A stretch of 64,000 nt of DNA, taken from assembly GCA_026390795.1 (NCBI GenBank), contig JAPLFG010000003.1, positions 372,001 through 436,000 on the forward strand. Reading direction: 5' to 3'. The notes under the pieces were generated by a model that did no database searches, was not told the origin of the DNA, and worked only from the letters and a program-made list of their open reading frames with translations. Origin of the DNA: Ignavibacteriales bacterium (lineage in GTDB: Bacteria; Bacteroidota; Ignavibacteria; Ignavibacteriales; Melioribacteraceae). Numbering within the stretch: position 1 is the first letter of the stretch; the number at the start of each line of letters is the position of its first letter. Made by a program: the position numbers and the translations under genes. Below are positions 1 to 64,000 of this stretch, piece by piece.

Positions 1-271
1 CGAGTATGAAGTTGATGCCGTGGCAAAGTATAAAAAGAAAATTGCATTGGGATTAACTGTTACCGATGAAGAATTGAATGACCATTCATTTTTAAGCAAG
101 CTTGATTTTTTAGCAAACTACTCTGCACGTTTTCCTCAAAACAGAATTACTCTATTTATTGGAGTTCCATATAACTCGTTAGTTAAGGCATCTCTTCTAA
201 TTTCTTCTCTTGATGAAGAGACGCAAAAGCATATCAAAATAATCACTATACCAGAGCCGTCATCGAAATAA
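1..271 (+). CDS. C-terminal part of an unrecognised protein (partial at window edge)
   Basis: The reading frame is open to the left edge and ends at a TAA at 269-271, so this is the last ~90 residues of a longer gene. A GTG at 20 could start a short protein but has no ribosome-binding site in view, and the frame continues upstream of it. The visible part is soluble and mixed alpha/beta in character, with a Lys-rich stretch followed by a hydrophobic strand (around ITLFIGVPY). I do not recognise the family. A promoter for the next gene follows, so it probably belongs to a separate upstream transcript. Confidence 0.5.
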   Translation, partial: EYEVDAVAKYKKKIALGLTVTDEELNDHSFLSKLDFLANYSARFPQNRITLFIGVPYNSLVKASLLISSLDEETQKHIKIITIPEPSSK

Positions 272-316
272 ATTTCTACCTTAAATTTTGTTCAAAATAT
301 CTAAACTTAGTTTACC

Positions 317-345
317 TTGACATTTACACGCATGGGAACTATTTT
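317..345 (+). promoter_or_regulatory. Promoter upstream of uppS and the envelope gene run
   Basis: TTGACA at 317-322 is followed after 17 bases by TATTTT at 340-345. This is a near-consensus housekeeping promoter and would start transcription about 25 bases before the TTG start of uppS. It is the only clear promoter I see for the long plus-strand run that follows. Confidence 0.65.
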
Positions 346-377
346 TTCGAGCCAAAATTTGAGGATGACAAGATAAG

Positions 378-1205
378 TTGGCTACAAAGCTTAGTGCCAC
401 TGATAAAAAATTAGTTGAAGATGTAAAAGCAAAAGGCAACATCCCTCAGCATATCGCATTAATAATGGATGGAAACGGTAGATGGGCAAATAAAAGAAGT
501 TTGCCCCGTGTTGCCGGACATCAGCGCGGTGTTGAATCGGTTAGACAAGTTGTAGAAGCATGTGTAGGGCTCGGTGTAAAAATTCTTACTCTCTATACTT
601 TTTCCACAGAAAATTGGAAACGCCCGCAAGATGAAGTTTCTACTTTGATGAGATTAATTGTAAGAAGTCTTCAGAACGAAACAGATGAGTTGAACAGTAA
701 TGGAATTCGATTGACTACTATCGGCGATACTACTTCGCTACCGAATATTGTTCAAGATGAATTGAAAGCTGCACTGGATAAGACATCTCATAATGATCGG
801 ATGATTTTAAACCTTGCTCTTAGTTATAGCGGAAGATGGGAACTTGTTGAGGCAGTTAAAGATATAAGCAAACAAGTAATTGCCGGAAAGTTAAAACCAG
901 AAGAGATAACAGAAGATACAATTTCGGGAAATCTCTCTACGAGAGGGTTGCCCGAACCGGATTTATTGATTAGAAGCGGCGGCGAATTTAGAATTAGTAA
1001 TTTTTTGCTTTGGCAGATTGCTTATTCGGAAATATTTATCTCAGATGTGTTATGGCCCGATTTCCGGTGTAAACATTTGGTTGAAGCGATTAAAAATTTT
1101 CAAAAAAGAGAAAGAAGATTTGGTTTGGTTAGCGAACAACTATCGAGCAAACAGATAAAAGAGCATAATGATAAAACACACTCCCAAAAAGTGGTTAAAG
1201 CTTAG
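378..1205 (+). CDS. uppS: Isoprenyl (undecaprenyl) diphosphate synthase
   Basis: Cis-prenyltransferase that condenses isopentenyl diphosphate units onto farnesyl diphosphate to make the C55 lipid carrier used for peptidoglycan and LPS synthesis at the cytoplasmic face of the inner membrane. The family's catalytic DGNGRW motif is at residues 31-36. The later RSGGEFRISNFLLWQ stretch matches the conserved substrate-binding block (usually R-T/S-G-G/S-E). Length (275 residues) is slightly long because of a ~20-residue N-terminal extension. The start is TTG at 378, the best-placed codon after the promoter. The 3' end overlaps bamA by 38 bases, implying co-transcription with outer-membrane assembly. 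Confidence 0.93.
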   Translation: MATKLSATDKKLVEDVKAKGNIPQHIALIMDGNGRWANKRSLPRVAGHQRGVESVRQVVEACVGLGVKILTLYTFSTENWKRPQDEVSTLMRLIVRSLQNETDELNSNGIRLTTIGDTTSLPNIVQDELKAALDKTSHNDRMILNLALSYSGRWELVEAVKDISKQVIAGKLKPEEITEDTISGNLSTRGLPEPDLLIRSGGEFRISNFLLWQIAYSEIFISDVLWPDFRCKHLVEAIKNFQKRERRFGLVSEQLSSKQIKEHNDKTHSQKVVKA

Positions 1206-3666
1206 TCTAATCTTATTACTAATTACATTAGCCGAAGTTTATCCGCAAACGCAAAAGATTAATTACAAAATCCTTGGTATTTCTGTTATTGGAAATAAGT
1301 CTGCAGATGCCGCAACTATTATTGCAAATTCGGGGTTGAAGGTTGGTGACGAAATTACCATGCCCGGCGATCAATCCAATAACGCAATTAAACGATTATG
1401 GAATTTGGGAATTTTTCAAGATGTTCAACTTTTAATTGAAAAGAAAATTGATAACGGTGTTTTTCTTCAATTGAAGGTTCAAGAATATCCGCGTCTCGAA
1501 AAAATTGTATTAACCGGCAATGATGAATTAAGCAGCGACAATATCAATAAAAAGATTAATATCGTTCGCGGACAAACTCTAAAACCGCAAGAAATAACAC
1601 GAATTATAAACAAAGTAAAATTGTTGTATGACGACGACGGCTATCTGAATGCTAAGATTGTACCAGACTATTATCAATTTTTTCGTGCAGATACAGTTGG
1701 TCAAGAATTAAGTGTTACGTGGCGCAATGAAAAAGATCTTTCCAAAGAATATAAAACTACTTACGAACTTGATAAAAATTCTTCCCTAAATTCGGTTGCC
1801 AAAATAAAAGACCGCACAGTTGTAATATTTGATATTACAGAAGGAGATGAAGTTACAATTGAACGTATTAGGTTTCATGGTAATACAGCCTTTCCGGATG
1901 ATGATTTAATCAGCCAGTTTGATGAAACAAAAGAACCTAAGTGGTGGAAATTCTGGTCTTCTCCAAAATTCAAGAAAGATAAATTTGAAAAAGACAAAGA
2001 TCTATTAACAAATTTCTATCGAAAGAATGGTTACAGAGATTTTGTTGTTCTGCGCGATAGTACAGTCTTTTCCGAAGATAAAAAACATCTTGATGTTCTA
2101 ATCGATGTTTACGAAGGCGCACAATACAAAATTAGAGATGTAATTTGGGAAGGCAATACTGTTTATCCTTCGGAAGAACTAAGTGCTCGTCTTGCGTTTA
2201 AGAAGGGTGATGTTTTCGATTATGAAAAATTTAACCAGAATCTGCATTACAATGAAAAACAATCAGATGTCTCTTCGCTCTATCAGGACAATGGATATCT
2301 TGGTTTTCAACTTGATGCTAAGGAAGAGAAGGTAGCCCCGGATTCAATCGATATTAGAATTAAAATTAATGAAGGTAATCGTTTTAAAGTCGGTAAAGTT
2401 GATATTACAGGTAATGATAAAACAAAAGATAAAGTTATTCGCCGCGAGCTCTATACCATTCCCGGTAGTTATTTCAGCCGAGGATATATTTTAAGAAGTT
2501 TACAACAGCTTGCGAATCTTCAGTATTTCAATTCGGAAGCCCTCTATAAAAGCGGTGTTGATTATAGACCTGCGAACGACAGTATTGTAAATATCATCTA
2601 CAAAGTGGAAGAAAAATCGAGCGACTATTTAAATGCTTCTGTGGGTTACAGTGGCGCATTCGGTTTTAGCGGTGCTGTCGGATTTACATTATCAAATTTT
2701 TCTATTGCAGAACCGCTCCAAATGGGCGGCGGGCAGATTCTAAATTTCAATTGGCAGTTTGGAGTTGGAAATTTTTATAGAACTTTCTCTCTCGGTTTTA
2801 CAGAACCTTGGTTTATGGATACTCCGACTTCTCTCGGTTTCGATCTGTTCGATACCCGCCAAAGATATGTTTACGATCTTCAACAGTCAGGCATCACTTT
2901 CCGTGTAGGAAAAAGATTAACGTGGCCGGATGATTTTTTCTATGTTCAAGGTACAATGCGTTTTCAATATAACGATGTAATTGACGGCGCAGGATATTAT
3001 CCAACGGGTCTTTCACGTCAATACACATTAGGCACAACAATTTCAAGAACCGATATTGATAATCCTATCTTCCCTACGCGCGGATCCAAAATTATGTTGA
3101 GCGGTGAACTTTCAGGCGGACCTTTCTTGCCGGGAAATGTTGACTACTACAAACTGCAATTTAAAGCTGAATGGTACAGGCCTTTATTTAGGAGTAATAG
3201 ATTTGTACTTTACACTTCGGCAGATCTGGGTTATATTGGAGAGTTAAAAGACAACACCCCAATTCAGCCGTTCGAATATTTTTACATGGGTGGAAATGGT
3301 TTGATAATAGCTACTACGCCTTTACGCGGTTACGAAGACCGCAGTTTAGGTCTAAGAGACCCTCAAACAAACAACGTTAGAGGCAGCAGCGTAATGGCTA
3401 AGTTCACTACTGAATTCAGAGTGGCACTATCAATGGAACCAATTCCAATTTATTTACTTGCTTTTGCAGAGGCAGGTAACGTTTATTTGAATATGAAAAA
3501 TACCGATTTATTCAATTTGAAACGCTCGGTGGGTATTGGGGCAAGAATATTATTAAATCCGATTGGATTGATCGGATTCGATTATGGATACGGATTTGAC
3601 CGCAGAAGTGTTGACGGATTAGATCCACAATGGGTTTTCCACTTCCAATTTGGAAAAGGTTTTTAA
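1168..3666 (+). CDS. bamA: Outer membrane protein assembly factor BamA (Omp85)
   Basis: Central component of the outer-membrane beta-barrel insertase. The 832-residue protein has an N-terminal signal peptide (hydrophobic LSLILLLITLAEVYP). It then has a series of POTRA repeats to about residue 480, recognisable by recurring 'I..I.f.GN' starts, and a C-terminal 16-strand barrel. The barrel carries the Omp85 loop-6 motif LRGY at residues 719-722 and ends in Phe, as outer-membrane barrels do. The ATG at 1168 lies inside uppS, and the gene is followed closely by two OmpH/Skp chaperone genes and the lpx genes. This is the classic bamA-skp-lpxD-fabZ-lpxA order. Confidence 0.95.
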   Translation: MIKHTPKKWLKLSLILLLITLAEVYPQTQKINYKILGISVIGNKSADAATIIANSGLKVGDEITMPGDQSNNAIKRLWNLGIFQDVQLLIEKKIDNGVFLQLKVQEYPRLEKIVLTGNDELSSDNINKKINIVRGQTLKPQEITRIINKVKLLYDDDGYLNAKIVPDYYQFFRADTVGQELSVTWRNEKDLSKEYKTTYELDKNSSLNSVAKIKDRTVVIFDITEGDEVTIERIRFHGNTAFPDDDLISQFDETKEPKWWKFWSSPKFKKDKFEKDKDLLTNFYRKNGYRDFVVLRDSTVFSEDKKHLDVLIDVYEGAQYKIRDVIWEGNTVYPSEELSARLAFKKGDVFDYEKFNQNLHYNEKQSDVSSLYQDNGYLGFQLDAKEEKVAPDSIDIRIKINEGNRFKVGKVDITGNDKTKDKVIRRELYTIPGSYFSRGYILRSLQQLANLQYFNSEALYKSGVDYRPANDSIVNIIYKVEEKSSDYLNASVGYSGAFGFSGAVGFTLSNFSIAEPLQMGGGQILNFNWQFGVGNFYRTFSLGFTEPWFMDTPTSLGFDLFDTRQRYVYDLQQSGITFRVGKRLTWPDDFFYVQGTMRFQYNDVIDGAGYYPTGLSRQYTLGTTISRTDIDNPIFPTRGSKIMLSGELSGGPFLPGNVDYYKLQFKAEWYRPLFRSNRFVLYTSADLGYIGELKDNTPIQPFEYFYMGGNGLIIATTPLRGYEDRSLGLRDPQTNNVRGSSVMAKFTTEFRVALSMEPIPIYLLAFAEAGNVYLNMKNTDLFNLKRSVGIGARILLNPIGLIGFDYGYGFDRRSVDGLDPQWVFHFQFGKGF

Positions 3667-3689
3667 CAAACATTAAAATAGAGGTAACC

Positions 3690-4232
3690 GTGAAAAGAAT
3701 TATTTTATTTGCATTAATTGTTTTTTCTACATCGCTTTTTGCTCAAACACAAACTACTCAACCAACACCGTTAAAAATAGGTTATGTTGATTCAGAAGTT
3801 ATTCTTGCTCAGTATCCAGAAGCTATAAAAGCTAAAGCTGATCTTGACGGATTAGTTGCTAAATGGAGAAAAGATTTAGACAGTATGAAGACAGACATTC
3901 AGAAAATATCCGATGATTATCAGAAACAAGCTAAAACTATGAAGCCTGAAGAAGTTAAAGCGGCAGAAGCAAAGTACGGTGAAAAAGTACAAAAAGCGCA
4001 GCAATATCAGGATTCAAAATTCAATCAGCCTAACGGCGAATATTTTGTAAAACAAGATCAATTTATGAAACCGGTTAAAGAAAAAATCTTCAAAGCAATT
4101 GATGAAGTTTCTAAAGAAGAGAACATGCAGTTTGTTTTTGATAAAGCAGGCGAAGTAATTCTTCTTAAAGCCGATCCTCAGTTCGATATTACTTACAAAG
4201 TACTCGATCTACTTAAAAGAGGTAAAAAATAA
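3690..4232 (+). CDS. OmpH/Skp-family periplasmic chaperone, copy 1
   Basis: Periplasmic chaperone predicted to hold unfolded outer-membrane proteins on their way to BamA. I place the start at GTG 3690: a GAGGT ribosome-binding site lies at 3681-3685 and the codon opens directly into a signal peptide (VKRIILFALIVFSTSLFA), whereas upstream in-frame codons would overlap bamA and bury that signal. The mature part begins with the family's 'IGYVDSE' strand, then a long Lys/Gln-rich helical hairpin typical of Skp tentacles, and a C-terminal strand with 'FVFDKAGEVILL'. It is paralogous to the next gene, 17 bases downstream. Confidence 0.88.
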   Translation: MKRIILFALIVFSTSLFAQTQTTQPTPLKIGYVDSEVILAQYPEAIKAKADLDGLVAKWRKDLDSMKTDIQKISDDYQKQAKTMKPEEVKAAEAKYGEKVQKAQQYQDSKFNQPNGEYFVKQDQFMKPVKEKIFKAIDEVSKEENMQFVFDKAGEVILLKADPQFDITYKVLDLLKRGKK

Positions 4233-4249
4233 TTACCGGGGAGTTCAAT

Positions 4250-4765
4250 ATGAAAAAGACCGGATTAGTTCTATCGTTAATTCTGTTCGCTGTTTTTACA
4301 CAGAAACTAGATGCACAACTGAAAATTGGTTATGTGGACAGCGACACAATTATGAAGCAGCTTCCAGATGCCCAGGATGTTCAGAAAAAACTGGACGCCA
4401 TGGTTAAAGAATGGCAGGAAGAACTTTCTAAAATGGAAAGAGACTGGAAAACCAAATACGACGATTACGACAAGCGTAAATTAATATTGAGCGAACAGAA
4501 ACGTGTTGAGATTGAAAAAGAGCTTGTCACTATGGAAGATCAGGTTTCCAAGTACCGTCAAGATAAATTTGGCGTCAAAGGAGAACTTTTTCAGAAGCAG
4601 GAAGAATTAATGAAACCGATTCAGAATAGAATCTTTACAGTAATTCAACAAATAGCAAAAGAAAAAGAATATGATTATGTTTTCGATAGAAGCGGCGATA
4701 TATTGTTCCTCTACGCGAAAGAAGAATATGATCTGACGCAAGAGGTAATCGATAAACTTAAGTGA
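4250..4765 (+). CDS. OmpH/Skp-family periplasmic chaperone, copy 2
   Basis: Second tandem Skp-like chaperone of 171 residues. It has a signal peptide (LVLSLILFAVFTQKLDA), the strand 'KIGYVDSDTI', a charged coiled-coil hairpin and a closing strand 'YVFDRSGDILFLY'. These match copy 1 in order and spacing, so the pair looks like a local duplication that has diverged. A GGGGAG ribosome-binding site precedes the ATG. It lies between bamA/ompH and lpxD in one operon. Two Skp paralogues in tandem are common in Bacteroidota relatives; whether they form mixed trimers is not visible from sequence. Confidence 0.87.
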   Translation: MKKTGLVLSLILFAVFTQKLDAQLKIGYVDSDTIMKQLPDAQDVQKKLDAMVKEWQEELSKMERDWKTKYDDYDKRKLILSEQKRVEIEKELVTMEDQVSKYRQDKFGVKGELFQKQEELMKPIQNRIFTVIQQIAKEKEYDYVFDRSGDILFLYAKEEYDLTQEVIDKLK

Positions 4766-4771
4766 GAATTT

Positions 4772-5830
4772 ATGAAAATAAATTTGAAATCAGCCGCCGA
4801 CTTTGTCGGCGGTGTTGTTATCGGCAATCCTGAAATTGAATTAACGGGTTTTGCTAAAATCGAGGAAGCAAAAAAAGGAGATCTAACTTTTCTATCTCTC
4901 CCCGCTTATGAAAAATTCCTCAGCACCACAAAAGCATCCGCGGTTATTATTGGACCGGAGTTTAAAAAAACCAGAACAGATATTGCTTACATCGATGTTA
5001 AAAATCCTTCCGACGCAGTTCAAAAAATTATAACAACTTTCTTAAAACCGAAAATCAATTTGCATGGAATTGATCCAAGCGCAGCCGTTCATAACTCTGT
5101 AAAGGTTGGTAGAAATGTGGCGATCGGTAAAAATGTTGTAATCGAAAAAGGTTGCTCTATCGGAGATGATTCGGTTATCTATCATAATAGTGTAATACTT
5201 GAAAATGTTAAGATAGGCAGTAATTGTTTAATCTATCAAAATGTTTCCATCCGTGAAAATTGTATTCTCGGAAACAATATTATTATTCATCCGAATACTG
5301 TTATTGGTTCAGATGGATTCGGTTTTGTTCCTGATGAGAAAGGCATCTATCAAAAAATACCGCAGATTGGAAATGTAATATTGGAAGATGATGTCGAACT
5401 CGGTTCAAATGTTTCTATTGACAGAGCAGCTCTAGGATCAACGATAATTAGAAAAGGTGTTAAGATTGATAATCTTGTTCAGATTGCTCACAATGTTGAA
5501 GTCGGAGAGAACACTGTCATGTCAGCTCAGGTCGGAATTGCCGGCAGTACTAAAGTTGGAAAGAATTGTATGTTCGGCGGTCAAGTCGGAATAATTGGTC
5601 ATGCAGAGATTGCAGATCAAGTTATGATAGCAGCACAATCCGGGGTTGCAAAATCAATAAAAAAATCGGGGAAATACTTTGGCTCGCCCGCAATCGAATT
5701 CAGAGATGCTTTTAAAAGAGAGGCACATTTAAAAAACCTTGGCACGTATGCAGAAAAAATTAAAAAGTTAGAAGAAAAAATTGCATCTTTGGAGGAGAAA
5801 ATCTCGCAACTAACATCTAAAGGTAACTGA
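4772..5830 (+). CDS. lpxD: UDP-3-O-acylglucosamine N-acyltransferase
   Basis: Third step of lipid A synthesis: transfers a 3-hydroxyacyl chain from acyl carrier protein to the 2-amino group of UDP-3-O-acyl-glucosamine in the cytoplasm. The 352-residue protein has the N-terminal uridine-binding domain (residues ~1-100). A long left-handed beta-helix of hexapeptide repeats follows (for example IGKNVVI, IGDDSVI, IGSNCLI), then the 'GFGFVPDEKG' region and the 'QIAHNVEVGENT' segment, which carries the catalytic His. A short C-terminal coiled coil closes the protein. Its stop overlaps the ATG of the next gene by one base (TGATG), implying translational coupling. Confidence 0.95.
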   Translation: MKINLKSAADFVGGVVIGNPEIELTGFAKIEEAKKGDLTFLSLPAYEKFLSTTKASAVIIGPEFKKTRTDIAYIDVKNPSDAVQKIITTFLKPKINLHGIDPSAAVHNSVKVGRNVAIGKNVVIEKGCSIGDDSVIYHNSVILENVKIGSNCLIYQNVSIRENCILGNNIIIHPNTVIGSDGFGFVPDEKGIYQKIPQIGNVILEDDVELGSNVSIDRAALGSTIIRKGVKIDNLVQIAHNVEVGENTVMSAQVGIAGSTKVGKNCMFGGQVGIIGHAEIADQVMIAAQSGVAKSIKKSGKYFGSPAIEFRDAFKREAHLKNLGTYAEKIKKLEEKIASLEEKISQLTSKGN

Positions 5831-7242
5831 TGCTCGAACTTCAAAGAACGATTGCAAAACCTGTTTCACTTTCCGGAATTGGTTTGCATACCGGCACATC
5901 ATGTACAATGACTTTTACACCTGCACCTGATAACAGCGGAATCAAATTTGTCAGAACGGATTTAGGCGGCAGACCGGAAATTCCTGCTAACGCGGATTTT
6001 GTTGTTGACATATCACGAGGCACCACGCTTGGTCTTGGCTCCGCAAAGGTCTATACAGTTGAACATGTTCTTGCCGCAATCGTCGGTTTACAAATAGATA
6101 ATATTACAATTGAGTTAGACGGCATTGAACCGCCGATTGGCGACGGAAGTGCGATGCCTTATGTTGAAAAACTTTTGGAAGCCGGGTTCGTCACGCAAGA
6201 TTCTCCAAAAGATTATTTGGTAATTGATCAAACCGTGATGTACCATAACGATGAAGAAAAAATTGATATTGTTGCTCTTCCAATGGATAGCTATAGAATT
6301 TCATTGATGGTTGATTATGAAACCCCGATTCTTGGAAGCCAGCACACTGGTTTATTTGATTTGGAAAAAGAATTTGTAACGGAATTTGCCCCTTCGAGAA
6401 CTTTTAGTTTTTTAAGCGAAGTTGAAATGCTTGCCGATAAGGGTTTGATAAAAGGCGGAAATATTGATAATGCGGTTGTGATAATTGACCATGAAATTGA
6501 TGACGCCGGATTGAATCGCTTGAAAGAGAAACTGGGATTGGCTGAAGATTTAACAATGAGCCATGAAGGATTTTTAAATAACAATAAACCAAGATTCAAA
6601 AATGAACCGGCGCGTCATAAACTTCTTGATTTGATGGGCGATTTGGCATTAATAGGAACACCGATAAAAGCTCAAATCCTTGCCGCACGACCCGGACACA
6701 AAGCAAATGTTGAATTCGCAAAAAAAATCAGAAGTCTTTATCAGCAGAAAAAAATAGTTAAGAAATTCCAGCTGGTTAAGAAAGAAGGCGTTGTGCTTGA
6801 TGCAAACGCGATACAGAGAATTCTTCCGCACCGTTACCCCTTCCTCCTCGTTGATAAAATTGTTGAACTCGATCTTGATAAAAAAGTTGTCGGTGTGAAA
6901 TCAGTTACAATCAACGAACCGTTTTTCCAGGGTCACTTCCCCGGTCAGCCTATAATGCCGGGCGTATTAATTGTTGAAGCTATGGCACAGGTTAGCGGCA
7001 TTCTGATTTTAAATTCTTTCCTTGATCCCGAAAATCATCTTGTTATGTTCATGAGCATCAATCACGCAAAGTTCAGAAAACCTGTTGTTCCCGGAGATCA
7101 ATTATACCTGGAAGCTGAGGTCATTAGTAAGAAGAGTAAATATTTTTCAATTAAGGGTTCTGCTTACGTGAATAACGATCTTGTTGCCGAAGCGGAATTT
7201 ATGGGCGCTATTACTAATAAAGAAAATCAAAAAGAAAATTAA
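5830..7242 (+). CDS. lpxC-fabZ: Bifunctional LpxC deacetylase / FabZ hydroxyacyl-ACP dehydratase fusion
   Basis: Fusion of two enzymes. Residues ~1-305 are LpxC, the zinc enzyme that deacetylates UDP-3-O-acyl-GlcNAc and commits the cell to lipid A. Its zinc ligands H79 (VEHVLAA), H263 and D267 (HKLLD) and the catalytic H290 (PGHKANVEF) are all present. Residues ~320-470 are FabZ, the hot-dog dehydratase of fatty-acid synthesis, with catalytic H369 (GHFPG) and E383. The fusion is a known marker of Bacteroidota, Chlorobi and relatives. It may channel 3-hydroxyacyl-ACP supply between membrane phospholipid and lipid A synthesis. It lies between lpxD and lpxA. Confidence 0.96.
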   Translation: MLELQRTIAKPVSLSGIGLHTGTSCTMTFTPAPDNSGIKFVRTDLGGRPEIPANADFVVDISRGTTLGLGSAKVYTVEHVLAAIVGLQIDNITIELDGIEPPIGDGSAMPYVEKLLEAGFVTQDSPKDYLVIDQTVMYHNDEEKIDIVALPMDSYRISLMVDYETPILGSQHTGLFDLEKEFVTEFAPSRTFSFLSEVEMLADKGLIKGGNIDNAVVIIDHEIDDAGLNRLKEKLGLAEDLTMSHEGFLNNNKPRFKNEPARHKLLDLMGDLALIGTPIKAQILAARPGHKANVEFAKKIRSLYQQKKIVKKFQLVKKEGVVLDANAIQRILPHRYPFLLVDKIVELDLDKKVVGVKSVTINEPFFQGHFPGQPIMPGVLIVEAMAQVSGILILNSFLDPENHLVMFMSINHAKFRKPVVPGDQLYLEAEVISKKSKYFSIKGSAYVNNDLVAEAEFMGAITNKENQKEN

Positions 7243-7251
7243 AAATACTCT

Positions 7252-8028
7252 ATGAGCAATATTCATCCAACCGCAATCGTAAGTCCTAAAGCAAAACTTG
7301 CACATGATATTATAGTTGGTCCATTTGCTGTAATCAATGACGATGTTGAAATTGATGAGGGATGTGAAATCGGTCCCAATGCTGTGATTTATGATTTTGC
7401 GAGAATCGGGAAACGTGTAAAAATTTTTCAAGGAGCTTCAATCTCCAACTTACCGCAAGATTTAAAATTCGATAAAGGGAAAACATTACTAAAAATTGAC
7501 GACGACACAACAGTCCGTGAATTTGCAACTCTTCACCGCGGAACTCATGCAACCGGCGAAACACGCATCGGAAAAAATTGTTTGTTGATGGCTTATGCCC
7601 ATATCGCCCACGATTGTCATATCGGCGATAACTGCATCATCGCAAATGGCGTTCAACTTGCCGGACATGTAGAGATCGAAGACACAGTTATAATCGGCGG
7701 TTTAGCAGCTGTTCATCAATTTGGTAAAATTGGAAAACACGCCATGGTAGGCGGCGGCTCTATGGCGAATATGGATGTTCCCCCGTTTATTATGACTTCC
7801 GGTTACCCAGCACGTTTTATGGGATTGAATATTATCGGTTTGAGACGGAGAGGTTTTACAAATGAAGAGATTGACGCGATAAAAGAAACTTACCGGATCT
7901 TTTACAATTCCGGAATGAATCCTGTCGCGGCTAAAGAAAAAATTGTTGAAAAATTCGGAACTCAGCCTCACGTTAAAAGCATTCTTGAATTTATGGAGAA
8001 ATCATCACGCGGATTAGTTCGTAAATGA
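7252..8028 (+). CDS. lpxA: UDP-N-acetylglucosamine O-acyltransferase
   Basis: First enzyme of lipid A synthesis, attaching a 3-hydroxyacyl group to UDP-GlcNAc. The protein has the expected length (258 residues). The N-terminal hexapeptide beta-helix opens with 'IHPTAIVSPKAKL' and contains the catalytic His segment 'MAYAHIAHDCHIGDN'. The C-terminal helical domain contains 'GLNIIGLRRRGF' and ends near 'FMEKSSRGLVRK', all diagnostic of LpxA. The spacing to lpxC-fabZ is 9 bases, and the last codons overlap the next start (ATGA). The ribosome-binding site is weak, which suggests coupling to the upstream gene. Confidence 0.96.
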   Translation: MSNIHPTAIVSPKAKLAHDIIVGPFAVINDDVEIDEGCEIGPNAVIYDFARIGKRVKIFQGASISNLPQDLKFDKGKTLLKIDDDTTVREFATLHRGTHATGETRIGKNCLLMAYAHIAHDCHIGDNCIIANGVQLAGHVEIEDTVIIGGLAAVHQFGKIGKHAMVGGGSMANMDVPPFIMTSGYPARFMGLNIIGLRRRGFTNEEIDAIKETYRIFYNSGMNPVAAKEKIVEKFGTQPHVKSILEFMEKSSRGLVRK

Positions 8029-8777
8029 TCTGGAATTTAATTGATTCAGGCGCTAATACCGGCTCCTATAATATGGAATTCGATCTGGAACTCGCCCATA
8101 AATGCGATCCCGATGAAGCATATTTGAGAATTTATAGATGGAATCCGTTTTGTATCTCTCTTGGTGCAAATCAAAGTTTTGATGACATAAATCTGCTAAA
8201 AACAAATCAAGATGGGATTGATGTTGTAAAACGCCCTACCGGCGGACGTGCAATCCTTCATGCCGAAGAACTTACTTATTCTGTTGTACTTCCGCTTAAT
8301 TATAAATTTTCTCCGCGCGAAATTTATGTTAAAGTCTCTAACGCATTAATGAGAGGACTGGAGATTTATAATCCCCTTCTTGCCAAATCGGAATTAGAAA
8401 ATTATCAGCCGGATTTTCCAAAACTGCTTGAGGAACCTGCGGGTGTTTTATGTTTTGCAAGCACTGCTAAGAATGAAGTGAAGTTTAACGGAAAGAAATT
8501 GATTGGCAGCGCACAAAGAAAATTGAACAATATAGTCCTTCAGCATGGTTCAATTTTGTGCGGTTCATTTCATAGAAAACTTGTCGATTATCTTAACTGC
8601 AATGATGAAACACGCCGGACCCTTTCGTTCGAACTCAACGATAAAACCACAGAACTGCAAACAATCTTGAATGAAAAGATCGATTACGACAAACTGAAAA
8701 CATGTCTAACATTTGGATTTGAACTGGAGTGGAATATAAAATTTGAGAGCCGACATTCTATTGTTTCTGTAGAGTAA
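8025..8777 (+). CDS. Lipoate-protein ligase A / lipoyl transferase family protein
   Basis: Member of the biotin/lipoate ligase fold family (250 residues). It shows the lipoate-binding signature 'KRPTGGRAILH' at about residues 66-76, corresponding to the family's RRxxGGGxVxH. It also has the catalytic lysine block 'GKKLIGSAQRK' with the following 'LQHGSIL'. It could attach free lipoate or octanoate to the E2 or H proteins of 2-oxoacid dehydrogenases and glycine cleavage, or act as an octanoyltransferase. Sequence alone does not separate these. It overlaps lpxA by 4 bases although it has no direct role in lipid A, so the link may be only co-expression. Confidence 0.8.
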   Translation: MIWNLIDSGANTGSYNMEFDLELAHKCDPDEAYLRIYRWNPFCISLGANQSFDDINLLKTNQDGIDVVKRPTGGRAILHAEELTYSVVLPLNYKFSPREIYVKVSNALMRGLEIYNPLLAKSELENYQPDFPKLLEEPAGVLCFASTAKNEVKFNGKKLIGSAQRKLNNIVLQHGSILCGSFHRKLVDYLNCNDETRRTLSFELNDKTTELQTILNEKIDYDKLKTCLTFGFELEWNIKFESRHSIVSVE

Positions 8778-8867
8778 AAATCTTTCTCAAACATTTCCAT
8801 CCGTTCATTCTTAGTGTTAAATTTCCCCATAGAAATCAAACTTTTTCACTAACTGAAAATTTTCACC

Positions 8868-9968
8868 ATGAAGAAAATATTGTTTCTGCTTTTCATATTG
8901 TTTGGAATAAATCTCTTTGCACAGGATCAGCCCGATCTTGAATTTTTTATTAAAGGCGCTCAAGTAACAGATATTACGAGCGACGGAACAAACCTATGGT
9001 TTTGCACAAACGGAAACGGAATATTTAAATACATTCCAAAGAGCAATGCATGGATGACATACTCCACTTCAAATGGCAATTTACAGCACGATTTCTTTTA
9101 TTGCATTGCGGCAAACAAAGATTATGTATGGGCTGGCTCAACAGACGGACTTTTCATTCTTGATATTAAACGCGGTACCTGGACGAAAAGAAAATTTGGT
9201 CTCGGCGGTCAGCTTTCTAATTGGATTCGCGCGCTGGCATTCGATAAATACGAAAATGTTCTCTGGATCGGACGCTTTAAATATTTAACCAAATTCGATC
9301 TGAACGACAAAAGATATTCCGATTATGATTTAACTGTCCGCGGGAACGAGAAGACAAATAATATCAAGACAATAAAAGTTGACGGTGATTCTCTTGTTTG
9401 GTTCGGAACCGAAGCCGGTTTGGATAAGTATGATAAATCGAAAGATCTGAAAGATAAGAGCGCAATTACTTTTTATGATACAAGATATAATTACTTTGAC
9501 GGCGAAGGAGAGCAGGTTTCAATTACATCCATGCTCTTTGAAAGAAAAAATATCTGGATTGGGCTCGATGAGTTTATAACTCCGGAAAGACCGGAATTTA
9601 ATCTTGGCGGATTATTCCGCTTCAACCGCCGAAACGATTGGCAGAGATTCGATGACAGGAACGGGCTGCCGGCAAACGGTGTTTACGATCTTGAAAGAAC
9701 AGGAAATTATATTTGGGCTTCCTTATATCAATTTGGGAAAAGCACAAAGGAAACTTTCGGCAGAGGAATTGTCTTGATCGACAGACTTACAAATCAAATT
9801 ATTCCTTTAAGAGATGAAAGAATTCCTGCAACCGTTTATTCAATCTTTTTTGACGGAACAAATATTTGGCTCGGTACTGAATCCGGATTGATAAAAATAA
9901 ATTTCTTTAACAAACTTGCTCAATGGACTTTAGTCCGTGACAATACCAAATCGGGAGTTAAGAAATGA
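8868..9968 (+). CDS. Exported beta-propeller protein with two-component-regulator-type repeats
   Basis: Secreted or periplasmic 366-residue protein with an N-terminal signal peptide (ILFLLFILFGINLFA). The rest is built from repeated blades of the form 'a-W-x-G-T-x-x-G-L-x-x-x-D', for example 'LWFCTNGNGIFKY', 'VWAGSTDGLFILD', 'VWFGTEAGLDKYD' and 'IWLGTESGLIKI'. These are the Reg_prop repeats found in the sensor half of hybrid two-component proteins. Here no kinase or transmembrane part follows, so it is a free-standing propeller. The gene overlaps the heptose kinase gene by 4 bases (ATGA). Its role is unknown; a binding or scaffolding function at the envelope would suit the context. Confidence 0.72.
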   Translation: MKKILFLLFILFGINLFAQDQPDLEFFIKGAQVTDITSDGTNLWFCTNGNGIFKYIPKSNAWMTYSTSNGNLQHDFFYCIAANKDYVWAGSTDGLFILDIKRGTWTKRKFGLGGQLSNWIRALAFDKYENVLWIGRFKYLTKFDLNDKRYSDYDLTVRGNEKTNNIKTIKVDGDSLVWFGTEAGLDKYDKSKDLKDKSAITFYDTRYNYFDGEGEQVSITSMLFERKNIWIGLDEFITPERPEFNLGGLFRFNRRNDWQRFDDRNGLPANGVYDLERTGNYIWASLYQFGKSTKETFGRGIVLIDRLTNQIIPLRDERIPATVYSIFFDGTNIWLGTESGLIKINFFNKLAQWTLVRDNTKSGVKK

Positions 9969-10960
9969 TTAATGTCTCGCTAAAAAAACTGAACGCATTA
10001 AAAAATAATTTCAAAGGAAAGCGGATTGCAGTAATAGGTGATTTGATGCTTGATTGTTATTACTGGGGCGGAATAACCAGAATATCCCCCGAAGCACCCG
10101 TGCCCGTTTTGGAAGTTGATAATGAGTTTTACCGTTTCGGCGGTGCAATGAATGTTGCTTACAATATATTAACTCTCGGAGGAGTTCCAATTCCAATCGG
10201 AGTGATTGGAAAAGATAATGAAGGAAAAATTTTCAAAAAACTTTTAAACGAGAAAAATATTTCTGCAAAAGGTATTGTTATAGATTCTAAACGACCGACT
10301 ACATCAAAGACGCGTGTTATAGCGGACAAACAGCATGTTGTTCGCATTGATAAAGAGAAGAGAACTAAAATTTCTTCTCAAACCGAAAAAAAAATACTAG
10401 ATCTTTTAAAAAAGACAATCAAAAGTATAGATGCCGTTATTCTGCAAGATTACAACAAGGGTGTACTGACCGAAAATTTAATAAAGCAAGTAATTGAACT
10501 TGCGCATAAAGCAAACAAAGTTGTAACCGTTGATCCGAAATTTGACAATTTCTTTACTTACCAGAATGTAACGGTTTTCAAACCGAACAGAAAAGAGACC
10601 GAAGATGTATTCGGAACCAGAATAAGGTCCGCCGAAGATATTTCTAAAGCTGGGCAAAAATTATTGGATCAATTAAAATGTAAATACGCACTTCTGACTT
10701 TAGGAGAAAACGGTATTGCATTATTCGAAAAAGGGAAACCGGAAAGACGTGTTCCTACAATTGCCAGAAAAGTTTCGGATGTCTCCGGTGCCGGTGATAC
10801 TGTAATATCAACACTCACTATGGCACTTACAGCCGGAGCCGATATTTTTGACGCCGCATATCTTGCTAATTATGCGGGCGGATTAGTCTGTCAGGAAGTT
10901 GGAATTGTTCCGATCGAATTAAATATTTTGTTCAACGCAGTAGCCAAAGAGTTAAAATGA
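9965..10960 (+). CDS. rfaE1: D-glycero-beta-D-manno-heptose-7-phosphate kinase
   Basis: PfkB/ribokinase-family kinase that phosphorylates heptose 7-phosphate at C1 during synthesis of ADP-heptose for LPS inner core. The 331-residue protein shows the N-terminal family signature 'GDLMLDCYYWGGITRISPEAPVPV', shortened here, with 'RFGGAMNVAYN'. The C-terminal anion-hole and catalytic motif is 'DVSGAGDTVIST', in which the Asp is the general base. In E. coli this activity is one half of HldE; here it is a separate gene overlapping the adenylyltransferase gene by 4 bases, so the two-domain enzyme is made as two chains. Confidence 0.92.
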   Translation: MINVSLKKLNALKNNFKGKRIAVIGDLMLDCYYWGGITRISPEAPVPVLEVDNEFYRFGGAMNVAYNILTLGGVPIPIGVIGKDNEGKIFKKLLNEKNISAKGIVIDSKRPTTSKTRVIADKQHVVRIDKEKRTKISSQTEKKILDLLKKTIKSIDAVILQDYNKGVLTENLIKQVIELAHKANKVVTVDPKFDNFFTYQNVTVFKPNRKETEDVFGTRIRSAEDISKAGQKLLDQLKCKYALLTLGENGIALFEKGKPERRVPTIARKVSDVSGAGDTVISTLTMALTAGADIFDAAYLANYAGGLVCQEVGIVPIELNILFNAVAKELK

Positions 10961-11436
10961 ATTACGTAAAAAATATTGATGAGCTTACCGCAATCAGAAA
11001 TGATTTGAAACAGCAAAATAAAAAAGTTGTTTTTACAAACGGTGTCTTCGATATTCTTCATGCCGGTCACGTTGATTATATTACCAAAGCAAAAGAGAAA
11101 GGTGATGTGCTGATTGTTGGTGTAAACTCCGATTCGTCCGTTAAAAGTATTAAAGGTGAGCTTCGACCGATTGTTAACCAGCAGGAACGGGCTTTTATTA
11201 TCTCTTCACTTAAACCGGTTGACTACGTTGTAGTTTTTGACGAAGACACACCGGACGAAATCATCAACAAACTGATACCCGATGTTTTGGTAAAAGGCGC
11301 GGACTGGTCAATAGATAAAATTGTTGGACGGGAAATTGTTGAAGCGAACGGCGGCAAGGTGGAAACAATAGAATTTGTGAATGACAATTCTACGACGAAC
11401 ATAATCAAAACAGTTCTTGAAAGATTTAAAAAATAA
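10957..11436 (+). CDS. rfaE2: D-glycero-beta-D-manno-heptose 1-phosphate adenylyltransferase
   Basis: Nucleotidyltransferase that joins AMP to heptose 1-phosphate, giving ADP-heptose for the LPS core. The 159-residue protein has the cytidylyltransferase-like nucleotide-binding motif 'FTNGVFDILHAGHVDY' (with the HxGH signature). The later 'RPIVNQQERAFIISSLKPVDYVV' and 'NDNSTTNIIKTVLER' are both typical of RfaE domain II. It overlaps the kinase gene upstream by 4 bases and tamB downstream by one. Genes for the isomerase, phosphatase and epimerase steps are not in this window. Confidence 0.93.
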   Translation: MNYVKNIDELTAIRNDLKQQNKKVVFTNGVFDILHAGHVDYITKAKEKGDVLIVGVNSDSSVKSIKGELRPIVNQQERAFIISSLKPVDYVVVFDEDTPDEIINKLIPDVLVKGADWSIDKIVGREIVEANGGKVETIEFVNDNSTTNIIKTVLERFKK

Positions 11437-14400
11437 TGCCTGACCTCGAAAAAAATAATGCTCCGGATCAAAAACAAAAAAAACCTCAGAGAAGTTTATT
11501 CAGGAAAATAATAAACGTCTTCATTGGGATTTTCCTCGGGCTTTTAATTCTAAGCATTTTGACCGTCGGCTTTACACAGACTAGAACATTTCGGGAATTA
11601 TTAAGAGAAAAAGTTATTGCACTTGCCAACAAGGAACTCAACGGAAAATTAAACATAGAGAATATCGATGGGACGATTCTAACTTCTCTTTTTCTCCGGA
11701 ATACATCAATTGTTGTTGATAACGACACTCTCCTCTTCGCAAAAAAAATCGAAATAAAAACAAGTCCGCTTCAGCTCCTTCTAAAGAAGATCTTTGTGAG
11801 AAACATTTTGCTTGAGGATGTGAATATTGCGATGCTTCAAAACCGTGAAGGTCAATGGAATTTTGAAAAGCTTTTAAAACCAAAACCGGTTGATACAACT
11901 TCATCAACATTCTCATTTGCGATTCAAGCCAATGACATTCAGTTTCATAACATTTCGTTTATCAGACAATCATTCTCAAACTTAAAATCGAAGAAAATTT
12001 ATCCGACGATAAACATGGACGATCTGCGGATTGAAAATCTAAATTTTTCCGCGCATGCGTTTGCAGATATTCCAAGTTCAAATTATTTACTGGCTCTGAA
12101 TGAATTATCATTCAAGCCGAACCTCTCTCACTTTAACCTAAAATATATCTCCGGTGAAATTGCGGTAACAAAAGAGTTTGTGAGTGTCCGCAATTTTTAT
12201 CTTTTAACGGACAGCAGCGAGGTTAACATCAGCGCCCGTCTTGACAGTCTAAATTTATTTGGGAAAATACAATTAGATGATTTTAAAAATTATCCTTTTA
12301 CCATAAGTGCAAAATCAAAGTCGTTTAACTTTGATGACCTCTCTTCTTTCTTAACCAGTACCGAGATTTTAAAAGGTAATCCATCAATGGATTTAAAAGC
12401 TCACGGTAAATTCGGCAATTTCAAGATTGATAAATTTATCGTTGATTTCCGTGACATACATATTAAGATGGAAGGCAAAGTTCAAAATCTTAACAAACCC
12501 GAAAAACTTTTTATTAATGCGAAGATGAATGAAACAGATATCAGTTACAAAGATATACTAGCTTTTCTTCCCACCTTAAAAATTCCGGAGTTTGCAAAAC
12601 TTAAATTTTCAGCAGTTGATATGGAATTCGAGGGTGAACCGCTGAATTTCAAATCACGGTTTGCGGGTAATATTGACGAGGGCAAATTAAGCCTTGATGC
12701 GGCAATGAATCTCAATTCCAAGCCCATGACTTACGATATTAATTTCAAGACTGAAAATCTTGATCTCTTTCCGGTATTAAATATAAATACAAAACTGGTT
12801 TCAAGCGGAAAACTGAAAGGAAAAGGTTTTTCAATTTCCGATATTGCTGCTGATTTCCAGATCAATGCAGATGGCTCCCGTATAGATGGTTACAACATTA
12901 CTAAATTTAACTTCAGCTCACATGCGGCAAACCATCTGATAGATTTACAGATGGACGGCTCAAGCGATAAACTTTCTGCGTTTCTAAAAGGAGAGGTCTC
13001 TTTTGATAAAGATACAATTCCCTCCTACAATTTAGTAGGGCAATTAAAAAATGTAAACCTCGCAAACTTTTTGAAAGATGAGAAGTATGAAAGCAATTTC
13101 AATTTTTATATCAGCGCAGATGGCAAAAGTTTTAACCCCGATGAATTAAATGCCACATTTAAAATAGGTATTGACTCTTCCCGCTTTCAAGGAGAAAGAA
13201 TCAGCAATTCCGATATTCAATGTTCATTCAAGAAAGATTCTGCTAAACGTGAAATTATCTTAACATCAGATTTTGCAGATTTTACAATTAATGGCAGTTT
13301 TTCATTAAGCAAAGCTATTGAATTGGTTACCTATGAATCGGGAACCATTTCGCGAATAATTTCATCAAAAATTTCCGAATTAAATCCAATATCTATTGTT
13401 AAACCGGCTGTGGTAGATGATTCAATTTCCTCTAAGCTTCCGGATTTTGTGAATGAAAATTTGAAATTCAATTTCAACGGAAAATTTAAAGACTTAGAAT
13501 TACTTACAAAAATTATCGGTTACGACCGGCTCGATTTTTCCGGTGAATTTAACGGCAACGTAAAAAACGAGTCCGGCAATTTTTCTGTCTCAACGGAATT
13601 GAATCTCGATTATTTTGTAATGATGCAGAAGGATAAGACAATTTATCTTTCGGGTTTTGATACACAACTTAACTTTACACGCGATAATAATTTTCTTTCA
13701 TTCGATAAACTTTTTGGAACGGCATCATTAACCGGAAAAAGATTTTATTCCGGCAGCAACATTAAATCCATTGCCGCAGATGTAACATTCAATCAGAGCA
13801 AGTTATATTTTAGCGCATCAGCAAATATTGCAGATATGTTTAACACCGAAGCGGAAGGGATCATTAAGATGACTCCCGGTGAACAACAGCTGCTAGTTGA
13901 TAATCTTTCTTTTGACTATAATAAAATTGAATGGAAGAACAAGGACACAATTAAAGTTTTGTTTAATCCAAATTATTTTAGAGTCAGTCAATGCCGTATG
14001 CAGCGGGATACATCGCTGATAAGTCTCAGCGGAATAATCGAAAGTTCCGGTAAACAAGATTGGCTTTTGAATGCGACCGGAATTTCTGGCGATATTTTGG
14101 AACGTTATATTTTTGGATTAAAAGAGAGTCAACTTATTGCGAACGGTTCCGCGAGCGCTACTATCAAAGGAGAACTGGAAAACCCTATTATTGAGCTATC
14201 CGTTGACTTGAAAAATCTTAAGCTCCTTACAACTCAATTGGGCAACATTAAGGGAATATTGAATTATACGGGGAAAAAACTTACTACTAACATTGCATTT
14301 CTGGATTCCACTTCGGATGAAATGAAGCCGCTCTTTTTAATCAATGGAATTTTACCGATTGATTTGAGCTTTAGTTCGGTTAGTGAGAGATTGATGCATA

Positions 14401-15938
14401 ACGAACCAATCAATATTCAAATAACTTCTTCGCAATTTAATTTAAATTCCCTTGGACGAGTAGTACCGGGAATAACAGATCAGAGTGGGATACTATCTGC
14501 AGATTTAAATATCACCGGAACAATTAACTCACCTGTATACGCAGGCACTCTTAGTTTAACAGATGGTGCATTTAAAAGCCGCTTGAATAATTTAGACTAC
14601 AAATGCGCAATGAAGTTGCGTTTCGAAAAAGAATCTATGACGGTTGATAATTTTGTCCTCTCAAATGCGGGAGGTACAAAATATTCAGGTACAATTAACG
14701 GCTATGGCGGAATTGATTTTGACGGCTTTAAAACAAAAGAAATTAAACTCCGTTTCAACGGAGATCTTGCGGTACTTGGTCAGCAATCGCAAATTGTCAG
14801 TCCTCTCTTTTATGGCGATCTTTTAATTGGAACCGACGGAGATTGGCTATTAACCAAAAATGGCGACCGGGTTTTCTTTCAAGGAAATGTTTTGTTGAAA
14901 AATACTGATTTAACTTATACAAGCGGACAAGAAAATGGCGGTGTTACAAATAAAAATTTCAATTTTATTTTTGTTGAAGATTCATCAAAGATTGATTCAG
15001 AACTCGCACGATTTCAGCAAGTCCTTCTGAAAGAGAAAGATTTACAAAACGTTAAAGAAGAAACGGAAAAACCTCTAAGCTTTGATTATGAAATTGAAAT
15101 ACGCACCGAGAACAGCGCAAAAGCTGTAATAATTCTATCACAAGCGGCTAATCAAGAATTAATTGTTGAAATGCGCGGCGATTTGAAATATTCCAACTTC
15201 AGCGGAGAAACGCGCGCGCAGGGTTCATTTGAATTATTGCAAGATTCCAAACTTGAATTCTTCAAAACTTTTGATGCAACCGGTCTCTTACGTTTCGAGA
15301 GCGACATAACAAACCCTTATCTGGATATAGTTGCTACATATACAAATGATTACATTAATCCGCGAGAAGAAAACAGCCAGCCGCAGGAAGTTGCGGTAAA
15401 AATTAAAATTAGGTCGCCTCTTTCTGACCTTGGGAAAAGCCTTGCCGGTAATACAGAAAGCATAGGTGTTTATATCGGCGCAAAAAATATTCAGAATAAT
15501 ATACGGGATACGCGTTACGATTATGCCGACGCATTCTCATTTATTCTTACGGGTAAATTTAAAGATGATTTGACGGTTCAGGATAAGACTAATGTTGCAG
15601 GTCAAACTATTGGAAGCACCGGCTATTCATTGCTCGGTTCTGTCTTAACAAATTATCTAAATTCTTCTGTTGGTGATTTAGTGAATAATATCCAGATCAA
15701 TCAAACTGGTTATGCCACAAAGTTTTCACTTTCCGGTAAAATTCAAAACTTACGCTATTCATTTGGCGGCACAACAGAAGTGTTCCAGAATATCGGCAAA
15801 GCAAATTTAAAATTAGATTGGTCTCCTCTAGGTCCAAGTTTCTTAATTCGAATTGAGAGAAGAGACCCGGTAGTAACACAATTCGGCTCTGAAGACAAGG
15901 TTAGTGAATTTTCACTTAAATATAGGTTTGAGTTCTGA
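11436..15938 (+). CDS. tamB: TamB/AsmA-like translocation and assembly module protein
   Basis: Very long (1500 residues) envelope-spanning protein with one N-terminal transmembrane anchor (around INVFIGIFLGLLILSILTVGF). A continuous run of beta-rich repeats typical of bridge-like lipid-transfer proteins follows, and a C-terminal DUF490/TamB domain ends in an aromatic 'FSLKYRFEF'. In proteobacteria TamB works with the Omp85 protein TamA, and AsmA-like bridges are implicated in phospholipid movement to the outer membrane. No TamA is adjacent; the nearest other Omp85 barrel is the fusion protein two genes downstream. The gene overlaps rfaE2 by one base (TAATG) and rnr by one base. Confidence 0.85.
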   Translation: MPDLEKNNAPDQKQKKPQRSLFRKIINVFIGIFLGLLILSILTVGFTQTRTFRELLREKVIALANKELNGKLNIENIDGTILTSLFLRNTSIVVDNDTLLFAKKIEIKTSPLQLLLKKIFVRNILLEDVNIAMLQNREGQWNFEKLLKPKPVDTTSSTFSFAIQANDIQFHNISFIRQSFSNLKSKKIYPTINMDDLRIENLNFSAHAFADIPSSNYLLALNELSFKPNLSHFNLKYISGEIAVTKEFVSVRNFYLLTDSSEVNISARLDSLNLFGKIQLDDFKNYPFTISAKSKSFNFDDLSSFLTSTEILKGNPSMDLKAHGKFGNFKIDKFIVDFRDIHIKMEGKVQNLNKPEKLFINAKMNETDISYKDILAFLPTLKIPEFAKLKFSAVDMEFEGEPLNFKSRFAGNIDEGKLSLDAAMNLNSKPMTYDINFKTENLDLFPVLNINTKLVSSGKLKGKGFSISDIAADFQINADGSRIDGYNITKFNFSSHAANHLIDLQMDGSSDKLSAFLKGEVSFDKDTIPSYNLVGQLKNVNLANFLKDEKYESNFNFYISADGKSFNPDELNATFKIGIDSSRFQGERISNSDIQCSFKKDSAKREIILTSDFADFTINGSFSLSKAIELVTYESGTISRIISSKISELNPISIVKPAVVDDSISSKLPDFVNENLKFNFNGKFKDLELLTKIIGYDRLDFSGEFNGNVKNESGNFSVSTELNLDYFVMMQKDKTIYLSGFDTQLNFTRDNNFLSFDKLFGTASLTGKRFYSGSNIKSIAADVTFNQSKLYFSASANIADMFNTEAEGIIKMTPGEQQLLVDNLSFDYNKIEWKNKDTIKVLFNPNYFRVSQCRMQRDTSLISLSGIIESSGKQDWLLNATGISGDILERYIFGLKESQLIANGSASATIKGELENPIIELSVDLKNLKLLTTQLGNIKGILNYTGKKLTTNIAFLDSTSDEMKPLFLINGILPIDLSFSSVSERLMHNEPINIQITSSQFNLNSLGRVVPGITDQSGILSADLNITGTINSPVYAGTLSLTDGAFKSRLNNLDYKCAMKLRFEKESMTVDNFVLSNAGGTKYSGTINGYGGIDFDGFKTKEIKLRFNGDLAVLGQQSQIVSPLFYGDLLIGTDGDWLLTKNGDRVFFQGNVLLKNTDLTYTSGQENGGVTNKNFNFIFVEDSSKIDSELARFQQVLLKEKDLQNVKEETEKPLSFDYEIEIRTENSAKAVIILSQAANQELIVEMRGDLKYSNFSGETRAQGSFELLQDSKLEFFKTFDATGLLRFESDITNPYLDIVATYTNDYINPREENSQPQEVAVKIKIRSPLSDLGKSLAGNTESIGVYIGAKNIQNNIRDTRYDYADAFSFILTGKFKDDLTVQDKTNVAGQTIGSTGYSLLGSVLTNYLNSSVGDLVNNIQINQTGYATKFSLSGKIQNLRYSFGGTTEVFQNIGKANLKLDWSPLGPSFLIRIERRDPVVTQFGSEDKVSEFSLKYRFEF

Positions 15939-18037
15939 TGAAAAAAGAATTAATAGCATTTTTTAAAAATCACCCTTCTCTAAAAATTAAATCGAAGGAT
16001 CTTTCCGAACAATTAAACATTGTTGAAGATCACGCATACGCAGAACTGAAACATTTTCTTCACATGCTTACTGAAGAAGGATTTATTAAAAGAGATGGGA
16101 AGCGCTACATTTATAATGCTCAAAGAAGCGGCAAATTGATAGGAACACTGCAGATTGTTGGTGATGGAGATTATGGCTTTGTGATTCTAAAAGATAAAAA
16201 CAGTAAAGATATTTTTGTTACCGGGAAAAATTTTAACGTCGCTTTCGACGGCGACTTAGTAGAAATCTCTTTGATTGCTTCGCACCGCGGCAAAAGTTTG
16301 GAAGGCGAAATTATAAAAGTTGTAGAACGTAAACGGAATGAGATTGTAGGCACACTTCAAAAAAGTAAATCGTTCTTCTTCATAAAACCGGACGATCAAA
16401 AAATTCATCGTGATATTTATATAGCGGCAAACAAATTAGGCGGTGCAAAAGCCGGAGATAAAGTTGTTGCGGGCGAAATAGATTGGAAATCTCCGCAGCT
16501 TAATCCTGAAGGAAAAATTAAAGAAATTCTTGGCAAAGCAGGAAGTTATGATGCCGAGATTTCTTCTATAGCCCGTGAATTTGGATTGACTTATAAATTT
16601 CCAAAAGAAGTTGAACGAGAAGCCGAAGCAATTCCGGAAATAATTGCCCCAGCCGAAATTAAAAAACGTTTGGACTTGCGAAATAAAACTATCTTCACAA
16701 TAGATCCGGAAGATGCAAAAGATTTCGATGACGCAGTTTCAGTTGAAACTCTCTCCAATGGTAATTATCAAGTCGGAATTCATATTGCCGATGTAAGTCA
16801 TTATGTTCATGAAGGCACCGCTGTTTATGAAGAAGCAGTCAGACGCGCAACAAGCGTTTATCTTGTAGGAAAAGTTATTCCTATGCTTCCGGAAAAATTA
16901 TCAAATACAATTTGCTCTCTCGTTCCTCATAAAGACCGGCTTACTTATTCCGTTATTGTTGAAATTACACCGCGCAATAAAATTGTTTCTTATGAAATTC
17001 ATAAATCTATAATCAATAGTAAAAGAAGATTCACCTACGATGAAGTACAAACAATATTAGAAAATGAAAAAGGCGAATTGTGGGAAGAAATTAATAAGCT
17101 TAACAAAATTGCTCAAACCTTACGCCAGAAAAGAATGTCTAAAGGAAGCATAAATTTCTTTTCACCGGAAGTTAAATTCATGTTAGATAAAAACGGCGTA
17201 CCGGTAGAAATTAAGATTAAGGAAGTCAGAGAGAGTCATAAATTGATTGAAGAATTCATGCTTCTGGCGAATCAGATTGTTGCTCAGCATGTGCAACCAA
17301 AAGAGAACAAAAAAACATTTCCTTTTGTTTATAGGATACATGATTTGCCGGATAAGGATAAAATTTTGGAATTTGCACGGTTTGTTAAGACTTTAGGTTA
17401 TCACTTTGACCCGAACTCCGCGAACAAATCAAAACAATTTCAGATGCTGTTAGATGAAGTGGTTGGAAAAGAAGAAGAAGCCGTCGTTAATGAAGTGGCT
17501 ATTCGTTCAATGGCAAAGGCGATCTACGCAACAAAAAATATCGGGCATTATGGATTGGGATTCAAATATTATACTCATTTTACTTCACCGATCCGCCGTT
17601 TCCCCGATCTTGTTGTCCATAATTTGATTTACAAATTTAATTCCGGCAGCCTGGAGAAAAATTTATCGCTGGAAGAATTAGAAGAAATTTGTGATCATTC
17701 ATCTGCCCAAGAACGTAATGCGGTTAATGCGGAACGACTCTCGGTTAAGTTGAAACAAATCGAGTATTTAAAAGGTAAAGTAGGTGAAGAATTTCACGGT
17801 GTTGTATCGGGTATAACACATTTTGGAATTTTTATTGAATTGAGCCAGACACTATCGGAAGGACTTGTTAGACTGCGTGATATGCAGGATGATTTTTATG
17901 TCTATGATGAAAAAAATTATGCAATTACTGGGAAAAGAACCGGAAGAAGAATTCGTCTCGGTGATAAAGTGAATGTCAAATTGATCCGTGTTGATGAGGA
18001 AAAACGTGAAATTGATTTCATTCTATTAGAAGATTAA
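15938..18037 (+). CDS. rnr: Ribonuclease R
   Basis: Processive 3'-to-5' exoribonuclease that degrades structured RNA. The 699-residue protein starts with a winged-helix-like segment and cold-shock domains. The RNB catalytic domain follows, with the metal-binding cluster 'IDPEDAKDFDDAVS' at residues 255-267 (D256, D262, D264 and D265 are the family's conserved acidic positions). A C-terminal S1 RNA-binding domain covers about residues 615-699 ('GVVSGITHFGIFIEL'). It lacks the long basic tail of E. coli RNase R. The gene overlaps tamB by one base and precedes the metallopeptidase fusion by 22 bases. Confidence 0.95.
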   Translation: MKKELIAFFKNHPSLKIKSKDLSEQLNIVEDHAYAELKHFLHMLTEEGFIKRDGKRYIYNAQRSGKLIGTLQIVGDGDYGFVILKDKNSKDIFVTGKNFNVAFDGDLVEISLIASHRGKSLEGEIIKVVERKRNEIVGTLQKSKSFFFIKPDDQKIHRDIYIAANKLGGAKAGDKVVAGEIDWKSPQLNPEGKIKEILGKAGSYDAEISSIAREFGLTYKFPKEVEREAEAIPEIIAPAEIKKRLDLRNKTIFTIDPEDAKDFDDAVSVETLSNGNYQVGIHIADVSHYVHEGTAVYEEAVRRATSVYLVGKVIPMLPEKLSNTICSLVPHKDRLTYSVIVEITPRNKIVSYEIHKSIINSKRRFTYDEVQTILENEKGELWEEINKLNKIAQTLRQKRMSKGSINFFSPEVKFMLDKNGVPVEIKIKEVRESHKLIEEFMLLANQIVAQHVQPKENKKTFPFVYRIHDLPDKDKILEFARFVKTLGYHFDPNSANKSKQFQMLLDEVVGKEEEAVVNEVAIRSMAKAIYATKNIGHYGLGFKYYTHFTSPIRRFPDLVVHNLIYKFNSGSLEKNLSLEELEEICDHSSAQERNAVNAERLSVKLKQIEYLKGKVGEEFHGVVSGITHFGIFIELSQTLSEGLVRLRDMQDDFYVYDEKNYAITGKRTGRRIRLGDKVNVKLIRVDEEKREIDFILLED

Positions 18038-18059
18038 AATTATAAAAAGGCGGTAGTGG

Positions 18060-21000
18060 ATGAATAGAATTTATTTTGCAATTGTAATGAGTTTTATTTT
18101 GACTTCTGTTTCGCTCGCTCAGTTTGGGCAGAACAAAGTAAACTATAAAGATTTTGATTGGTATTATATACAAACACGTCATTTTGATATTTATTTTTCA
18201 AAAGGCGGCGAAAAAATTGCCGAGTTTACGGCATCAGCATCGGAAGACGCTCTTTCGCATATTGAAAAAGATATTAATTACCAATTGAATAACAGAGTTA
18301 CCATTATAGCTTACAATTCTCACAATGACTTCCAGGAAACCAATGTTACAGATGAATACACCGGCAAAGGAACCGGAGGCTTTACGGAGCCATTCAAAAA
18401 CCGCGTTGTCTTCCCTTTTGAAGGTTCTTACAAAAAATTTCAACATGTAATTGCTCACGAGCTTGTTCATGCCGTTATGCGCGATATGTATTTCGGTGGA
18501 ACTGTACAGAACATAATTGCCAAAGGAATTTCATTGCAGCTTCCAACTTGGTTTATGGAAGGAAGCGCTGAATTTCTTTCGCAGGGCTGGGAAACAAATA
18601 CCGATATGTTTATTCGTAATTCAATTATAAGTGAAACGCTTCCGGATATAGACCAGCTTGATGGATACCTTGCTTACCGCGGAGGTCAATCCGTTTTTAG
18701 ATACATAGCCGATAATTACGGCAGACAAAAAGTTGGTGAAATAATTAATAGCGTCCAGAGTACAGGCTCTTTAGGATCTGCTATGAAATCTGCTATTGGA
18801 ATTAATATAGAAGAATTAAATGAACGCTGGAAAAAAAGTTTGAAAAAAGAATTTTGGCCGGATGTTGCTACTACTCAAGACCCGGACGAATTGTCTAAAA
18901 GATTAACCGATAATAAAAAAATCGGCGGCTTCTATAATACAAGCCCTGTTATCTCTCCTCAAGGTGATAAAATTGCGTTTATATCCGACCGTGATATTTA
19001 TTTGAATGTTTATGTAATGAATTCACAAGACGGAAAAGTTTTGAAAAAAATTGTTGAAAGCGGCTGGACTAATGATTTTGAGGAATTAACCGTTTTACAT
19101 CCATCTTTAACTTGGTCGCCGGACAATAAACGTCTTGCACTCTCTTCTACAGCAGGCGGTTACGATGTTATCACAATAATTGATGCGGAAACAGAAAAAA
19201 GTTATGAACTTCCCTTCAGACTAAGCGGAATTGAATCTGTGAACTGGTCTCGTGATGGAAATAAATTAGCTTTTGTCGGTCAGGATGCTGTTCAATCAGA
19301 TATTTATATTTATGATTTTACTACTCAGCAGGTAACCAACATTACAAACGATATTTACAGCGATACAGAACCGGTTTGGACTCCGGACGGAAAAAGAATA
19401 ATTTTTTCATCCGACCGCGGGAACGATTTAACTCAAACGGTTCCAACTGTTGATTTTGATATGTACAAACATGATTACAAACAGTATGATCTTTATTCGA
19501 TTGATTTAGCTAGCAAAAAAATTGACCGAATTACAGATTGGAACTTGAGCGATGAAAAATATGCGGCTGTATCGGCGGATGGAAAAGAGATTCTATTTGT
19601 TTCAGACCATAATGGAATTAACAACATCTATAAGAAAAAGATTAAAACCTCAGAACAGGATTCTGTCAAATCTTCACTAGAATATAAGGCAATCCCGATT
19701 ACTAATTCGCAAAGCGATCTTGGCCAGCTTTCGCTTACATACGACGGCAAAAAATTAGTCTTCACCGCGCTCTATAATCTTGGTTATAATATTTTCCTTC
19801 TCAACAATCCCTTCGATATGAAAGCGGATGCTGATTCTCTCAAATTCACTAAGTACATGACAAGTTTGATCAAGTCAAAGGATAAAGAATCAAAAAATTC
19901 GACTCAGAAAGTGGTTTCAAACCAAGATTCATTAAAAGTGAATGAGTTAGCGAAAGTCGATTCTACTTCAAATATAACCAATCCCAAGATTTTTGTTGGG
20001 CAATATATTAGTGATAAAAAGGTAGTGGATGATTCTTTGAATAACGCATATAGAAAATATATTTTTACTAGCGACAAAACCGAAAGTGATAGTGCGCGTA
20101 TTGCAAAACGGAATCAATTATTCAAAGAAGAACTTGATAAGAATGGAAATTTCCTTGTTAATAAATATAAAATTAATTTCTCGCCGGATTTAGTTTACGC
20201 CAACGCCGGGTACAGTACTTTTTACGGTTTGCTGGGAACTACTGTTCTTTCATTCAGTGATGTTCTAGGAAATCATCGTTTGGTAGGCATAACCAGTTTG
20301 CAAGTTGATATTAAAAATAGCGATTACGGTTTGGCATATTACTATCTGAAAGAACGTCTCGATCTTAGCATACAAGCCTTTCATACCGCACGGTTTCTTT
20401 ACAAAGACGGATTTTTAGGATCGGAATTATACCGTTTTACAAATTTCGGCTTAGTCGGAACTGCAAGTTATCCTCTTGACCGCTTTCATCGTTTAGATTT
20501 CGGATTTAGTGTTTTGAGCGTAAGTGCGGATAATCTTGATAATCTTTCTGTCCCATCCGATCACAATACTTATACACTTCCTTCAATGAGTTATGTGCAG
20601 GATAATGTTTTATGGGGATACACTTCGCCGATAGAAGGAACACGCTATTCGTTAACACTTTTCGGAGATCCCGGATTTGTTAGAAAGTCTCAAAGTTTTT
20701 ATTCGATAACTTTCGATTACAGAAATTATCTTCGTTTCTTTTATGATAACGGATTTGTGTTTAGAGTTTCCGGAGGTTTATCAGCGGGTGCAACTCCGCA
20801 AAGATTTTTTATCGGAGGAACAGAAAATTGGATTAACCGCACATTTTCTACCGGCGGCATTCCAATTTCTAATGCCAATGATTTCGCTTTCTTAAGTCCG
20901 GCTCTTCCACTTCGCGGTTACGATTATGCCGAACGGATCGGCTCTAAATATGGATTGGTAAATTTAGAACTTCGCATTCCAATAATTAGATATTTACTAA

Positions 21001-21263
21001 CCGGAGGTTTGCCATTATTTTTTCAGAATATTCTTGGCGTAGCATTTATAGATGCCGGCTCGGCGTGGGACAAGACTCAAAAACTTCAACTAATCGGCTC
21101 CGATGATACCGGTTCACATATTACAAAAGATCTTTTAATTGGTACCGGAGTTGGTTTTAGATTTTATTTTTTGTTTTTGTGGAGACTGGACATTGCATGG
21201 AAATATGATTTGCAGCATTTTTCTGTGCCGCGGTATTTAGTTTCCATTGGATTGGATTTTTAA
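18060..21263 (+). CDS. Peptidase MA-like metallopeptidase + TolB-type propeller + Omp85 barrel fusion
   Basis: A 1067-residue exported protein with three parts. After a signal peptide, residues ~30-270 form a gluzincin-type peptidase domain with the zinc motif HELVH at 133-137 and a second 'WFMEGSAEFLS' motif at ~164-174 supplying the third ligand (E167). Residues ~290-600 are WD40/TolB-like blades ('SPQGDKIAFISDRD', 'TPDGKRIIFSSDR'). A Ser/Lys-rich linker leads to a C-terminal barrel from ~690 with the Omp85 motif LRGY at 951-954 and a terminal Phe. The likely topology is an outer-membrane barrel with a periplasmic or surface propeller and peptidase. It ends the envelope run and is followed by a strong terminator. 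The biological role is not established. Confidence 0.82.
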   Translation: MNRIYFAIVMSFILTSVSLAQFGQNKVNYKDFDWYYIQTRHFDIYFSKGGEKIAEFTASASEDALSHIEKDINYQLNNRVTIIAYNSHNDFQETNVTDEYTGKGTGGFTEPFKNRVVFPFEGSYKKFQHVIAHELVHAVMRDMYFGGTVQNIIAKGISLQLPTWFMEGSAEFLSQGWETNTDMFIRNSIISETLPDIDQLDGYLAYRGGQSVFRYIADNYGRQKVGEIINSVQSTGSLGSAMKSAIGINIEELNERWKKSLKKEFWPDVATTQDPDELSKRLTDNKKIGGFYNTSPVISPQGDKIAFISDRDIYLNVYVMNSQDGKVLKKIVESGWTNDFEELTVLHPSLTWSPDNKRLALSSTAGGYDVITIIDAETEKSYELPFRLSGIESVNWSRDGNKLAFVGQDAVQSDIYIYDFTTQQVTNITNDIYSDTEPVWTPDGKRIIFSSDRGNDLTQTVPTVDFDMYKHDYKQYDLYSIDLASKKIDRITDWNLSDEKYAAVSADGKEILFVSDHNGINNIYKKKIKTSEQDSVKSSLEYKAIPITNSQSDLGQLSLTYDGKKLVFTALYNLGYNIFLLNNPFDMKADADSLKFTKYMTSLIKSKDKESKNSTQKVVSNQDSLKVNELAKVDSTSNITNPKIFVGQYISDKKVVDDSLNNAYRKYIFTSDKTESDSARIAKRNQLFKEELDKNGNFLVNKYKINFSPDLVYANAGYSTFYGLLGTTVLSFSDVLGNHRLVGITSLQVDIKNSDYGLAYYYLKERLDLSIQAFHTARFLYKDGFLGSELYRFTNFGLVGTASYPLDRFHRLDFGFSVLSVSADNLDNLSVPSDHNTYTLPSMSYVQDNVLWGYTSPIEGTRYSLTLFGDPGFVRKSQSFYSITFDYRNYLRFFYDNGFVFRVSGGLSAGATPQRFFIGGTENWINRTFSTGGIPISNANDFAFLSPALPLRGYDYAERIGSKYGLVNLELRIPIIRYLLTGGLPLFFQNILGVAFIDAGSAWDKTQKLQLIGSDDTGSHITKDLLIGTGVGFRFYFLFLWRLDIAWKYDLQHFSVPRYLVSIGLDF

Positions 21264-21285
21264 AAAATATTCTTCAATTATAAAT

Positions 21286-21546
21286 CTATTTTTTATCCGG
21301 GGTTGACTCCCCGGATTTTTTTTCAGTAGAATTTGTACTTGTTTTTTTTGAATCGTTTTTAGAAATGTTTTTATAATCTGTTTGATAGAATCCTGTACCT
21401 TTGAAAATTGGAGTTGAACCCGCGCCAATTAATCTTTTAACATGCCCGTTACATTTAGGACAATTAGTTAGATGCTCATCATTAATCCGTTGAAAATGTT
21501 CAAAAGTGTAACCGCAATCCAAACATTTATAATCGTAAGTCGGCAT
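21286..21546 (-). CDS. FmdB-family zinc-ribbon regulatory protein
   Basis: Small (86-residue) protein whose start I set at the ATG at 21546. It begins with the canonical 'MPTYDYKCLDCGYTFEHFQ' pattern, and an AAGGAAA ribosome-binding site lies just upstream; upstream in-frame codons add an unrelated extension. Two CxxC pairs (CLDC and CPKC) form the zinc ribbon. The end is a Ser/Lys-rich, probably disordered tail. FmdB-type ribbons are widespread and poorly understood, with proposed roles in transcription regulation or ribosome-associated functions. It converges on the upstream fusion gene and its 3' coding end contains that gene's terminator. Confidence 0.85.
   Translation of the reverse strand: MPTYDYKCLDCGYTFEHFQRINDEHLTNCPKCNGHVKRLIGAGSTPIFKGTGFYQTDYKNISKNDSKKTSTNSTEKKSGESTPDKK
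21295..21323 (+). terminator. Intrinsic terminator of the envelope gene run
   Basis: ATCCGGGG at 21295-21302 pairs with CCCCGGAT at 21309-21316 across a six-base loop, followed by a T-run to about 21323. It closes the plus-strand run ending at 21263. It lies inside the last codons of the opposite-strand FmdB-like gene, so the same bases serve as terminator and coding sequence. Confidence 0.85.
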
Positions 21547-21666
21547 AATTTTCCTTATTGATATTTTCTTAAACCGGTGGCAAAAATACTCAGTAGGTTT
21601 CATAAATCAAACTTCTATTTTGTTAATCGTTTTTTTCGCATATTTGTCAACAAAAAAATTGGCGTT

Positions 21667-22335
21667 ATGAATCGCAGAATCCTTTTACTTTTTGTCTCTT
21701 CATTTTTATTATTTCTCAGCGGCTGCTTAAACTATACTCAAATTACGACAATTAAAAAAGACGGATCCGGCAACATGTTCATCCATTACTGGATGAAATG
21801 GAATTCGCAAAAAGATTCTTCAATAGTTGAACAACTTGGGATTTTCAGCAAGGATTCCGTTAATAAAGAATTTTCTTCAGAATACAGCTCAATTAAAAAA
21901 GTTGAGATATTTAAGGATCTTGGCGACAGCACAATTCATGCGCAAGTATCATTGGATTTTAACAGTCTGGATTCATTAAATACAACTCCTGCTTTCCGGA
22001 AATCGGAATTATCAATTAAGGATGGTACAAAAAACACAAAAATATTCTCTCAGTTTGTTCCTCCCTTTGCAACGGGATTTGGTTATGGGAGCAAAAATTT
22101 CTCAATTACATATATCTATTATCTTCCCGGAGAAACATTAAGCCATAATGCAACGGAAATTGATCGGAATAAACTTACCTGGAAATTTTCACTTGATGAT
22201 ATCGGCACCGGAAAGTATATAACGGCAACATACCGTCCGTTTAAATTGCAAGAAACACCGGTTTGGATTTATATCTGCGCGTTATTCGTTTTAATTGTAG
22301 TTATTGTATTTCTCTTTAGTAAAAGGATGAAATGA
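21667..22335 (+). CDS. Putative lipoprotein with C-terminal membrane anchor
   Basis: The ATG at 21667 is the best start because it opens into a lipoprotein signal (RRILLLFVSSFLLFLSGC) with lipobox LSGC; earlier in-frame codons would place this signal internally. The mature 200-residue protein has a beta-rich region beginning 'LNYTQITTIKKDGSGN'. It ends in one transmembrane helix (WIYICALFVLIVVIVFLF) and a short basic tail. The combination suggests an inner-membrane-attached, periplasm-facing protein. The first part vaguely resembles LppM-type lipoprotein domains, but I would not assign a function. It lies alone between the FmdB gene and the prs promoter. Confidence 0.65.
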   Translation: MNRRILLLFVSSFLLFLSGCLNYTQITTIKKDGSGNMFIHYWMKWNSQKDSSIVEQLGIFSKDSVNKEFSSEYSSIKKVEIFKDLGDSTIHAQVSLDFNSLDSLNTTPAFRKSELSIKDGTKNTKIFSQFVPPFATGFGYGSKNFSITYIYYLPGETLSHNATEIDRNKLTWKFSLDDIGTGKYITATYRPFKLQETPVWIYICALFVLIVVIVFLFSKRMK

Positions 22336-22373
22336 TGTAAAATTTTGACCTATAAAAGATAAACCCAATTAAT

Positions 22374-22404
22374 TTGACACGCCTTGCTGATTTCTTTATA
22401 TTTG
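22374..22404 (+). promoter_or_regulatory. Promoter of prs-rplY-pth
   Basis: TTGACA at 22374-22379, a 17-base spacer, then TATATT at 22397-22402. The -10 extends to TATATTTG, which also fits the Bacteroidota-type TAxxTTTG box, and a TTTG begins at 22373. It gives a leader of about 30 bases before the TTG start at 22442. Confidence 0.75.
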
Positions 22405-22441
22405 CCCACCGTTTTTAGAACTAAGATAGATTATTTGCCAA

Positions 22442-23383
22442 TTGAAGCATCAACCACTCATATTTTCCGGTACTTCCAGTAAGGAATTGACCAAGAAAAT
22501 ATGTAAGTATTTGAAATTGACCCCCGGTTCGATTGACTTTAGAAGATTTAGCGACGGTGAGATTTGGGTTAAGTTCATGGAAAACATTAGAGGCAGAGAT
22601 GTGTTTATTATTCAATCTACACATCCTCCTGCAGAAAATCTAATGGAACTCCTTATAACAATTGATGCTGCCAAGAGAGCAAGCGCAACTAGGGTTACTG
22701 CTGTTATTCCATATTTCGGTTACGCCCGGCAGGATAGAAAAGATCAGCCGAGAGTTTCCATTACTGCAAAACTCGTTGCAAATTTAATTACGGTTGCCGG
22801 TGCAGATAGAGTTATTACTATGGATTTGCATGCGGCTCAGATTCAAGGTTTCTTTGATATTCCGTTCGATCACTTGTACGCTTCACCGGCATTTACAGGA
22901 ATATTCAAAAAGAAAACGAAAAATTTTGTTGTTGTTTCTCCAGATATGGGTGGAATTAAACTTGCGCGTTCTTACGCAAAAAGATTAGATGCCGGTCTTG
23001 TTGTTATTGATAAAAGAAGACCAAAGCATAATCAAGCAGAAGCAATGAATATTATTGGTGAAGTTAAAGGGAAAAACGTTCTTCTTGTTGATGATTTGAT
23101 TGATACGGGCGGAACTTTTGTGAGTTCTATTAAAGCCCTTAAAGAAAAAGGTGCAAAAGATATTTACGGTGCTATTACTCATGCCCTCCTTTCCGGTGAG
23201 GCAATTGAGAGAATTAAAGATTCGGAAATTAAAAAATTATATGTAACAGACAGCATTCCGTTAAAGTCGGATGCAGGCGGAAAAATTGTTGTAAGATCAG
23301 CTTCCGGTCTATTTGCGGAAGCAATTATTCGTTCCAGCAGGAATGAATCAATAAGTTCTTTATTCGAAATAGATAAAAGTTAG
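22442..23383 (+). CDS. prs: Ribose-phosphate pyrophosphokinase
   Basis: Makes phosphoribosyl pyrophosphate from ribose 5-phosphate and ATP, the precursor of purines, pyrimidines, NAD, His and Trp. The 313-residue protein shows the class I signatures. These are 'RRFSDGEIWVKFMENIRGRDVFIIQS' (shown in part at residues ~34-58), 'YFGYARQDRK', the metal-binding 'DLHAAQIQGFFDIPFDHLYA' and the PRPP loop 'VDDLIDTGGTF'. The start is TTG at 22442; the protein aligns from its second residue with the usual N-terminus, and no ATG lies nearby. It heads a three-gene transcript with rplY and pth, a common bacterial grouping. Confidence 0.95.
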   Translation: MKHQPLIFSGTSSKELTKKICKYLKLTPGSIDFRRFSDGEIWVKFMENIRGRDVFIIQSTHPPAENLMELLITIDAAKRASATRVTAVIPYFGYARQDRKDQPRVSITAKLVANLITVAGADRVITMDLHAAQIQGFFDIPFDHLYASPAFTGIFKKKTKNFVVVSPDMGGIKLARSYAKRLDAGLVVIDKRRPKHNQAEAMNIIGEVKGKNVLLVDDLIDTGGTFVSSIKALKEKGAKDIYGAITHALLSGEAIERIKDSEIKKLYVTDSIPLKSDAGGKIVVRSASGLFAEAIIRSSRNESISSLFEIDKS

Positions 23384-23414
23384 AGAAAAATTTATTCTGG
23401 GAGATAATTAAGAA

Positions 23415-24059
23415 ATGTCAGAAATACTAGTACAAGGAAACAAAAGAACTCTCTCTACAAAAGGTGTTGTTAACCAATTGAGAAGAGATGGAAACGTTCC
23501 GGGAATTTATTATACCAAAGGTGTTGAACCGATTCCAGTTTATGTTTCCGAGAAAGCATTAAAACCAATTGTCTTTACAGCGGAAACTCATATCATCAAT
23601 CTAAAAATTGGTGATAGTGAAGAACTCAAATCAATTTTGAAAAATGTTCAGTTCGATCCGGTTACAGATCGTGTTGTCCATTTCGATCTTCTTGGTATCT
23701 CTGCAGATCAGGAAATTGAAATTGATGTACCGCTTCTTTTTGAAGGACAAGCTAAAGGTGTTAAAGAAGGCGGCGTTGTTCAGCAGACACTTCATAAACT
23801 TACTGTTTCTTGCTTACCGGCAGATATTCCGGATCATATCGCAATTAATATTTCCGAATTGGCTTTAGGTGATTCTGTTCACGTACGTGACTTGAACATC
23901 GAAAAAGTTAAATTCGTACAGCATCCGGATGTTATAATTGTTTCCGTTGTTGTACCGCGTGCAGCAGTTGAACCTACAGTAGCAGCAGTTGTACCGGGTG
24001 ATGAAAAATCTGAACCTGAAGTTATTACTAAAGGCAAGCAGACTGAAGAAGAGGAATAA
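23415..24059 (+). CDS. rplY: 50S ribosomal protein bL25 (CTC form)
   Basis: 5S rRNA-binding large-subunit protein of the long general-stress (CTC) type: residues ~1-90 form the L25 domain and ~95-185 the C-terminal beta domain ('EIEIDVPLLFEGQAKGVKEGG', shown at the domain start). A Glu-rich tail follows. A GGGAGATAATT stretch precedes the ATG. It is encoded between prs and pth as in many bacteria. Confidence 0.93.
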   Translation: MSEILVQGNKRTLSTKGVVNQLRRDGNVPGIYYTKGVEPIPVYVSEKALKPIVFTAETHIINLKIGDSEELKSILKNVQFDPVTDRVVHFDLLGISADQEIEIDVPLLFEGQAKGVKEGGVVQQTLHKLTVSCLPADIPDHIAINISELALGDSVHVRDLNIEKVKFVQHPDVIIVSVVVPRAAVEPTVAAVVPGDEKSEPEVITKGKQTEEEE

Positions 24060-24064
24060 TCTAG

Positions 24065-24706
24065 TTGTATGTTGTTGTTGGGCTAGGTAATCCGGGTACA
24101 AAATACGAGTTGACCCGGCACAATATTGGGTTTCAAATACTCGATCGCTTTGCTCAGAAGAATAAGTTAAAATTTATTTCCTCGAAAAAGGATTACGTTT
24201 ATTCGGAAGGTGTGATGAACTCTTCCGATTTTTTTTTGTTGAAGCCGACATCATTCATGAATTTGAGCGGCATTCCGGTTTTAGATTTCTTGGAAGAACA
24301 TTCCGTTGATGTTGAAAATATTCTGGTATTGGTTGATGATGTAAATTTACCCGTTGGAGAAATTCGCTTAAGAAAATCCGGAAGCGACGGCGGACATAAC
24401 GGAATCAAATCAATAATCTACCATTTGCAAAGTGATTCATTCCCCCGTTTAAGATTTGGAATTGGAAACGAATTTGAAAAAGGTGAAATGGCAGAATTTG
24501 TTCTTGATAAATTTATTAAAGAAGAATTGAGTGTTATAAATAAAAGTATAGAGTTTGCCGTTGAGTTGATTGAGGAATTTGTATACGGCGGTTATAAATC
24601 AATGTTGGACTTGTACAGTAAATCAAAAAAGAATTTTTCGGTAAATTCAGAGCAGCCAGATCAAAAAGACGGCTTAGACCTCAATAATCCGCCCAAAAAA
24701 CTCTAA
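24065..24706 (+). CDS. pth: Peptidyl-tRNA hydrolase
   Basis: Releases peptides from prematurely dissociated peptidyl-tRNA. The N-terminus 'YVVVGLGNPGTKYELTRHNIGF' carries the catalytic His (in TRHNIGF). The conserved 'PTSFMNLSG', 'VDDVNLPVGEIRLRKSGSDGGHNG' (given in part) and 'RLRFGIGN' blocks are present. The start is TTG at 24065, five bases after the rplY stop; no alternative start preserves the conserved first strand. The last ~25 residues are a polar extension beyond the usual end of the family. Confidence 0.95.
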   Translation: MYVVVGLGNPGTKYELTRHNIGFQILDRFAQKNKLKFISSKKDYVYSEGVMNSSDFFLLKPTSFMNLSGIPVLDFLEEHSVDVENILVLVDDVNLPVGEIRLRKSGSDGGHNGIKSIIYHLQSDSFPRLRFGIGNEFEKGEMAEFVLDKFIKEELSVINKSIEFAVELIEEFVYGGYKSMLDLYSKSKKNFSVNSEQPDQKDGLDLNNPPKKL

Positions 24707-24737
24707 AAACGAATAAAATTAATTATTCAATAAATTA

Positions 24738-24768
24738 TTGCACGGCTTCTTAAATAATCCTATTTTTG
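24738..24768 (+). promoter_or_regulatory. Promoter of the rpsF-ssb-rpsR-rplI operon
   Basis: TTGCAC at 24738-24743, 17-base spacer, TATTTT at 24761-24766 followed by TG (so TATTTTTG). Transcription would begin near 24773 and give a leader of roughly 65 bases before the rpsF ATG. Confidence 0.65.
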
Positions 24769-24787
24769 AGCCCAATTTATAAACCCT

Positions 24788-24809
24788 TCTCTCCGCATAG
24801 ACGGAGGGA
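24788..24809 (+). promoter_or_regulatory. Leader hairpin before rpsF
   Basis: An eight-pair stem with one G-U pair (24788-24795 with 24802-24809, loop CATAGA) lies in the predicted 5' leader, just upstream of the strong GGGAGGTGAG ribosome-binding site. rpsF leaders of many bacteria carry an S6:S18-binding structure with a CCG element. Here a CCG sits in the stem, so autoregulation is possible but not shown. Confidence 0.35.
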
Positions 24810-24837
24810 CAAAGACCATAGGGAGGTGAGTATCACA

Positions 24838-25230
24838 ATGCGTAAGAGAACCTACGAAAGCGTTGCAATTATCAACGCAGCACTCGAAGAAGATCAAATC
24901 GAATCAACCATTGCCCGTATGCAAGAAACAATTACAACACATGGCGGTGAAATGCTTGATTTGGATAAGTGGGGCAGAAAGCGCCTCGCATACCCGATCA
25001 ATAAAGCAAAAAGCGGTTATTATGTTATCTTCAGATTTAATTCATCAACAGATCTGATTGCAACATTAGAACGAAACTACAGGCTGGATGAAAATGTTAT
25101 TCGTTATTTAACAATTCAACTTGATAGATTTGCGCTCGAAGCAATAGCTAAACAAAAAGAAGCGTTTAAGAATGCAGAAGCTGCAGCTGCTGCTGAAGCC
25201 CAATTAAAAACGACAGAAAGCCAAGTATAA
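24838..25230 (+). CDS. rpsF: 30S ribosomal protein bS6
   Basis: Small-subunit platform protein that pairs with bS18. I take the ATG at 24838 because a near-perfect GGGAGGTGAG site lies 8 bases upstream and the protein then begins 'RKRTYESVAIINA', the family's first strand; upstream in-frame codons would translate the leader. The conserved 'WGRKRLAYPI' and 'RLDENVIRYLTI' motifs are present. An Ala/Glu-rich tail follows. It starts the classic rpsF-ssb-rpsR-rplI operon. Confidence 0.95.
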   Translation: MRKRTYESVAIINAALEEDQIESTIARMQETITTHGGEMLDLDKWGRKRLAYPINKAKSGYYVIFRFNSSTDLIATLERNYRLDENVIRYLTIQLDRFALEAIAKQKEAFKNAEAAAAAEAQLKTTESQV

Positions 25231-25257
25231 CTAATTTGTTAAGCAATGGAGGTAACG

Positions 25258-25728
25258 ATGGCTGAACTTAAGATGCCAGAACTTAATAGTGTTATTGTTG
25301 CGGGCAATCTTACAAAAGATCCCGTCTTCAGACAGACTTCTAATAATACACCGGTCGTAAATTTTCATGTTGCGGCTAATAGAAGGTATAAAGACAGCAG
25401 CAATCAATGGCAAGAAGATGTTTGCTATGTCGGCGTTGTTGCTTGGAATAAATTAGCCGATAGCTGCAAAGACCGTCTTAAAAAAGGAAGCGCTGTTTTA
25501 ATTGATGGAGAACTTCAAAGCAGAACTTTTAAAACAGAAGATGGAAAAAACAGAACAATCGTTGAGATTAAAGCTAAGAGAATTCAATTTCTGAATAAAT
25601 TTGCAAAGACGACCGGTAACGGCGAAGATGTTATTGTTGAATCAGACGAAGCAGATTATGAAGATAACTCATTCGATAAATTTCTAACCGATGAAGAATC
25701 AGACTTAATGAAGAGTAACAAAATATGA
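25258..25728 (+). CDS. ssb: Single-stranded DNA-binding protein without the usual acidic tip
   Basis: Single-strand DNA-binding protein (156 residues) with one OB fold: '[18 protein letters not shown]', '[15 protein letters not shown]', '[11 protein letters not shown]' and '[16 protein letters not shown]'. The start is the ATG at 25258, correctly spaced from the GGAGGT at 25248-25253; the ATG at 25246 lies upstream of that site. The C-terminal tail is acidic but ends '...DLMKSNKI' instead of the DDDIPF-like tip that recruits repair and replication partners. No other frame near the end supplies such a tip. It overlaps rpsR by 4 bases. Confidence 0.92.
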
Positions 25729-25952
25729 GAAATGAAAGAAATAAAAACCAGAAAAAAGTTAAGAGAACAATTGATGGTTACATCGATTACAAAGACTCTA
25801 AACAACTCGGAAGATTTTTAACCGATCAAGGTAAAATCATTCCCCGCAGAATAACCGGACTAACGGCAAAACAACACAGAGTATTAGTTCAGGCAATTAA
25901 AAGAGCCCGTCAGTTGGCAATTTTACCATTTGTTTCAGAAGCAGTTAAGTAG
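25725..25952 (+). CDS. rpsR: 30S ribosomal protein bS18
   Basis: Small-subunit platform protein that binds 16S rRNA together with bS6. The 75-residue protein contains the core '[26 protein letters not shown]' (given in part), '[22 protein letters not shown]'-type block (seen at residues ~47-68) and a basic N-terminus. It lacks cysteines, so it is the zinc-independent form. Its ATG overlaps the ssb stop (ATGA), and rplI follows 8 bases after its end. Confidence 0.95.
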
Positions 25953-25960
25953 GAGCGGCA

Positions 25961-26404
25961 ATGAAAGTAATATTAAGAAGAAATTTTGATCAGCTTGGAA
26001 AAGTTGGAGATGTAGTTGCCGTTAAGGACGGATATGCAAGAAACTATCTCATCCCGCGTCAAATTGTGTATCAGGCAACCAAAGGAAATATTTTAGCTCT
26101 TGAAGAAGAGAAGAAACAAATTCTTAAAAAAGAAGCTAAAGAACTTGACCTTGCTCAAAAACTTGCTAACGATATTGAAAAAGTATCTATCACCATTCCT
26201 GTTAAAGTTGGTGAAGAAGATAAAATTTTTGGTACAGTTACCAGCCAGATGATAGCTGATTCTATGAAAGAAAAAGGTTACGACATAGATAAGAGAAAAA
26301 TCGAAATTACAGAACCGATTAAATCTCTCGGCATTTACAGTGTAACTATTAAAGTTCACCCGAGCGTTTCAGCAGTTGTTAAAACCTGGGTGGTAAGAGA
26401 ATAG
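25961..26404 (+). CDS. rplI: 50S ribosomal protein bL9
   Basis: Large-subunit stalk-base protein with two lobes joined by a long helix. The N-terminal domain shows 'VILRRNFDQLGKVGDVVAVKDGYARNYLIP' (residues 2-31, conserved throughout). The C-terminal domain ends 'GIYSVTIKVHPSVSAVVKTWV'. Length is 147 residues, as usual. An AGGAGCGG site precedes the ATG. It is the last gene of the operon and is followed by a hairpin. Confidence 0.95.
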   Translation: MKVILRRNFDQLGKVGDVVAVKDGYARNYLIPRQIVYQATKGNILALEEEKKQILKKEAKELDLAQKLANDIEKVSITIPVKVGEEDKIFGTVTSQMIADSMKEKGYDIDKRKIEITEPIKSLGIYSVTIKVHPSVSAVVKTWVVRE

Positions 26405-26423
26405 ATTTAAATTTTGTTTTAAG

Positions 26424-26451
26424 TGCCCCGTTTATTCGGGGCATTATTTAA
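26424..26451 (+). terminator. Terminator after rplI
   Basis: TGCCCCG (26424-26430) pairs with CGGGGCA (26437-26443) over a TTTATT loop and is followed by a T-rich but interrupted tract (TTATTTAAT). It is placed between rplI and secD and probably ends the ribosomal operon with partial read-through. Confidence 0.6.
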
Positions 26452-26497
26452 TACTCATAAATTTTACTATTTCAATCACTAAAAATTACATACCAGA

Positions 26498-28399
26498 ATG
26501 AAAGAGCTAAGATTCAGAATCATAATGATTATCGCGGCTATTGCTCTCAGTCTTTACCTCCTCTACCCAACTTATAAAGATTCAATGAATACTAAAGAAG
26601 TTACTTCAAAGTTGGCTTCTTATGAGGCAAAGATTAAAAAGAACGATCCGTCGATCACTCCTACAGAATTAGAAACTAAACTTTCCTCCATCAAAGATAG
26701 TATTCTTGTCAATACACCGGAATACAAATCCGCGAGAGAAAAAAGAATGAAGCTCGGTCTAGATCTTCAGGGCGGAATGTATCTTGTTATGGAAGTGAAT
26801 ACCGCAAAGCTTCTTGAAAAATTAGCTAAAGATCCCGACCAGCAATTCAAACAAATATTAAAAGAATCGGAAGCCGATTCAAAATCTACTGACGAAAATG
26901 TAGTAGCAATTTTTGTCCGTAAGATGAAAGCAAAGAATGTACGGATGAGCAGATACTTCGGCTCAATTCGTGAAAGCGATGATGCAATTGCAAGTAAACT
27001 GGAACAGCAGGAAAACGATGCCGTAACAAGAGCTATTGAAATTATCAGCAATAGAGTAAATCAGTACGGTGTTTCTGAACCGAGTATTCAAAAGCAGGGT
27101 TCCCGCCGGATTGTAATTGAATTACCTGGCATTGCAAGAGAAGAAGAAGCTAAACGGCTACTTCAAGGACAGGCATTGCTGGAATTCAAAATGGTGAAGG
27201 ATGCTAGTTTTGCAATTGCCATCATGAATAAAATTGATGAAACTGTTGCCGGACTGAATAAAATTGACTCATCTAAAAATGTATCCGCTGTAAAAACAGA
27301 TACTACCAAAAAAGATCAAAAACTTACAGAAGAACAGTTTGCAAAGGAACATCCGTTTTTCACTCTTGCCAGACTGATCGATCCTCAAAGAAGTGCCGAT
27401 GCTTATGTTAAAGAAAATGATCGGAATAAAATTGATGCGTTGCTGGAAAATCCTGAAGTTAAAAAAGTAATGCCGGATAATGTTCAATTCATTTATGATG
27501 CAAAACCTTTAAAAGGTAATGACGGAATTGATTATTACAGAATGTATATGGTTAGTAAAGAAGCTGAATTAACGGGCGGAGTAGTAGTTGATGCCCAGGC
27601 TAATATTGACCCATCCACTTCCGCTCCTGAAGTTACAATGCAGATGAACAATGAAGGCGCGCGCGAATGGGCTAGAATTACAGGCGCTAATATCGGTAAA
27701 AGATGCGCTGTTATACTTGACGGTCAAGTTTATACTGCCCCGACAATAGAAGGTAAAATTCCGAGCGGTAGTTCAAGAATTACCGGCTCAGCTAACATGG
27801 AAGAAGCTAAACTTCTTGAGATCGTATTGAAAGCCGGCGCTCTCCCGGCACCAATCGAAACGCTTGAACAAAGAGTTGTTGGACCTTCACTCGGTCAGGA
27901 TTCTATTAATAAAGGATTAAGTTCTACCGTAATTGGTTTCTTTGTAATTGCAGTATTTATGATATTCTATTATAGGAAAGCCGGTATGTTTGCTTCTTTT
28001 GCATTAATGGTAACAATATTATTGCTAGTCGGAGTGTTGGCTGGATTTGGAGCTACACTTACATTACCCGGTATTGCAGGTATAATTTTAACAATGGGTA
28101 TGGCTGTGGATGCAAACGTAATTATTTATGAAAGAATCCGGGAAGAATTAGCCACGGGTAAAACAGTAAAAGCTTCTGTAGACAGCGGTTTTAAAATGTC
28201 TTTCTCAGCAATTTTTGACTCTAACATAACAACATTTTTTACCGCACTAATTCTTTATCAGTTTGGAAGCGGACCAATTCAAGGTTTTGCTTTAACTCTT
28301 ATGATAGGATTGGTTACAAGCTTATTTGCGCAGTTGGTAGTTGTTCGTGTTATTTTCGATTTTATGTTGACAAAAGGTTATAAAATTAACGTCGGTTAA
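26498..28399 (+). CDS. secD: Protein translocase subunit SecD
   Basis: Inner-membrane RND-type subunit that uses proton motive force to help pull proteins through SecYEG. The 633-residue protein has an N-terminal transmembrane helix and a large periplasmic part with the 'LGLDLQGGMYLV' motif and the 'NRVNQYGVSEPSIQKQG' block. A C-terminal bundle of five transmembrane helices from about residue 480 contains 'GMAVDANVIIYERIREE', the family's conserved transmembrane Asp motif. A ~100-residue insert rich in charged residues (around KTDTTKKDQKLTEEQF) lengthens the periplasmic domain. secF follows 21 bases later. Confidence 0.96.
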   Translation: MKELRFRIIMIIAAIALSLYLLYPTYKDSMNTKEVTSKLASYEAKIKKNDPSITPTELETKLSSIKDSILVNTPEYKSAREKRMKLGLDLQGGMYLVMEVNTAKLLEKLAKDPDQQFKQILKESEADSKSTDENVVAIFVRKMKAKNVRMSRYFGSIRESDDAIASKLEQQENDAVTRAIEIISNRVNQYGVSEPSIQKQGSRRIVIELPGIAREEEAKRLLQGQALLEFKMVKDASFAIAIMNKIDETVAGLNKIDSSKNVSAVKTDTTKKDQKLTEEQFAKEHPFFTLARLIDPQRSADAYVKENDRNKIDALLENPEVKKVMPDNVQFIYDAKPLKGNDGIDYYRMYMVSKEAELTGGVVVDAQANIDPSTSAPEVTMQMNNEGAREWARITGANIGKRCAVILDGQVYTAPTIEGKIPSGSSRITGSANMEEAKLLEIVLKAGALPAPIETLEQRVVGPSLGQDSINKGLSSTVIGFFVIAVFMIFYYRKAGMFASFALMVTILLLVGVLAGFGATLTLPGIAGIILTMGMAVDANVIIYERIREELATGKTVKASVDSGFKMSFSAIFDSNITTFFTALILYQFGSGPIQGFALTLMIGLVTSLFAQLVVVRVIFDFMLTKGYKINVG

Positions 28400-28420
28400 A
28401 TTTTAGGAGAAAAATCATAG

Positions 28421-29560
28421 ATGCGACTTTTTGAAAATTTACATATTGATTTCATGGCAAAACGCACGACCTTCTACTTGGTGTCGTCTGCAATTCTCCT
28501 TCTGGGTTTGTTAACTATTGTTTTCAAAGGTGTCGAGTTTGGAATCGATTTCAAAGGCGGTTCGGAGATTGCACTTCAATTCGAAAGACCCGTTGATATC
28601 GAAAAGATGAGAAACGAAGTTGATAAACTTGGAATTGGCAACTTAGAAGTGAAAACATTTGGCGACGCAACTGGCGTTTTGTTAAGAACTGAACTTCAGG
28701 AACTTCCGAAAAACGTTTTAATGAGAGTTAGAACGAGTATTGAATCTGAAATGGCAAAGATTTATCCTGGTGTTGAAAAGAAAATTACGGATTCAACCTC
28801 CACATCAATTACTTATTCACTTCCCGATCCACAGACAGCTATTGTTTTAAATAATAGACTAAACTTAGCCGGGTATCAGAGTGCTCTCGATTCTATGGAG
28901 CCTACTAATACCAAATTAAATGTTCGTCTCGGTATTTCCGATTTAATTAAAGAAAAACTGTCAGAGGTATACGCAGATAACCATTTTAAAGTTGAGAAAG
29001 AAGATAGGGTCGGTCCAAAGGTTGGTAAAGAATTAAAACGAGACGCAGTATTGTCTGTAATTTTGTCTCTTCTCGTGATTCTAATTTACCTTGGTTTCCG
29101 GTTTAAATTCGCATTTGCAATCGGTGCTGTAATTGCGCTCTTTCATGACGTTCTTCTTACGCTTGGTGTCTTTGCGGCTTTATACGGTGTTATTCCGGGT
29201 TTCAATCTGGAAATATCGGTAAGCGTTGTTGCAGCGTTTCTAACTCTTATCGGTTATTCAATTAACGATACTGTAATTGTGTTCGACCGTGTGCGTGAAC
29301 AGATGAAGATTCATAAAACTCTTTCTGTTGAAGAAAATATGAATTACGCAATCAACAGAACAATGAGCAGAACAATTATAACAGTATTAACAACATTACT
29401 AAGTATCACCGTACTTTTAATTTTCGGCGGTGAGGTATTGAGAGGTTTTGCATTTGCTCTGTTTATCGGTATGATCACCGGAACTTATTCATCGGTATTC
29501 GTTGCAAGCGCGTTCGTTCTTGAATATTCTAAACGAACCAAAACAAAAGTTACTTTCTAA
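28421..29560 (+). CDS. secF: Protein translocase subunit SecF
   Basis: Partner of SecD in the accessory translocase. The 379-residue protein has a first transmembrane helix followed by the conserved 'GVEFGIDFKGGSEIAL' segment, a periplasmic domain, and a five-helix bundle containing 'TLIGYSINDTVIVFDRVREQ', the SecF signature. The periplasmic region is longer than in E. coli SecF, matching the extended SecD. The start at 28421 follows a TTTAGGAGAAAAATC site. A strong terminator lies 20 bases past the stop. Confidence 0.96.
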   Translation: MRLFENLHIDFMAKRTTFYLVSSAILLLGLLTIVFKGVEFGIDFKGGSEIALQFERPVDIEKMRNEVDKLGIGNLEVKTFGDATGVLLRTELQELPKNVLMRVRTSIESEMAKIYPGVEKKITDSTSTSITYSLPDPQTAIVLNNRLNLAGYQSALDSMEPTNTKLNVRLGISDLIKEKLSEVYADNHFKVEKEDRVGPKVGKELKRDAVLSVILSLLVILIYLGFRFKFAFAIGAVIALFHDVLLTLGVFAALYGVIPGFNLEISVSVVAAFLTLIGYSINDTVIVFDRVREQMKIHKTLSVEENMNYAINRTMSRTIITVLTTLLSITVLLIFGGEVLRGFAFALFIGMITGTYSSVFVASAFVLEYSKRTKTKVTF

Positions 29561-29580
29561 TTTCCTTTATAGTTTAAAAC

Positions 29581-29609
29581 AAAAAATCCCGCTTTAGGCG
29601 GGATTTTTT
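29581..29609. terminator. Bidirectional terminator between secF and the small membrane protein gene
   Basis: ATCCCGC (29586-29592) pairs with GCGGGAT (29598-29604), flanked by A6 on the left and T6 on the right, so the transcript from either strand ends in a stem plus U-run. It separates two convergent genes. Confidence 0.88.
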
Positions 29610-29629
29610 GTTTTAAACCAGAGAAGGGA

Positions 29630-29722
29630 TATTCCGTCTCAACATTGTTGAATCTCTTTTCATATTGTCTCTAATAGAGACTCACCGCGGCGAGTCTCAA
29701 AAAAGTAACTTAACGTCTCTAC
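29630..29722. repeat. Cluster of short inverted repeats with recurrent GTCTC motif
   Basis: Within ~90 bases there is TCAACATTGTTGA near 29639-29651 (imperfect dyad). GTCTCT...AGAGAC spans about 29668-29681, and a perfect GAGACTC/GAGTCTC stem lies at 29677-29683 and 29692-29698. A further CGTCTC follows near 29713. The stem is followed by A6 on the plus strand, so it is not a standard terminator for either neighbour. It may be the remnant of a small palindromic repeat element. Confidence 0.4.
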
Positions 29723-29725
29723 ATG

Positions 29726-29938
29726 CTACTCTATTTGCTTCTTTGCCCAGAAAGTGTAAAGAGGCTTTATGCCGCATAACAGCCAAAACACCGCGAACCA
29801 CCAGATGCTGATTGTCATTATTTGTGGAAATAGTTTAGCAAGTATAAGCGCCAAAAACATCGTAGAACCAAGTGCAAGCTTCAAATCGACTATGCTAAAC
29901 CTTCTCACTCTCTTATTCATCTTTTCTAAAATTTCCAT
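29726..29938 (-). CDS. Small two-helix membrane protein of unknown function
   Basis: A 70-residue protein with two predicted transmembrane helices (LALGSTMFLALILAKLFP and ISIWWFAVFWLLCGIKPLY) and a basic N-terminus. I accept it as a real gene because an almost ideal AAGGAGGTG ribosome-binding site (29946-29954 on the minus strand) lies 7 bases before the ATG, while the overlapping plus-strand frame has none. No family is recognised. It is 157 bases downstream of the CLC channel gene on the same strand and could be co-transcribed with it. Confidence 0.65.
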   Translation of the reverse strand: MEILEKMNKRVRRFSIVDLKLALGSTMFLALILAKLFPQIMTISIWWFAVFWLLCGIKPLYTFWAKKQIE

Positions 29939-30095
29939 TTTTTGTCACCTCCTTCAACTAAATCATTCCAAGTAGTGACACGCAACTGCCTACCTCTTTA
30001 CTGCTGCTACATATCTCTACTAATCACAAATCGCTAACCATTTTATTTAATCTTGGAGAAAATAGTGGTATATAATACAAAGATATTACCTGTTA

Positions 30096-31898
30096 TTATA
30101 TCGATTCTTTCTGCTGCTTTGCCCACACAGATAAATATTTGTTAAATATAGTTGATTTAGATATAAAGCCGACATATTCATCATTGTTTGTAACAGCTAA
30201 ATTCCACAATTGTGTTTCTTCAAATATCTCGATGACTCTGTTGATATCTTCATTGAGATCGATAGCGTTAAAGTTAGAAACCATAATATCGGTCACAAGA
30301 ATTATATCATATGCTTCATAATCAAGCATGATCTCCCGGATATCATCAAGAGTGATAACACCAATCAATTTTTTTTCGTCATCTACAACCGGAAATAAAT
30401 TTCTTTTTGTAAGAGGTATTTTTTCAACTAAGTCTCTTAAGGTCATTCCCGGTTTTATAATAATAAAATCGCTCTCAACTAAATCGCTTACACTCATTTG
30501 CTGTATAAAATACTTCTCCTTCTCGGATCTGAACTTTATCCCTTTTTTTGCCAATGAGGTCGTATAAATCGAATGGGGATGAAAATGTTTTGAAATAAAA
30601 AAGGATAATGCCGTAACAATCATTAAAGGAACAATTAAAGTATAACCTCCTGTAATCTCTGCAATCAAAAAGATTCCTGTTAAAGGCGCATGTAATACTC
30701 CGCATAGAACACCGGCCATTCCTACAACAATGAAATTTTGGCTGTTTAGTTCTGCAACGCCAAAATATCTCAATGAGTGAGCAAGAAAAAAGCCTGTTAA
30801 TGCGCCGATAAAAAGAGAAGGCGCAAATATTCCGCCGTTTCCGCCGGAACTGATTGTTAAAGATGTGGCTATCACTTTTGTAAAAATCATCAGAGCTACA
30901 AAAACAATTAACGATAAATCTTTGTTAATGAATTCATTAAAGAGACTATTTTCTAATAGACTAAAATGATTTCCTGAAAGTAATTTTATAACGCTTGTAT
31001 AACCTTCACCAAAAAGCGGAGGGAATAAAAATATTAATCCGCATAATAATAAACCTCCTATAACGGCTTTAGCATAATGTTTTTGAAATTTTTCCAGGCG
31101 AGCTTCCATCAAAAAAGAGGTTTTAATTATATACAAAGAAATTAATCCGCAAAGAATTCCCAGCATTATATAATATGGGATTGCGTACAGTTGCCACCCT
31201 TCAGTAACTAAATAAAACAACTGTCCACTATAAAGAAATTTAGAAAGAACAGCCGAAGATGCAGATGCGATCAAGAGAGGAATGAATGATGAGACTGTTA
31301 TTTCAGGTAGTAAAACTTCGAATGCAAAAATAACTCCGGCAATTGGACTGTTAAATATTGCCGATATACCGGCAGCAGATCCGCATGCCAGCAGTAAAGT
31401 TCTTGTTTGATAGTTTAGTTTAAAACTCTTTGCAAAATTGGATCCTATAGCTGCACCTATTATAACTATCGGCGCTTCGAGTCCTGCCGAACCACCCATT
31501 CCAATTGTAACCCCGCTTGTTAGTAAATGAGAGATTGTATCACGGCGTGGAATGTCAGATTTACGTCTGATTATAATATATATGATGTGACTTAATCCTT
31601 TGGCGATTTTTCCTCCGAATAAAAGATCTACAATCAATACGGAGAGTAGAATTCCTATTAAGGGGGTAAACGGCAAAAGGATTTTTAAACCAAGCTCATC
31701 AAGCAAGATTCTTGGCTCCTGCTGAAAGAAATGAACCAGCTTTTTAAGAATTACGGCAGCTAAGCCGGATAGAATACCAACCAGCACACTTCCAAGGACA
31801 ATAAAGGTTTTAAATTCTATTTTCGTTTTTAATAAAAAGGTAATTCTGTTTATCGTTTTTTTTATATAGATCAAGATAAGTTTTGCAAATCGTGTCAA
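30096..31898 (-). CDS. CLC-type chloride channel/transporter with C-terminal CBS pair
   Basis: Integral membrane protein of the CLC family (600 residues): about ten or more hydrophobic helices in residues 30-430, then a cytoplasmic pair of CBS domains at about 460-590. The selectivity motif 'GSAGLEAP' at 136-143 contains the gating glutamate E141, and 'GGIFAPSLFIGA' is the second anion-binding motif. CBS domains usually sense adenine nucleotides. Sequence does not settle whether it is a proton/chloride exchanger or a channel. The start is TTG at 31898, with an AAGGGA site upstream; no ATG is available before the first helix. Confidence 0.9.
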   Translation of the reverse strand: MTRFAKLILIYIKKTINRITFLLKTKIEFKTFIVLGSVLVGILSGLAAVILKKLVHFFQQEPRILLDELGLKILLPFTPLIGILLSVLIVDLLFGGKIAKGLSHIIYIIIRRKSDIPRRDTISHLLTSGVTIGMGGSAGLEAPIVIIGAAIGSNFAKSFKLNYQTRTLLLACGSAAGISAIFNSPIAGVIFAFEVLLPEITVSSFIPLLIASASSAVLSKFLYSGQLFYLVTEGWQLYAIPYYIMLGILCGLISLYIIKTSFLMEARLEKFQKHYAKAVIGGLLLCGLIFLFPPLFGEGYTSVIKLLSGNHFSLLENSLFNEFINKDLSLIVFVALMIFTKVIATSLTISSGGNGGIFAPSLFIGALTGFFLAHSLRYFGVAELNSQNFIVVGMAGVLCGVLHAPLTGIFLIAEITGGYTLIVPLMIVTALSFFISKHFHPHSIYTTSLAKKGIKFRSEKEKYFIQQMSVSDLVESDFIIIKPGMTLRDLVEKIPLTKRNLFPVVDDEKKLIGVITLDDIREIMLDYEAYDIILVTDIMVSNFNAIDLNEDINRVIEIFEETQLWNLAVTNNDEYVGFISKSTIFNKYLSVWAKQQKESI

Positions 31899-32140
31899 TT
31901 AAAAATCCCTTTTCTTATAAAAATATTTACTAATCTTTAGAACATTCAGGCTGATTTCGCGACGGTTGTTAATATCTTTTCTTTGTTTATTCTTCATTTT
32001 GGATAGAACATAAGAAAATCTGTAACTAAAATCTCACCTTGTATTTATAACTTATGAATTACTTAATAAGATTTTTTGAAATGCAGAACTGACAAGATTT
32101 TCGCAGAGATGATATGGAATATCGTCTTTCCAATTTACAA

Positions 32141-32183
32141 TTAAAAAACCTCTCTAAAGGCGGGGGATTCCCTCAGAGAGGTT
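32141..32183 (-). terminator. Minus-strand terminator after the TlpA-like gene
   Basis: A perfect nine-pair stem (AACCTCTCT at 32147-32155 with AGAGAGGTT at 32175-32183) is followed on the minus strand by a T6 tract. The 19-base loop is unusually large for a terminator. It lies about 70 bases downstream of the stop at 32250. Confidence 0.7.
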
Positions 32184-32193
32184 CTATGAGAAA

Positions 32194-32243
32194 AGGTTAA
32201 CCAATCATCGAAAGATTCATTTACTAGCTCTTTTGGTTAACCT
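32194..32243. repeat. Inverted repeat AGGTTAACCA / TGGTTAACCT
   Basis: Two ten-base arms at 32194-32203 and 32234-32243 are exact reverse complements separated by 30 bases. Each arm contains the palindrome GGTTAACC. The element sits directly after a stop codon and next to the terminator. It could be a transcript-stabilising hairpin or a protein-binding site. Confidence 0.5.
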
Positions 32244-32249
32244 GCAAAA

Positions 32250-33899
32250 TTATTTCAGCAATTCAACTAAATGTTTTTCCAATCCTTCACCTAGCAATTC
32301 ATTACCTACTGCTATAATGATTCCTTCCGAATTGACAAGGACTGGTTTTGGAATTGAGTGAAGTTCGAAATAGTTACCGACTTCACTGCCAACTTTAAAA
32401 TTTTCCTGACCAAGAAAGGCATGATGCCATGGCATTGCCCATTTTATCTTTCTATATTTTTCTACATCTTTCGGTGCCGCATCAAGAGATACGCTAAGTA
32501 TTTCGAAATTCCTGTTCTTATATTTTTCATATACTTGATGAACATTAGGTAATTCAGCACAGCACGGCACACACCAGACCGCCCAAAAATCAATCAAATA
32601 ATTTTTACCTTTAAAATCATTGTTAGTATAAACTTTCCGGGAACTGTCGATGCAAGTAAATTCGAACTCAATCATCGGTTTCCCGGCGACTATTTTTTCT
32701 GGAGGTTTATTTGATTTTGCCAGCTTTGCAGCATAAAAATCCGGATAATTATTTTGAAGTCGATTATAGAATTCGTCAGCGAGAATCGTGTTTTTGTTTT
32801 TCAGTTCAATATCATATGCGGAATTCAGAAAAAATGACTGGAACTCCTTGCTCGGATTTTTGGCAAGAATATCTTCGACATATTTTTTGTTCTCTGCATA
32901 ACCTCCGTTCATTACTACGGCTTCGTATAAATTGCTGCTGCACCGCATGCTGAATAATTCATAATCGGGAGAAAGTTCAGTTAGAGCTTTCTTAATTAGC
33001 GCCGGTTCAACTTTATAATTTGTACTAATAAGATTTATATAACTGATGAACAGCATTTGACGAACATACTTATTCTTTTCAGTTCCCAAGCTCTTTTTTA
33101 TTTGAGCAACAATTGGATTCCAGTCATAATTATTTGGTTTGCTCTTATAACTATTAATTAAAGCTTTGTTAAATTCATCACTGAGCAGTGCAATTTTTGC
33201 CGTATAGGATTGGGGATTTTCGAATTTAATATAAGGATCCGAATTTTCATGCGGGAGTTTTGCCGGATCAAAAACAATTGTTTTAATCCCTTTTTTCACA
33301 TCTACCACCGTGGCATAATTAGCCATTCCTCTAATTTCTGTTTCGTCTTGTTCAGTCCCCGTCAAAAGTGCCCCGCTTCCCTTAATGTAACCAATAATGC
33401 CATACTTTAATTTTCTATCCTCATTAATATTAATATCCGCTGAGAATGTTCCGTCTTCATTTTTTTTCATCAAAATAAAATCGGAGTTCCATGAAAACTT
33501 GTTAAAATCGCCAACCAATTTAAGCTCATTCACATTATCTGACCATTGATAAAGAACAAGCCGAACATCAAGTTTTACTTTTGAAGGCTTTTCAACAAAA
33601 ATTAAAACCGACTGGCCTTCATGTTTATCGCCTATGAACGAAAGAGAAAGCATTCCCTTTCGATCAGTTATTATTTTAAATGATCCGTCACTCTCAACTT
33701 TAACCGGATCCAATTTAATTCCTGTAAGAATCATTGAAGTGATATTCTCAGGTAATAGCGTAACATGCGCTGTCTGAATGGGTTTATCATTATATCCAAG
33801 AAGTTTACCATAAATTACTGTTTTATCAGAATCGTCTGCTGCTTGGGTCGAGGATAGTATTATTAGTAAACAGAATATATTTAAAAATATGCGCTTCAT
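32250..33899 (-). CDS. Extracytoplasmic TlpA-like thioredoxin protein with long N-terminal region
   Basis: Exported 549-residue protein: signal peptide (IFLNIFCLLIILSSTQA), about 370 residues of beta-rich then helical sequence, and a C-terminal TlpA/ResA-type thioredoxin domain from ~400. The redox motif WCVPC at 442-446 is directly followed by a third Cys (C447), and a 'SIPKPVLV' cis-Pro segment is present. The N-terminal part contains a segment resembling carbohydrate-binding E-set domains ('LVGDFNKFSWNSDFILM'). It probably reduces or isomerises disulfides in the periplasm. An AAGGAAAG site supports the ATG. It follows a second TlpA gene on the same strand, each with its own terminator. Confidence 0.82.
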   Translation of the reverse strand: MKRIFLNIFCLLIILSSTQAADDSDKTVIYGKLLGYNDKPIQTAHVTLLPENITSMILTGIKLDPVKVESDGSFKIITDRKGMLSLSFIGDKHEGQSVLIFVEKPSKVKLDVRLVLYQWSDNVNELKLVGDFNKFSWNSDFILMKKNEDGTFSADININEDRKLKYGIIGYIKGSGALLTGTEQDETEIRGMANYATVVDVKKGIKTIVFDPAKLPHENSDPYIKFENPQSYTAKIALLSDEFNKALINSYKSKPNNYDWNPIVAQIKKSLGTEKNKYVRQMLFISYINLISTNYKVEPALIKKALTELSPDYELFSMRCSSNLYEAVVMNGGYAENKKYVEDILAKNPSKEFQSFFLNSAYDIELKNKNTILADEFYNRLQNNYPDFYAAKLAKSNKPPEKIVAGKPMIEFEFTCIDSSRKVYTNNDFKGKNYLIDFWAVWCVPCCAELPNVHQVYEKYKNRNFEILSVSLDAAPKDVEKYRKIKWAMPWHHAFLGQENFKVGSEVGNYFELHSIPKPVLVNSEGIIIAVGNELLGEGLEKHLVELLK

Positions 33900-33970
33900 A
33901 ATCTTTCCTTTTCATAAATAGTGCTAAAGAATTCATAATCATCATTAATACTCAACAAAAATTGAATCTG

Positions 33971-34016
33971 TAAAAAAACTCTCCAAAGATGGCTAATGGT
34001 TGATCTCTGGAGAGTT
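33971..34016 (-). terminator. Minus-strand terminator after the second TlpA-like gene
   Basis: AACTCTCCA (33977-33985) pairs perfectly with TGGAGAGTT (34008-34016), and the minus strand continues into a T-run. The 22-base loop mirrors the large loop of the terminator at 32147-32183. It lies ~125 bases past the stop of the gene ending at 34142. Confidence 0.68.
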
Positions 34017-34141
34017 AGGAGTGTACGAGAACATTGGAAATATTTTATAAATATCAAAGATCTCGCAAAAGTGTGAACAATCAATTTTGTCGGGAAATTA
34101 TACCCAGTAACCAACTAAATTCCAATTACTACTTTAGAGAT

Positions 34142-35314
34142 TTATAGAATCTCTTTGATCTTTTCCTCGAGTTCTTTGTCGTGCAGGTTCTTTGCGACAA
34201 TTAAACCGTTTTTATCAATTAGTAAAGTTGTGGGCAGAAAATGTATACTGTAAAGCGTTGCGATCTCCGCTGGTCTATATTGAATTGGGAATCGATCTAC
34301 AACATTTTTCCATGGAATACTATTTTGCTGAATACATTTCTTCCATGCATCAATTTTCGAATCATTTGATACTCCCAATATTTCAAAACCCTTGTCTCTA
34401 TATTGATTATATAAAATTTTCATCGATGGTATTGATGCAACGCAAGGTATACACCATGAAGCCCAGAAATCAATTAAAACAACCTTCCCTTTCAAAGAAG
34501 ATAAACTAAGATCTTTTCCATCCACATCTGTTAATGTAAAATCCGGTGCATGTTTTCCGGGCTGAATCCTTAGCAAGGAGGCTAATTCTTCTGAATTCTT
34601 TTTATATGATAATGACTGTTTAACGTCATCGGTAAAATTATTCATTACGCTTGCTAAATTTTCAATCGGTCCGTATGAATCATTAATTGCGAATGATAGA
34701 GAGAAGCAAGCCGCGAATGAATTGTTATGTTCTTTAGCAAAATCCCAAGTGAACTGGTTAGAATTCTTAGTGTATTCTTCTCGAATATCAGAAACTTTTT
34801 CTTCTTGCTTCTTTTTCTCTTCCGGATCTTTCATGGCACTCATTTTTTTGTACTCTCGATTAAGATCGGAAGAAAGAATTTTCATTTTCTCATTAAACAG
34901 GTTGTATATATTCTGTTCAGAAGAACCCTTTACAACTGGTACTAACTCTTTTGGAGAATTTTCTGAAACTCGTGCGGTGTCAAGTTCAACTTCAACAGTT
35001 CCGGGCATAAGCCAAAAACTTGAATAATGATTTGATTGCGGTACCATCAATCTGGCAAGAATAGGTGTGGCGATACTCCCTTTGAAACTGAATTTACCAT
35101 TTTTAATTATTGTTGTACCAAGGCTATCCGAAGTTCTTAATTCAGGCACACCTATTAAAACTATCTTTTTACCATTTAATCCAACAGCTCTTCCCTTTAA
35201 TTCAAATTGACCGTTTGCGAATGAATATTTTGACGTTAATAAAATAAGTAGAGCCGCATAAAGCACGACTCTACTAAAATTGTTTATAACAGGTTTAGCT
35301 TTATTTAATTTCAT
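34142..35314 (-). CDS. Extracytoplasmic TlpA-like disulfide reductase with DUF4369-type N-terminus
   Basis: Exported 390-residue protein. After a hydrophobic N-terminal signal or anchor (VVLYAALLILLTSKYSFA), residues ~35-130 resemble the DUF4369 beta domain ('FELKGRAVGLNGKKIVLIGV', 'IIKNGKFSFKGSI'). A charged coiled-coil region (~140-190) follows, then a TlpA thioredoxin domain from ~255 with WCIPC at 287-291 and the cis-Pro motif 'FLPTTLLID'. This architecture is widespread in Bacteroidota and often encoded beside TonB-dependent receptors, as here, 21 bases after the receptor gene. The likely function is a periplasmic thiol-disulfide reductant. An AAAGGGAAAAC site precedes the ATG. Confidence 0.88.
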   Translation of the reverse strand: MKLNKAKPVINNFSRVVLYAALLILLTSKYSFANGQFELKGRAVGLNGKKIVLIGVPELRTSDSLGTTIIKNGKFSFKGSIATPILARLMVPQSNHYSSFWLMPGTVEVELDTARVSENSPKELVPVVKGSSEQNIYNLFNEKMKILSSDLNREYKKMSAMKDPEEKKKQEEKVSDIREEYTKNSNQFTWDFAKEHNNSFAACFSLSFAINDSYGPIENLASVMNNFTDDVKQSLSYKKNSEELASLLRIQPGKHAPDFTLTDVDGKDLSLSSLKGKVVLIDFWASWCIPCVASIPSMKILYNQYRDKGFEILGVSNDSKIDAWKKCIQQNSIPWKNVVDRFPIQYRPAEIATLYSIHFLPTTLLIDKNGLIVAKNLHDKELEEKIKEIL

Positions 35315-35335
35315 GTTTTCCCTTTATTATTAATT

Positions 35336-38011
35336 CTACAATGATAATCCTGAGAATCTAATACCAAAAATTATTGTACGAGGTTGTGTAATAATCATAT
35401 TGAGTCGTTCAAATTTGTCGTTGTTTGTTAGATTCTCTACTTGAACAAATCCTGTTAGCACTTCAGTAATCTTTTGCGAAACACCCATATTAATTTTAAG
35501 ATATGAAGGATATGTTATTAGGTAACCTGATGGATATGGTTTTTTTGCTGGAACATATTTTCCGCTGTAAACATCAGCAAGAAAACCATAAAAATCTGCA
35601 GCTATCCACTCTCCAAATTGGAAAGCGCTCAGTGTTATTGTTGTACCTTCAATTGGAGTTACTTCAATATTTGTTGACAATGTATATTTAGGCTGTCCGT
35701 TTAATTGATCCCCAACCCTTGAACCGCCTGTATAAGTTGGCGCCAGTTGGGTTATAGTACTTTTATTTGTACCATAATTAATATTTATAGTTAACCAATC
35801 ATATGGGTGTGTAACAGCTTTGATTTCAAAACCTTCATTTTTAACTTCGTCCACATTCTGGTATTGATAAGTTGAGATATTTTGACTGTTTGACCCTAGA
35901 TTCACTTGTTCAATTAAATTTGTTGGTTTTTGGTTATAGTAAGTTAAGCTTAACGACAATATGCTTGAGTAATAAAGGTCTGCTCCAATCTCCCAACCTT
36001 TTTGTATCTGAGATTTTAAACCAGGATTTGGAAAAATAATGTATGTTGGGGCTACAGTACCTGCCACCTGACTGGCATCAGGAATAATAACCGATTGTCC
36101 CCATGCAATTCTTCCTTTCACCATCCATTTTTCCAATTCATATACGGCACTAATCCCTAAACGGGGTGACCAGGTATATGCATTGGTTGCCCCTGACGGG
36201 TTTTTATCTGCGCGCAATCCGCCTGTAAAGAAAAGAAAATCATTGTACGATAGTTGTGTCTGTCCAAAGAATCCTGAATTTATTACATAACCTGGATTTT
36301 GATCTACGAAATCATAATTATTTTTGTCAAGAACCTTAGACGAGAAGAATGGATGGGAATACTGAGACCAATCATATCCTAATGTTGTTGCCGAACCAAT
36401 CAATTCGAACAACTTTGCCTGATATGATGTGTTGTAAGATGCTGTCCAGCGTTCGGTTCTCGAATCAGTAATCGAATAAAGTTTTGTGGTTGTATTGGGA
36501 GTTCTATCGTAGTTTAATGAATTCAATGTATTATAGCCAAGAGTAAAATTGTGAGTCCAATTTTCAGCAGCTTTATAACTTAGATTAAGTGCATAGGTCT
36601 GGTATGCGCTTTGTGATGCAGTATTCGGTGCCGCATAAGTTTGTCCTATTGAGTTATACATTTTAATATAGATAGGATCCCATCCCCTTGTATTATTCCG
36701 TTTAGAATAATTTAGAGACAATCCTCCGGTCAGATCTCCAAGATGAAAATTTGTGGAACCGGTAAGGTTTAGTGCTTGTTCTTGAAAAAGCGGTATCCAT
36801 TGAGGTTCAGTGTTATAATTAACACCTAAATTATAACTGAAAATACTGTAACCACCGCTGGCATTTAATAAATATTCCTGGCCAAATGGTGAAGTACCAC
36901 TATTATACTTATTATCTATAGAAGTCGCTGTAACTTTCCCGGATAGTTTTGAGTCGCCAGATTTTCCATGTTTAGTAAAGATCTGCATAACACCACTAAT
37001 AGCGCCTGCACCATAGATAGTTGAAGCTTGAGGACCCGGAACTACCTCAACACGTTCAATAACACTGGGGTCCATATAGGTTATATATGCCGGGTCAGAT
37101 GCTTCTACTCCATCAATATAAACCTTAAGTGTGGAGGCGGCTCCTGAAACTGTAGATACTCCTCTTACAGAAAAAGCTCCGTAAGTTGTACCGACACCTT
37201 CATCTGTATATATAGCTCCTGGAACAGTTAAACGGACAAGGTCAGCAACATCGGTTGGATTTATATTTTCAATTTCACGTGCTGTTATAACGCTTATTGT
37301 ATTGGGAAGCTTTTTAACCAGTGTCGGGAGAACCGTACCGGTTGTGACTACAATTTCATTCATATTAATATCAGTTGGTTCAAGCTGTAAGTTTAGCCCC
37401 ACTGTTTGGTTTGCAGTAACATTAACCGTTGCTTCCTTTGATTTATAGCCTACACTTGAAACAACCAACGTATATTTGCCTTCACTAACATTATCAATTG
37501 TATAGTTACCTCCTATATTCGTAGAAGTACCATGGGTTGTTCCTTTAATTAGAACACTTGCCCCCACAACAGCTTCTTTTGTCCTTGAGTCGGTTACTTT
37601 TCCTTTTACAGAACCTGTTTCAACAGCCGTAACTAAATTTTCTTTTTGCCCATAAGATTTTTTTACAACAATCTGATCGTTGATTCTGTTGAAAGTTAAT
37701 CCGTAATCTTTAGCAAATACTTCAAGTATATTGTAGAGAGATTCGTCATCCACAATAACCGTTGCTTTTTCATTCAGGGGAAGTCCCTCTTCAAAAAAAA
37801 TGAATTTAAAATTTGTTTTACTTTCAATTATTTGCAATGCCTGTTCAAGCGTAACGCTTACTGCCTTTACACTCACTTTAATATCTCGAAGGTTCTGTCC
37901 CTCCGCAGGCGTTGTGGCAAAGAGTATATTGACAAGAATCCCCTGTAGAAGCAGCCCCAAGAATGAATATAATAAAGCCATTTTGATTGTCCGTATAATA
38001 TAATTTTTCAT
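35336..38011 (-). CDS. TonB-dependent receptor with STN signalling domain
   Basis: Outer-membrane active transporter of 891 residues. In order it has a signal sequence, an STN (secretin/TonB short N-terminal) domain at ~45-115 ('LEQALQIIESKTNFKFIFFE') and a carboxypeptidase-regulatory-like domain at ~130-215 ('GKVTDSRTKEAVVGASVLIKG'). A plug domain at ~225-340 ('IDGVEASDP', 'VERVEVVPGPQASTIYG') and a 22-strand barrel ending in a short hydrophobic tail follow. The STN domain and the upstream fecR and fecI-like genes indicate a FecA-type receptor that signals to a sigma factor. The substrate is not visible: there is no SusD partner, nor siderophore or B12 genes nearby. An ACAGGTG site precedes the ATG. 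Confidence 0.92.
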   Translation of the reverse strand: MKNYIIRTIKMALLYSFLGLLLQGILVNILFATTPAEGQNLRDIKVSVKAVSVTLEQALQIIESKTNFKFIFFEEGLPLNEKATVIVDDESLYNILEVFAKDYGLTFNRINDQIVVKKSYGQKENLVTAVETGSVKGKVTDSRTKEAVVGASVLIKGTTHGTSTNIGGNYTIDNVSEGKYTLVVSSVGYKSKEATVNVTANQTVGLNLQLEPTDINMNEIVVTTGTVLPTLVKKLPNTISVITAREIENINPTDVADLVRLTVPGAIYTDEGVGTTYGAFSVRGVSTVSGAASTLKVYIDGVEASDPAYITYMDPSVIERVEVVPGPQASTIYGAGAISGVMQIFTKHGKSGDSKLSGKVTATSIDNKYNSGTSPFGQEYLLNASGGYSIFSYNLGVNYNTEPQWIPLFQEQALNLTGSTNFHLGDLTGGLSLNYSKRNNTRGWDPIYIKMYNSIGQTYAAPNTASQSAYQTYALNLSYKAAENWTHNFTLGYNTLNSLNYDRTPNTTTKLYSITDSRTERWTASYNTSYQAKLFELIGSATTLGYDWSQYSHPFFSSKVLDKNNYDFVDQNPGYVINSGFFGQTQLSYNDFLFFTGGLRADKNPSGATNAYTWSPRLGISAVYELEKWMVKGRIAWGQSVIIPDASQVAGTVAPTYIIFPNPGLKSQIQKGWEIGADLYYSSILSLSLTYYNQKPTNLIEQVNLGSNSQNISTYQYQNVDEVKNEGFEIKAVTHPYDWLTININYGTNKSTITQLAPTYTGGSRVGDQLNGQPKYTLSTNIEVTPIEGTTITLSAFQFGEWIAADFYGFLADVYSGKYVPAKKPYPSGYLITYPSYLKINMGVSQKITEVLTGFVQVENLTNNDKFERLNMIITQPRTIIFGIRFSGLSL

Positions 38012-38059
38012 ATTTTACACCTGTCTGTGTTAAACATTTTGTTAATTATGTGTTTAGCA

Positions 38060-38100
38060 TTTTAAAGCCGTGACGATCTTCCCATCGTCATGGCTTTTTA
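38060..38100. terminator. Hairpin between fecR-like and receptor genes
   Basis: A 14-pair stem with one G-U (38064-38077 with 38084-38097) and a six-base loop. On the minus strand, the direction of the flanking genes, it is followed by TTTAAAA. On the plus strand it is followed by T5. It probably works as a partial terminator that separates the level of receptor mRNA from that of the regulators. Confidence 0.65.
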
Positions 38101-38144
38101 TTGACCCTCATAGATTTTCACTCCTCCTTAAATATGTTGATAAA

Positions 38145-39146
38145 TTATTTTTTGTAGAAAATGATCTTCTTGGTTTCGTTTTTCTCTTTAATATTTTTGC
38201 ATTGAAGCCCGGTTAACTTTTTAAGTGTCTCAGAGATTGTCCAGAGAGATTCGTTCTTGAAATTTGCGGTGATTTTGCGGTTGGAAAACGATGGATCTGT
38301 CAATTCGAATTTTATTCCGTAAGCTCTTTCCAGTTTCACCAGAACATTTTTAAATGGTTCTTTCTTGAACACCAGCACATTTTCTTTCCATCCGGTTGCT
38401 TCCTGCAAATCAAAATGTTCAACAGTGCCGATCTCGTTGTTCTTGTTATACAATAGCTGCTGATCCGGCTGAAGCATTACAATATTCTCAACTGTACCTG
38501 AATTTTCCTTAGAAACTTTAACGCTTCCGCTGACCAGAGAGACCGCAATGTTTTTTTCTTCTGGAAAGGCGCTTATATTGAATTTTGTACCCAACACAGT
38601 AGTTACAAGATTTCCGGTATGAACAACAAATGGTTTCGACGGGTTGTGGCTAATATTGAAATACGCTTCGCCCTTTAAATAGACCTCCCGCGAGTTCTTT
38701 CCGAATCCAATTGGATATTTTAATTTGCTGTCCGCGTTAAGAATTATTGTTGAGCCATCGGGTAGCGACAAAGTAAATTTTTGCCCCATCTCCGTAACAT
38801 TCTCATTCCATATAACAGCTTTCGGTTTTTTATTGAATATGCCGCTTACTATTAATAGAGTTGTACTTAGAGTAATGAATAAAATAATTGATGCTGCTGT
38901 TTTGATCAGATGAGGTGTGAATAATATTTTTTGAAATAAATTTCTATCGGTATTCTCTATCTTCTTCTTGATTTCAGAATATATTTTATCCTCCATGTTT
39001 TGTTTATCTCCTAAATCAAATGCATTCCAATTTGTGCTGGTATGTTGGAATGAATCTAAATATTTCTGAAACAACAACTCTTCATCGGGAAGGCATTCTC
39101 CTCTCAGGTACTTTTCAGCTAATTTTGTGAAATCTTGATTGTTCAT
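38145..39146 (-). CDS. FecR-family anti-sigma/sigma regulator
   Basis: Single-pass inner-membrane protein of 333 residues. A cytoplasmic N-terminal part (~1-78) would bind the sigma factor, one transmembrane helix (~80-104) follows, and the periplasmic FecR domain shows 'FTLSLPDGSTIILNADSKLKYP', 'REVYLKGEAYFNISHNPSKPF' and 'VHTGNLVTTVLGTKFNIS' (each quoted in part). The C-terminal DUF4974-type domain ('VLVKLERAYGIKFELTD') would contact the STN domain of the receptor. It lies directly between the fecI-like gene and the receptor gene, as in the Bacteroidota cell-surface signalling loci. A GAGAAG site precedes the ATG. Confidence 0.93.
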   Translation of the reverse strand: MNNQDFTKLAEKYLRGECLPDEELLFQKYLDSFQHTSTNWNAFDLGDKQNMEDKIYSEIKKKIENTDRNLFQKILFTPHLIKTAASIILFITLSTTLLIVSGIFNKKPKAVIWNENVTEMGQKFTLSLPDGSTIILNADSKLKYPIGFGKNSREVYLKGEAYFNISHNPSKPFVVHTGNLVTTVLGTKFNISAFPEEKNIAVSLVSGSVKVSKENSGTVENIVMLQPDQQLLYNKNNEIGTVEHFDLQEATGWKENVLVFKKEPFKNVLVKLERAYGIKFELTDPSFSNRKITANFKNESLWTISETLKKLTGLQCKNIKEKNETKKIIFYKK

Positions 39147-39287
39147 TATTTCTTCTCAAAAGTAATGGATTACTTATTTTTCGTTTTCTCTGTACTTAAG
39201 TACCGTAGAGAGATAATAAGTACTATCCGCTTTGTGTCATTCGGTAATATCTTTGCACGGAATCAATACAAGTAAGTGTTGGGGGTT

Positions 39288-39854
39288 TTACAAAAAAATT
39301 ATGTTGATACTTTTTAGCGATTTTCGGATGGTTTTTAATGCATTGGTAATTTGATTCTTTATCGTTTGAACGGAGAGATTAAGTTTAGAAGCGATTTCTT
39401 TATTGGATAATTCCTCATTCCGGCTTAACCGAAAAATTATTTTCCGTTGTTCCGGCAGGGACTCTATCAGGCTTTCGATACGATTATAAAGCTCTAAATA
39501 TTCCATCGATTCTTCAATTCTATTTTCTGATATGAAATCTTCGAATTCTGAATTATGTCGTTCTAATAGTTTTCGTTGCCGGAATTGTTTGAATATCTGG
39601 AATCTCACAGCCTGGTATAAATAAGCTGAAACATTATCGATCTGCAAAGATTTTCTTCTCGTCCATAAGTTTGTAAACATTTCCTGAATGATATCCTCAC
39701 AGATATCTTTTTCTCTAAGGACATTGTAGGCGTAAATATAAAGCTTGGACCAGTATCTTTTGTAAATCTCGTTGAATGCAATTTGATCATTATTTTTTGC
39801 CAGTTCGAATAAACCCCTATCCGAAAGATCAAATATTTTTTTATCGGGCAGCAT
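39288..39854 (-). CDS. FecI-like ECF RNA polymerase sigma factor
   Basis: Sigma-70 family ECF factor of 188 residues of the Bacteroidota FecI-like group. Region 2 is at ~20-90 ('FNEIYKRYWSKLYIYAYNVL', 'DIIQEMFTNLWTRR') and region 4 at ~130-180 ('LPEQRKIIFRLSRNEELSNKEIA', quoted in part, with helix-turn-helix 'LNLSVQTIKNQI'). It would be held by the neighbouring FecR-like protein and released when the receptor binds substrate, then activate the receptor gene. The 141 bases to fecR contain no clear terminator. Confidence 0.92.
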   Translation of the reverse strand: MLPDKKIFDLSDRGLFELAKNNDQIAFNEIYKRYWSKLYIYAYNVLREKDICEDIIQEMFTNLWTRRKSLQIDNVSAYLYQAVRFQIFKQFRQRKLLERHNSEFEDFISENRIEESMEYLELYNRIESLIESLPEQRKIIFRLSRNEELSNKEIASKLNLSVQTIKNQITNALKTIRKSLKSINIIFL

Positions 39855-40166
39855 TCAGGCCACTTAATTTAATGATGGAAAAACTTTTTCTTGGCTGAAT
39901 CTAAAGAAAATATTTCCGAGAAACTATATTTTTGAAATATAAGAAGGATTGGAAAGCTGATCTAAAAAACTTTCTATTGATGTTTTCCGGTTTGGGTAAA
40001 ATTTGATTAGACTTAACTATGGATTTATTTCTGTCGAATCCGATAAAATGAATATGATAAATTTGAATAGTTACTCACTACAAATAGTACATTCAGTTTC
40101 CCGGTTAAAAGATTCTTTTCTTTGAGTCGTTACCGTCTTGAATTAGGCAGCCGCTAGACTATTCTT
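39855..40166. other. Intergenic region upstream of the fecI-like gene
   Basis: About 312 bases without a supportable gene. It contains a small AT-only dyad (TATATTT at 39925-39931, AAATATA at 39935-39941) that could lie in the promoter of the sigma gene. I found no convincing -35/-10 pair and no hairpin ending the phosphatase gene that stops at 40167. Confidence 0.5.
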
Positions 40167-42731
40167 TCAAAATGTAGTTTTGATGGAAAGAACAGTTATA
40201 TCGTCGTACTGCGGCACTTTACCCCGGAATTCATTTAAATCATTAAGTAAAATCTTTTCTATTTGAGAACAGTTATGATTGAAATTTTCCACTAATAATT
40301 TTTCCAATCTTGCTTCGCCGTAAAACTGATTTGCCGAATTCATCAATTCTGTAACACCATCTGAATAAATGAAGAATAGGTCTTCCCTTTGAAGTTGTAA
40401 AGATTCTTCTTCAAGCGATGAATTGAATAGTTCACCTTTGTCTAAGCCGACTCCCATTCCACCCGATGCAAATGTATCGCACTCGCCGTTACGTATTCTG
40501 ATCATTCCCGGATGACCTGCTCTACAGAATGTTACGCGTTTTGTATCAAGATCGAATAGTGCAAGTGACACAGTAATAAACCATCCCCTTTCGATGTTTT
40601 CATAAATATTTTTGTTTACATCAATTAAAACATCTCGGGGTGATTTTCCATCGGTGCAATAAAGACGAATCATGGTTTGAAGTTTGGACATGTAGAACGA
40701 TGCGCTTAATCCTTTTCCGGAAACATCTCCGACAACAACAAACAATTTCTTCTCCGAAATTTTAATCAGATCAAAATAATCTCCGCCAACATGCATAGCG
40801 GGAATCATCTTGCCGGAAAAATCGAGTCCTTCTATTTTTGGAAAAACTTTTGGCAGTAATGTTTCTTGAATCTTCCTCGCATTTTCCAAATCGCGTTCCA
40901 TCTTTTGTTTTTCAGTTTCGGATTCATATAACCTTGCATTCTCAATAGAAACCGCAACCTGGTTAGCTGCTGAAATTAACAATTCAATATCTTTACCGGA
41001 AAACCGGGAACCGGATTGTTTTAATCCAAACAACAGTAAACCAATCACCTTATGTTTAATAAATAACGGTATGATTGTAAAAATATCTTCAACAATTAGC
41101 CGGTCGGCATCATCTTCCCAAATTGTCCGGAAATCTTGCCTTTCAATTATGGGTTCCAATCCGATTAAACTACGTTCTAAAAGAAATTTCTCTATAATAT
41201 TTTTTTTATCATCTAACCGGAACCATGAATTCGATATACCCTGATGTCTTGCAAGTTTATAAACATCTTCGTCATCGCGCAGCAGCAAACCGAATGTTTT
41301 AATTCTCAGCGACTTAACGAACATATCCAAAGTTGAATCAAGTATATTTTCTTGTCCAACAATACTCGCTACTTCGTTGCTAAAAACTAACAATCGTGAT
41401 TGAAATGCGAACTGTTCAGGATAAAACTTTTCTGTAAGGTAATCCTGAAATTTATCTTTCGTTGACTGGAAAACAACTGCAAATAAAACAAAAACCATTC
41501 CGGCAATTACCCCTTGATATTCCGTTCCAATTGCGGCACTTATTGACTGCCCGATCAGATAAATAATCAAGAAATAAATTCCTGCCAGCGCAACAGTTGC
41601 AGCCCCGTATACAATTGTATTCTTAACAACTTCACTTACATCCATTAGCGAGTATCGAAAAATAGAATAACCAAATGCTATAGGAAGCAACGCAATAAGA
41701 ATAACCGGAGTGAAATAATATGGATTGTTAAATATTACACCGCCAATCCTGGCCGCAAGTGTAAATGTGTAGATAAGCGCAATTACAGAAATTAGGTACG
41801 AAACTAGAATTACAAAGATGGCGTTTCGTTCCTGTTTTGTTTTCAACTTCACATAATTAATAAATAGAAATACCAGACCGATTACTAAACCGCAACCGAT
41901 AAGAAAAGAGATTATAGTTGAAATCGTTTCATACAGTTTTCCGTTTCCTTTTTGATAAACAAAATAGATCTTCAATGAGATTATGACAGCGAAGATAATA
42001 TAAGGACCAAAATTTAATAGTCTATTGAACCATTTCTTTTTGACCAGTGATAATTCCTTGGGGAAAAGAGAAAAGAAACGGACTAATAAAAACGGAAAGA
42101 ATACTCCTCCTAAAGTCCACAATGCATCAACAGTAAAAAGAAGAATTACGTTTTGAAAAATCGGGTTCGGAACCTGCTGCCCGCGATATAGCATGTCTGC
42201 CATTGCAAATAAAGTGGCGGCAATTCCAACTCTATAAAATGCATTCTGAGTTCTTCCTTCCGATTTTGCCATCACAACAATGAAACCGACTATCATCCAA
42301 ATAAAAGAGAGCAGCGCAAATGCCAGTCCGCTGAAGTTTATCAATTTTTTTACAAGAATTTTGACTTCAAGTATCTTGCCGTTCTTAAGAATTTTGTATG
42401 TAGCGTAATCGCCCGCTTGAATACGATCTAATGTGCGTGAGGCGACAAGGTTATTTATTAATTTAACGCCATCTATGGCAAGAAGCTGATCACCATTTCT
42501 AATACCGGCTTGCCATGTTACACCATTCTCTTTTACCTGATCAAAATAAACCTTGATAGAATCACCGTCAGAGGATTTTTTTTCGATCCAAAGACATTCA
42601 TCGTTTGATTGTGCCGTAACCTCAAATATGAAAAAGAAATTCGCTATTCCGATTAGTAAGAGAATCACAGTTGATATAAGAATAATTTTCTTCTGATTCT
42701 TGACCCAAAATTTTTTGAATATCTCTTTCAT
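40167..42731 (-). CDS. Membrane PP2C-type (SpoIIE) phosphatase with PDZ-like and GAF domains
   Basis: An 854-residue sensor phosphatase. One N-terminal helix, a periplasmic PDZ-like segment (~70-120, 'AGIRNGDQLLAIDGVKL') and seven or so transmembrane helices (~135-420) precede a GAF domain (~430-590). A linker helix with 'DLENARKIQETLLPKVFP' leads to the SpoIIE/PP2C domain. All four metal-site acidic motifs are present (GGDYFD, GDVSGKG, YSDGV, YDDIT). It should dephosphorylate a STAS anti-anti-sigma protein. It is last in a five-gene run, two bases after the previous phosphatase gene. Confidence 0.88.
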   Translation of the reverse strand: MKEIFKKFWVKNQKKIILISTVILLLIGIANFFFIFEVTAQSNDECLWIEKKSSDGDSIKVYFDQVKENGVTWQAGIRNGDQLLAIDGVKLINNLVASRTLDRIQAGDYATYKILKNGKILEVKILVKKLINFSGLAFALLSFIWMIVGFIVVMAKSEGRTQNAFYRVGIAATLFAMADMLYRGQQVPNPIFQNVILLFTVDALWTLGGVFFPFLLVRFFSLFPKELSLVKKKWFNRLLNFGPYIIFAVIISLKIYFVYQKGNGKLYETISTIISFLIGCGLVIGLVFLFINYVKLKTKQERNAIFVILVSYLISVIALIYTFTLAARIGGVIFNNPYYFTPVILIALLPIAFGYSIFRYSLMDVSEVVKNTIVYGAATVALAGIYFLIIYLIGQSISAAIGTEYQGVIAGMVFVLFAVVFQSTKDKFQDYLTEKFYPEQFAFQSRLLVFSNEVASIVGQENILDSTLDMFVKSLRIKTFGLLLRDDEDVYKLARHQGISNSWFRLDDKKNIIEKFLLERSLIGLEPIIERQDFRTIWEDDADRLIVEDIFTIIPLFIKHKVIGLLLFGLKQSGSRFSGKDIELLISAANQVAVSIENARLYESETEKQKMERDLENARKIQETLLPKVFPKIEGLDFSGKMIPAMHVGGDYFDLIKISEKKLFVVVGDVSGKGLSASFYMSKLQTMIRLYCTDGKSPRDVLIDVNKNIYENIERGWFITVSLALFDLDTKRVTFCRAGHPGMIRIRNGECDTFASGGMGVGLDKGELFNSSLEEESLQLQREDLFFIYSDGVTELMNSANQFYGEARLEKLLVENFNHNCSQIEKILLNDLNEFRGKVPQYDDITVLSIKTTF

Positions 42732-42732
42732 A

Positions 42733-44412
42733 TCATTTTACCTTTATAACCAAACATGTGATGTCGTCGGATTGCTCAGCGCCGTGAGTATAATCTTCGA
42801 CACTAAATCGAATGTGTGAAAGAATGTTGTGAGAATTTTCTTGATATTTTTGTCGGGCAAGTTCTTCAAGTCTTTCATCTGAATATTCTTCCCACTTATC
42901 ATTCATTGCTTCCGTAATACCGTCTGTAAAAAGAACGACTGCATCTCCGGTCTGAAGTTGTACGACTTCGGAAATATACGGTACAACAGTTTGCATGACC
43001 CCTAAAATCATTCCGCCTTTCCTAAGTTTTGTAATTTCACCGTTGCGAATTAAAAGCGGCGGATTATGACCGGCGTTAACGTAATTGATCTCTTTCTTCT
43101 CGTTATCGATAATTCCCCAGAAAAACGTTATGAAGCTTCCCATTGTTGTATTCTCCGCAACAAGATCATTCATAAGGTTGGTGGCAATATCAAGCGGGAG
43201 TTTCATTTTACAAATTGATTTCAAGAATGCCTGAATATTAGCCATCAATAAAGCCGCAGGTACACCTTTGCCGGAGACATCCGCTATTGCAAATAAAACA
43301 TTGTTGTCGTCAAGTTTAACAATGTCATAATAATCCCCGCCAACCATACGCGCAGATTTATTAAATGCGTCTATTTCAAAATTGGAAAGTGCCGGGATTG
43401 ATTTTGGGAGTAAATTATTTTGGATGTTGCGGGCAGTCTCAAGATCTTTTTCGAGTCTTTGTTTATCAAGTGTTTCTTTAAACAAACGCGCATTCTCAAT
43501 CGAAATAATTGCAAGACTTCCTACCGAAGAGACAAATTCGATGTCGGATTGAGTGTACTGGAGTTCGTTAATACGTTTACCAAGAAGAATTAATCCTTTT
43601 GTTTCTCCTTTGATTTGCATCGGCACAATTAGGTCTACACCAACCTCGGCAAATGGTTTAAGTTCATCAACAAATTCAAATCGAGTCATTGGCTTTATAA
43701 ATTGGTTTGTATCACAACTTTTAAGAACAGTCCTAAGATGTGTCTCGTCAAATCGATTTTCTAAAAAACTTAGAATATTCCCGGCACATGATATTACGGA
43801 ATATTTTGAAACCATCATCTGCCCGATTAAAGAATAGACAAGCATTTTACTTACCATTTCAATTTGTAAAATGCCGCTAAACTCTTTGCTCAAATCAAAA
43901 AGAGAACTAAGCTGGTTTACTTTAGCGTCGAGATTCCGGTTTGCTCTTTTTAATTTCTCAACAACAATTGAATTTTCTATAGCGGTTGAACCAACATTCA
44001 GAATCGTTTTAAGAAAATTGATGTCTTCTATATCGTACGGTTTATTTGTTAATCTCTGTCCGAGAATAATCATTCCCTTGAGTCCATCCGTTGAATGGAT
44101 TTCTTCAAGAACGGAAAAATTATTTTGTTTTACAAAATCATTAATAAGCTCATCCGATTTATATTCGCTGAAAGAGACTTTCGGAAAATTTTCTATAATT
44201 AATTTTGGAATTCCCTTTACGGCGCTCACTTCAAGATTATTTTCTTCATTGAAGAGCGCAATTAATCCTTTTGTTGTATGAAATTTTCCGAAACATGTAA
44301 GCAGAATATTATTGAGTGTGAAATTTAAGTCCAGCGTCGAATTTATAAGATTGCTGAAATCTACAAGAGCAGAAAAATTTCTAAGCGCAGCATTGTTGTC
44401 TAATTGTTGCAT
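42733..44412 (-). CDS. Cytosolic PP2C-type (SpoIIE) phosphatase with two GAF domains
   Basis: A 559-residue soluble protein: GAF-like domain at ~10-155, coiled coil, second GAF-like domain at ~180-310, then the linker 'DLETARNIQNNLLPKSIP' and a SpoIIE/PP2C phosphatase domain. The metal-site motifs GGDYYD, ADVSGKG, FTDGI and SDDIT are intact, so it should be active. With no transmembrane segment it would read a cytosolic signal through GAF. It lies between the RsbW-like kinase gene (5 bases upstream) and the PDZ-type phosphatase gene. Confidence 0.9.
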   Translation of the reverse strand: MQQLDNNAALRNFSALVDFSNLINSTLDLNFTLNNILLTCFGKFHTTKGLIALFNEENNLEVSAVKGIPKLIIENFPKVSFSEYKSDELINDFVKQNNFSVLEEIHSTDGLKGMIILGQRLTNKPYDIEDINFLKTILNVGSTAIENSIVVEKLKRANRNLDAKVNQLSSLFDLSKEFSGILQIEMVSKMLVYSLIGQMMVSKYSVISCAGNILSFLENRFDETHLRTVLKSCDTNQFIKPMTRFEFVDELKPFAEVGVDLIVPMQIKGETKGLILLGKRINELQYTQSDIEFVSSVGSLAIISIENARLFKETLDKQRLEKDLETARNIQNNLLPKSIPALSNFEIDAFNKSARMVGGDYYDIVKLDDNNVLFAIADVSGKGVPAALLMANIQAFLKSICKMKLPLDIATNLMNDLVAENTTMGSFITFFWGIIDNEKKEINYVNAGHNPPLLIRNGEITKLRKGGMILGVMQTVVPYISEVVQLQTGDAVVLFTDGITEAMNDKWEEYSDERLEELARQKYQENSHNILSHIRFSVEDYTHGAEQSDDITCLVIKVK

Positions 44413-44417
44413 GACAA

Positions 44418-44852
44418 TTAGGAGAGATATTTAACTAAAATAACTTGGTTTTTATTTCCGGTAAGAGTAGAGTACTTAACTTCATCCATAAGCTTTTTCA
44501 TAAGAAACATGCCAAGCCCGCCGGCTCGTTTCTGCTTATAATAATGAATTAAGTCGGGTTCCGGCACACGTGCTGGATCAAAGTGATTACCTTCGTCGGT
44601 TATAGCAATAATAAATTTGCTCTCTTCAAACTTGATGGAAATGATAATATTGCCGTCGGGAGAATATTTATAGGCGTGTTTAATAATATTTGTACATGCT
44701 TCATCTACAGCAAGAATTATTTTACCGATTGTTTCATCGGTAAATCCGATTTCTTCTGCCGCAGACCTCGTAAACTCTCTTATCAAAGCAAGATTGTCGG
44801 TTGTACTTTTGATAGAAAGTTCTTTCTCAAATATTTTGTTAGAAGAATTCAA
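44418..44852 (-). CDS. RsbW/SpoIIAB-like anti-sigma serine kinase (HATPase)
   Basis: A 144-residue GHKL-fold kinase: N box 'AVDEACTNIIKHAY' (48-61), G1 box 'TDEGNHFDP' (85-93) and G2 box 'GGLGMFLMKKLMDEV' (111-125). Such kinases bind either a target protein or a STAS antagonist, which they phosphorylate on Ser. The start is TTG at 44852, two bases after the STAS stop, with an AAGGA ribosome-binding site inside the STAS gene end. The STAS-kinase-phosphatase order is the standard partner-switch arrangement. No sigma-B-type factor is next to it, so the output partner is unknown. Confidence 0.9.
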   Translation of the reverse strand: MNSSNKIFEKELSIKSTTDNLALIREFTRSAAEEIGFTDETIGKIILAVDEACTNIIKHAYKYSPDGNIIISIKFEESKFIIAITDEGNHFDPARVPEPDLIHYYKQKRAGGLGMFLMKKLMDEVKYSTLTGNKNQVILVKYLS

Positions 44853-44854
44853 GC

Positions 44855-45208
44855 TTATCCTTGAGAATCAAATTTTTGAAGAGCTTCTTTTTCTTCTTTG
44901 AAGAATTCGTATAAAATCGGAAAGCCGAGTAGATCGAAAATGTTATAAACATTTTCTTTCATGTTAGAGAACTTGATATCACCGCTGTTTTCTCTCATTG
45001 TTTCTACGTAAGCCATAAAAACACCAAGCCCGGCGCTGCTTATGTACTTCAACTCGTCAAAATTGACCACAACTCGAAACTGACGCTGGTCGAGTAATTT
45101 GTTGAAGATATTTTCAAGCTCCGGCGCGGTATGAGCATCAAGATACCCTTTCACATCAATCACACTCACGGAACCGACTCCTCGTAAGTTGACATTGAAA
45201 TCCGCCAT
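44855..45208 (-). CDS. STAS-domain anti-sigma factor antagonist
   Basis: A 117-residue single STAS domain with the phosphorylation-site segment 'YISSAGLGVF'; the phosphorylated Ser would be S57 or S58. In partner switching the unphosphorylated form binds the RsbW-like kinase, and the kinase inactivates it by phosphorylation. It is encoded directly before the kinase and after a membrane SpoIIE phosphatase. A GGAGTTATTTA stretch precedes the ATG. The Glu/Lys-rich tail after ~residue 100 is an extra helix. Confidence 0.92.
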   Translation of the reverse strand: MADFNVNLRGVGSVSVIDVKGYLDAHTAPELENIFNKLLDQRQFRVVVNFDELKYISSAGLGVFMAYVETMRENSGDIKFSNMKENVYNIFDLLGFPILYEFFKEEKEALQKFDSQG

Positions 45209-45227
45209 TAAATAACTCCTGCTATTA

Positions 45228-47276
45228 TTATTTTTTTTGATTCCACTTAAACATTACTAAAGTAATATCATCATGCTGGGAATGACTTTGGGAAAAAACG
45301 GTTAATTCTTTCATTAAATTATTCGAAATCTTATCCAGGTTTTCATTGCAATTTTTTATTAATAAAGAATCTAGCCTGTCATATCCAAAGTCTTCTTCCA
45401 ATTTATTTTTCGCTTCCGGAATACCATCGGAATAACAAATTACAATATCATTATTCTTCAATTGAATTTCCATTTCTTTTATTGAAGAAGTAAATCCAAT
45501 TGTGTAATCGAGTCCTAACCCGATACCTGCAGGTTGAAAACGTTCAATCTTTTCAGAACTGCAGATATGAATAGGTGTATGTCCCGCTCTTGCAAAATTA
45601 AGAACGCCGGACTTTTTATTTATAACACCGTATATAGCAGTAACGAAATTTTTTTTATCGAGGCTCTCTTTTAAAATATTATTTACATTAATCAATAGTT
45701 CTCGAGGATTAAATATTATCTTGGAAAGTGATTCAAAAATTCCTTTCACTTCCGCCATAATAAATGCGGCACTTATTCCTTTACCGGAAACATCGGCAAC
45801 TACAAATCCAAGCCGATCGTTTTCAAGTTCAAAGAAGTCATAGTAATCGCCGCCGACTTCAAATGCCGGGACAAAAAGAGCAGATATTTGCAGCTGGTCG
45901 GAAGTTGGAACGGTGCTCGGAAGAATTTTTCGCTGTATATCGCGGGCAACATCGAACTCTTTTTCAAGACGTTCTTTTTCGATTGACTCTTCAATCAATT
46001 TTGCATTCTCAAGAGCAACAGCAGCATAATCTGCAAAAGCCTGCACTGCTTTTTTCTCATCCGGATCAAAATTATTATCGCGCTGTCTCGCGGCAAAAAG
46101 ATATCCGTTTACATTTCCATGAACTTTCAGAGGAGCAATTGCAATAGATTTGAATCTCTGATCGTTATTTTTTATTACCGGATTGATTTCGTCATATTGA
46201 ATTATTTCTATTGTGTCATAATCGTTTTCGCCGGAACCAAATAATTGATTCGTAATTCTATCAGCATCAACAAATCCGATATTATGAACAGAGCCGAGTT
46301 CGATGTCATTGCCTTTCTTGGTTATTAACCACGCTGAATCTGCGTTGCATACCCGTGCGGTAATAGTCGTAATAGTTTCCGCCAGTTCCTTAAAATCGAA
46401 AACTTGAGTAACAAGTTTTGTAAGATCCATCATCGAAGAAACTTCATCAGCTTTGCGGTCGAACGCTTCGGCAGTAGGCAAATGGAAAAGAGTTGTAAAA
46501 AATATTACGCCAAAATTTATTATGCCGTAAATCATTAATAAACTTATAAAGGTTTGAAGCCCGGGTGAAAAAGCGAAGAGTATTTTTTGCATTATACTGG
46601 TCTCATCATTTACAATGGAGTAATCCAGAGCAAATAATATTGAGAGAACAACCGATATCACTAGTAAGTAATATTTTTGCCGTTTGGTTAAGAACGCAAT
46701 CCAAGAAACGCGTAAAGAGTTTAAAAATATTAATACAATTGTGACAACGGTAAATGATTCTTTGGGGTAGCTAAAAGTTGGATCGAACTTTAAAAAAATA
46801 TTTGAGATAAAACTTAGACCAAAGAATGCAAGCATTGTATTGAAGTATGTACTCGGATCTTTCTTTTGACGCAGGAAAGATAATTCACGGAAAGTGGAAA
46901 AAATGTAAACGATGGCACATATAAAAACAAAGTTCAGCAGCACAGAGAAAAGCGAATTAAAAAAACCAATTCCGTTTCCGCTGCTTTGGCTCCCTAAGAG
47001 CGCCTTTACTATCGATACGGTGAAAAAAATTAGAGCGGCTAATATCCCGGCGTTCAGCACTAATGAAAGAGGCGAATCTACTTTCGAATTGAGAAAACCG
47101 GATACATAATTGAAAGAGAAAAATACGGTAATAAAAACAAGTATTTCGTTCCCGATGAACAACAATATTGTATCGTGCTGAGGAAAAATCAGATTGAACA
47201 AGAAAAGGAGAATGAATACAATAACTGCGTTCTCAAGTCCCCGTGCACGTGTTAATATTTTTAATCTGCTTTGCAT
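45228..47276 (-). CDS. Membrane PP2C-type (SpoIIE) phosphatase with GAF domain
   Basis: A 682-residue protein with about eight transmembrane helices in the first ~285 residues, a GAF domain (~295-430) and the linker 'EFDVARDIQRKILPSTVP'. A C-terminal SpoIIE phosphatase domain carries all metal-site motifs (GGDYYD, ADVSGKG, YSDGI, HDDIT). The membrane part has no recognisable ligand-binding fold and may sense membrane state. An ATG at 47276 is used here; a TTG at 47285 in the same frame is an alternative three codons upstream. It is the first gene of the partner-switch run, 20 bases before the STAS gene. Confidence 0.88.
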   Translation of the reverse strand: MQSRLKILTRARGLENAVIVFILLFLFNLIFPQHDTILLFIGNEILVFITVFFSFNYVSGFLNSKVDSPLSLVLNAGILAALIFFTVSIVKALLGSQSSGNGIGFFNSLFSVLLNFVFICAIVYIFSTFRELSFLRQKKDPSTYFNTMLAFFGLSFISNIFLKFDPTFSYPKESFTVVTIVLIFLNSLRVSWIAFLTKRQKYYLLVISVVLSILFALDYSIVNDETSIMQKILFAFSPGLQTFISLLMIYGIINFGVIFFTTLFHLPTAEAFDRKADEVSSMMDLTKLVTQVFDFKELAETITTITARVCNADSAWLITKKGNDIELGSVHNIGFVDADRITNQLFGSGENDYDTIEIIQYDEINPVIKNNDQRFKSIAIAPLKVHGNVNGYLFAARQRDNNFDPDEKKAVQAFADYAAVALENAKLIEESIEKERLEKEFDVARDIQRKILPSTVPTSDQLQISALFVPAFEVGGDYYDFFELENDRLGFVVADVSGKGISAAFIMAEVKGIFESLSKIIFNPRELLINVNNILKESLDKKNFVTAIYGVINKKSGVLNFARAGHTPIHICSSEKIERFQPAGIGLGLDYTIGFTSSIKEMEIQLKNNDIVICYSDGIPEAKNKLEEDFGYDRLDSLLIKNCNENLDKISNNLMKELTVFSQSHSQHDDITLVMFKWNQKK

Positions 47277-47351
47277 TTTTCTCAATTGTTCTCTGATATT
47301 AGGGAAAAATTATACTATACAAAACATGTGATTCTTATTTGGCTTTCTATG

Positions 47352-48638
47352 CTAGTGTTTTTTTAGAGTATCAGCTTTAATCTTATTATTCGATTTTTTT
47401 AGTCCTTTGGTCACTCTCATTATTTCTTCTGTTATCTTCTTTTTTAAGGAATCGTTCATTTCAGGATTAAATTTTCTTGACAAAGAATCCATCTTCTCCC
47501 CAAATTTTTCCCAATCCTTTACTTGTGTTTTTGAGAGCATCTCCATGGTACTGTTTACAATTTCATAAGGATTAATAATTATTTCCGGTGTTTCGGGGGC
47601 GTTGGGAATTCTTGAATCTCTAGAACTATGGGTACTATGTTTTTTATTTCCAAAATAAAACGAAATATTTTTCATTTTCCGTGCAGCATCTCTCAATTTA
47701 ACTCTTATGCTGTCGTTAACTTCTCTAGTAAATTTCATTGTTTCCATTGGAACAACAATCTTGAAAGAGTTCGAATCAATATTAAAAGAAAAATCATCTG
47801 CACCCGGAATGCTCTTGACCTTCGGAACCGTCGGCGCACTTTCGTACTGAACATCTAAATTTGGTATTGGCGGAGCAATTGTATATTTACTTTTTTCGAG
47901 ATCGTTTAAATGTTGATTAAACTTTTCCTGGTTCCATTTGAAATATGTCCTAGCTACCGTATCGGGAGTGATTAAATAATATTCATTTTGCGGAATTGCT
48001 TTGGCTGAAGTAATTAGATCAGCAAACTTTTTTTTATCACTAAGATCATAATGTTCCGTAAAAAGTTCTTTTGATTTGGATTGGTTGACCTTTTGTGCAA
48101 ATGAAATTAAATCGGCAAGAACTGCTTGCTGGATATCGGCAATCTTAGGATTTACGGCATATGTGTTTTTCTCATTGACTAATACGGAAGAATAAATTTC
48201 TTTTTTATATGAATTTAATATTGAATCCGCTTTTGCTTTTTGACTTTCGTTCATCCCCATATAATTTACAAAGGTTTCGTAGTTCTTTGTAGATGAATTG
48301 AAATCCGCCGGTTTAATAACAAAAGTATTATTGCCGGGTCTATCCTCTGAAATTACAAGAACTTTATTTTTTTCTTTATCAAGCGGTAAACTATTATATA
48401 AAGCAAAATTGAATATATCTTCTTCTGAAATATTAGTCTGGGATAAGAGCGGTTTTAGATTTTCGGCATAAAAGGAAAGCAAATTATTTTTTACATCTGC
48501 AATTGATTTATTTATTTCTTGTTTCTTGTGTTTAAAAAAGAACATGAGTGCAACCGATAGGACAATTAAAACAACAAATGGAAAATATTTTTTGACTTTT
48601 GCAAAGCCAAGAAATTTATCTTTCTGTTGTTCACTCAT
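47352..48638 (-). CDS. Unknown single-pass membrane protein coupled to the ECF sigma gene
   Basis: A 428-residue protein with a ~17-residue basic cytoplasmic tail, one transmembrane helix (YFPFVVLIVLSVALMFFF) and a large, probably periplasmic, mostly helical domain rich in Lys, Asn and Ser. One segment ('MGMNESQKAKADSILNSYKKE') resembles the first helix of Spy/CpxP-type LTxxQ proteins, but the match is weak. The C-terminal half is charged and low in hydrophobics. The gene begins one base after the stop of the ECF sigma gene, the place usually held by an anti-sigma factor. It has no zinc-binding anti-sigma motif and only a very short cytoplasmic part. Function unknown. Confidence 0.7.
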   Translation of the reverse strand: MSEQQKDKFLGFAKVKKYFPFVVLIVLSVALMFFFKHKKQEINKSIADVKNNLLSFYAENLKPLLSQTNISEEDIFNFALYNSLPLDKEKNKVLVISEDRPGNNTFVIKPADFNSSTKNYETFVNYMGMNESQKAKADSILNSYKKEIYSSVLVNEKNTYAVNPKIADIQQAVLADLISFAQKVNQSKSKELFTEHYDLSDKKKFADLITSAKAIPQNEYYLITPDTVARTYFKWNQEKFNQHLNDLEKSKYTIAPPIPNLDVQYESAPTVPKVKSIPGADDFSFNIDSNSFKIVVPMETMKFTREVNDSIRVKLRDAARKMKNISFYFGNKKHSTHSSRDSRIPNAPETPEIIINPYEIVNSTMEMLSKTQVKDWEKFGEKMDSLSRKFNPEMNDSLKKKITEEIMRVTKGLKKSNNKIKADTLKKH

Positions 48639-48639
48639 A

Positions 48640-49242
48640 TTAATATGCTCTTAACTCTTTTTGGTATGGTTCTAGGATTATCTTTAGACTTTCACGTGCC
48701 CGGAAAATTCTTGATTTTATAGTACCGACTTCAATACCTAATTGATCGGCAATCTCTTTATAACTCAATCCATCGATATCTCTTAGAACAAGCGGTATTC
48801 TAAGTTTCTCAGGTAATTTTGCAATCGATCCTCTAACTAACTGAGGAATATCTACATCTTCAGAAAATGGTCCCGTCCCGTATTCGCTGTCCGAATCTTT
48901 AATGGGAACAAAAATACTGCGAACTCTTTTCTTTCTTAAATAGTCCCTGCACTTATTAACCGTAATTCTGTATAGCCAAGTTGTAAACTTTGATTCAAAA
49001 CGAAATTCATTTAGTTTGTGATAAACACTTATAAAAACATCTTGAGAAATATCATCAACAAACTCGGTGTCACCTAAAGTAAGAAAAACTAAATTTCTAA
49101 CTTTTTCTTTGTGTTTGAGCACAAGGATTCTAAATGTTGATTCCTCTCCATTTATAAACGAACGGATAAGAGTAAAGTCTTCGTCCCTTTCTCCTTTCGA
49201 TTCGCTAAAATCAAATTGGTCTTGTTCTTTTACTACTTCCAT
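48640..49242 (-). CDS. RpoE-like ECF RNA polymerase sigma factor
   Basis: A 200-residue ECF sigma factor with a ~25-residue acidic N-terminal extension. Region 2 is at ~30-100 ('DISQDVFISVYHKLNEF', 'TTWLYRITVNKCRDYLRKKR') and region 4 at ~135-190 ('LPEKLRIPLVLRDIDGLSYKEIA', with helix-turn-helix 'LGIEVGTIKSRIFRARE'). It is closer to the RpoE/SigW group than to the FecI-like factor at 39.3 kb. The DNA just upstream matches the sigma-E promoter consensus, suggesting autoregulation. The gene is followed after one base by an unknown membrane protein and then by the partner-switch genes. Confidence 0.93.
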   Translation of the reverse strand: MEVVKEQDQFDFSESKGERDEDFTLIRSFINGEESTFRILVLKHKEKVRNLVFLTLGDTEFVDDISQDVFISVYHKLNEFRFESKFTTWLYRITVNKCRDYLRKKRVRSIFVPIKDSDSEYGTGPFSEDVDIPQLVRGSIAKLPEKLRIPLVLRDIDGLSYKEIADQLGIEVGTIKSRIFRARESLKIILEPYQKELRAY

Positions 49243-49246
49243 GCTT

Positions 49247-49274
49247 TTAGACGAGAATTATAGTTTATTGTTCC
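49247..49274 (-). promoter_or_regulatory. Candidate ECF (sigma-E-type) autoregulatory promoter
   Basis: On the minus strand GGAACAA (49274-49268), a 15-base spacer, and GTCTAA (49252-49247) match the RpoE consensus GGAACnn-N15-GTCTAA. The sigma gene's ATG begins 4 bases after the -10, so transcription would begin at or next to the start codon. Confidence 0.6.
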
Positions 49275-49475
49275 TCAAAAGCTAATGATTTACACAAAAT
49301 AAAATTTGGTAATAATGAGACTTAAAATAACTTTCTTTTTACTTTTCTATTCAATAATTTAGTTGCCAATATAAATATTTATGAATAATTATATCCATTC
49401 CTCATTCTTTATTTTCAGACAGGATTGAATAGTATAAAATTGATAACAAAACTAAATTAACCTTGAGGAGAAAAC

Positions 49476-49814
49476 ATGAAGGTCAAACAAGTCGAAAAAT
49501 ATGGAGCCGTAGTAGTCGAGTTAAAAGGAAACGTTATGGGCGGACCCGAGGCCCAAGAATTTAGCGATCTTCTTCATAAATTACTTGATGATGATAAAAA
49601 GAATGTAATTATTGATTTATCTGAGACAAAATTTATGAATAGTTCCGGACTTGGAATGCTTATTAGCGGATATACTACCGTAAAAAATGGCGGCGGTATC
49701 ATGAAATTGGCAAATGCTACAGAAAAAATCGAGAGTCTTCTTGTAATAACAAAACTAATTACTATATTCGAACATTATACTTCTGTTAATGATGCGGTTG
49801 AAAGTTTTAAATAA
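49476..49814 (+). CDS. Second STAS-domain anti-sigma factor antagonist
   Basis: A 112-residue STAS domain protein with the phosphoacceptor segment 'KFMNSSGLGMLISGY' (S56 or S57). It is divergent from the ECF sigma gene, separated by 233 bases, and preceded by a strong TTGAGGAGAAAAC ribosome-binding site. It may compete with the first STAS protein for the RsbW-like kinase, since only one such kinase is in the window. It is the only partner-switch component here on the plus strand and has its own terminator, so it can be expressed independently. Confidence 0.92.
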   Translation: MKVKQVEKYGAVVVELKGNVMGGPEAQEFSDLLHKLLDDDKKNVIIDLSETKFMNSSGLGMLISGYTTVKNGGGIMKLANATEKIESLLVITKLITIFEHYTSVNDAVESFK

Positions 49815-49829
49815 TTATTAATTTTTTAC

Positions 49830-49857
49830 AACTCCGGTAATATTTTGCCGGAGTTTT
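49830..49857 (+). terminator. Terminator after the second STAS gene
   Basis: AACTCCGG (49830-49837) pairs with CCGGAGTT (49848-49855) over a ten-base loop and is followed by a short T4 run. It lies 15 bases after the stop and before purA. Confidence 0.7.
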
Positions 49858-49885
49858 ACCCACCTAAATTAGATCCGAGGCATAA

Positions 49886-51154
<1,269 letters not shown>

Positions 51155-51237
51155 AATCTTTTTTACCCTTTCTTTTTTTTAATTAGCGAAAACAGTTTCG
51201 TAAATTTCATTGGGTTAATTTCTATAAGGAGATTCAA

Positions 51238-52461
51238 ATGAAAATGACCGGCGGACCTGCTTCTATGAATATTAAACTTGTTTTAATAGTGATAGGAGCT
51301 GCAATTGCTTTCGGAACTCTTTACTATACGCAAAACATAGTTGGTAAACTTCAGGAACGCGAGAAAGAAATTGTAAAATTGTACGCAAGTAGTTTGGAGT
51401 ACATTGCCAATACAGAGTCTCCCAATTCCGATCTTACTTTTATATTCCAAAATATAATTCAGAGAATTGATTTTCCTCTTATTCTAACAGATGGCAACGG
51501 TGTGGTTACCACTACAGTCGCCGGAAGCGGATACAAAAACATTCCTCATAAGCCTGACCTAAAAGGAATTGAACTCAAAAAATTTCTCTCAGATAAAGTG
51601 AAACTTCTGGCTTCTGAGCAAATGCCGATTGATATAAAGTTTCCAGATGGAAAAGTACACCAGAAAATTTATTTTGGTGATTCAGAAATTATTACACGGT
51701 TAAGGTATTATCCATTTCTTCAGATAATTTTCGCACTTCTCTTTTTAATTATTGCCTATTCGAGTTTTAGCTACATAAAAAGAAGCGAACAGAGCAACAT
51801 TTGGGTTGGGATGTCGAAGGAAACGGCACATCAACTTGGTACTCCAATCTCCAGCTTAATGGGATGGAATGAAATGTTAAAAATGAATTATGCAAATCAA
51901 GATAAAGTTCTGGATATATCGGATGAAATTAACAGCGATTTAACCCGGCTAAATAAAATTACAAAACGATTTTCCAAGATCGGTTCTAAACCAGAACTTC
52001 GTGATGAATCCCCTTTCTTAACAATAGAACGTGTTGCAAATTATTTTCAGAGACGGCTGCCTCAGCTGGGTAAAAATGTATTAATTGGTCTTCAAGGCGA
52101 CAAAGAATTAAAAGCCAAAATGAATAACGAGTTGTTTGAGTGGGTAATAGAAAATTTAATCAAGAATGCGTTGGACGCCATTGAAATCCAGGAAGGCAAA
52201 ATTAATTTCAGTATTAGTGAGAACCACGGTAAAATTGAAATTGAAGTTTCGGATAACGGGAAAGGAATTGAAGCCGGCAGAAAAAAAGATATTTTCCGTC
52301 CCGGATATAGCACAAAACGCCGCGGCTGGGGTTTGGGTTTAAGTCTTTCCAAAAGAATAATTGAGGATTATCACGAAGGGAAAATTTTTGTGAAAGAATC
52401 TATAATTAACGAAGGAACTATTTTTAAAATAATTCTAAATGAAGCTGAAAAAATTACATGA
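51238..52461 (+). CDS. Orphan membrane sensor histidine kinase (HQLGTP type)
   Basis: A 407-residue kinase with two transmembrane helices (~12-31 and ~157-178) flanking a ~125-residue extracytoplasmic PAS-like sensor ('PLILTDGNGVV'). The cytoplasmic part has an H box 'KETAHQLGTPISSL' with the phosphoacceptor H198, an N box 'VIENLIKNALDAIE', and G boxes 'DNGKGIEAG' and 'GWGLGLSLSKRIIEDYH'. The H box differs from the common HELRTP by GTP in place of RTP. No HAMP domain is visible and no response regulator gene is adjacent. The start has a strong AAGGAGATTCAA ribosome-binding site. Confidence 0.9.
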   Translation: MKMTGGPASMNIKLVLIVIGAAIAFGTLYYTQNIVGKLQEREKEIVKLYASSLEYIANTESPNSDLTFIFQNIIQRIDFPLILTDGNGVVTTTVAGSGYKNIPHKPDLKGIELKKFLSDKVKLLASEQMPIDIKFPDGKVHQKIYFGDSEIITRLRYYPFLQIIFALLFLIIAYSSFSYIKRSEQSNIWVGMSKETAHQLGTPISSLMGWNEMLKMNYANQDKVLDISDEINSDLTRLNKITKRFSKIGSKPELRDESPFLTIERVANYFQRRLPQLGKNVLIGLQGDKELKAKMNNELFEWVIENLIKNALDAIEIQEGKINFSISENHGKIEIEVSDNGKGIEAGRKKDIFRPGYSTKRRGWGLGLSLSKRIIEDYHEGKIFVKESIINEGTIFKIILNEAEKIT

Positions 52462-52654
52462 AAGATCTTCCCTTTTTTACTTACATACTGAGTTGATAAG
52501 AGGGGCTGTCGGATCAAAATAAACATACGCTTTGATATATATTGCCCCTTTCCATCGAAAATGACCTATAAACAAAGTTTCTTCCCTCAATTCTAAATTC
52601 CTACAATTTGAATAATCTTAATAACCGCTTGAATTTTCTTTGGTATAATCTTTG

Positions 52655-52738
52655 TAATCATAATACCGTAACAAAATAAGCACCCTCGATACATTATGTT
52701 TAACTGCCATGGTCCGCCCTCAACCATGGCAGTTTTTT
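52655..52738 (+). ncRNA. Candidate small RNA ending at an orphan terminator
   Basis: If the TATAAT at 52644-52649 is a -10 element, transcription would begin near 52656 and stop at the T-run near 52738, giving an RNA of roughly 80 bases whose 3' half is a perfect 11-pair hairpin. I see no good -35, so this is tentative; the hairpin may instead end read-through from the histidine kinase gene. Confidence 0.25.
52702..52738 (+). terminator. Strong plus-strand terminator
   Basis: AACTGCCATGG (52702-52712) pairs perfectly with CCATGGCAGTT (52724-52734), loop of 11 bases, followed by T6. The opposite strand has no T-run, so it acts on the plus strand. Confidence 0.85.
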
Positions 52739-52800
52739 ATTTCCAGCAACCTGTATCTACTTTTAAAAAAAATACTCTAATTTTTGGCGTAAATCTGAGC

Positions 52801-52831
52801 TTTACAAGAGATTTCCATTCAAAATATTTTG
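52801..52831 (+). promoter_or_regulatory. Promoter of the dCMP deaminase gene
   Basis: TTTACA at 52801-52806, an 18-base spacer and TATTTT at 52825-52830 followed by G. The leader would be about 30 bases, with an AGGA site near 52860 ahead of the ATG. Confidence 0.6.
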
Positions 52832-52869
52832 TAAATTTAATTTAGGAAGACACAATATTAGGATAATTA

Positions 52870-53364
52870 ATGGATAAGAAAGAAATTCAACGTCCATCGT
52901 GGGATGAATATTTTTTAAAAGTTGCAATGCTTGTTTCTGAAAGAGCAACATGCCCGCGTATGCACTGCGGATGTGTGCTGGTAAAGGAAAAGCAAATTCT
53001 CTCTACAGGTTACAACGGATCAATTCCCGGCGACGGACATTGTGAAGACGACGGATGTTTGATTGTTGATAATCATTGTGTTCGTACTATACATGCGGAG
53101 ATGAATGCAATCCTGCAATGTTCATCACACGGCATAAGCACCCAAGGCGCCACCGCTTATATTACAACAATGCCGTGCACCAATTGTTCTAAAGCTTTAA
53201 TAACCGCAGGTATTAAAGAGGTTGTAATCTTTTCTGATTTTCACGATACACTTGCGGAAAAATTTTTTAGCATTGCAAATGTAAATATCAAAAGATTGAA
53301 AATGCCCGACATGGAAATTGATTACGACTTGGGAAGCTTTAGTTCTGCCAAGAAGTTTAAGTGA
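52870..53364 (+). CDS. Deoxycytidylate (dCMP) deaminase, ComEB-like
   Basis: Zinc-dependent deaminase that converts dCMP to dUMP for dTTP synthesis. The 164-residue protein has the start 'RPSWDEYFLKVAMLVSERATCPR', quoted in part. The active-site motif 'HAEMNAI' and zinc ligands 'PCTNCSKALI' are present, and a Cys/His-rich stretch 'GHCEDDGC...HCVRTIHAE' is typical of dCMP deaminases. Family relatives include the competence-locus protein ComEB. It has its own promoter and stands alone before ppk1, 75 bases downstream. Confidence 0.92.
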   Translation: MDKKEIQRPSWDEYFLKVAMLVSERATCPRMHCGCVLVKEKQILSTGYNGSIPGDGHCEDDGCLIVDNHCVRTIHAEMNAILQCSSHGISTQGATAYITTMPCTNCSKALITAGIKEVVIFSDFHDTLAEKFFSIANVNIKRLKMPDMEIDYDLGSFSSAKKFK

Positions 53365-53439
53365 GCTCAATTTGAGGGAAATCTGGCGAAAAAATACTAT
53401 ATTCATCACCTAAAATTGAGAAATAACAATTAGTTTATA

Positions 53440-55575
53440 ATGAAATTATCAAAAGAAAATCTTCAAAAATATATTAAGCCGGAAAATTTATTTAGCCGAG
53501 ACTTAAGTTGGCTGGAGTTTAATAGAAGAGTTCTTGAAGAAGCACTCAATCCAAACCTTCCCTTATTAGAAAAAGTTAAATTTATCTCCATTTTCTTTTC
53601 CAATCTTGATGAATTTTACATGATTCGTATTGCTGGTATCAAAGAACAGATGCGTGCAAATATAATTGATACGTCAATTGACGGCATGACTCCAATTGAA
53701 CAATTAAGGAAACTTGAGAAAACTCTTCAGCCGATGCTAAGACAAATTAGTGATTATTGGCGCGATGAGATCGTACCGCAATTAAGAGCGAATAAAATTC
53801 ATATTTGTACCCTTGAAGAAATTTCTAATGAAGAACATGAAGCGCTAAATCAATATTTCTTGAAAGAAATTTACCCTGTTCTTACTCCGCTTGCCTTCGA
53901 CCCGGGAAGACCGTTTCCTTACATATCCAATTTGAGTTTGAGTTTTGCAATTCTGATTAAAAAACCAAACGGCGAAAAACATTTTGCCCGTGTCAAAGTA
54001 CCTGGAATTCTTCCGCGGCTTCTCCGAATTGAATCGATTGTCAAAGCAAAACCAATTAATGGAACATCGAATGGTGTGTATAAATATATCTGGATTGGCG
54101 ATTTAATTAAATCGAATCTGAATTTACTTTTTCCTGGATTAGAAATAGTTGAGGCATATCGTTTTAGAATAACACGCGATACCGATCTTGAAATTCAAGA
54201 AGATGAAGCAGACGACTTGCTTCAAATGATAGAAGAAAATATTAAACAGAGGAAATTCGGTTCTGTAGTTCGGCTTGAAGTTGAAAAGCAAATGCCCGAA
54301 TATATGATCGATACGTTAATTGAGAATTTAGAAATTACCCGCGATGATTTACACGTGATTGATGGAAACCTTGGGCTTAGTGATCTGATACTTCTTTATG
54401 ATCTTCAACTCCCGCTAATAAAAGAGAAGCCATATCACCCTGTTGTTCCAGATATATTTGAAGAAGAAGAAAATTTGTTTTCATTAATACGCCGAAAAGA
54501 TATTCTGCTTCACCATCCGTACGATTCGTTCAGTCCGGTAATTGAATTTATTAAACAAGCGTCTTTAGATCCCGATGTTTTAGCAATTAAACAAACACTT
54601 TATCGTGTCGGAACAAATTCACCGATAATAAAATATTTAATTGAAGCAGCGGAACGGAAAAAACAAGTTGCTGTTCTGGTCGAATTGAAAGCCCGTTTTG
54701 ATGAAGAGAATAATATTTATTGGGCACGTGAACTTGAAAAAGCCGGCGTGCATGTCGTTTACGGATTGCTAGGGTTAAAGACTCATGCAAAGATGACATT
54801 AGTTGTTCGTAAAGAAGTTGACGGCGTTAAACGCTATGTCCACATGAGCACCGGTAATTACAACATAACAACAGCAAAAATTTATACAGATGTTGGTTTG
54901 TTCTCCTGTGATGAAGAAATTTGTTCGGATGTTTCCGAAATTTTTAATTTTCTTACCGGTTATTCGGAACAAAATAATTTTAGAAAATTGTGGGTGGCAC
55001 CGTTTAACAAACGTCAAAATTTTTTGAATCTAATTCATAGAGAGATAAAGAATGTAAAAGAAGGCGGTACCGGGCGTTTGATTTTCAAACTCAACTCACT
55101 TGTTGATCCATTGCTGATTGCCGCATTATACGAGGCGTCATCTCAAGGAGTTAAAATAGATTTGATTGTGCGTGGGATCTGCTGTTTAATTCCACAGATG
55201 AACGGACTAAGCGATAATATCCGGGTAATAAGTATTGTCGGAAGATTTTTAGAGCACAGCCGTATTTATTATTTCTATAATAACGGCAAGGAAGAAATTT
55301 ACGGAAGCAGTGCCGATTTGATGCAGCGCAATCTTGACAGGAGAGTTGAAATTTCTTTTCCAATAATGGATAAGGATTTGAAAATATTCATTAAGAAACA
55401 TATACTCGATACTTGTCTAAAGGATAATGTTAAAGCGCGCGTTTTGCTTCCGACGGGCAAATATGTTTTTAATAGAAAAGTTTATACCGAGAAGAAAATA
55501 AATCAACAGGAATGGATGATGCTTCGCTCTACTCCCACCAATAAAAAAATCATACCACACGAATTTACAGAGTAG
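53440..55575 (+). CDS. ppk1: Polyphosphate kinase 1
   Basis: Makes long-chain polyphosphate from ATP and can run in reverse. The 711-residue protein has the N-terminal helical domain ('RDLSWLEFNRRVLEEA') and a head domain. Two phospholipase-D-like C-terminal domains follow, with the autophosphorylated His in 'GLKTHAKMTLVVRK' and the second catalytic His in 'LEHSRIYYFYN', followed by 'YGSSADLMQRNLDRR'. Length and motifs match active PPK1. The stop is two bases from the convergent end of the iron operon, so the two transcripts must overlap. Confidence 0.97.
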   Translation: MKLSKENLQKYIKPENLFSRDLSWLEFNRRVLEEALNPNLPLLEKVKFISIFFSNLDEFYMIRIAGIKEQMRANIIDTSIDGMTPIEQLRKLEKTLQPMLRQISDYWRDEIVPQLRANKIHICTLEEISNEEHEALNQYFLKEIYPVLTPLAFDPGRPFPYISNLSLSFAILIKKPNGEKHFARVKVPGILPRLLRIESIVKAKPINGTSNGVYKYIWIGDLIKSNLNLLFPGLEIVEAYRFRITRDTDLEIQEDEADDLLQMIEENIKQRKFGSVVRLEVEKQMPEYMIDTLIENLEITRDDLHVIDGNLGLSDLILLYDLQLPLIKEKPYHPVVPDIFEEEENLFSLIRRKDILLHHPYDSFSPVIEFIKQASLDPDVLAIKQTLYRVGTNSPIIKYLIEAAERKKQVAVLVELKARFDEENNIYWARELEKAGVHVVYGLLGLKTHAKMTLVVRKEVDGVKRYVHMSTGNYNITTAKIYTDVGLFSCDEEICSDVSEIFNFLTGYSEQNNFRKLWVAPFNKRQNFLNLIHREIKNVKEGGTGRLIFKLNSLVDPLLIAALYEASSQGVKIDLIVRGICCLIPQMNGLSDNIRVISIVGRFLEHSRIYYFYNNGKEEIYGSSADLMQRNLDRRVEISFPIMDKDLKIFIKKHILDTCLKDNVKARVLLPTGKYVFNRKVYTEKKINQQEWMMLRSTPTNKKIIPHEFTE

Positions 55576-55577
55576 CT

Positions 55578-56375
55578 TTATTGCGGGATTCTAATTGAGA
55601 AACCAATACTCCCAAAAAAATCCGTACTATCATTAATTAATGTTGTCCCTAAAGAAAAATCGACTTGAACATTCTTTCTAATCAGATAGGTTAAACCGCA
55701 ATCCAAATTATTCGATGGCGTTAATTGATTTGCCGAACTACCGTAGAATTCGAAAAACGTACCTAATCTTTCATTGATATCATATGCCAATGAAGCTGTG
55801 TATATGAAATAATATCGATCGGTTCCTGTAATTCCTTCCGCCCCGAGGTTATATCCGAATGAAATATCATCAGAAATACTTTGGTCTATTGAAAGTAAAA
55901 AAGTGGGAATAAATTTATCCGGGCGTAACTCCGCATTCCCGAAAGGAAGTATTGTTTGAATGATTATCCCCACATTAGAAAAAATCTTCTCATTTTTCCT
56001 AACATTAAACTTTGCCCCGAATAATATATTTTGAATTCCTTGAAGATTCGATTTTAATCCGTCGGTAAGTGTTTGACCAATGAAATACTCCCCTCCAAAA
56101 CGTAATTCCATAAATGAATTCACACCGTAACGGCAAAGTGTAGTTGCCAGAATTAAATTATCATTCTCAATTGAGATTGCCTTTTCCGAATATTTTTGTT
56201 TTTGATAAATGAATCCCGTTTCTAATTGAAGTGCATCGAAAGGAACTACGTTAGGTGATTCTGTTTGGTCCGGGCGGTCCGTTATTAATTCCGGAATTTC
56301 TTGCGCAAAACCGAGAGTAGTAGAAAAGAACAAAATCACAAAAACTCTCCGGAAGAAATTTTTCTCCATAATCAT
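55578..56375 (-). CDS. Outer-membrane beta-barrel protein (PF13557-like) in the feo operon
   Basis: A 265-residue exported barrel: signal peptide ([18 protein letters not shown]), then '[25 protein letters not shown]' (quoted in part), a start characteristic of the 'MetA-pathway of phenol degradation' outer-membrane family, and alternating amphipathic strands ending '[11 protein letters not shown]'. The start is chosen at ATG 56375, which overlaps the FeoB membrane gene stop (ATGA); a longer in-frame start would bury the signal peptide inside feoB. An ATG two codons downstream (56369) is an alternative. The tight coupling suggests a role as an outer-membrane pore or partner for iron uptake, but this is inference. 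Confidence 0.78.
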
Positions 56376-57787
56376 CCGGCTATCAATCTCCAGATTTGAG
56401 TAAAAAAGAAGCAGATTATTAAACCCATAGCTATTGGTAAAAATGTTGAAATCATTGTCCACTTTAAACTTTTCGTTTCTTTATAAATTGTATAAATGGT
56501 TGTAGAACATGGGTTGTGAAGTAAACTAAACAACATCAGATTAATTCCGGTTAATACTGTCCAACCTCCAGCATGAAGAATGTTAGCTGTAGCTGCAGTA
56601 GAATCAAGTTCAAACATAACCCCGGCACCGGCACCTAATGTCATCTTTGTACTTAATACTGTTAACATCAGAACAGTAGGAATGACAATTTCATTTGCAG
56701 GAATAGCTATTACATAGGCTAGAATAATTACTCCATTCAATCCGATGAAAAACGCAAACGGGTCAACACCTCGAATAAAATGTTCAGCTAAACTGATTCC
56801 ACTGATATCTACATTTGCAACCAGCCATATCACAAGTCCGGCAGGAACTGCAAATACAACAGCACGCCACAAAACAAAAATTGTTCTGTCAATTAATGAT
56901 GTGTAGAGAGTCTGCAGCAGTCTTGGCGGGCGATAAGGAGGAAGTTCCAAACTAAAAGCAGATGCTTCCCCCTTCAAAACACTTTTTGAAAGTCCCCATG
57001 ATACAACTAAGCTGAAAAATACACCAAGAATTGCTATAGCAACGACCGCACCGGCTGATGCAATTCCAGCAAGATAAGCAGGAACAGTTCCCCCGATAAA
57101 TATAGTTGCAATTAATATTTGCGTAGGCCAGCGCCCGTTACACAATGAAAAATTATTAGTTATTATTGCTATAATTCGTTCGCGAGGACTATCGATAATT
57201 CGAGTTGCAATTACACCTGCAGCATTGCATCCAAAACCCATACTCATTGTTAATGCTTGTTTACCATGTGCGCCGACTTTCCTGTAAATATTATCCATAT
57301 TGAAAGCAACGCGCGGCAGATATCCGAAATCTTCCAACAATGTAAACATTGGGAAAAATATTGCCATCGGCGGCAGCATGACGCTTATAACCCACGCGGC
57401 TGCAAGATAAGCTCCGTCAATTAGTAATCCCGTTATCCAAAATGGAATGTGAATCGAATTCATAAAATTTTTCAAAAGAGGATGGAGTGTATCAACAAGA
57501 ATAAAAGAAATCCAGGCAGATGGAATGTTAGCACCTATAATCGTAAGCCAAAAAACTAAAGCAAGCAAAAGAAACATGATTGGAAATCCCGTCCATTTTC
57601 CAGTAACAATACGATCAATAAAACGGTCCAGATCGAACTTCGGTTTCTCGCCGATTCTTGTTATAACCTTGCCGGAAATTTCGGATGCATCTTTATAGAT
57701 AGACTCAAGAATAGAATCGTGAAAATTTTCACCGACTTCCCATCTCAACTTATTTGCTGTGGATAATATTTCTTCAGTTTTATTCAT
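56372..57787 (-). CDS. feoB: Ferrous iron permease FeoB, membrane half (split gene)
   Basis: Membrane domain of FeoB without its GTPase. The 471-residue protein has an amphipathic N-terminal linker ('[21 protein letters not shown]'). About eight or nine transmembrane helices follow, with the two conserved gate motifs '[13 protein letters not shown]' and '[14 protein letters not shown]', whose Cys residues are part of the proposed iron path. The start is ATG 57787 with an AGGAAAG site; a TTG one codon earlier is less likely. The GTPase half is encoded 80 bases upstream. The break falls in the linker, with both halves complete, so this is a genuine two-gene FeoB. Confidence 0.93.
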
Positions 57788-57867
57788 CAACTTTCCTAAA
57801 GTGGCTTAAAGCATAACTCAAATAGATTAAGAATACTCAAATTTTGCGTCAGTATTCTTTGTTTTAT

Positions 57868-58659
57868 TTATTCACTAAAATTTTCTACCGGTTTAAGGTT
57901 ACCAATTTCGCCGGTTCGAATTGCATCCATTACTTTTTGATCACCTTCAAGAAGGCGAAGAGCAATCCATCTTGTATTAGGCAAATCAGGAAAAGTCTGG
58001 GCAATTTTTTTATTCAATTGATCAACCGCATGAGATACATTTTTAATTTCACTGGAAAGACGGTGCGGTTTACAGATGAATTGACCGGTTGCAACGTCAT
58101 GTATCTGTTTCAACAATTCATTTATACCAACGCCCTGCCGGGCTGCAGTTGGAACAACGGGAATACCCAACATTTTGGAAAGCAGGCGGTCGTCAATTTG
58201 AATTTTATGACGCGCTGCTTCATCAATTAAATTAGCACATAATACAGCTCTATCTGTAATTTCAAGAACTTGAAGAACTAGATTAAGATTCCTTTCCAGA
58301 CGGGTTGCATCAACAACTATAACTGTTACATCCGGTTGACCGAACAAAATAAAATCTCTGGCAATCTCTTCATCATCGCTTGTTGAAAGGAGCGAATAAG
58401 TCCCGGGCAGATCAACAATTTTAAAACGTTTCTCACCGAATTTAAATCCACCTTCAGCACGTCCTACAGTTTTACCCGGCCAGTTGCCTGTGTGCTGCTT
58501 CAATCCGGTTAAATTATTAAAGACTGTACTCTTTCCTGTATTAGGATTTCCGGCGAGCGCAACTACATAATCAAACTCGGACATATCAATACCAAGTTTA
58601 ACAAGATTTGCCAGGTTGTGAGCTGGACAAGTTGCACAGTTTGCATTATCTGTAATCAT
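57868..58659 (-). CDS. feoB-N: FeoB GTPase half (G protein plus GDI domain)
   Basis: A 263-residue GTP-binding protein equal to the cytosolic N-terminus of FeoB: G1 'GNPNTGKST' (37-45), G2 region 'GNWPGKTVG', G3 'DLPGTYSL', G4 'NLID', then the helical GDI-like segment '[15 protein letters not shown]'. It ends just after this domain. The N-terminus carries an extra CxxC (C8, C11) before the G domain, a possible metal or redox site. It would regulate the membrane half encoded directly downstream. Its own start has only a weak ribosome-binding site. Confidence 0.92.
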
Positions 58660-58722
58660 TATTTTTTTTCTAAATTTTTAGTACTAAAACCGGTCGTTTT
58701 CAAATAGTAACGACCGCTTTAA

Positions 58723-59739
58723 TTAATCAACTTGTTTTATATAGATAAGATCCGATTGATTTCTTCTAAGCGCGATTGTTGCACCACGAATTTCGTAACC
58801 GGTCGGATCTCCGCTTAAACTTTCCAATTGAGCTTTTACAATTGTTCCGGGAACGACACCAAAATCCAGCAACCGTCTTCTCTGCTGCCCACGCATCGCT
58901 TTGGAGATACCGACTATCATAGCCGATTGATCCATTTTAAGAGAAGATAATGACTGAAATTTCTCTTTAACATGATCTTTCTCAGAGATTGGAACAACTG
59001 TAATATTAGATGCAAGAATTGGAGCGAGTAAACATTCTTCTCCATCAGCTTCAAATCGAATTTTGTTTTTTGAATTTTCTAAAAGATAAATTTGCATACC
59101 GGGATAAAGTCCCATAGCTGAAAGCTGCGCGTAAACTTCTTTCGGCTCGTCTTCAATATGAATAATTGCAGCAAAAATTCCATTCTTGAGATTATTGAGA
59201 GTTATTCCTTCTCTTTCAGGAATCTCACCCGTAGTAGACGGAATCGGATCACCGTGAGGATCTATTAATGGATTCCCGAGTCTAGCCGCAAGCCGGTCCG
59301 CCTCTTCACGCGAAGTCTCATGTTCTCTCTGTTCGGCAACCGAATGCCAATCTTTTTCCAGAACACTTGTATTATCTGCTAAATGTCTTTCCCACAACCT
59401 GTGAATTCTGATTATTCGTAAAGCATAAGATCTGCCTTCAGGTGTAAGTGAAATTTTATTTTCATGAGAAGTGATCAAATTCATAGATTCAAGACTGGAG
59501 ATAACCTGAGCAGTTTTTTCACCGCTTAAAGATAAACTACCGCTAATACTGTTAAGTGAACAATCAACACTTGTATACTCACAATCGTAAAGATGTTTCA
59601 AAGCATCTTCAATCAACTCTCGCGATCTATCCTTTCTATTTCTTTTCCAGCGAGCAATTATTCCTACACCCGGCAGAAAGATAATAAGCAAAACCACAAT
59701 GAAGACTATTCCCGCAATCAAGGAAGTCAATGGATTCAA
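58723..59739 (-). CDS. Membrane-anchored DtxR/MntR-type iron regulator with FeoA domains
   Basis: A 338-residue fusion. It has an N-terminal transmembrane helix (SLIAGIVFIVVLLIIFLPGVG) and a winged-helix DtxR domain (~38-110). The metal-binding/dimerisation domain contains 'HRLWERHL', 'EQREHETSREEADRLAARLG' and 'DPHGDPIP'. Two FeoA-type SH3-like domains lie at ~185-265 and ~270-338. The start is TTG at 59739, supported by an AAAGGAG site 6 bases upstream. It heads the feo operon and may both repress transcription from the membrane surface and supply FeoA function. DNA-binding by a tethered repressor is inferred, not shown. Confidence 0.85.
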   Translation of the reverse strand: MNPLTSLIAGIVFIVVLLIIFLPGVGIIARWKRNRKDRSRELIEDALKHLYDCEYTSVDCSLNSISGSLSLSGEKTAQVISSLESMNLITSHENKISLTPEGRSYALRIIRIHRLWERHLADNTSVLEKDWHSVAEQREHETSREEADRLAARLGNPLIDPHGDPIPSTTGEIPEREGITLNNLKNGIFAAIIHIEDEPKEVYAQLSAMGLYPGMQIYLLENSKNKIRFEADGEECLLAPILASNITVVPISEKDHVKEKFQSLSSLKMDQSAMIVGISKAMRGQQRRRLLDFGVVPGTIVKAQLESLSGDPTGYEIRGATIALRRNQSDLIYIKQVD

Positions 59740-59944
59740 CGTTCACTCCTTTATTCAACTTTCCGATATTAACTTACTTCTTATGACATTCTATTTCAAG
59801 GAACGATTTTCACTACTGAATAATTCCCCCTTTATTATAAAGTTTGATAAGTGAAAGAGATGAAACCTTAATTTGATAATATTTGTTCAGAAGTAGAATG
59901 ACAGAAAAAAATACTATTTTTGGAACAAAAATTTTGGAGAACTA

Positions 59945-61036
59945 ATGGTAATCACTGTTGAATCGGTAACAAATTCTCTTCGCAAGGTTAATGATCCCGA
60001 CCTTCACAAAGATCTAGTTACGCTTGGAATGATTAAAGATATTAAAATAGATGGAAACAATATTTCAGTTACAGTTGAACTTACAACTCCTGCCTGTCCG
60101 CTCAAAGATAAAATTGAACAAGATTGTATCAATGCAATTAAAGCAGAAAATCCCGGCGTTGGATTAATAGCTATTACAATGAGTGCAAAAGTTCAACCGA
60201 GTAAAAATCAGAGAGTGAGCGAGATTTTACCCGGAGTAAAAAATACAATTGCAGTTGCAAGCGGTAAAGGTGGAGTCGGGAAAAGTACAGTAGCTGTAAA
60301 TCTTGCAGTAGCTCTTGCTCTCGATGGTGCAAAGGTTGGATTGATTGATGCAGATATTTACGGTCCAAGCATTCCGATGATGCTGGGAATTAATGATAAA
60401 CCGCGAATCTATCAGGATACTGCAACAGCCAAGATGGTTCCTTTAGAAAACTTCGGTGTAAAAGTAATGTCAATTGGATTTTTAATTGATGACGATGCAC
60501 CCGTTATATGGCGCGGACCAATGGCAAGCGGAGCCATCAAACAATTTATGAGCGATGTACATTGGGATGAACTTGACTATTTAATTTTTGATTTGCCTCC
60601 TGGAACCGGTGATATTCAGCTTACACTTGTTCAGACAATTCCGCTGACAGGTGCTGTAATAGTAACAACACCGCAGGATGTTTCAATTGTTGATGTAAAA
60701 AAAGCGATTAAGATGTTCCAGCGAGTAAACGTTCCAATTCTTGGCATTGTTGAAAATATGAGCTATTTTTTGGCACCCGATACCGGCAAAAGGTATGATA
60801 TATTTGGAACTGACGGCGGTAAAAAACTCGCCAATGAATTTTCAATACCGTTGTTAGGTCAATTACCGATAAACCAAAACATTCGCGAGGGCGGAGATAA
60901 AGGCAAACCGATCGTTTTTGATAAACCGGAATCTGAACAAGCAAAAAAGATTTTTGAAATCAGTAGAAATATGGCAGCAGAAATCAGCAAAACAAATTTT
61001 TCATCTGCTGCGCCCAAAATTGAAATTGAATTTTAA
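59945..61036 (+). CDS. mrp: Mrp/NBP35-family P-loop ATPase for iron-sulfur cluster delivery
   Basis: A 363-residue Mrp/ApbC protein: N-terminal MIP18/DUF59 domain (~5-85, with conserved 'TTPACPLKD'), then the deviant P-loop ATPase domain with 'SGKGGVGKST' (106-115), 'DADIYGPSIP' and 'DLPPGTGD'. It is thought to assemble or carry [4Fe-4S] clusters. The usual CxxC after 'NMSYF' is absent: the sequence reads 'NMSYFLAPDTGKRYDIFG', as in some relatives. The next gene encodes a NifU-like scaffold 23 bases away. Confidence 0.93.
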   Translation: MVITVESVTNSLRKVNDPDLHKDLVTLGMIKDIKIDGNNISVTVELTTPACPLKDKIEQDCINAIKAENPGVGLIAITMSAKVQPSKNQRVSEILPGVKNTIAVASGKGGVGKSTVAVNLAVALALDGAKVGLIDADIYGPSIPMMLGINDKPRIYQDTATAKMVPLENFGVKVMSIGFLIDDDAPVIWRGPMASGAIKQFMSDVHWDELDYLIFDLPPGTGDIQLTLVQTIPLTGAVIVTTPQDVSIVDVKKAIKMFQRVNVPILGIVENMSYFLAPDTGKRYDIFGTDGGKKLANEFSIPLLGQLPINQNIREGGDKGKPIVFDKPESEQAKKIFEISRNMAAEISKTNFSSAAPKIEIEF

Positions 61037-61059
61037 GATTATATACGAAGGATATTAAA

Positions 61060-61296
61060 ATGAGCGACACGATGCACGAAAAGGTTCTGAATGCATTGCA
61101 ATCAATCAGACCATATTTGGAAGCTGATGGCGGCGATGTAGAACTGGTACGGGTTACACCGGAAGGAATTGTTGAAGTAAAACTAACAGGAGCATGCAGC
61201 GATTGCCCGATGTCTCAAATGACTTTACGAGCCGGTGTTGAGCGTGCATTGATTAAAGAAGTACCCGGAATTAGAAGAGTAGAAGCTGTCAACTGA
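61060..61296 (+). CDS. NifU-like iron-sulfur scaffold protein
   Basis: A 78-residue protein equal to the C-terminal domain of NifU (Nfu). It contains 'RPYLEADGGDVELVRV' and the cluster-binding CxxC in 'ACSDCPMSQMTLRAGVE'. It would receive or pass on iron-sulfur clusters with the Mrp protein encoded just upstream. An ACGAAGGA site precedes the ATG. The stop codon lies within the stem-loop of the terminator that ends the transcript. Confidence 0.94.
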   Translation: MSDTMHEKVLNALQSIRPYLEADGGDVELVRVTPEGIVEVKLTGACSDCPMSQMTLRAGVERALIKEVPGIRRVEAVN

Positions 61297-61307
61297 CAGC
61301 TTTTTTT
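61283..61307 (+). terminator. Terminator overlapping the stop codon of the NifU-like gene
   Basis: AAGCTGTC (61283-61290) pairs with GACAGCTT (61295-61302) over loop AACT, followed by T7 (61301-61307). The stop codon TGA (61294-61296) is inside the hairpin. Confidence 0.82.
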
Positions 61308-61333
61308 CGCAATAAAATATACGAGGAAAGAGA

Positions 61334-62089
61334 ATGCGTAAAAAAATCATTGCCGGAAATTGGAAAATGAATAACGACATCCATGAAACAGTTAATTTGA
61401 TCTCCGAGATTAAAAAAGAATTGAGTGGAAAAAAGGTTAACGCCGATGCTATTGTATGTCCGCCGTTTATTAATCTTGAAACTGCCAAAGCTCTACTGAA
61501 AGATTCATCAATTAAACTTGGCGCACAGAATGTTTATTTTGAAGAGAGTGGTGCTTTCACAGGAGAGATTTCTCCATCTATGCTCAAAAGTGTCGGTTGT
61601 GAATTTGTAATTCTCGGACATTCCGAAAGAAGAACTATTTTTGCAGAGAGCGATCAGGTAATTAACAAAAAAATAAAAGCCTCAATTAAAAATCTCTTGA
61701 AGCCGATCTTCTGTGTCGGTGAAACTTTAGAAGAAAGAGAAAAAGCTGTAACATTCAAAGTAATTGAAAGACAAGTTAGAAATGGTTTGGGAGGAATAAG
61801 TGAAAGCGAACTGGAATTTCTAATTGTTGCATACGAACCTGTTTGGGCTATTGGAACAGGAAGAAACGCAACACCTCAGCAAGCTCAAGAAGTTCATCAA
61901 TTTATTCGCACATTAATCGCAAAGCTCTACTCGCAAAATTTTGCAGATCAACTTGTAATCCAATATGGCGGAAGTGTTAAAGCAGACAATGCCAAAGAAT
62001 TACTTTCTCAGCCTGATATTGACGGTGCCTTAGTCGGCGGAGCTTGCTTAAAAGCGGAATCTTTCGTTAAAATTATAGAAGCCGCTTAA
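61334..62089 (+). CDS. tpiA: Triosephosphate isomerase
   Basis: Glycolytic isomerase interconverting dihydroxyacetone phosphate and glyceraldehyde 3-phosphate. The TIM-barrel protein (251 residues) has 'AGNWKMN' with the catalytic Lys, 'ILGHSERR' with the catalytic His, 'AYEPVWAIGTG' with the catalytic Glu, and the phosphate-binding 'YGGSVK' and 'GALVGGACL'. A GAGGAAAG site precedes the ATG. It is transcribed after the mrp/nfu terminator. Confidence 0.97.
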   Translation: MRKKIIAGNWKMNNDIHETVNLISEIKKELSGKKVNADAIVCPPFINLETAKALLKDSSIKLGAQNVYFEESGAFTGEISPSMLKSVGCEFVILGHSERRTIFAESDQVINKKIKASIKNLLKPIFCVGETLEEREKAVTFKVIERQVRNGLGGISESELEFLIVAYEPVWAIGTGRNATPQQAQEVHQFIRTLIAKLYSQNFADQLVIQYGGSVKADNAKELLSQPDIDGALVGGACLKAESFVKIIEAA

Positions 62090-62120
62090 TCATTTAGTAA
62101 AATATTAGTTTATCTTCAAA

Positions 62121-62148
62121 ATGGGCTCAAAACGAGCCCATATTTTTT
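62121..62148 (+). terminator. Terminator after tpiA
   Basis: ATGGGCTC (62121-62128) pairs with GAGCCCAT (62134-62141) over loop AAAAC, followed by A and T6 (62143-62148). Confidence 0.85.
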
Positions 62149-62157
62149 GGAATTTTA

Positions 62158-62189
62158 TTGATACCCCCCCCTTCGATTTCGTATATTTG
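62158..62189 (+). promoter_or_regulatory. Promoter with an eight-C run in the spacer, upstream of the GH2-like gene
   Basis: TTGATA (62158-62163), 18-base spacer, TATATT (62182-62187) extending to TATATTTG. The spacer opens with an uninterrupted C8 run at 62164-62171. The ATG of the next gene lies about 30 bases after the -10. Confidence 0.6.
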
Positions 62190-62218
62190 TGCCGTTTATT
62201 TGAAAAATTTACGGCATT

Positions 62219-64000
62219 ATGGCAAAACATCTGAAGTACCTTATCTTTCTATCAGCTTTACTGCAAAATTTGTTATTAGCTCAAATCAAAGTTATCTCCC
62301 TTCCGCAAAATACGAACGGTATTTTTGATCCGGTCTTTTTTGATAGGAATGAATATCGGAATGTTGAGCTGCTAAATTCAGGCTGGCAAGTATACAGTGA
62401 AAGCGATAGTGAGAAAAAAATAACTGTTTCGATCCCCGCAATTTTTGAAGGGGAAGAATCTCTTATTTTTGAGAAGAATGTAAAATTCACTGAAAAGCAG
62501 CTTCAAAATTCTCAACTTGTTTTAGGATTTTTAGGATTAAACTATTCTGCTGAAATTTCTATTAACGGATACAATATTTACAAACATTCAGGCGGCTCGT
62601 ATCCGTTTGAGGTTTCACTTCCTAAAGACATTTTAAAAGAGAATTCCATTATTTCTGTAAAAGTAAGTTCAAAACTTAATTCGGAAAATTCCATTCCTTC
62701 AACACAACGATTTTTGTTCCCAAGTCTGAGCGGCGGTATTTTTAGAGATGTTTATATAAAAACTGTTGCTCCACTTCATATATCTTCCAATTCATATACG
62801 TATTCATTTGATCAAACTCTAAGTAGAACATACATAAATTTCAAAATTGGGATTGAAAATTCATCGTTCCAAAAATCTTCTCAAGTTTCTCAATCAAAAG
62901 AAATAATTGTTCGCGTAAATTTAATACCTAACGGTTCTGCAGCAGCTCAAGCAAAAGGAGATTTTGTAGAAACAATTTCTTCAGAAAATAACGAATCGAA
63001 TATCCGTCTAGAATTAATTAATCCGCTGTTATGGTCTCCGCAATCGCCAAATTATTATTTATGCGAAGTTACTCTGATTAGCAACGGATTAGTAATAGAT
63101 AAAAACGTCAAGCAGATTTCTTTTTATCAAATCAATAAAGATGAGAAGAATTTCCTTCTAAACGGAAATCCATTTGTTCTTCAAGGGACCACTTATCTCT
63201 ACGATGAATCTTCTCTCCGGCAAATGAATGGATACGACAAAATTAAAGATGATTTGACTCTCATTAAAAATACCGGATTTAATTCTGTAAGATTTTCAAA
63301 AAGCTACCCAAATCCTTATGCAATGAAACTTTGCCAGGAGCTCGGCTTATTTGCAATGGTTGAGTTACCGCTGAATTCTGTTCCGGAAGATCTTTTAGCT
63401 CTGAATGATTTTCAACTTCATACCATCCAACTTTTAAAATCGATGGTATCAAGCTACTCTGAATACGGCAACACAATATTAGCTGGCGTTGGTTCTTCAT
63501 TGCTTCCCAATTCCGTCATAACACAAAATTTTCTTTCGCGTGTTGCCGGCTCAATACGGGATAAAGGATTTTTCACTTACGCTTCTTTTGTAGGAGTTCC
63601 AATCACACCGGTTGAAGCAATAGATTTTTACGGTGTCGAATTATATTCTCCCCTTATTGCAAACATTAAAGAAGAACTTCAAAAAGGAATTGATGCGCTT
63701 GGCAAGAATTCGATCTTTGTAAGTGAAGTAACCTACCCTAACTACAAAGGCAATCAAAGCGGTTACTTGACAAAATATTCATCGGACGCTCAAGCAAAAT
63801 ATTTTAGCGTATTAATTGATCTAACAAGAGAATTAAAAATTTCCGGCTTCTTCATTAATTCACTCTGTGACTACAAAGGAGAATTTGCTTCTCTATACGG
63901 CAGTTATTCAGAAAATGGATTTTATAAATTTGGTATTCTTGATTATGCGCGCAACCTTAATGGTATCGGCTATAAAGTAATAGCCGCAAAATTGGGCAAC
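62219..64000 (+). CDS. GH2-like exported protein, probably not a standard glycosidase (3' truncated by window)
   Basis: The frame from ATG 62219 stays open for 594 codons to the window edge. A signal peptide (KYLIFLSALLQNLLLA) is followed by a galactose-binding-like sugar-binding domain (~35-180), an Ig-like domain (~185-300) and the start of a TIM barrel. The order and the motif 'VRFSKSYPNPYAMKLCQELGLFAMVELPL' (quoted in part at ~355-385) match glycoside hydrolase family 2. The barrel has a nucleophile-like 'SIFVSEVTYP' but the acid/base 'NE' expected after 'ILAGVGSS' is missing. It could be a degenerate, non-catalytic relative. It has its own promoter. Confidence 0.72.
   Translation, partial: MAKHLKYLIFLSALLQNLLLAQIKVISLPQNTNGIFDPVFFDRNEYRNVELLNSGWQVYSESDSEKKITVSIPAIFEGEESLIFEKNVKFTEKQLQNSQLVLGFLGLNYSAEISINGYNIYKHSGGSYPFEVSLPKDILKENSIISVKVSSKLNSENSIPSTQRFLFPSLSGGIFRDVYIKTVAPLHISSNSYTYSFDQTLSRTYINFKIGIENSSFQKSSQVSQSKEIIVRVNLIPNGSAAAQAKGDFVETISSENNESNIRLELINPLLWSPQSPNYYLCEVTLISNGLVIDKNVKQISFYQINKDEKNFLLNGNPFVLQGTTYLYDESSLRQMNGYDKIKDDLTLIKNTGFNSVRFSKSYPNPYAMKLCQELGLFAMVELPLNSVPEDLLALNDFQLHTIQLLKSMVSSYSEYGNTILAGVGSSLLPNSVITQNFLSRVAGSIRDKGFFTYASFVGVPITPVEAIDFYGVELYSPLIANIKEELQKGIDALGKNSIFVSEVTYPNYKGNQSGYLTKYSSDAQAKYFSVLIDLTRELKISGFFINSLCDYKGEFASLYGSYSENGFYKFGILDYARNLNGIGYKVIAAKLGN

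Follow-up and report, generated by a model that had tools for sequence, protein, structure and literature searches.

The window analysed here is a 64,000-nucleotide stretch of DNA in which eight genes, all with intact open reading frames at the coordinates of the original prediction, form one block. Seven of them are near-contiguous on the reverse strand and make up a tight co-directional operon. It begins with an ECF sigma factor of 200 residues (48640..49242), the proposed output of the block, which is followed by UNK, a protein of 428 residues with one transmembrane segment (TM) starting at residue 17 (47352..48638), a membrane GAF-SpoIIE phosphatase of 685 residues with hydrophobic N-terminal stretches recognised by eye (45228..47285), the RsbV-like STAS protein 1 with a YISSAGL motif containing Ser57/Ser58 (44855..45208), an RsbW-like kinase, the proposed anti-sigma factor of the ECF (44418..44852), a soluble GAF-SpoIIE phosphatase of 559 residues (42733..44412) and a SpoIIE phosphatase of 854 residues with PDZ-like, helical and GAF parts (40167..42731). 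The eighth gene, divergent on the forward strand and adjoining purA, encodes STAS protein 2 with a FMNSSGL motif containing Ser56 (49476..49814). An ECF-type promoter, GGAAC-N16-CGTCTAA, precedes the operon on the reverse strand (49247..49274), the end of its -10 box lying 4 nt from the ECF start codon.

Pfam searches found SpoIIE in three proteins of the block (E 3e-40, 9e-46 and 7e-40, far above cut-off), HATPase_c_2 (PF13581) in the RsbW-like protein (E 9e-30), STAS in two proteins (E 4e-14 and 2e-13) and Sigma70_r2 and r4_2 in the ECF (E 1e-14 and 9e-18); no Pfam family was above cut-off in UNK. The metal motifs GGD, DVSGKG, SDG/TDG and DD of the phosphatases are visible in the sequence itself, as are the boxes of the kinase. 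The predicted inventory of three phosphatases with intact metal motifs, one kinase, two STAS proteins and one ECF gene is confirmed. Some of the accessory domains predicted for the phosphatases have weaker matches: the PDZ of the third enzyme reaches 24.7 bits for a Pfam cut-off of 27, and of the two GAF domains given to the soluble enzyme Pfam touches one only, below cut-off. The whole genome contains 12 SpoIIE, 9 STAS, 3 strong RsbW-like and 22 Sigma70_r2 matches.

Relation to RsbU/RsbV/RsbW-type partner switches

In the Bacillus sigma-B (RsbU/RsbV/RsbW) and SpoIIAA/AB/E systems, a SpoIIE phosphatase, a STAS protein with a target serine and a HATPase kinase are encoded in one operon with a sigma-driven autoregulated promoter. 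The block shares with them the SpoIIE phosphatase, the kinase with its boxes, the STAS protein with a phosphorylatable serine and, by sequence, the autoregulated promoter. It differs in its ECF instead of a sigma-B/F-type factor, its three phosphatases and its membrane-bound anti-sigma remnant. A sigma-B/F/G-type target is absent from the operon, whose sigma factor is an ECF.

Motifs were counted in Melioribacteraceae after length and partial-ORF filters, which were also applied before the conservation comparison and the distance correlation reported below. All four metal-motif patterns are present in 31 of 51 PDZ-type, 63 of 67 soluble and 55 of 68 membrane phosphatases, the misses mostly concerning a single pattern. 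The G1 and G2 patterns occur in 73/73 kinases and all three, including N, in 63; against the NCBIfam RsbW and SpoIIAB models the kinase is below both cut-offs. YISSAGL was found in 68 of 69 STAS1 proteins, and FMNSSGL or FMNSTGL in 54 of 63 STAS2 proteins, the pattern having matched something else in the remaining 9. Among the 65 loci holding the ECF, STAS2 is present in 62 and the PDZ-type phosphatase in 47, some of the others being truncated where the locus or contig ends.

The sigma factor has the features of an ECF, with sigma2 and sigma4 domains only and, judged by sequence, an autoregulatory GGAAC/CGTC-type promoter. Its best NCBIfam model is RpoE, below that model's cut-off. Only two frames longer than 250 aa are found among the 22 Sigma70_r2 matches of the genome; their best models are of RpoD/RpoS type, whose cut-offs they do not reach, and with the SigB/F/G model they attain 116 and 114 bits, far short of its cut-off of 234. 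As predicted, no sigma-B-type target was found among these 22 matches. The ECF, put forward earlier as a possible output, is the best candidate output of the partner switch.

Linkage of the ECF and the cassette

The 79 Melioribacteraceae genomes gave 69 readable ECF regions, 9 regions cut by a contig end and one genome with neither gene. ECF orthology was assigned by HMM score and tree (FastTree, 18 own-genome paralogues; 1 of 66 ECFs, shorter than 180 aa, was left out of the trees), and the ECFs of cassette-linked loci form one clade with a local support of 0.76. In 69/69 readable loci, UNK, the membrane phosphatase or both come immediately after the ECF. UNK directly follows it in 58 loci and is absent from the other 11, where 1-151 nt separate the ECF stop from the phosphatase start. 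Gene order identifies the three phosphatases and the one kinase as a conserved block in Melioribacteraceae, as had been suspected, and since seven near-contiguous co-directional genes keep their arrangement family-wide, the block is no chance assembly.

In the other families of the class the two parts are separate. ECF-UNK orthologues stand alone in 27/27 loci, with the cassette elsewhere, and the cassette was found without an orthologous ECF nearby in 37/37 loci (read from 37 of the 65 non-Melioribacteraceae genomes with a membrane-phosphatase match), two of which have a weak ECF match (65 and 67 bits) some genes away. The same holds for further named genomes, including KSB1 and Calditrichota, and at three ECF-less loci the neighbours are MatE, PrmC, TPR and MFS genes. 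Because the ORF caller can miss a gene that a longer ORF overlaps, as for the ECF of locus L070, presence and absence were scored again in six frames. The result was upheld, with no SpoIIE or STAS match in the 27 pair loci and no UNK in the 37 cassette loci. Thirteen Ignavibacterium-type loci present an intermediate state, in which the ECF and an UNK with intact anti-sigma domain (ASD) lie directly upstream of the cassette; the median UNK-phosphatase gap is 182 nt there (n = 13) compared to 18 nt in Melioribacteraceae (n = 53).

The original prediction named, as evidence against a linked system, a sigma/UNK pair apart from the phosphatase genes in most relatives together with a sigma-B-type partner elsewhere. 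The pair is indeed apart in the other families, where the ASD is kept, but within Melioribacteraceae the adjacency is constant and no sigma-B-type partner was found. Pair and cassette could be neighbours without a functional link (hitch-hiking), as their separation in other families would allow; this we regard as very improbable in view of the unbroken adjacency, the ECF promoter in front, the shrinking gaps and the spacing of 1-151 nt at the UNK-less loci.

UNK and the anti-sigma domain

The TM of UNK starts at median residue 16 in Melioribacteraceae (56 proteins, range 5-44; 2 of 58 shorter than 250 aa were excluded), compared to residue 91 outside the family (27 proteins, range 80-123). Fewer than 20 aa precede it in 54 of the 56 proteins, and 26 and 43 aa in the other two, whereas 79-122 aa do so in 27/27 orthologues outside Melioribacteraceae. 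Pfam zf-HC2 was matched at E<=0.1 in 7 of 8 of these outside orthologues (one above cut-off) and in 4/4 intermediate proteins (two above cut-off). The top four PDB matches of an ASD profile are RsiW, two MucA entries and RslA (E 0.0012 to 0.086). One of the MucA entries is deposited as RseA N-terminal domain.

The UNK model of the intermediate-type locus L357 shows four helices (2-16, 21-33, 35-54 and 64-72) followed by the TM, with a mean pLDDT of 60, and compares with RsiW, MucA and RslA at Foldseek probabilities of 0.69-0.97, but with E 0.8 or worse. In the model of the window's UNK the N-terminus holds the TM helix only, the stub being of low confidence and with no helix of its own. A four-helix cytoplasmic N-terminal ASD is found in orthologues outside Melioribacteraceae, which are of the same type as the class I (ASD) anti-sigma factors RsiW, MucA and RslA, and not in the window's UNK, which unlike them is without a sigma-binding domain. 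For the periplasmic part (model mean pLDDT 67), no PDB fold match at E<=0.001 was found.

TM position, orthologue profiles and models point to an identity for the protein previously listed as an unknown membrane protein: the window's UNK is what remains of the transmembrane anti-sigma factor that belonged to the ECF, the cytoplasmic ASD having been deleted. With the short stub it keeps in the cytoplasm, UNK might still act as an anti-sigma factor in the way of class II/CnrY-like short anti-sigma factors, and its usual place directly after the ECF is in line with this; the shortness of the stub, its helix-free model and the loci that have dispensed with UNK nevertheless make it improbable. Compared across lineages, the loci show that the modules were joined, that the ASD was lost and that the ECF-cassette linkage is constant in Melioribacteraceae; the promoter and the lipoprotein motif described below were established by comparison too.

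Promoter and candidate regulon

A strict promoter motif was found at 48 of 63 Melioribacteraceae loci, with 0/63 on the reverse strand and 0 in mononucleotide shuffles of that set, and GGAAC-N15..18-CGTC at 23 of 26 ECF-UNK pair loci outside the family. By eye, most of the 15 loci without the strict motif keep the CGTC box and have a changed -35 box; the CGTC box was not seen at the L208 promoter, and L041, shortened by its called start, has the exact motif in the genome-wide scan. In the 4.08 Mb genome the exact motif has a single match, at the operon, compared to 3 for the backward control pattern. Over 8 genomes the totals are 8 and 6, so close that support for the motif comes only from where 7 of its 8 matches lie, at the operon promoter; the one match outside the operon is in G039, and G165 has none.

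A regulon drawn from the motif alone was rejected. One-mismatch matches, at 13, 4 and 6 in three genomes, are not above the control (21, 19 and 10), and the GIN-domain lipoprotein gene is therefore the sole regulon gene claimed. This unlinked gene has a related motif upstream, recurring in 3/3 genomes of one genus. Among the best 30 of 68 places, NNAAC-N15..18-CGTC occurs upstream of it in 30/30 loci (0.5 expected from shuffling) and a stricter pattern in 15/30 (0.07 expected). As the operon is preceded by GGAAC-N16/17-CGTCTAA and the lipoprotein gene by a related motif, the ECF seems to be functional.

Coupling of the kinase to the ECF

The partial distance correlation between ECF and kinase, given PurA and HK, is 0.56 over 43 genomes, below those of the ECF with two phosphatases (0.70 and 0.74) and STAS1 (0.69), so the kinase is not singled out. 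The ECF linker was considered as a possible new surface for kinase binding. Its pairwise identity is 0.27 vs 0.245 and 0.438 vs 0.362 in two identity-matched bins, with no clear Melioribacteraceae-specific conservation gain after matching, and the kinase has only two family-specific conserved positions. In the ECF, 34 positions are flagged as different between Melioribacteraceae and the others, but the groups are unequal in overall divergence and these positions carry no argument. ECFs are not known to have the sigma region used by SpoIIAB on sigma-F, which speaks against the kinase binding this ECF.

In other lineages no sigma adjoins the cassette, so there the kinase must have acted on something else. 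It may still act on that older target in Melioribacteraceae, the ECF merely transcribing the cassette and being itself either free of regulation or under an anti-sigma factor encoded elsewhere. The ECF-less cassettes of the class and of KSB1 and Calditrichota, the ECF-type operon promoter and the distance correlation all agree with such an arrangement. It would, however, leave an autoregulated ECF without known brake in the very family in which the cassette always accompanies it, and it explains neither why only linked lineages have lost the ASD nor why UNK has gone from 11 loci; we consider it possible, though rather unlikely.

Discussion

The best explanation of these comparisons is that the RsbW-like kinase has probably replaced the ASD as anti-sigma factor of this ECF. 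In Melioribacteraceae the ECF lost its normal brake after its gene had been joined to the kinase-phosphatase relay, an order of events suggesting that this relay is now the brake. We also incline, a little less firmly, to the joint view that the original transmembrane ASD was replaced through module fusion and that each stage can still be seen in living lineages: the modules apart, joined while UNK keeps its ASD, joined after ASD loss, and joined with UNK gone.

Ancestrally, the ECF would have been held by a transmembrane anti-sigma protein, and this pair would then have been joined to a separate phosphatase-STAS-kinase cassette. In Melioribacteraceae the ASD would have been lost and the kinase would have taken over as cytoplasmic anti-sigma factor. 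At rest, the kinase would be bound to the ECF while keeping phosphate on the STAS protein(s). When a signal arrives through one of the phosphatases, be it the membrane/GAF, the soluble GAF or the PDZ/GAF enzyme, that phosphate would be removed, and the STAS protein would capture the kinase and so release the ECF. The free ECF would transcribe its own operon, giving positive feedback and fresh kinase, and the GIN-domain lipoprotein gene. What we infer is that the kinase binds the ECF, that STAS is phosphorylated and that all three phosphatases act on the same STAS protein(s). If the kinase holds the ECF, two main modes of holding back alternative sigma factors can stand in for each other, and these genomes preserve a step-by-step record of one brake replacing another. 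In that case the locus would also give a concrete example of what a partner switch lacking a sigma factor can be coupled to, with a testable promoter and target gene.

No published RsbW-type inhibitor of an ECF sigma factor, nor a report of this operon, was found in searches of an open-access library; a 2020 study used RsbW-like proteins as negative controls for binding to ECFs, such an interaction being undescribed (PMC7406223). In Bordetella btr, the ECF gene BtrS likewise shares its locus with a SpoIIE/STAS/kinase set, BtrU, BtrV and BtrW. BtrS is held by the secreted anti-sigma factor BtrA, and BtrUVW have an effect on secretion whose mechanism is unknown; unlike the window, btr has this brake and other genes in between, and the available part of the source mentions no lost ASD (PMC7498569). 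The Rhodobacter capsulatus RbaV/RbaW/RbaY set is of RsbVW type without a known sigma target: its cognate sigma was not found, two ECFs having been tried by two-hybrid, and ECF operon linkage is not mentioned in the sections available (PMC3999984). PhyR-NepR-EcfG, whose scheme uses sigma mimicry by a response regulator and includes no SpoIIE, STAS or HATPase anti-sigma kinase, resembles the proposed circuit in being a partner switch with an ECF sigma factor as its end point (PMC8103513).

Organization and conservation of the ECF-partner switch operon

The block forms an operon-like array of seven co-directional genes on the minus strand, running from 49242 to 40167 with short gaps. The ECF sigma gene (48640-49242) is followed by UNK, which encodes a one-TM protein (47352-48638), and by the partner-switch cassette, i.e. 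the membrane GAF-SpoIIE phosphatase (45228-47285), STAS1 (44855-45208), the RsbW-like kinase (44418-44852), the soluble GAF-SpoIIE phosphatase (42733-44412) and the PDZ-like/GAF-SpoIIE phosphatase (40167-42731). STAS2 (49476-49814, plus strand) is divergent from the operon, as is purA. Pfam confirmed the originally predicted domains for all proteins except UNK, but the PDZ matches and the GAF matches of the soluble phosphatase fell below cut-off. Motif patterns showed that the RsbW-type kinase boxes are conserved and that the STAS partner carries the target serine. STAS2, purA and a histidine-kinase-like gene (49476-52461, plus strand) stay beside the operon in most loci of the family.

The kinase is present in 75 of the 79 genomes of the window's own family, which we infer to be Melioribacteraceae, including Melioribacter and Stygiobacter. 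The ECF gene lies directly upstream on the same strand in the window and in 65/74 fetched family loci, the remaining nine stopping at a contig edge. In three of the genomes without a kinase match, a contig breaks off in an ECF-UNK-phosphatase array; the fourth had neither gene. In total, the ECF is linked to the cassette in 69/69 readable family loci. UNK is absent from 11 of these 69, where ECF and phosphatase are 1-151 nt apart.

The ECF-UNK pair and the cassette outside the family

Among 119 genomes of the class, the UNK search was positive in 39 (12/14 of the own family and 27/105 others). An orthologous ECF adjoins UNK in all 27 non-family loci. The family ECF HMM scored 165-205 bits for 26 of the non-family pair ECFs and at most 102 bits for own-genome paralogues (19 of 21 scored), and FastTree placed all 91 pair ECFs in a clade without 18 own paralogues (local support 0.835); on these sequence comparisons, family and non-family pair ECFs are orthologues. 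Four more non-family ECFs of at least 133 bits had no UNK match: three are followed by a protein whose start, as judged by eye, resembles the anti-sigma domain (ASD), and one is cut by a contig end.

No SpoIIE or STAS relative was found in six frames at the 27 non-family pair loci, some of whose contigs span merely 3-6 kb, and RsbW gave two weak matches only (18-19 bits, long frames). Relatives of the membrane phosphatase (E ≤ 1e-60) occur in 79 of the 119 genomes, 65 of them non-family. At the 37 of these 65 cassette loci that were read in six frames, STAS1 was present in 37/37 and the kinase in 36/37 (the other, L226, is cut), and UNK in 0/37. An ECF matched at two loci only, L242 and L243 of another family, f8 (65-67 bits); it is a different ECF several genes downstream of the cassette, perhaps an independent association. 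Of the 37 unlinked loci (L219-L255), two have a good STAS2 match (131 and 116 bits; the rest ≤ 45 bits), and the neighbours in three inspected loci are MatE, PrmC, TPR and MFS genes. Comparison by hand showed that 25 of the 27 non-family pair genomes also hold the phosphatase, on a different contig from the pair or about 150 kb or farther off. The separation of pair and phosphatases that had been set against a linked system is thus found in 27/27 non-family loci, whereas the genes are adjacent in every readable family locus.

UNK as the remnant of an anti-sigma factor

Non-family UNK proteins have 79-122 residues before the TM, versus 4-43 in 56 family proteins, with the median TM start at residue 91 versus 16. 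Their extra N-terminus matched zf-HC2 at E ≤ 0.1 in 7/8 proteins, one over cut-off, and RskA_N and RseA_N once each, both below cut-off. A profile built from 11 UNK N-termini gave as its best four PDB sequences RsiW (E 0.0012), two MucA entries (0.03, and 0.042 for the one deposited as 'RseA N-terminal domain') and RslA (0.086), the next matches being unrelated. The model of UNK from L357, an ASD-bearing linked locus, has four helices ahead of the TM helix (mean pLDDT 60); it matched RsiW, MucA and RslA chains with Foldseek probabilities of 0.69-0.97, at E values of 0.8-4 and over only a small part of the query. The window UNK model has just the TM helix at its N-terminus and gave no significant PDB match. 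The protein originally described as an unknown membrane protein does lack a Pfam family above cut-off, but orthologue N-termini, profile and models indicate that family UNK is the remnant of an anti-sigma factor that has lost its ASD.

An intermediate arrangement was found in 13 of 80 named loci, from taxa including Ignavibacterium and Ignavibacteriaceae. In this INTERMEDIATE state the cassette, its gene order unchanged, comes after the ECF and a UNK that has the ASD (TM at residue 83-89); zf-HC2 matched the UNK N-terminus in 4/4, two over cut-off. UNK and phosphatase are separated by 123-375 nt (median 182, n = 13) versus a family median of 18 nt (n = 53), and none of the 13 gaps contains an ECF-type motif. 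Intermediate and family ECFs form one clade of 80 tips (local support 0.76; family alone 0.67; family with two f11 ECFs, 0.99). The simplest order of events, with moderate tree support, would be separate, joined, ASD lost and UNK lost. Among single loci, L347 has two genes inserted in the linked locus, L357 (CP053447.1) has its membrane phosphatase as two ORFs of 454 and 181 aa, possibly a frameshift, and L390 has a UNK relative right before the membrane phosphatase, preceded by a gene without recognised ECF.

Promoter and candidate target

GGAAC-N16/17-CGTCTAA was found upstream of the ECF in 48/63 family loci, and GGAAC-N15..18-CGTC close to the ECF start in 23/26 non-family loci; neither the reverse strand nor mononucleotide shuffling of the family set gave any. 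GGAAC..CGTC is also present in 14/14 ASD-bearing linked loci, L347 among them; two of these motifs lie slightly downstream of the called start, and a third lies 209 nt before it. In 38 of the 48 motif-bearing family loci, GGAAC begins 30-33 nt before the called ECF start. In the window (49240-49274, minus strand) the -10 box ends 4 nt ahead of the start codon, so that transcripts are predicted to be almost or fully leaderless. Six of the 11 UNK-less loci (L191, L192, L199, L215, L216 and L218) have, by eye, kept the CGTC box without a strict -35 box.

The operon carries the only exact motif match of the own genome; across eight genomes, 7/8 matches were the operon promoter, the backward control giving 6. 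A scan with one mismatch allowed was not above its control; despite this, a DUF2807/GIN lipoprotein gene recurred, which in 3/3 genomes, all of one genus, has the motif about 23 nt ahead of its start. This lipoprotein has a match in 67/79 family genomes. The 30 closest of 68 places were read from 200 nt before the called start to 60 nt beyond it: NNAAC-N15..18-CGTC was present in 30/30 (shuffles, 0.5), and the stricter NGAAC..CGTC[AT] in 15/30 (shuffles, 0.07; reverse strand, 0); these are related sequences from several genera, not independent ones. In genus g2, gene and operon share a contig in G009, where the gene is about 4 kb ahead of the ECF, and in G182, where it is about 7 kb ahead of the kinase; in two further genomes of the genus they are on separate contigs. 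The GIN lipoprotein (G000:C1:345848-346492; L292-L321) is probably a regulon member far from the operon.

Possible control of the ECF sigma factor

Since the ECF keeps its promoter and target, has lost the ASD and is attached to a conserved kinase and STAS, the economical reading is that the RsbW-type kinase would now hold the ECF in place of the lost ASD, the three phosphatases freeing it by way of STAS; we infer both kinase-ECF binding and STAS phosphorylation. In the principal alternative, an older target would still be that of the kinase, and the ECF would only drive the cassette. The kinase was not singled out by partial distance correlation with the ECF, where other cassette members score higher, nor by family-specific conserved positions, of which it has only two.

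The own genome (4.08 Mb, 5 contigs) has matches to 12 SpoIIE, 9 STAS and 22 Sigma70_r2 domains and three strong RsbW-like proteins. This domain search yielded no sigma-B-type partner, because the two Sigma70_r2 frames longer than 250 aa fit RpoD and RpoS best, below those cut-offs, and score far below the SigB/F/G cut-off.

For comparison, the Bordetella ECF BtrS shares a locus with BtrUVW; BtrA is its inhibitor, and BtrUVW are described as acting by an unknown mechanism (PMC7498569). Other papers term the EcfG partner switch unique (PMC8103513), report that the cognate sigma of RbaW was not found (PMC3999984) and describe an unusual sigma bearing an antagonist domain (PMC10733313).

A second ECF sigma gene (39288-39854) adjoins the block, with a FecR-like protein (38145-39146) and a TonB-dependent receptor (35336-38011), all on the minus strand and named by eye. 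The three were not seen as a set beside the block in 11 family gene maps; together (35336-39854) they resemble a typical Bacteroidota cell-surface signalling set.
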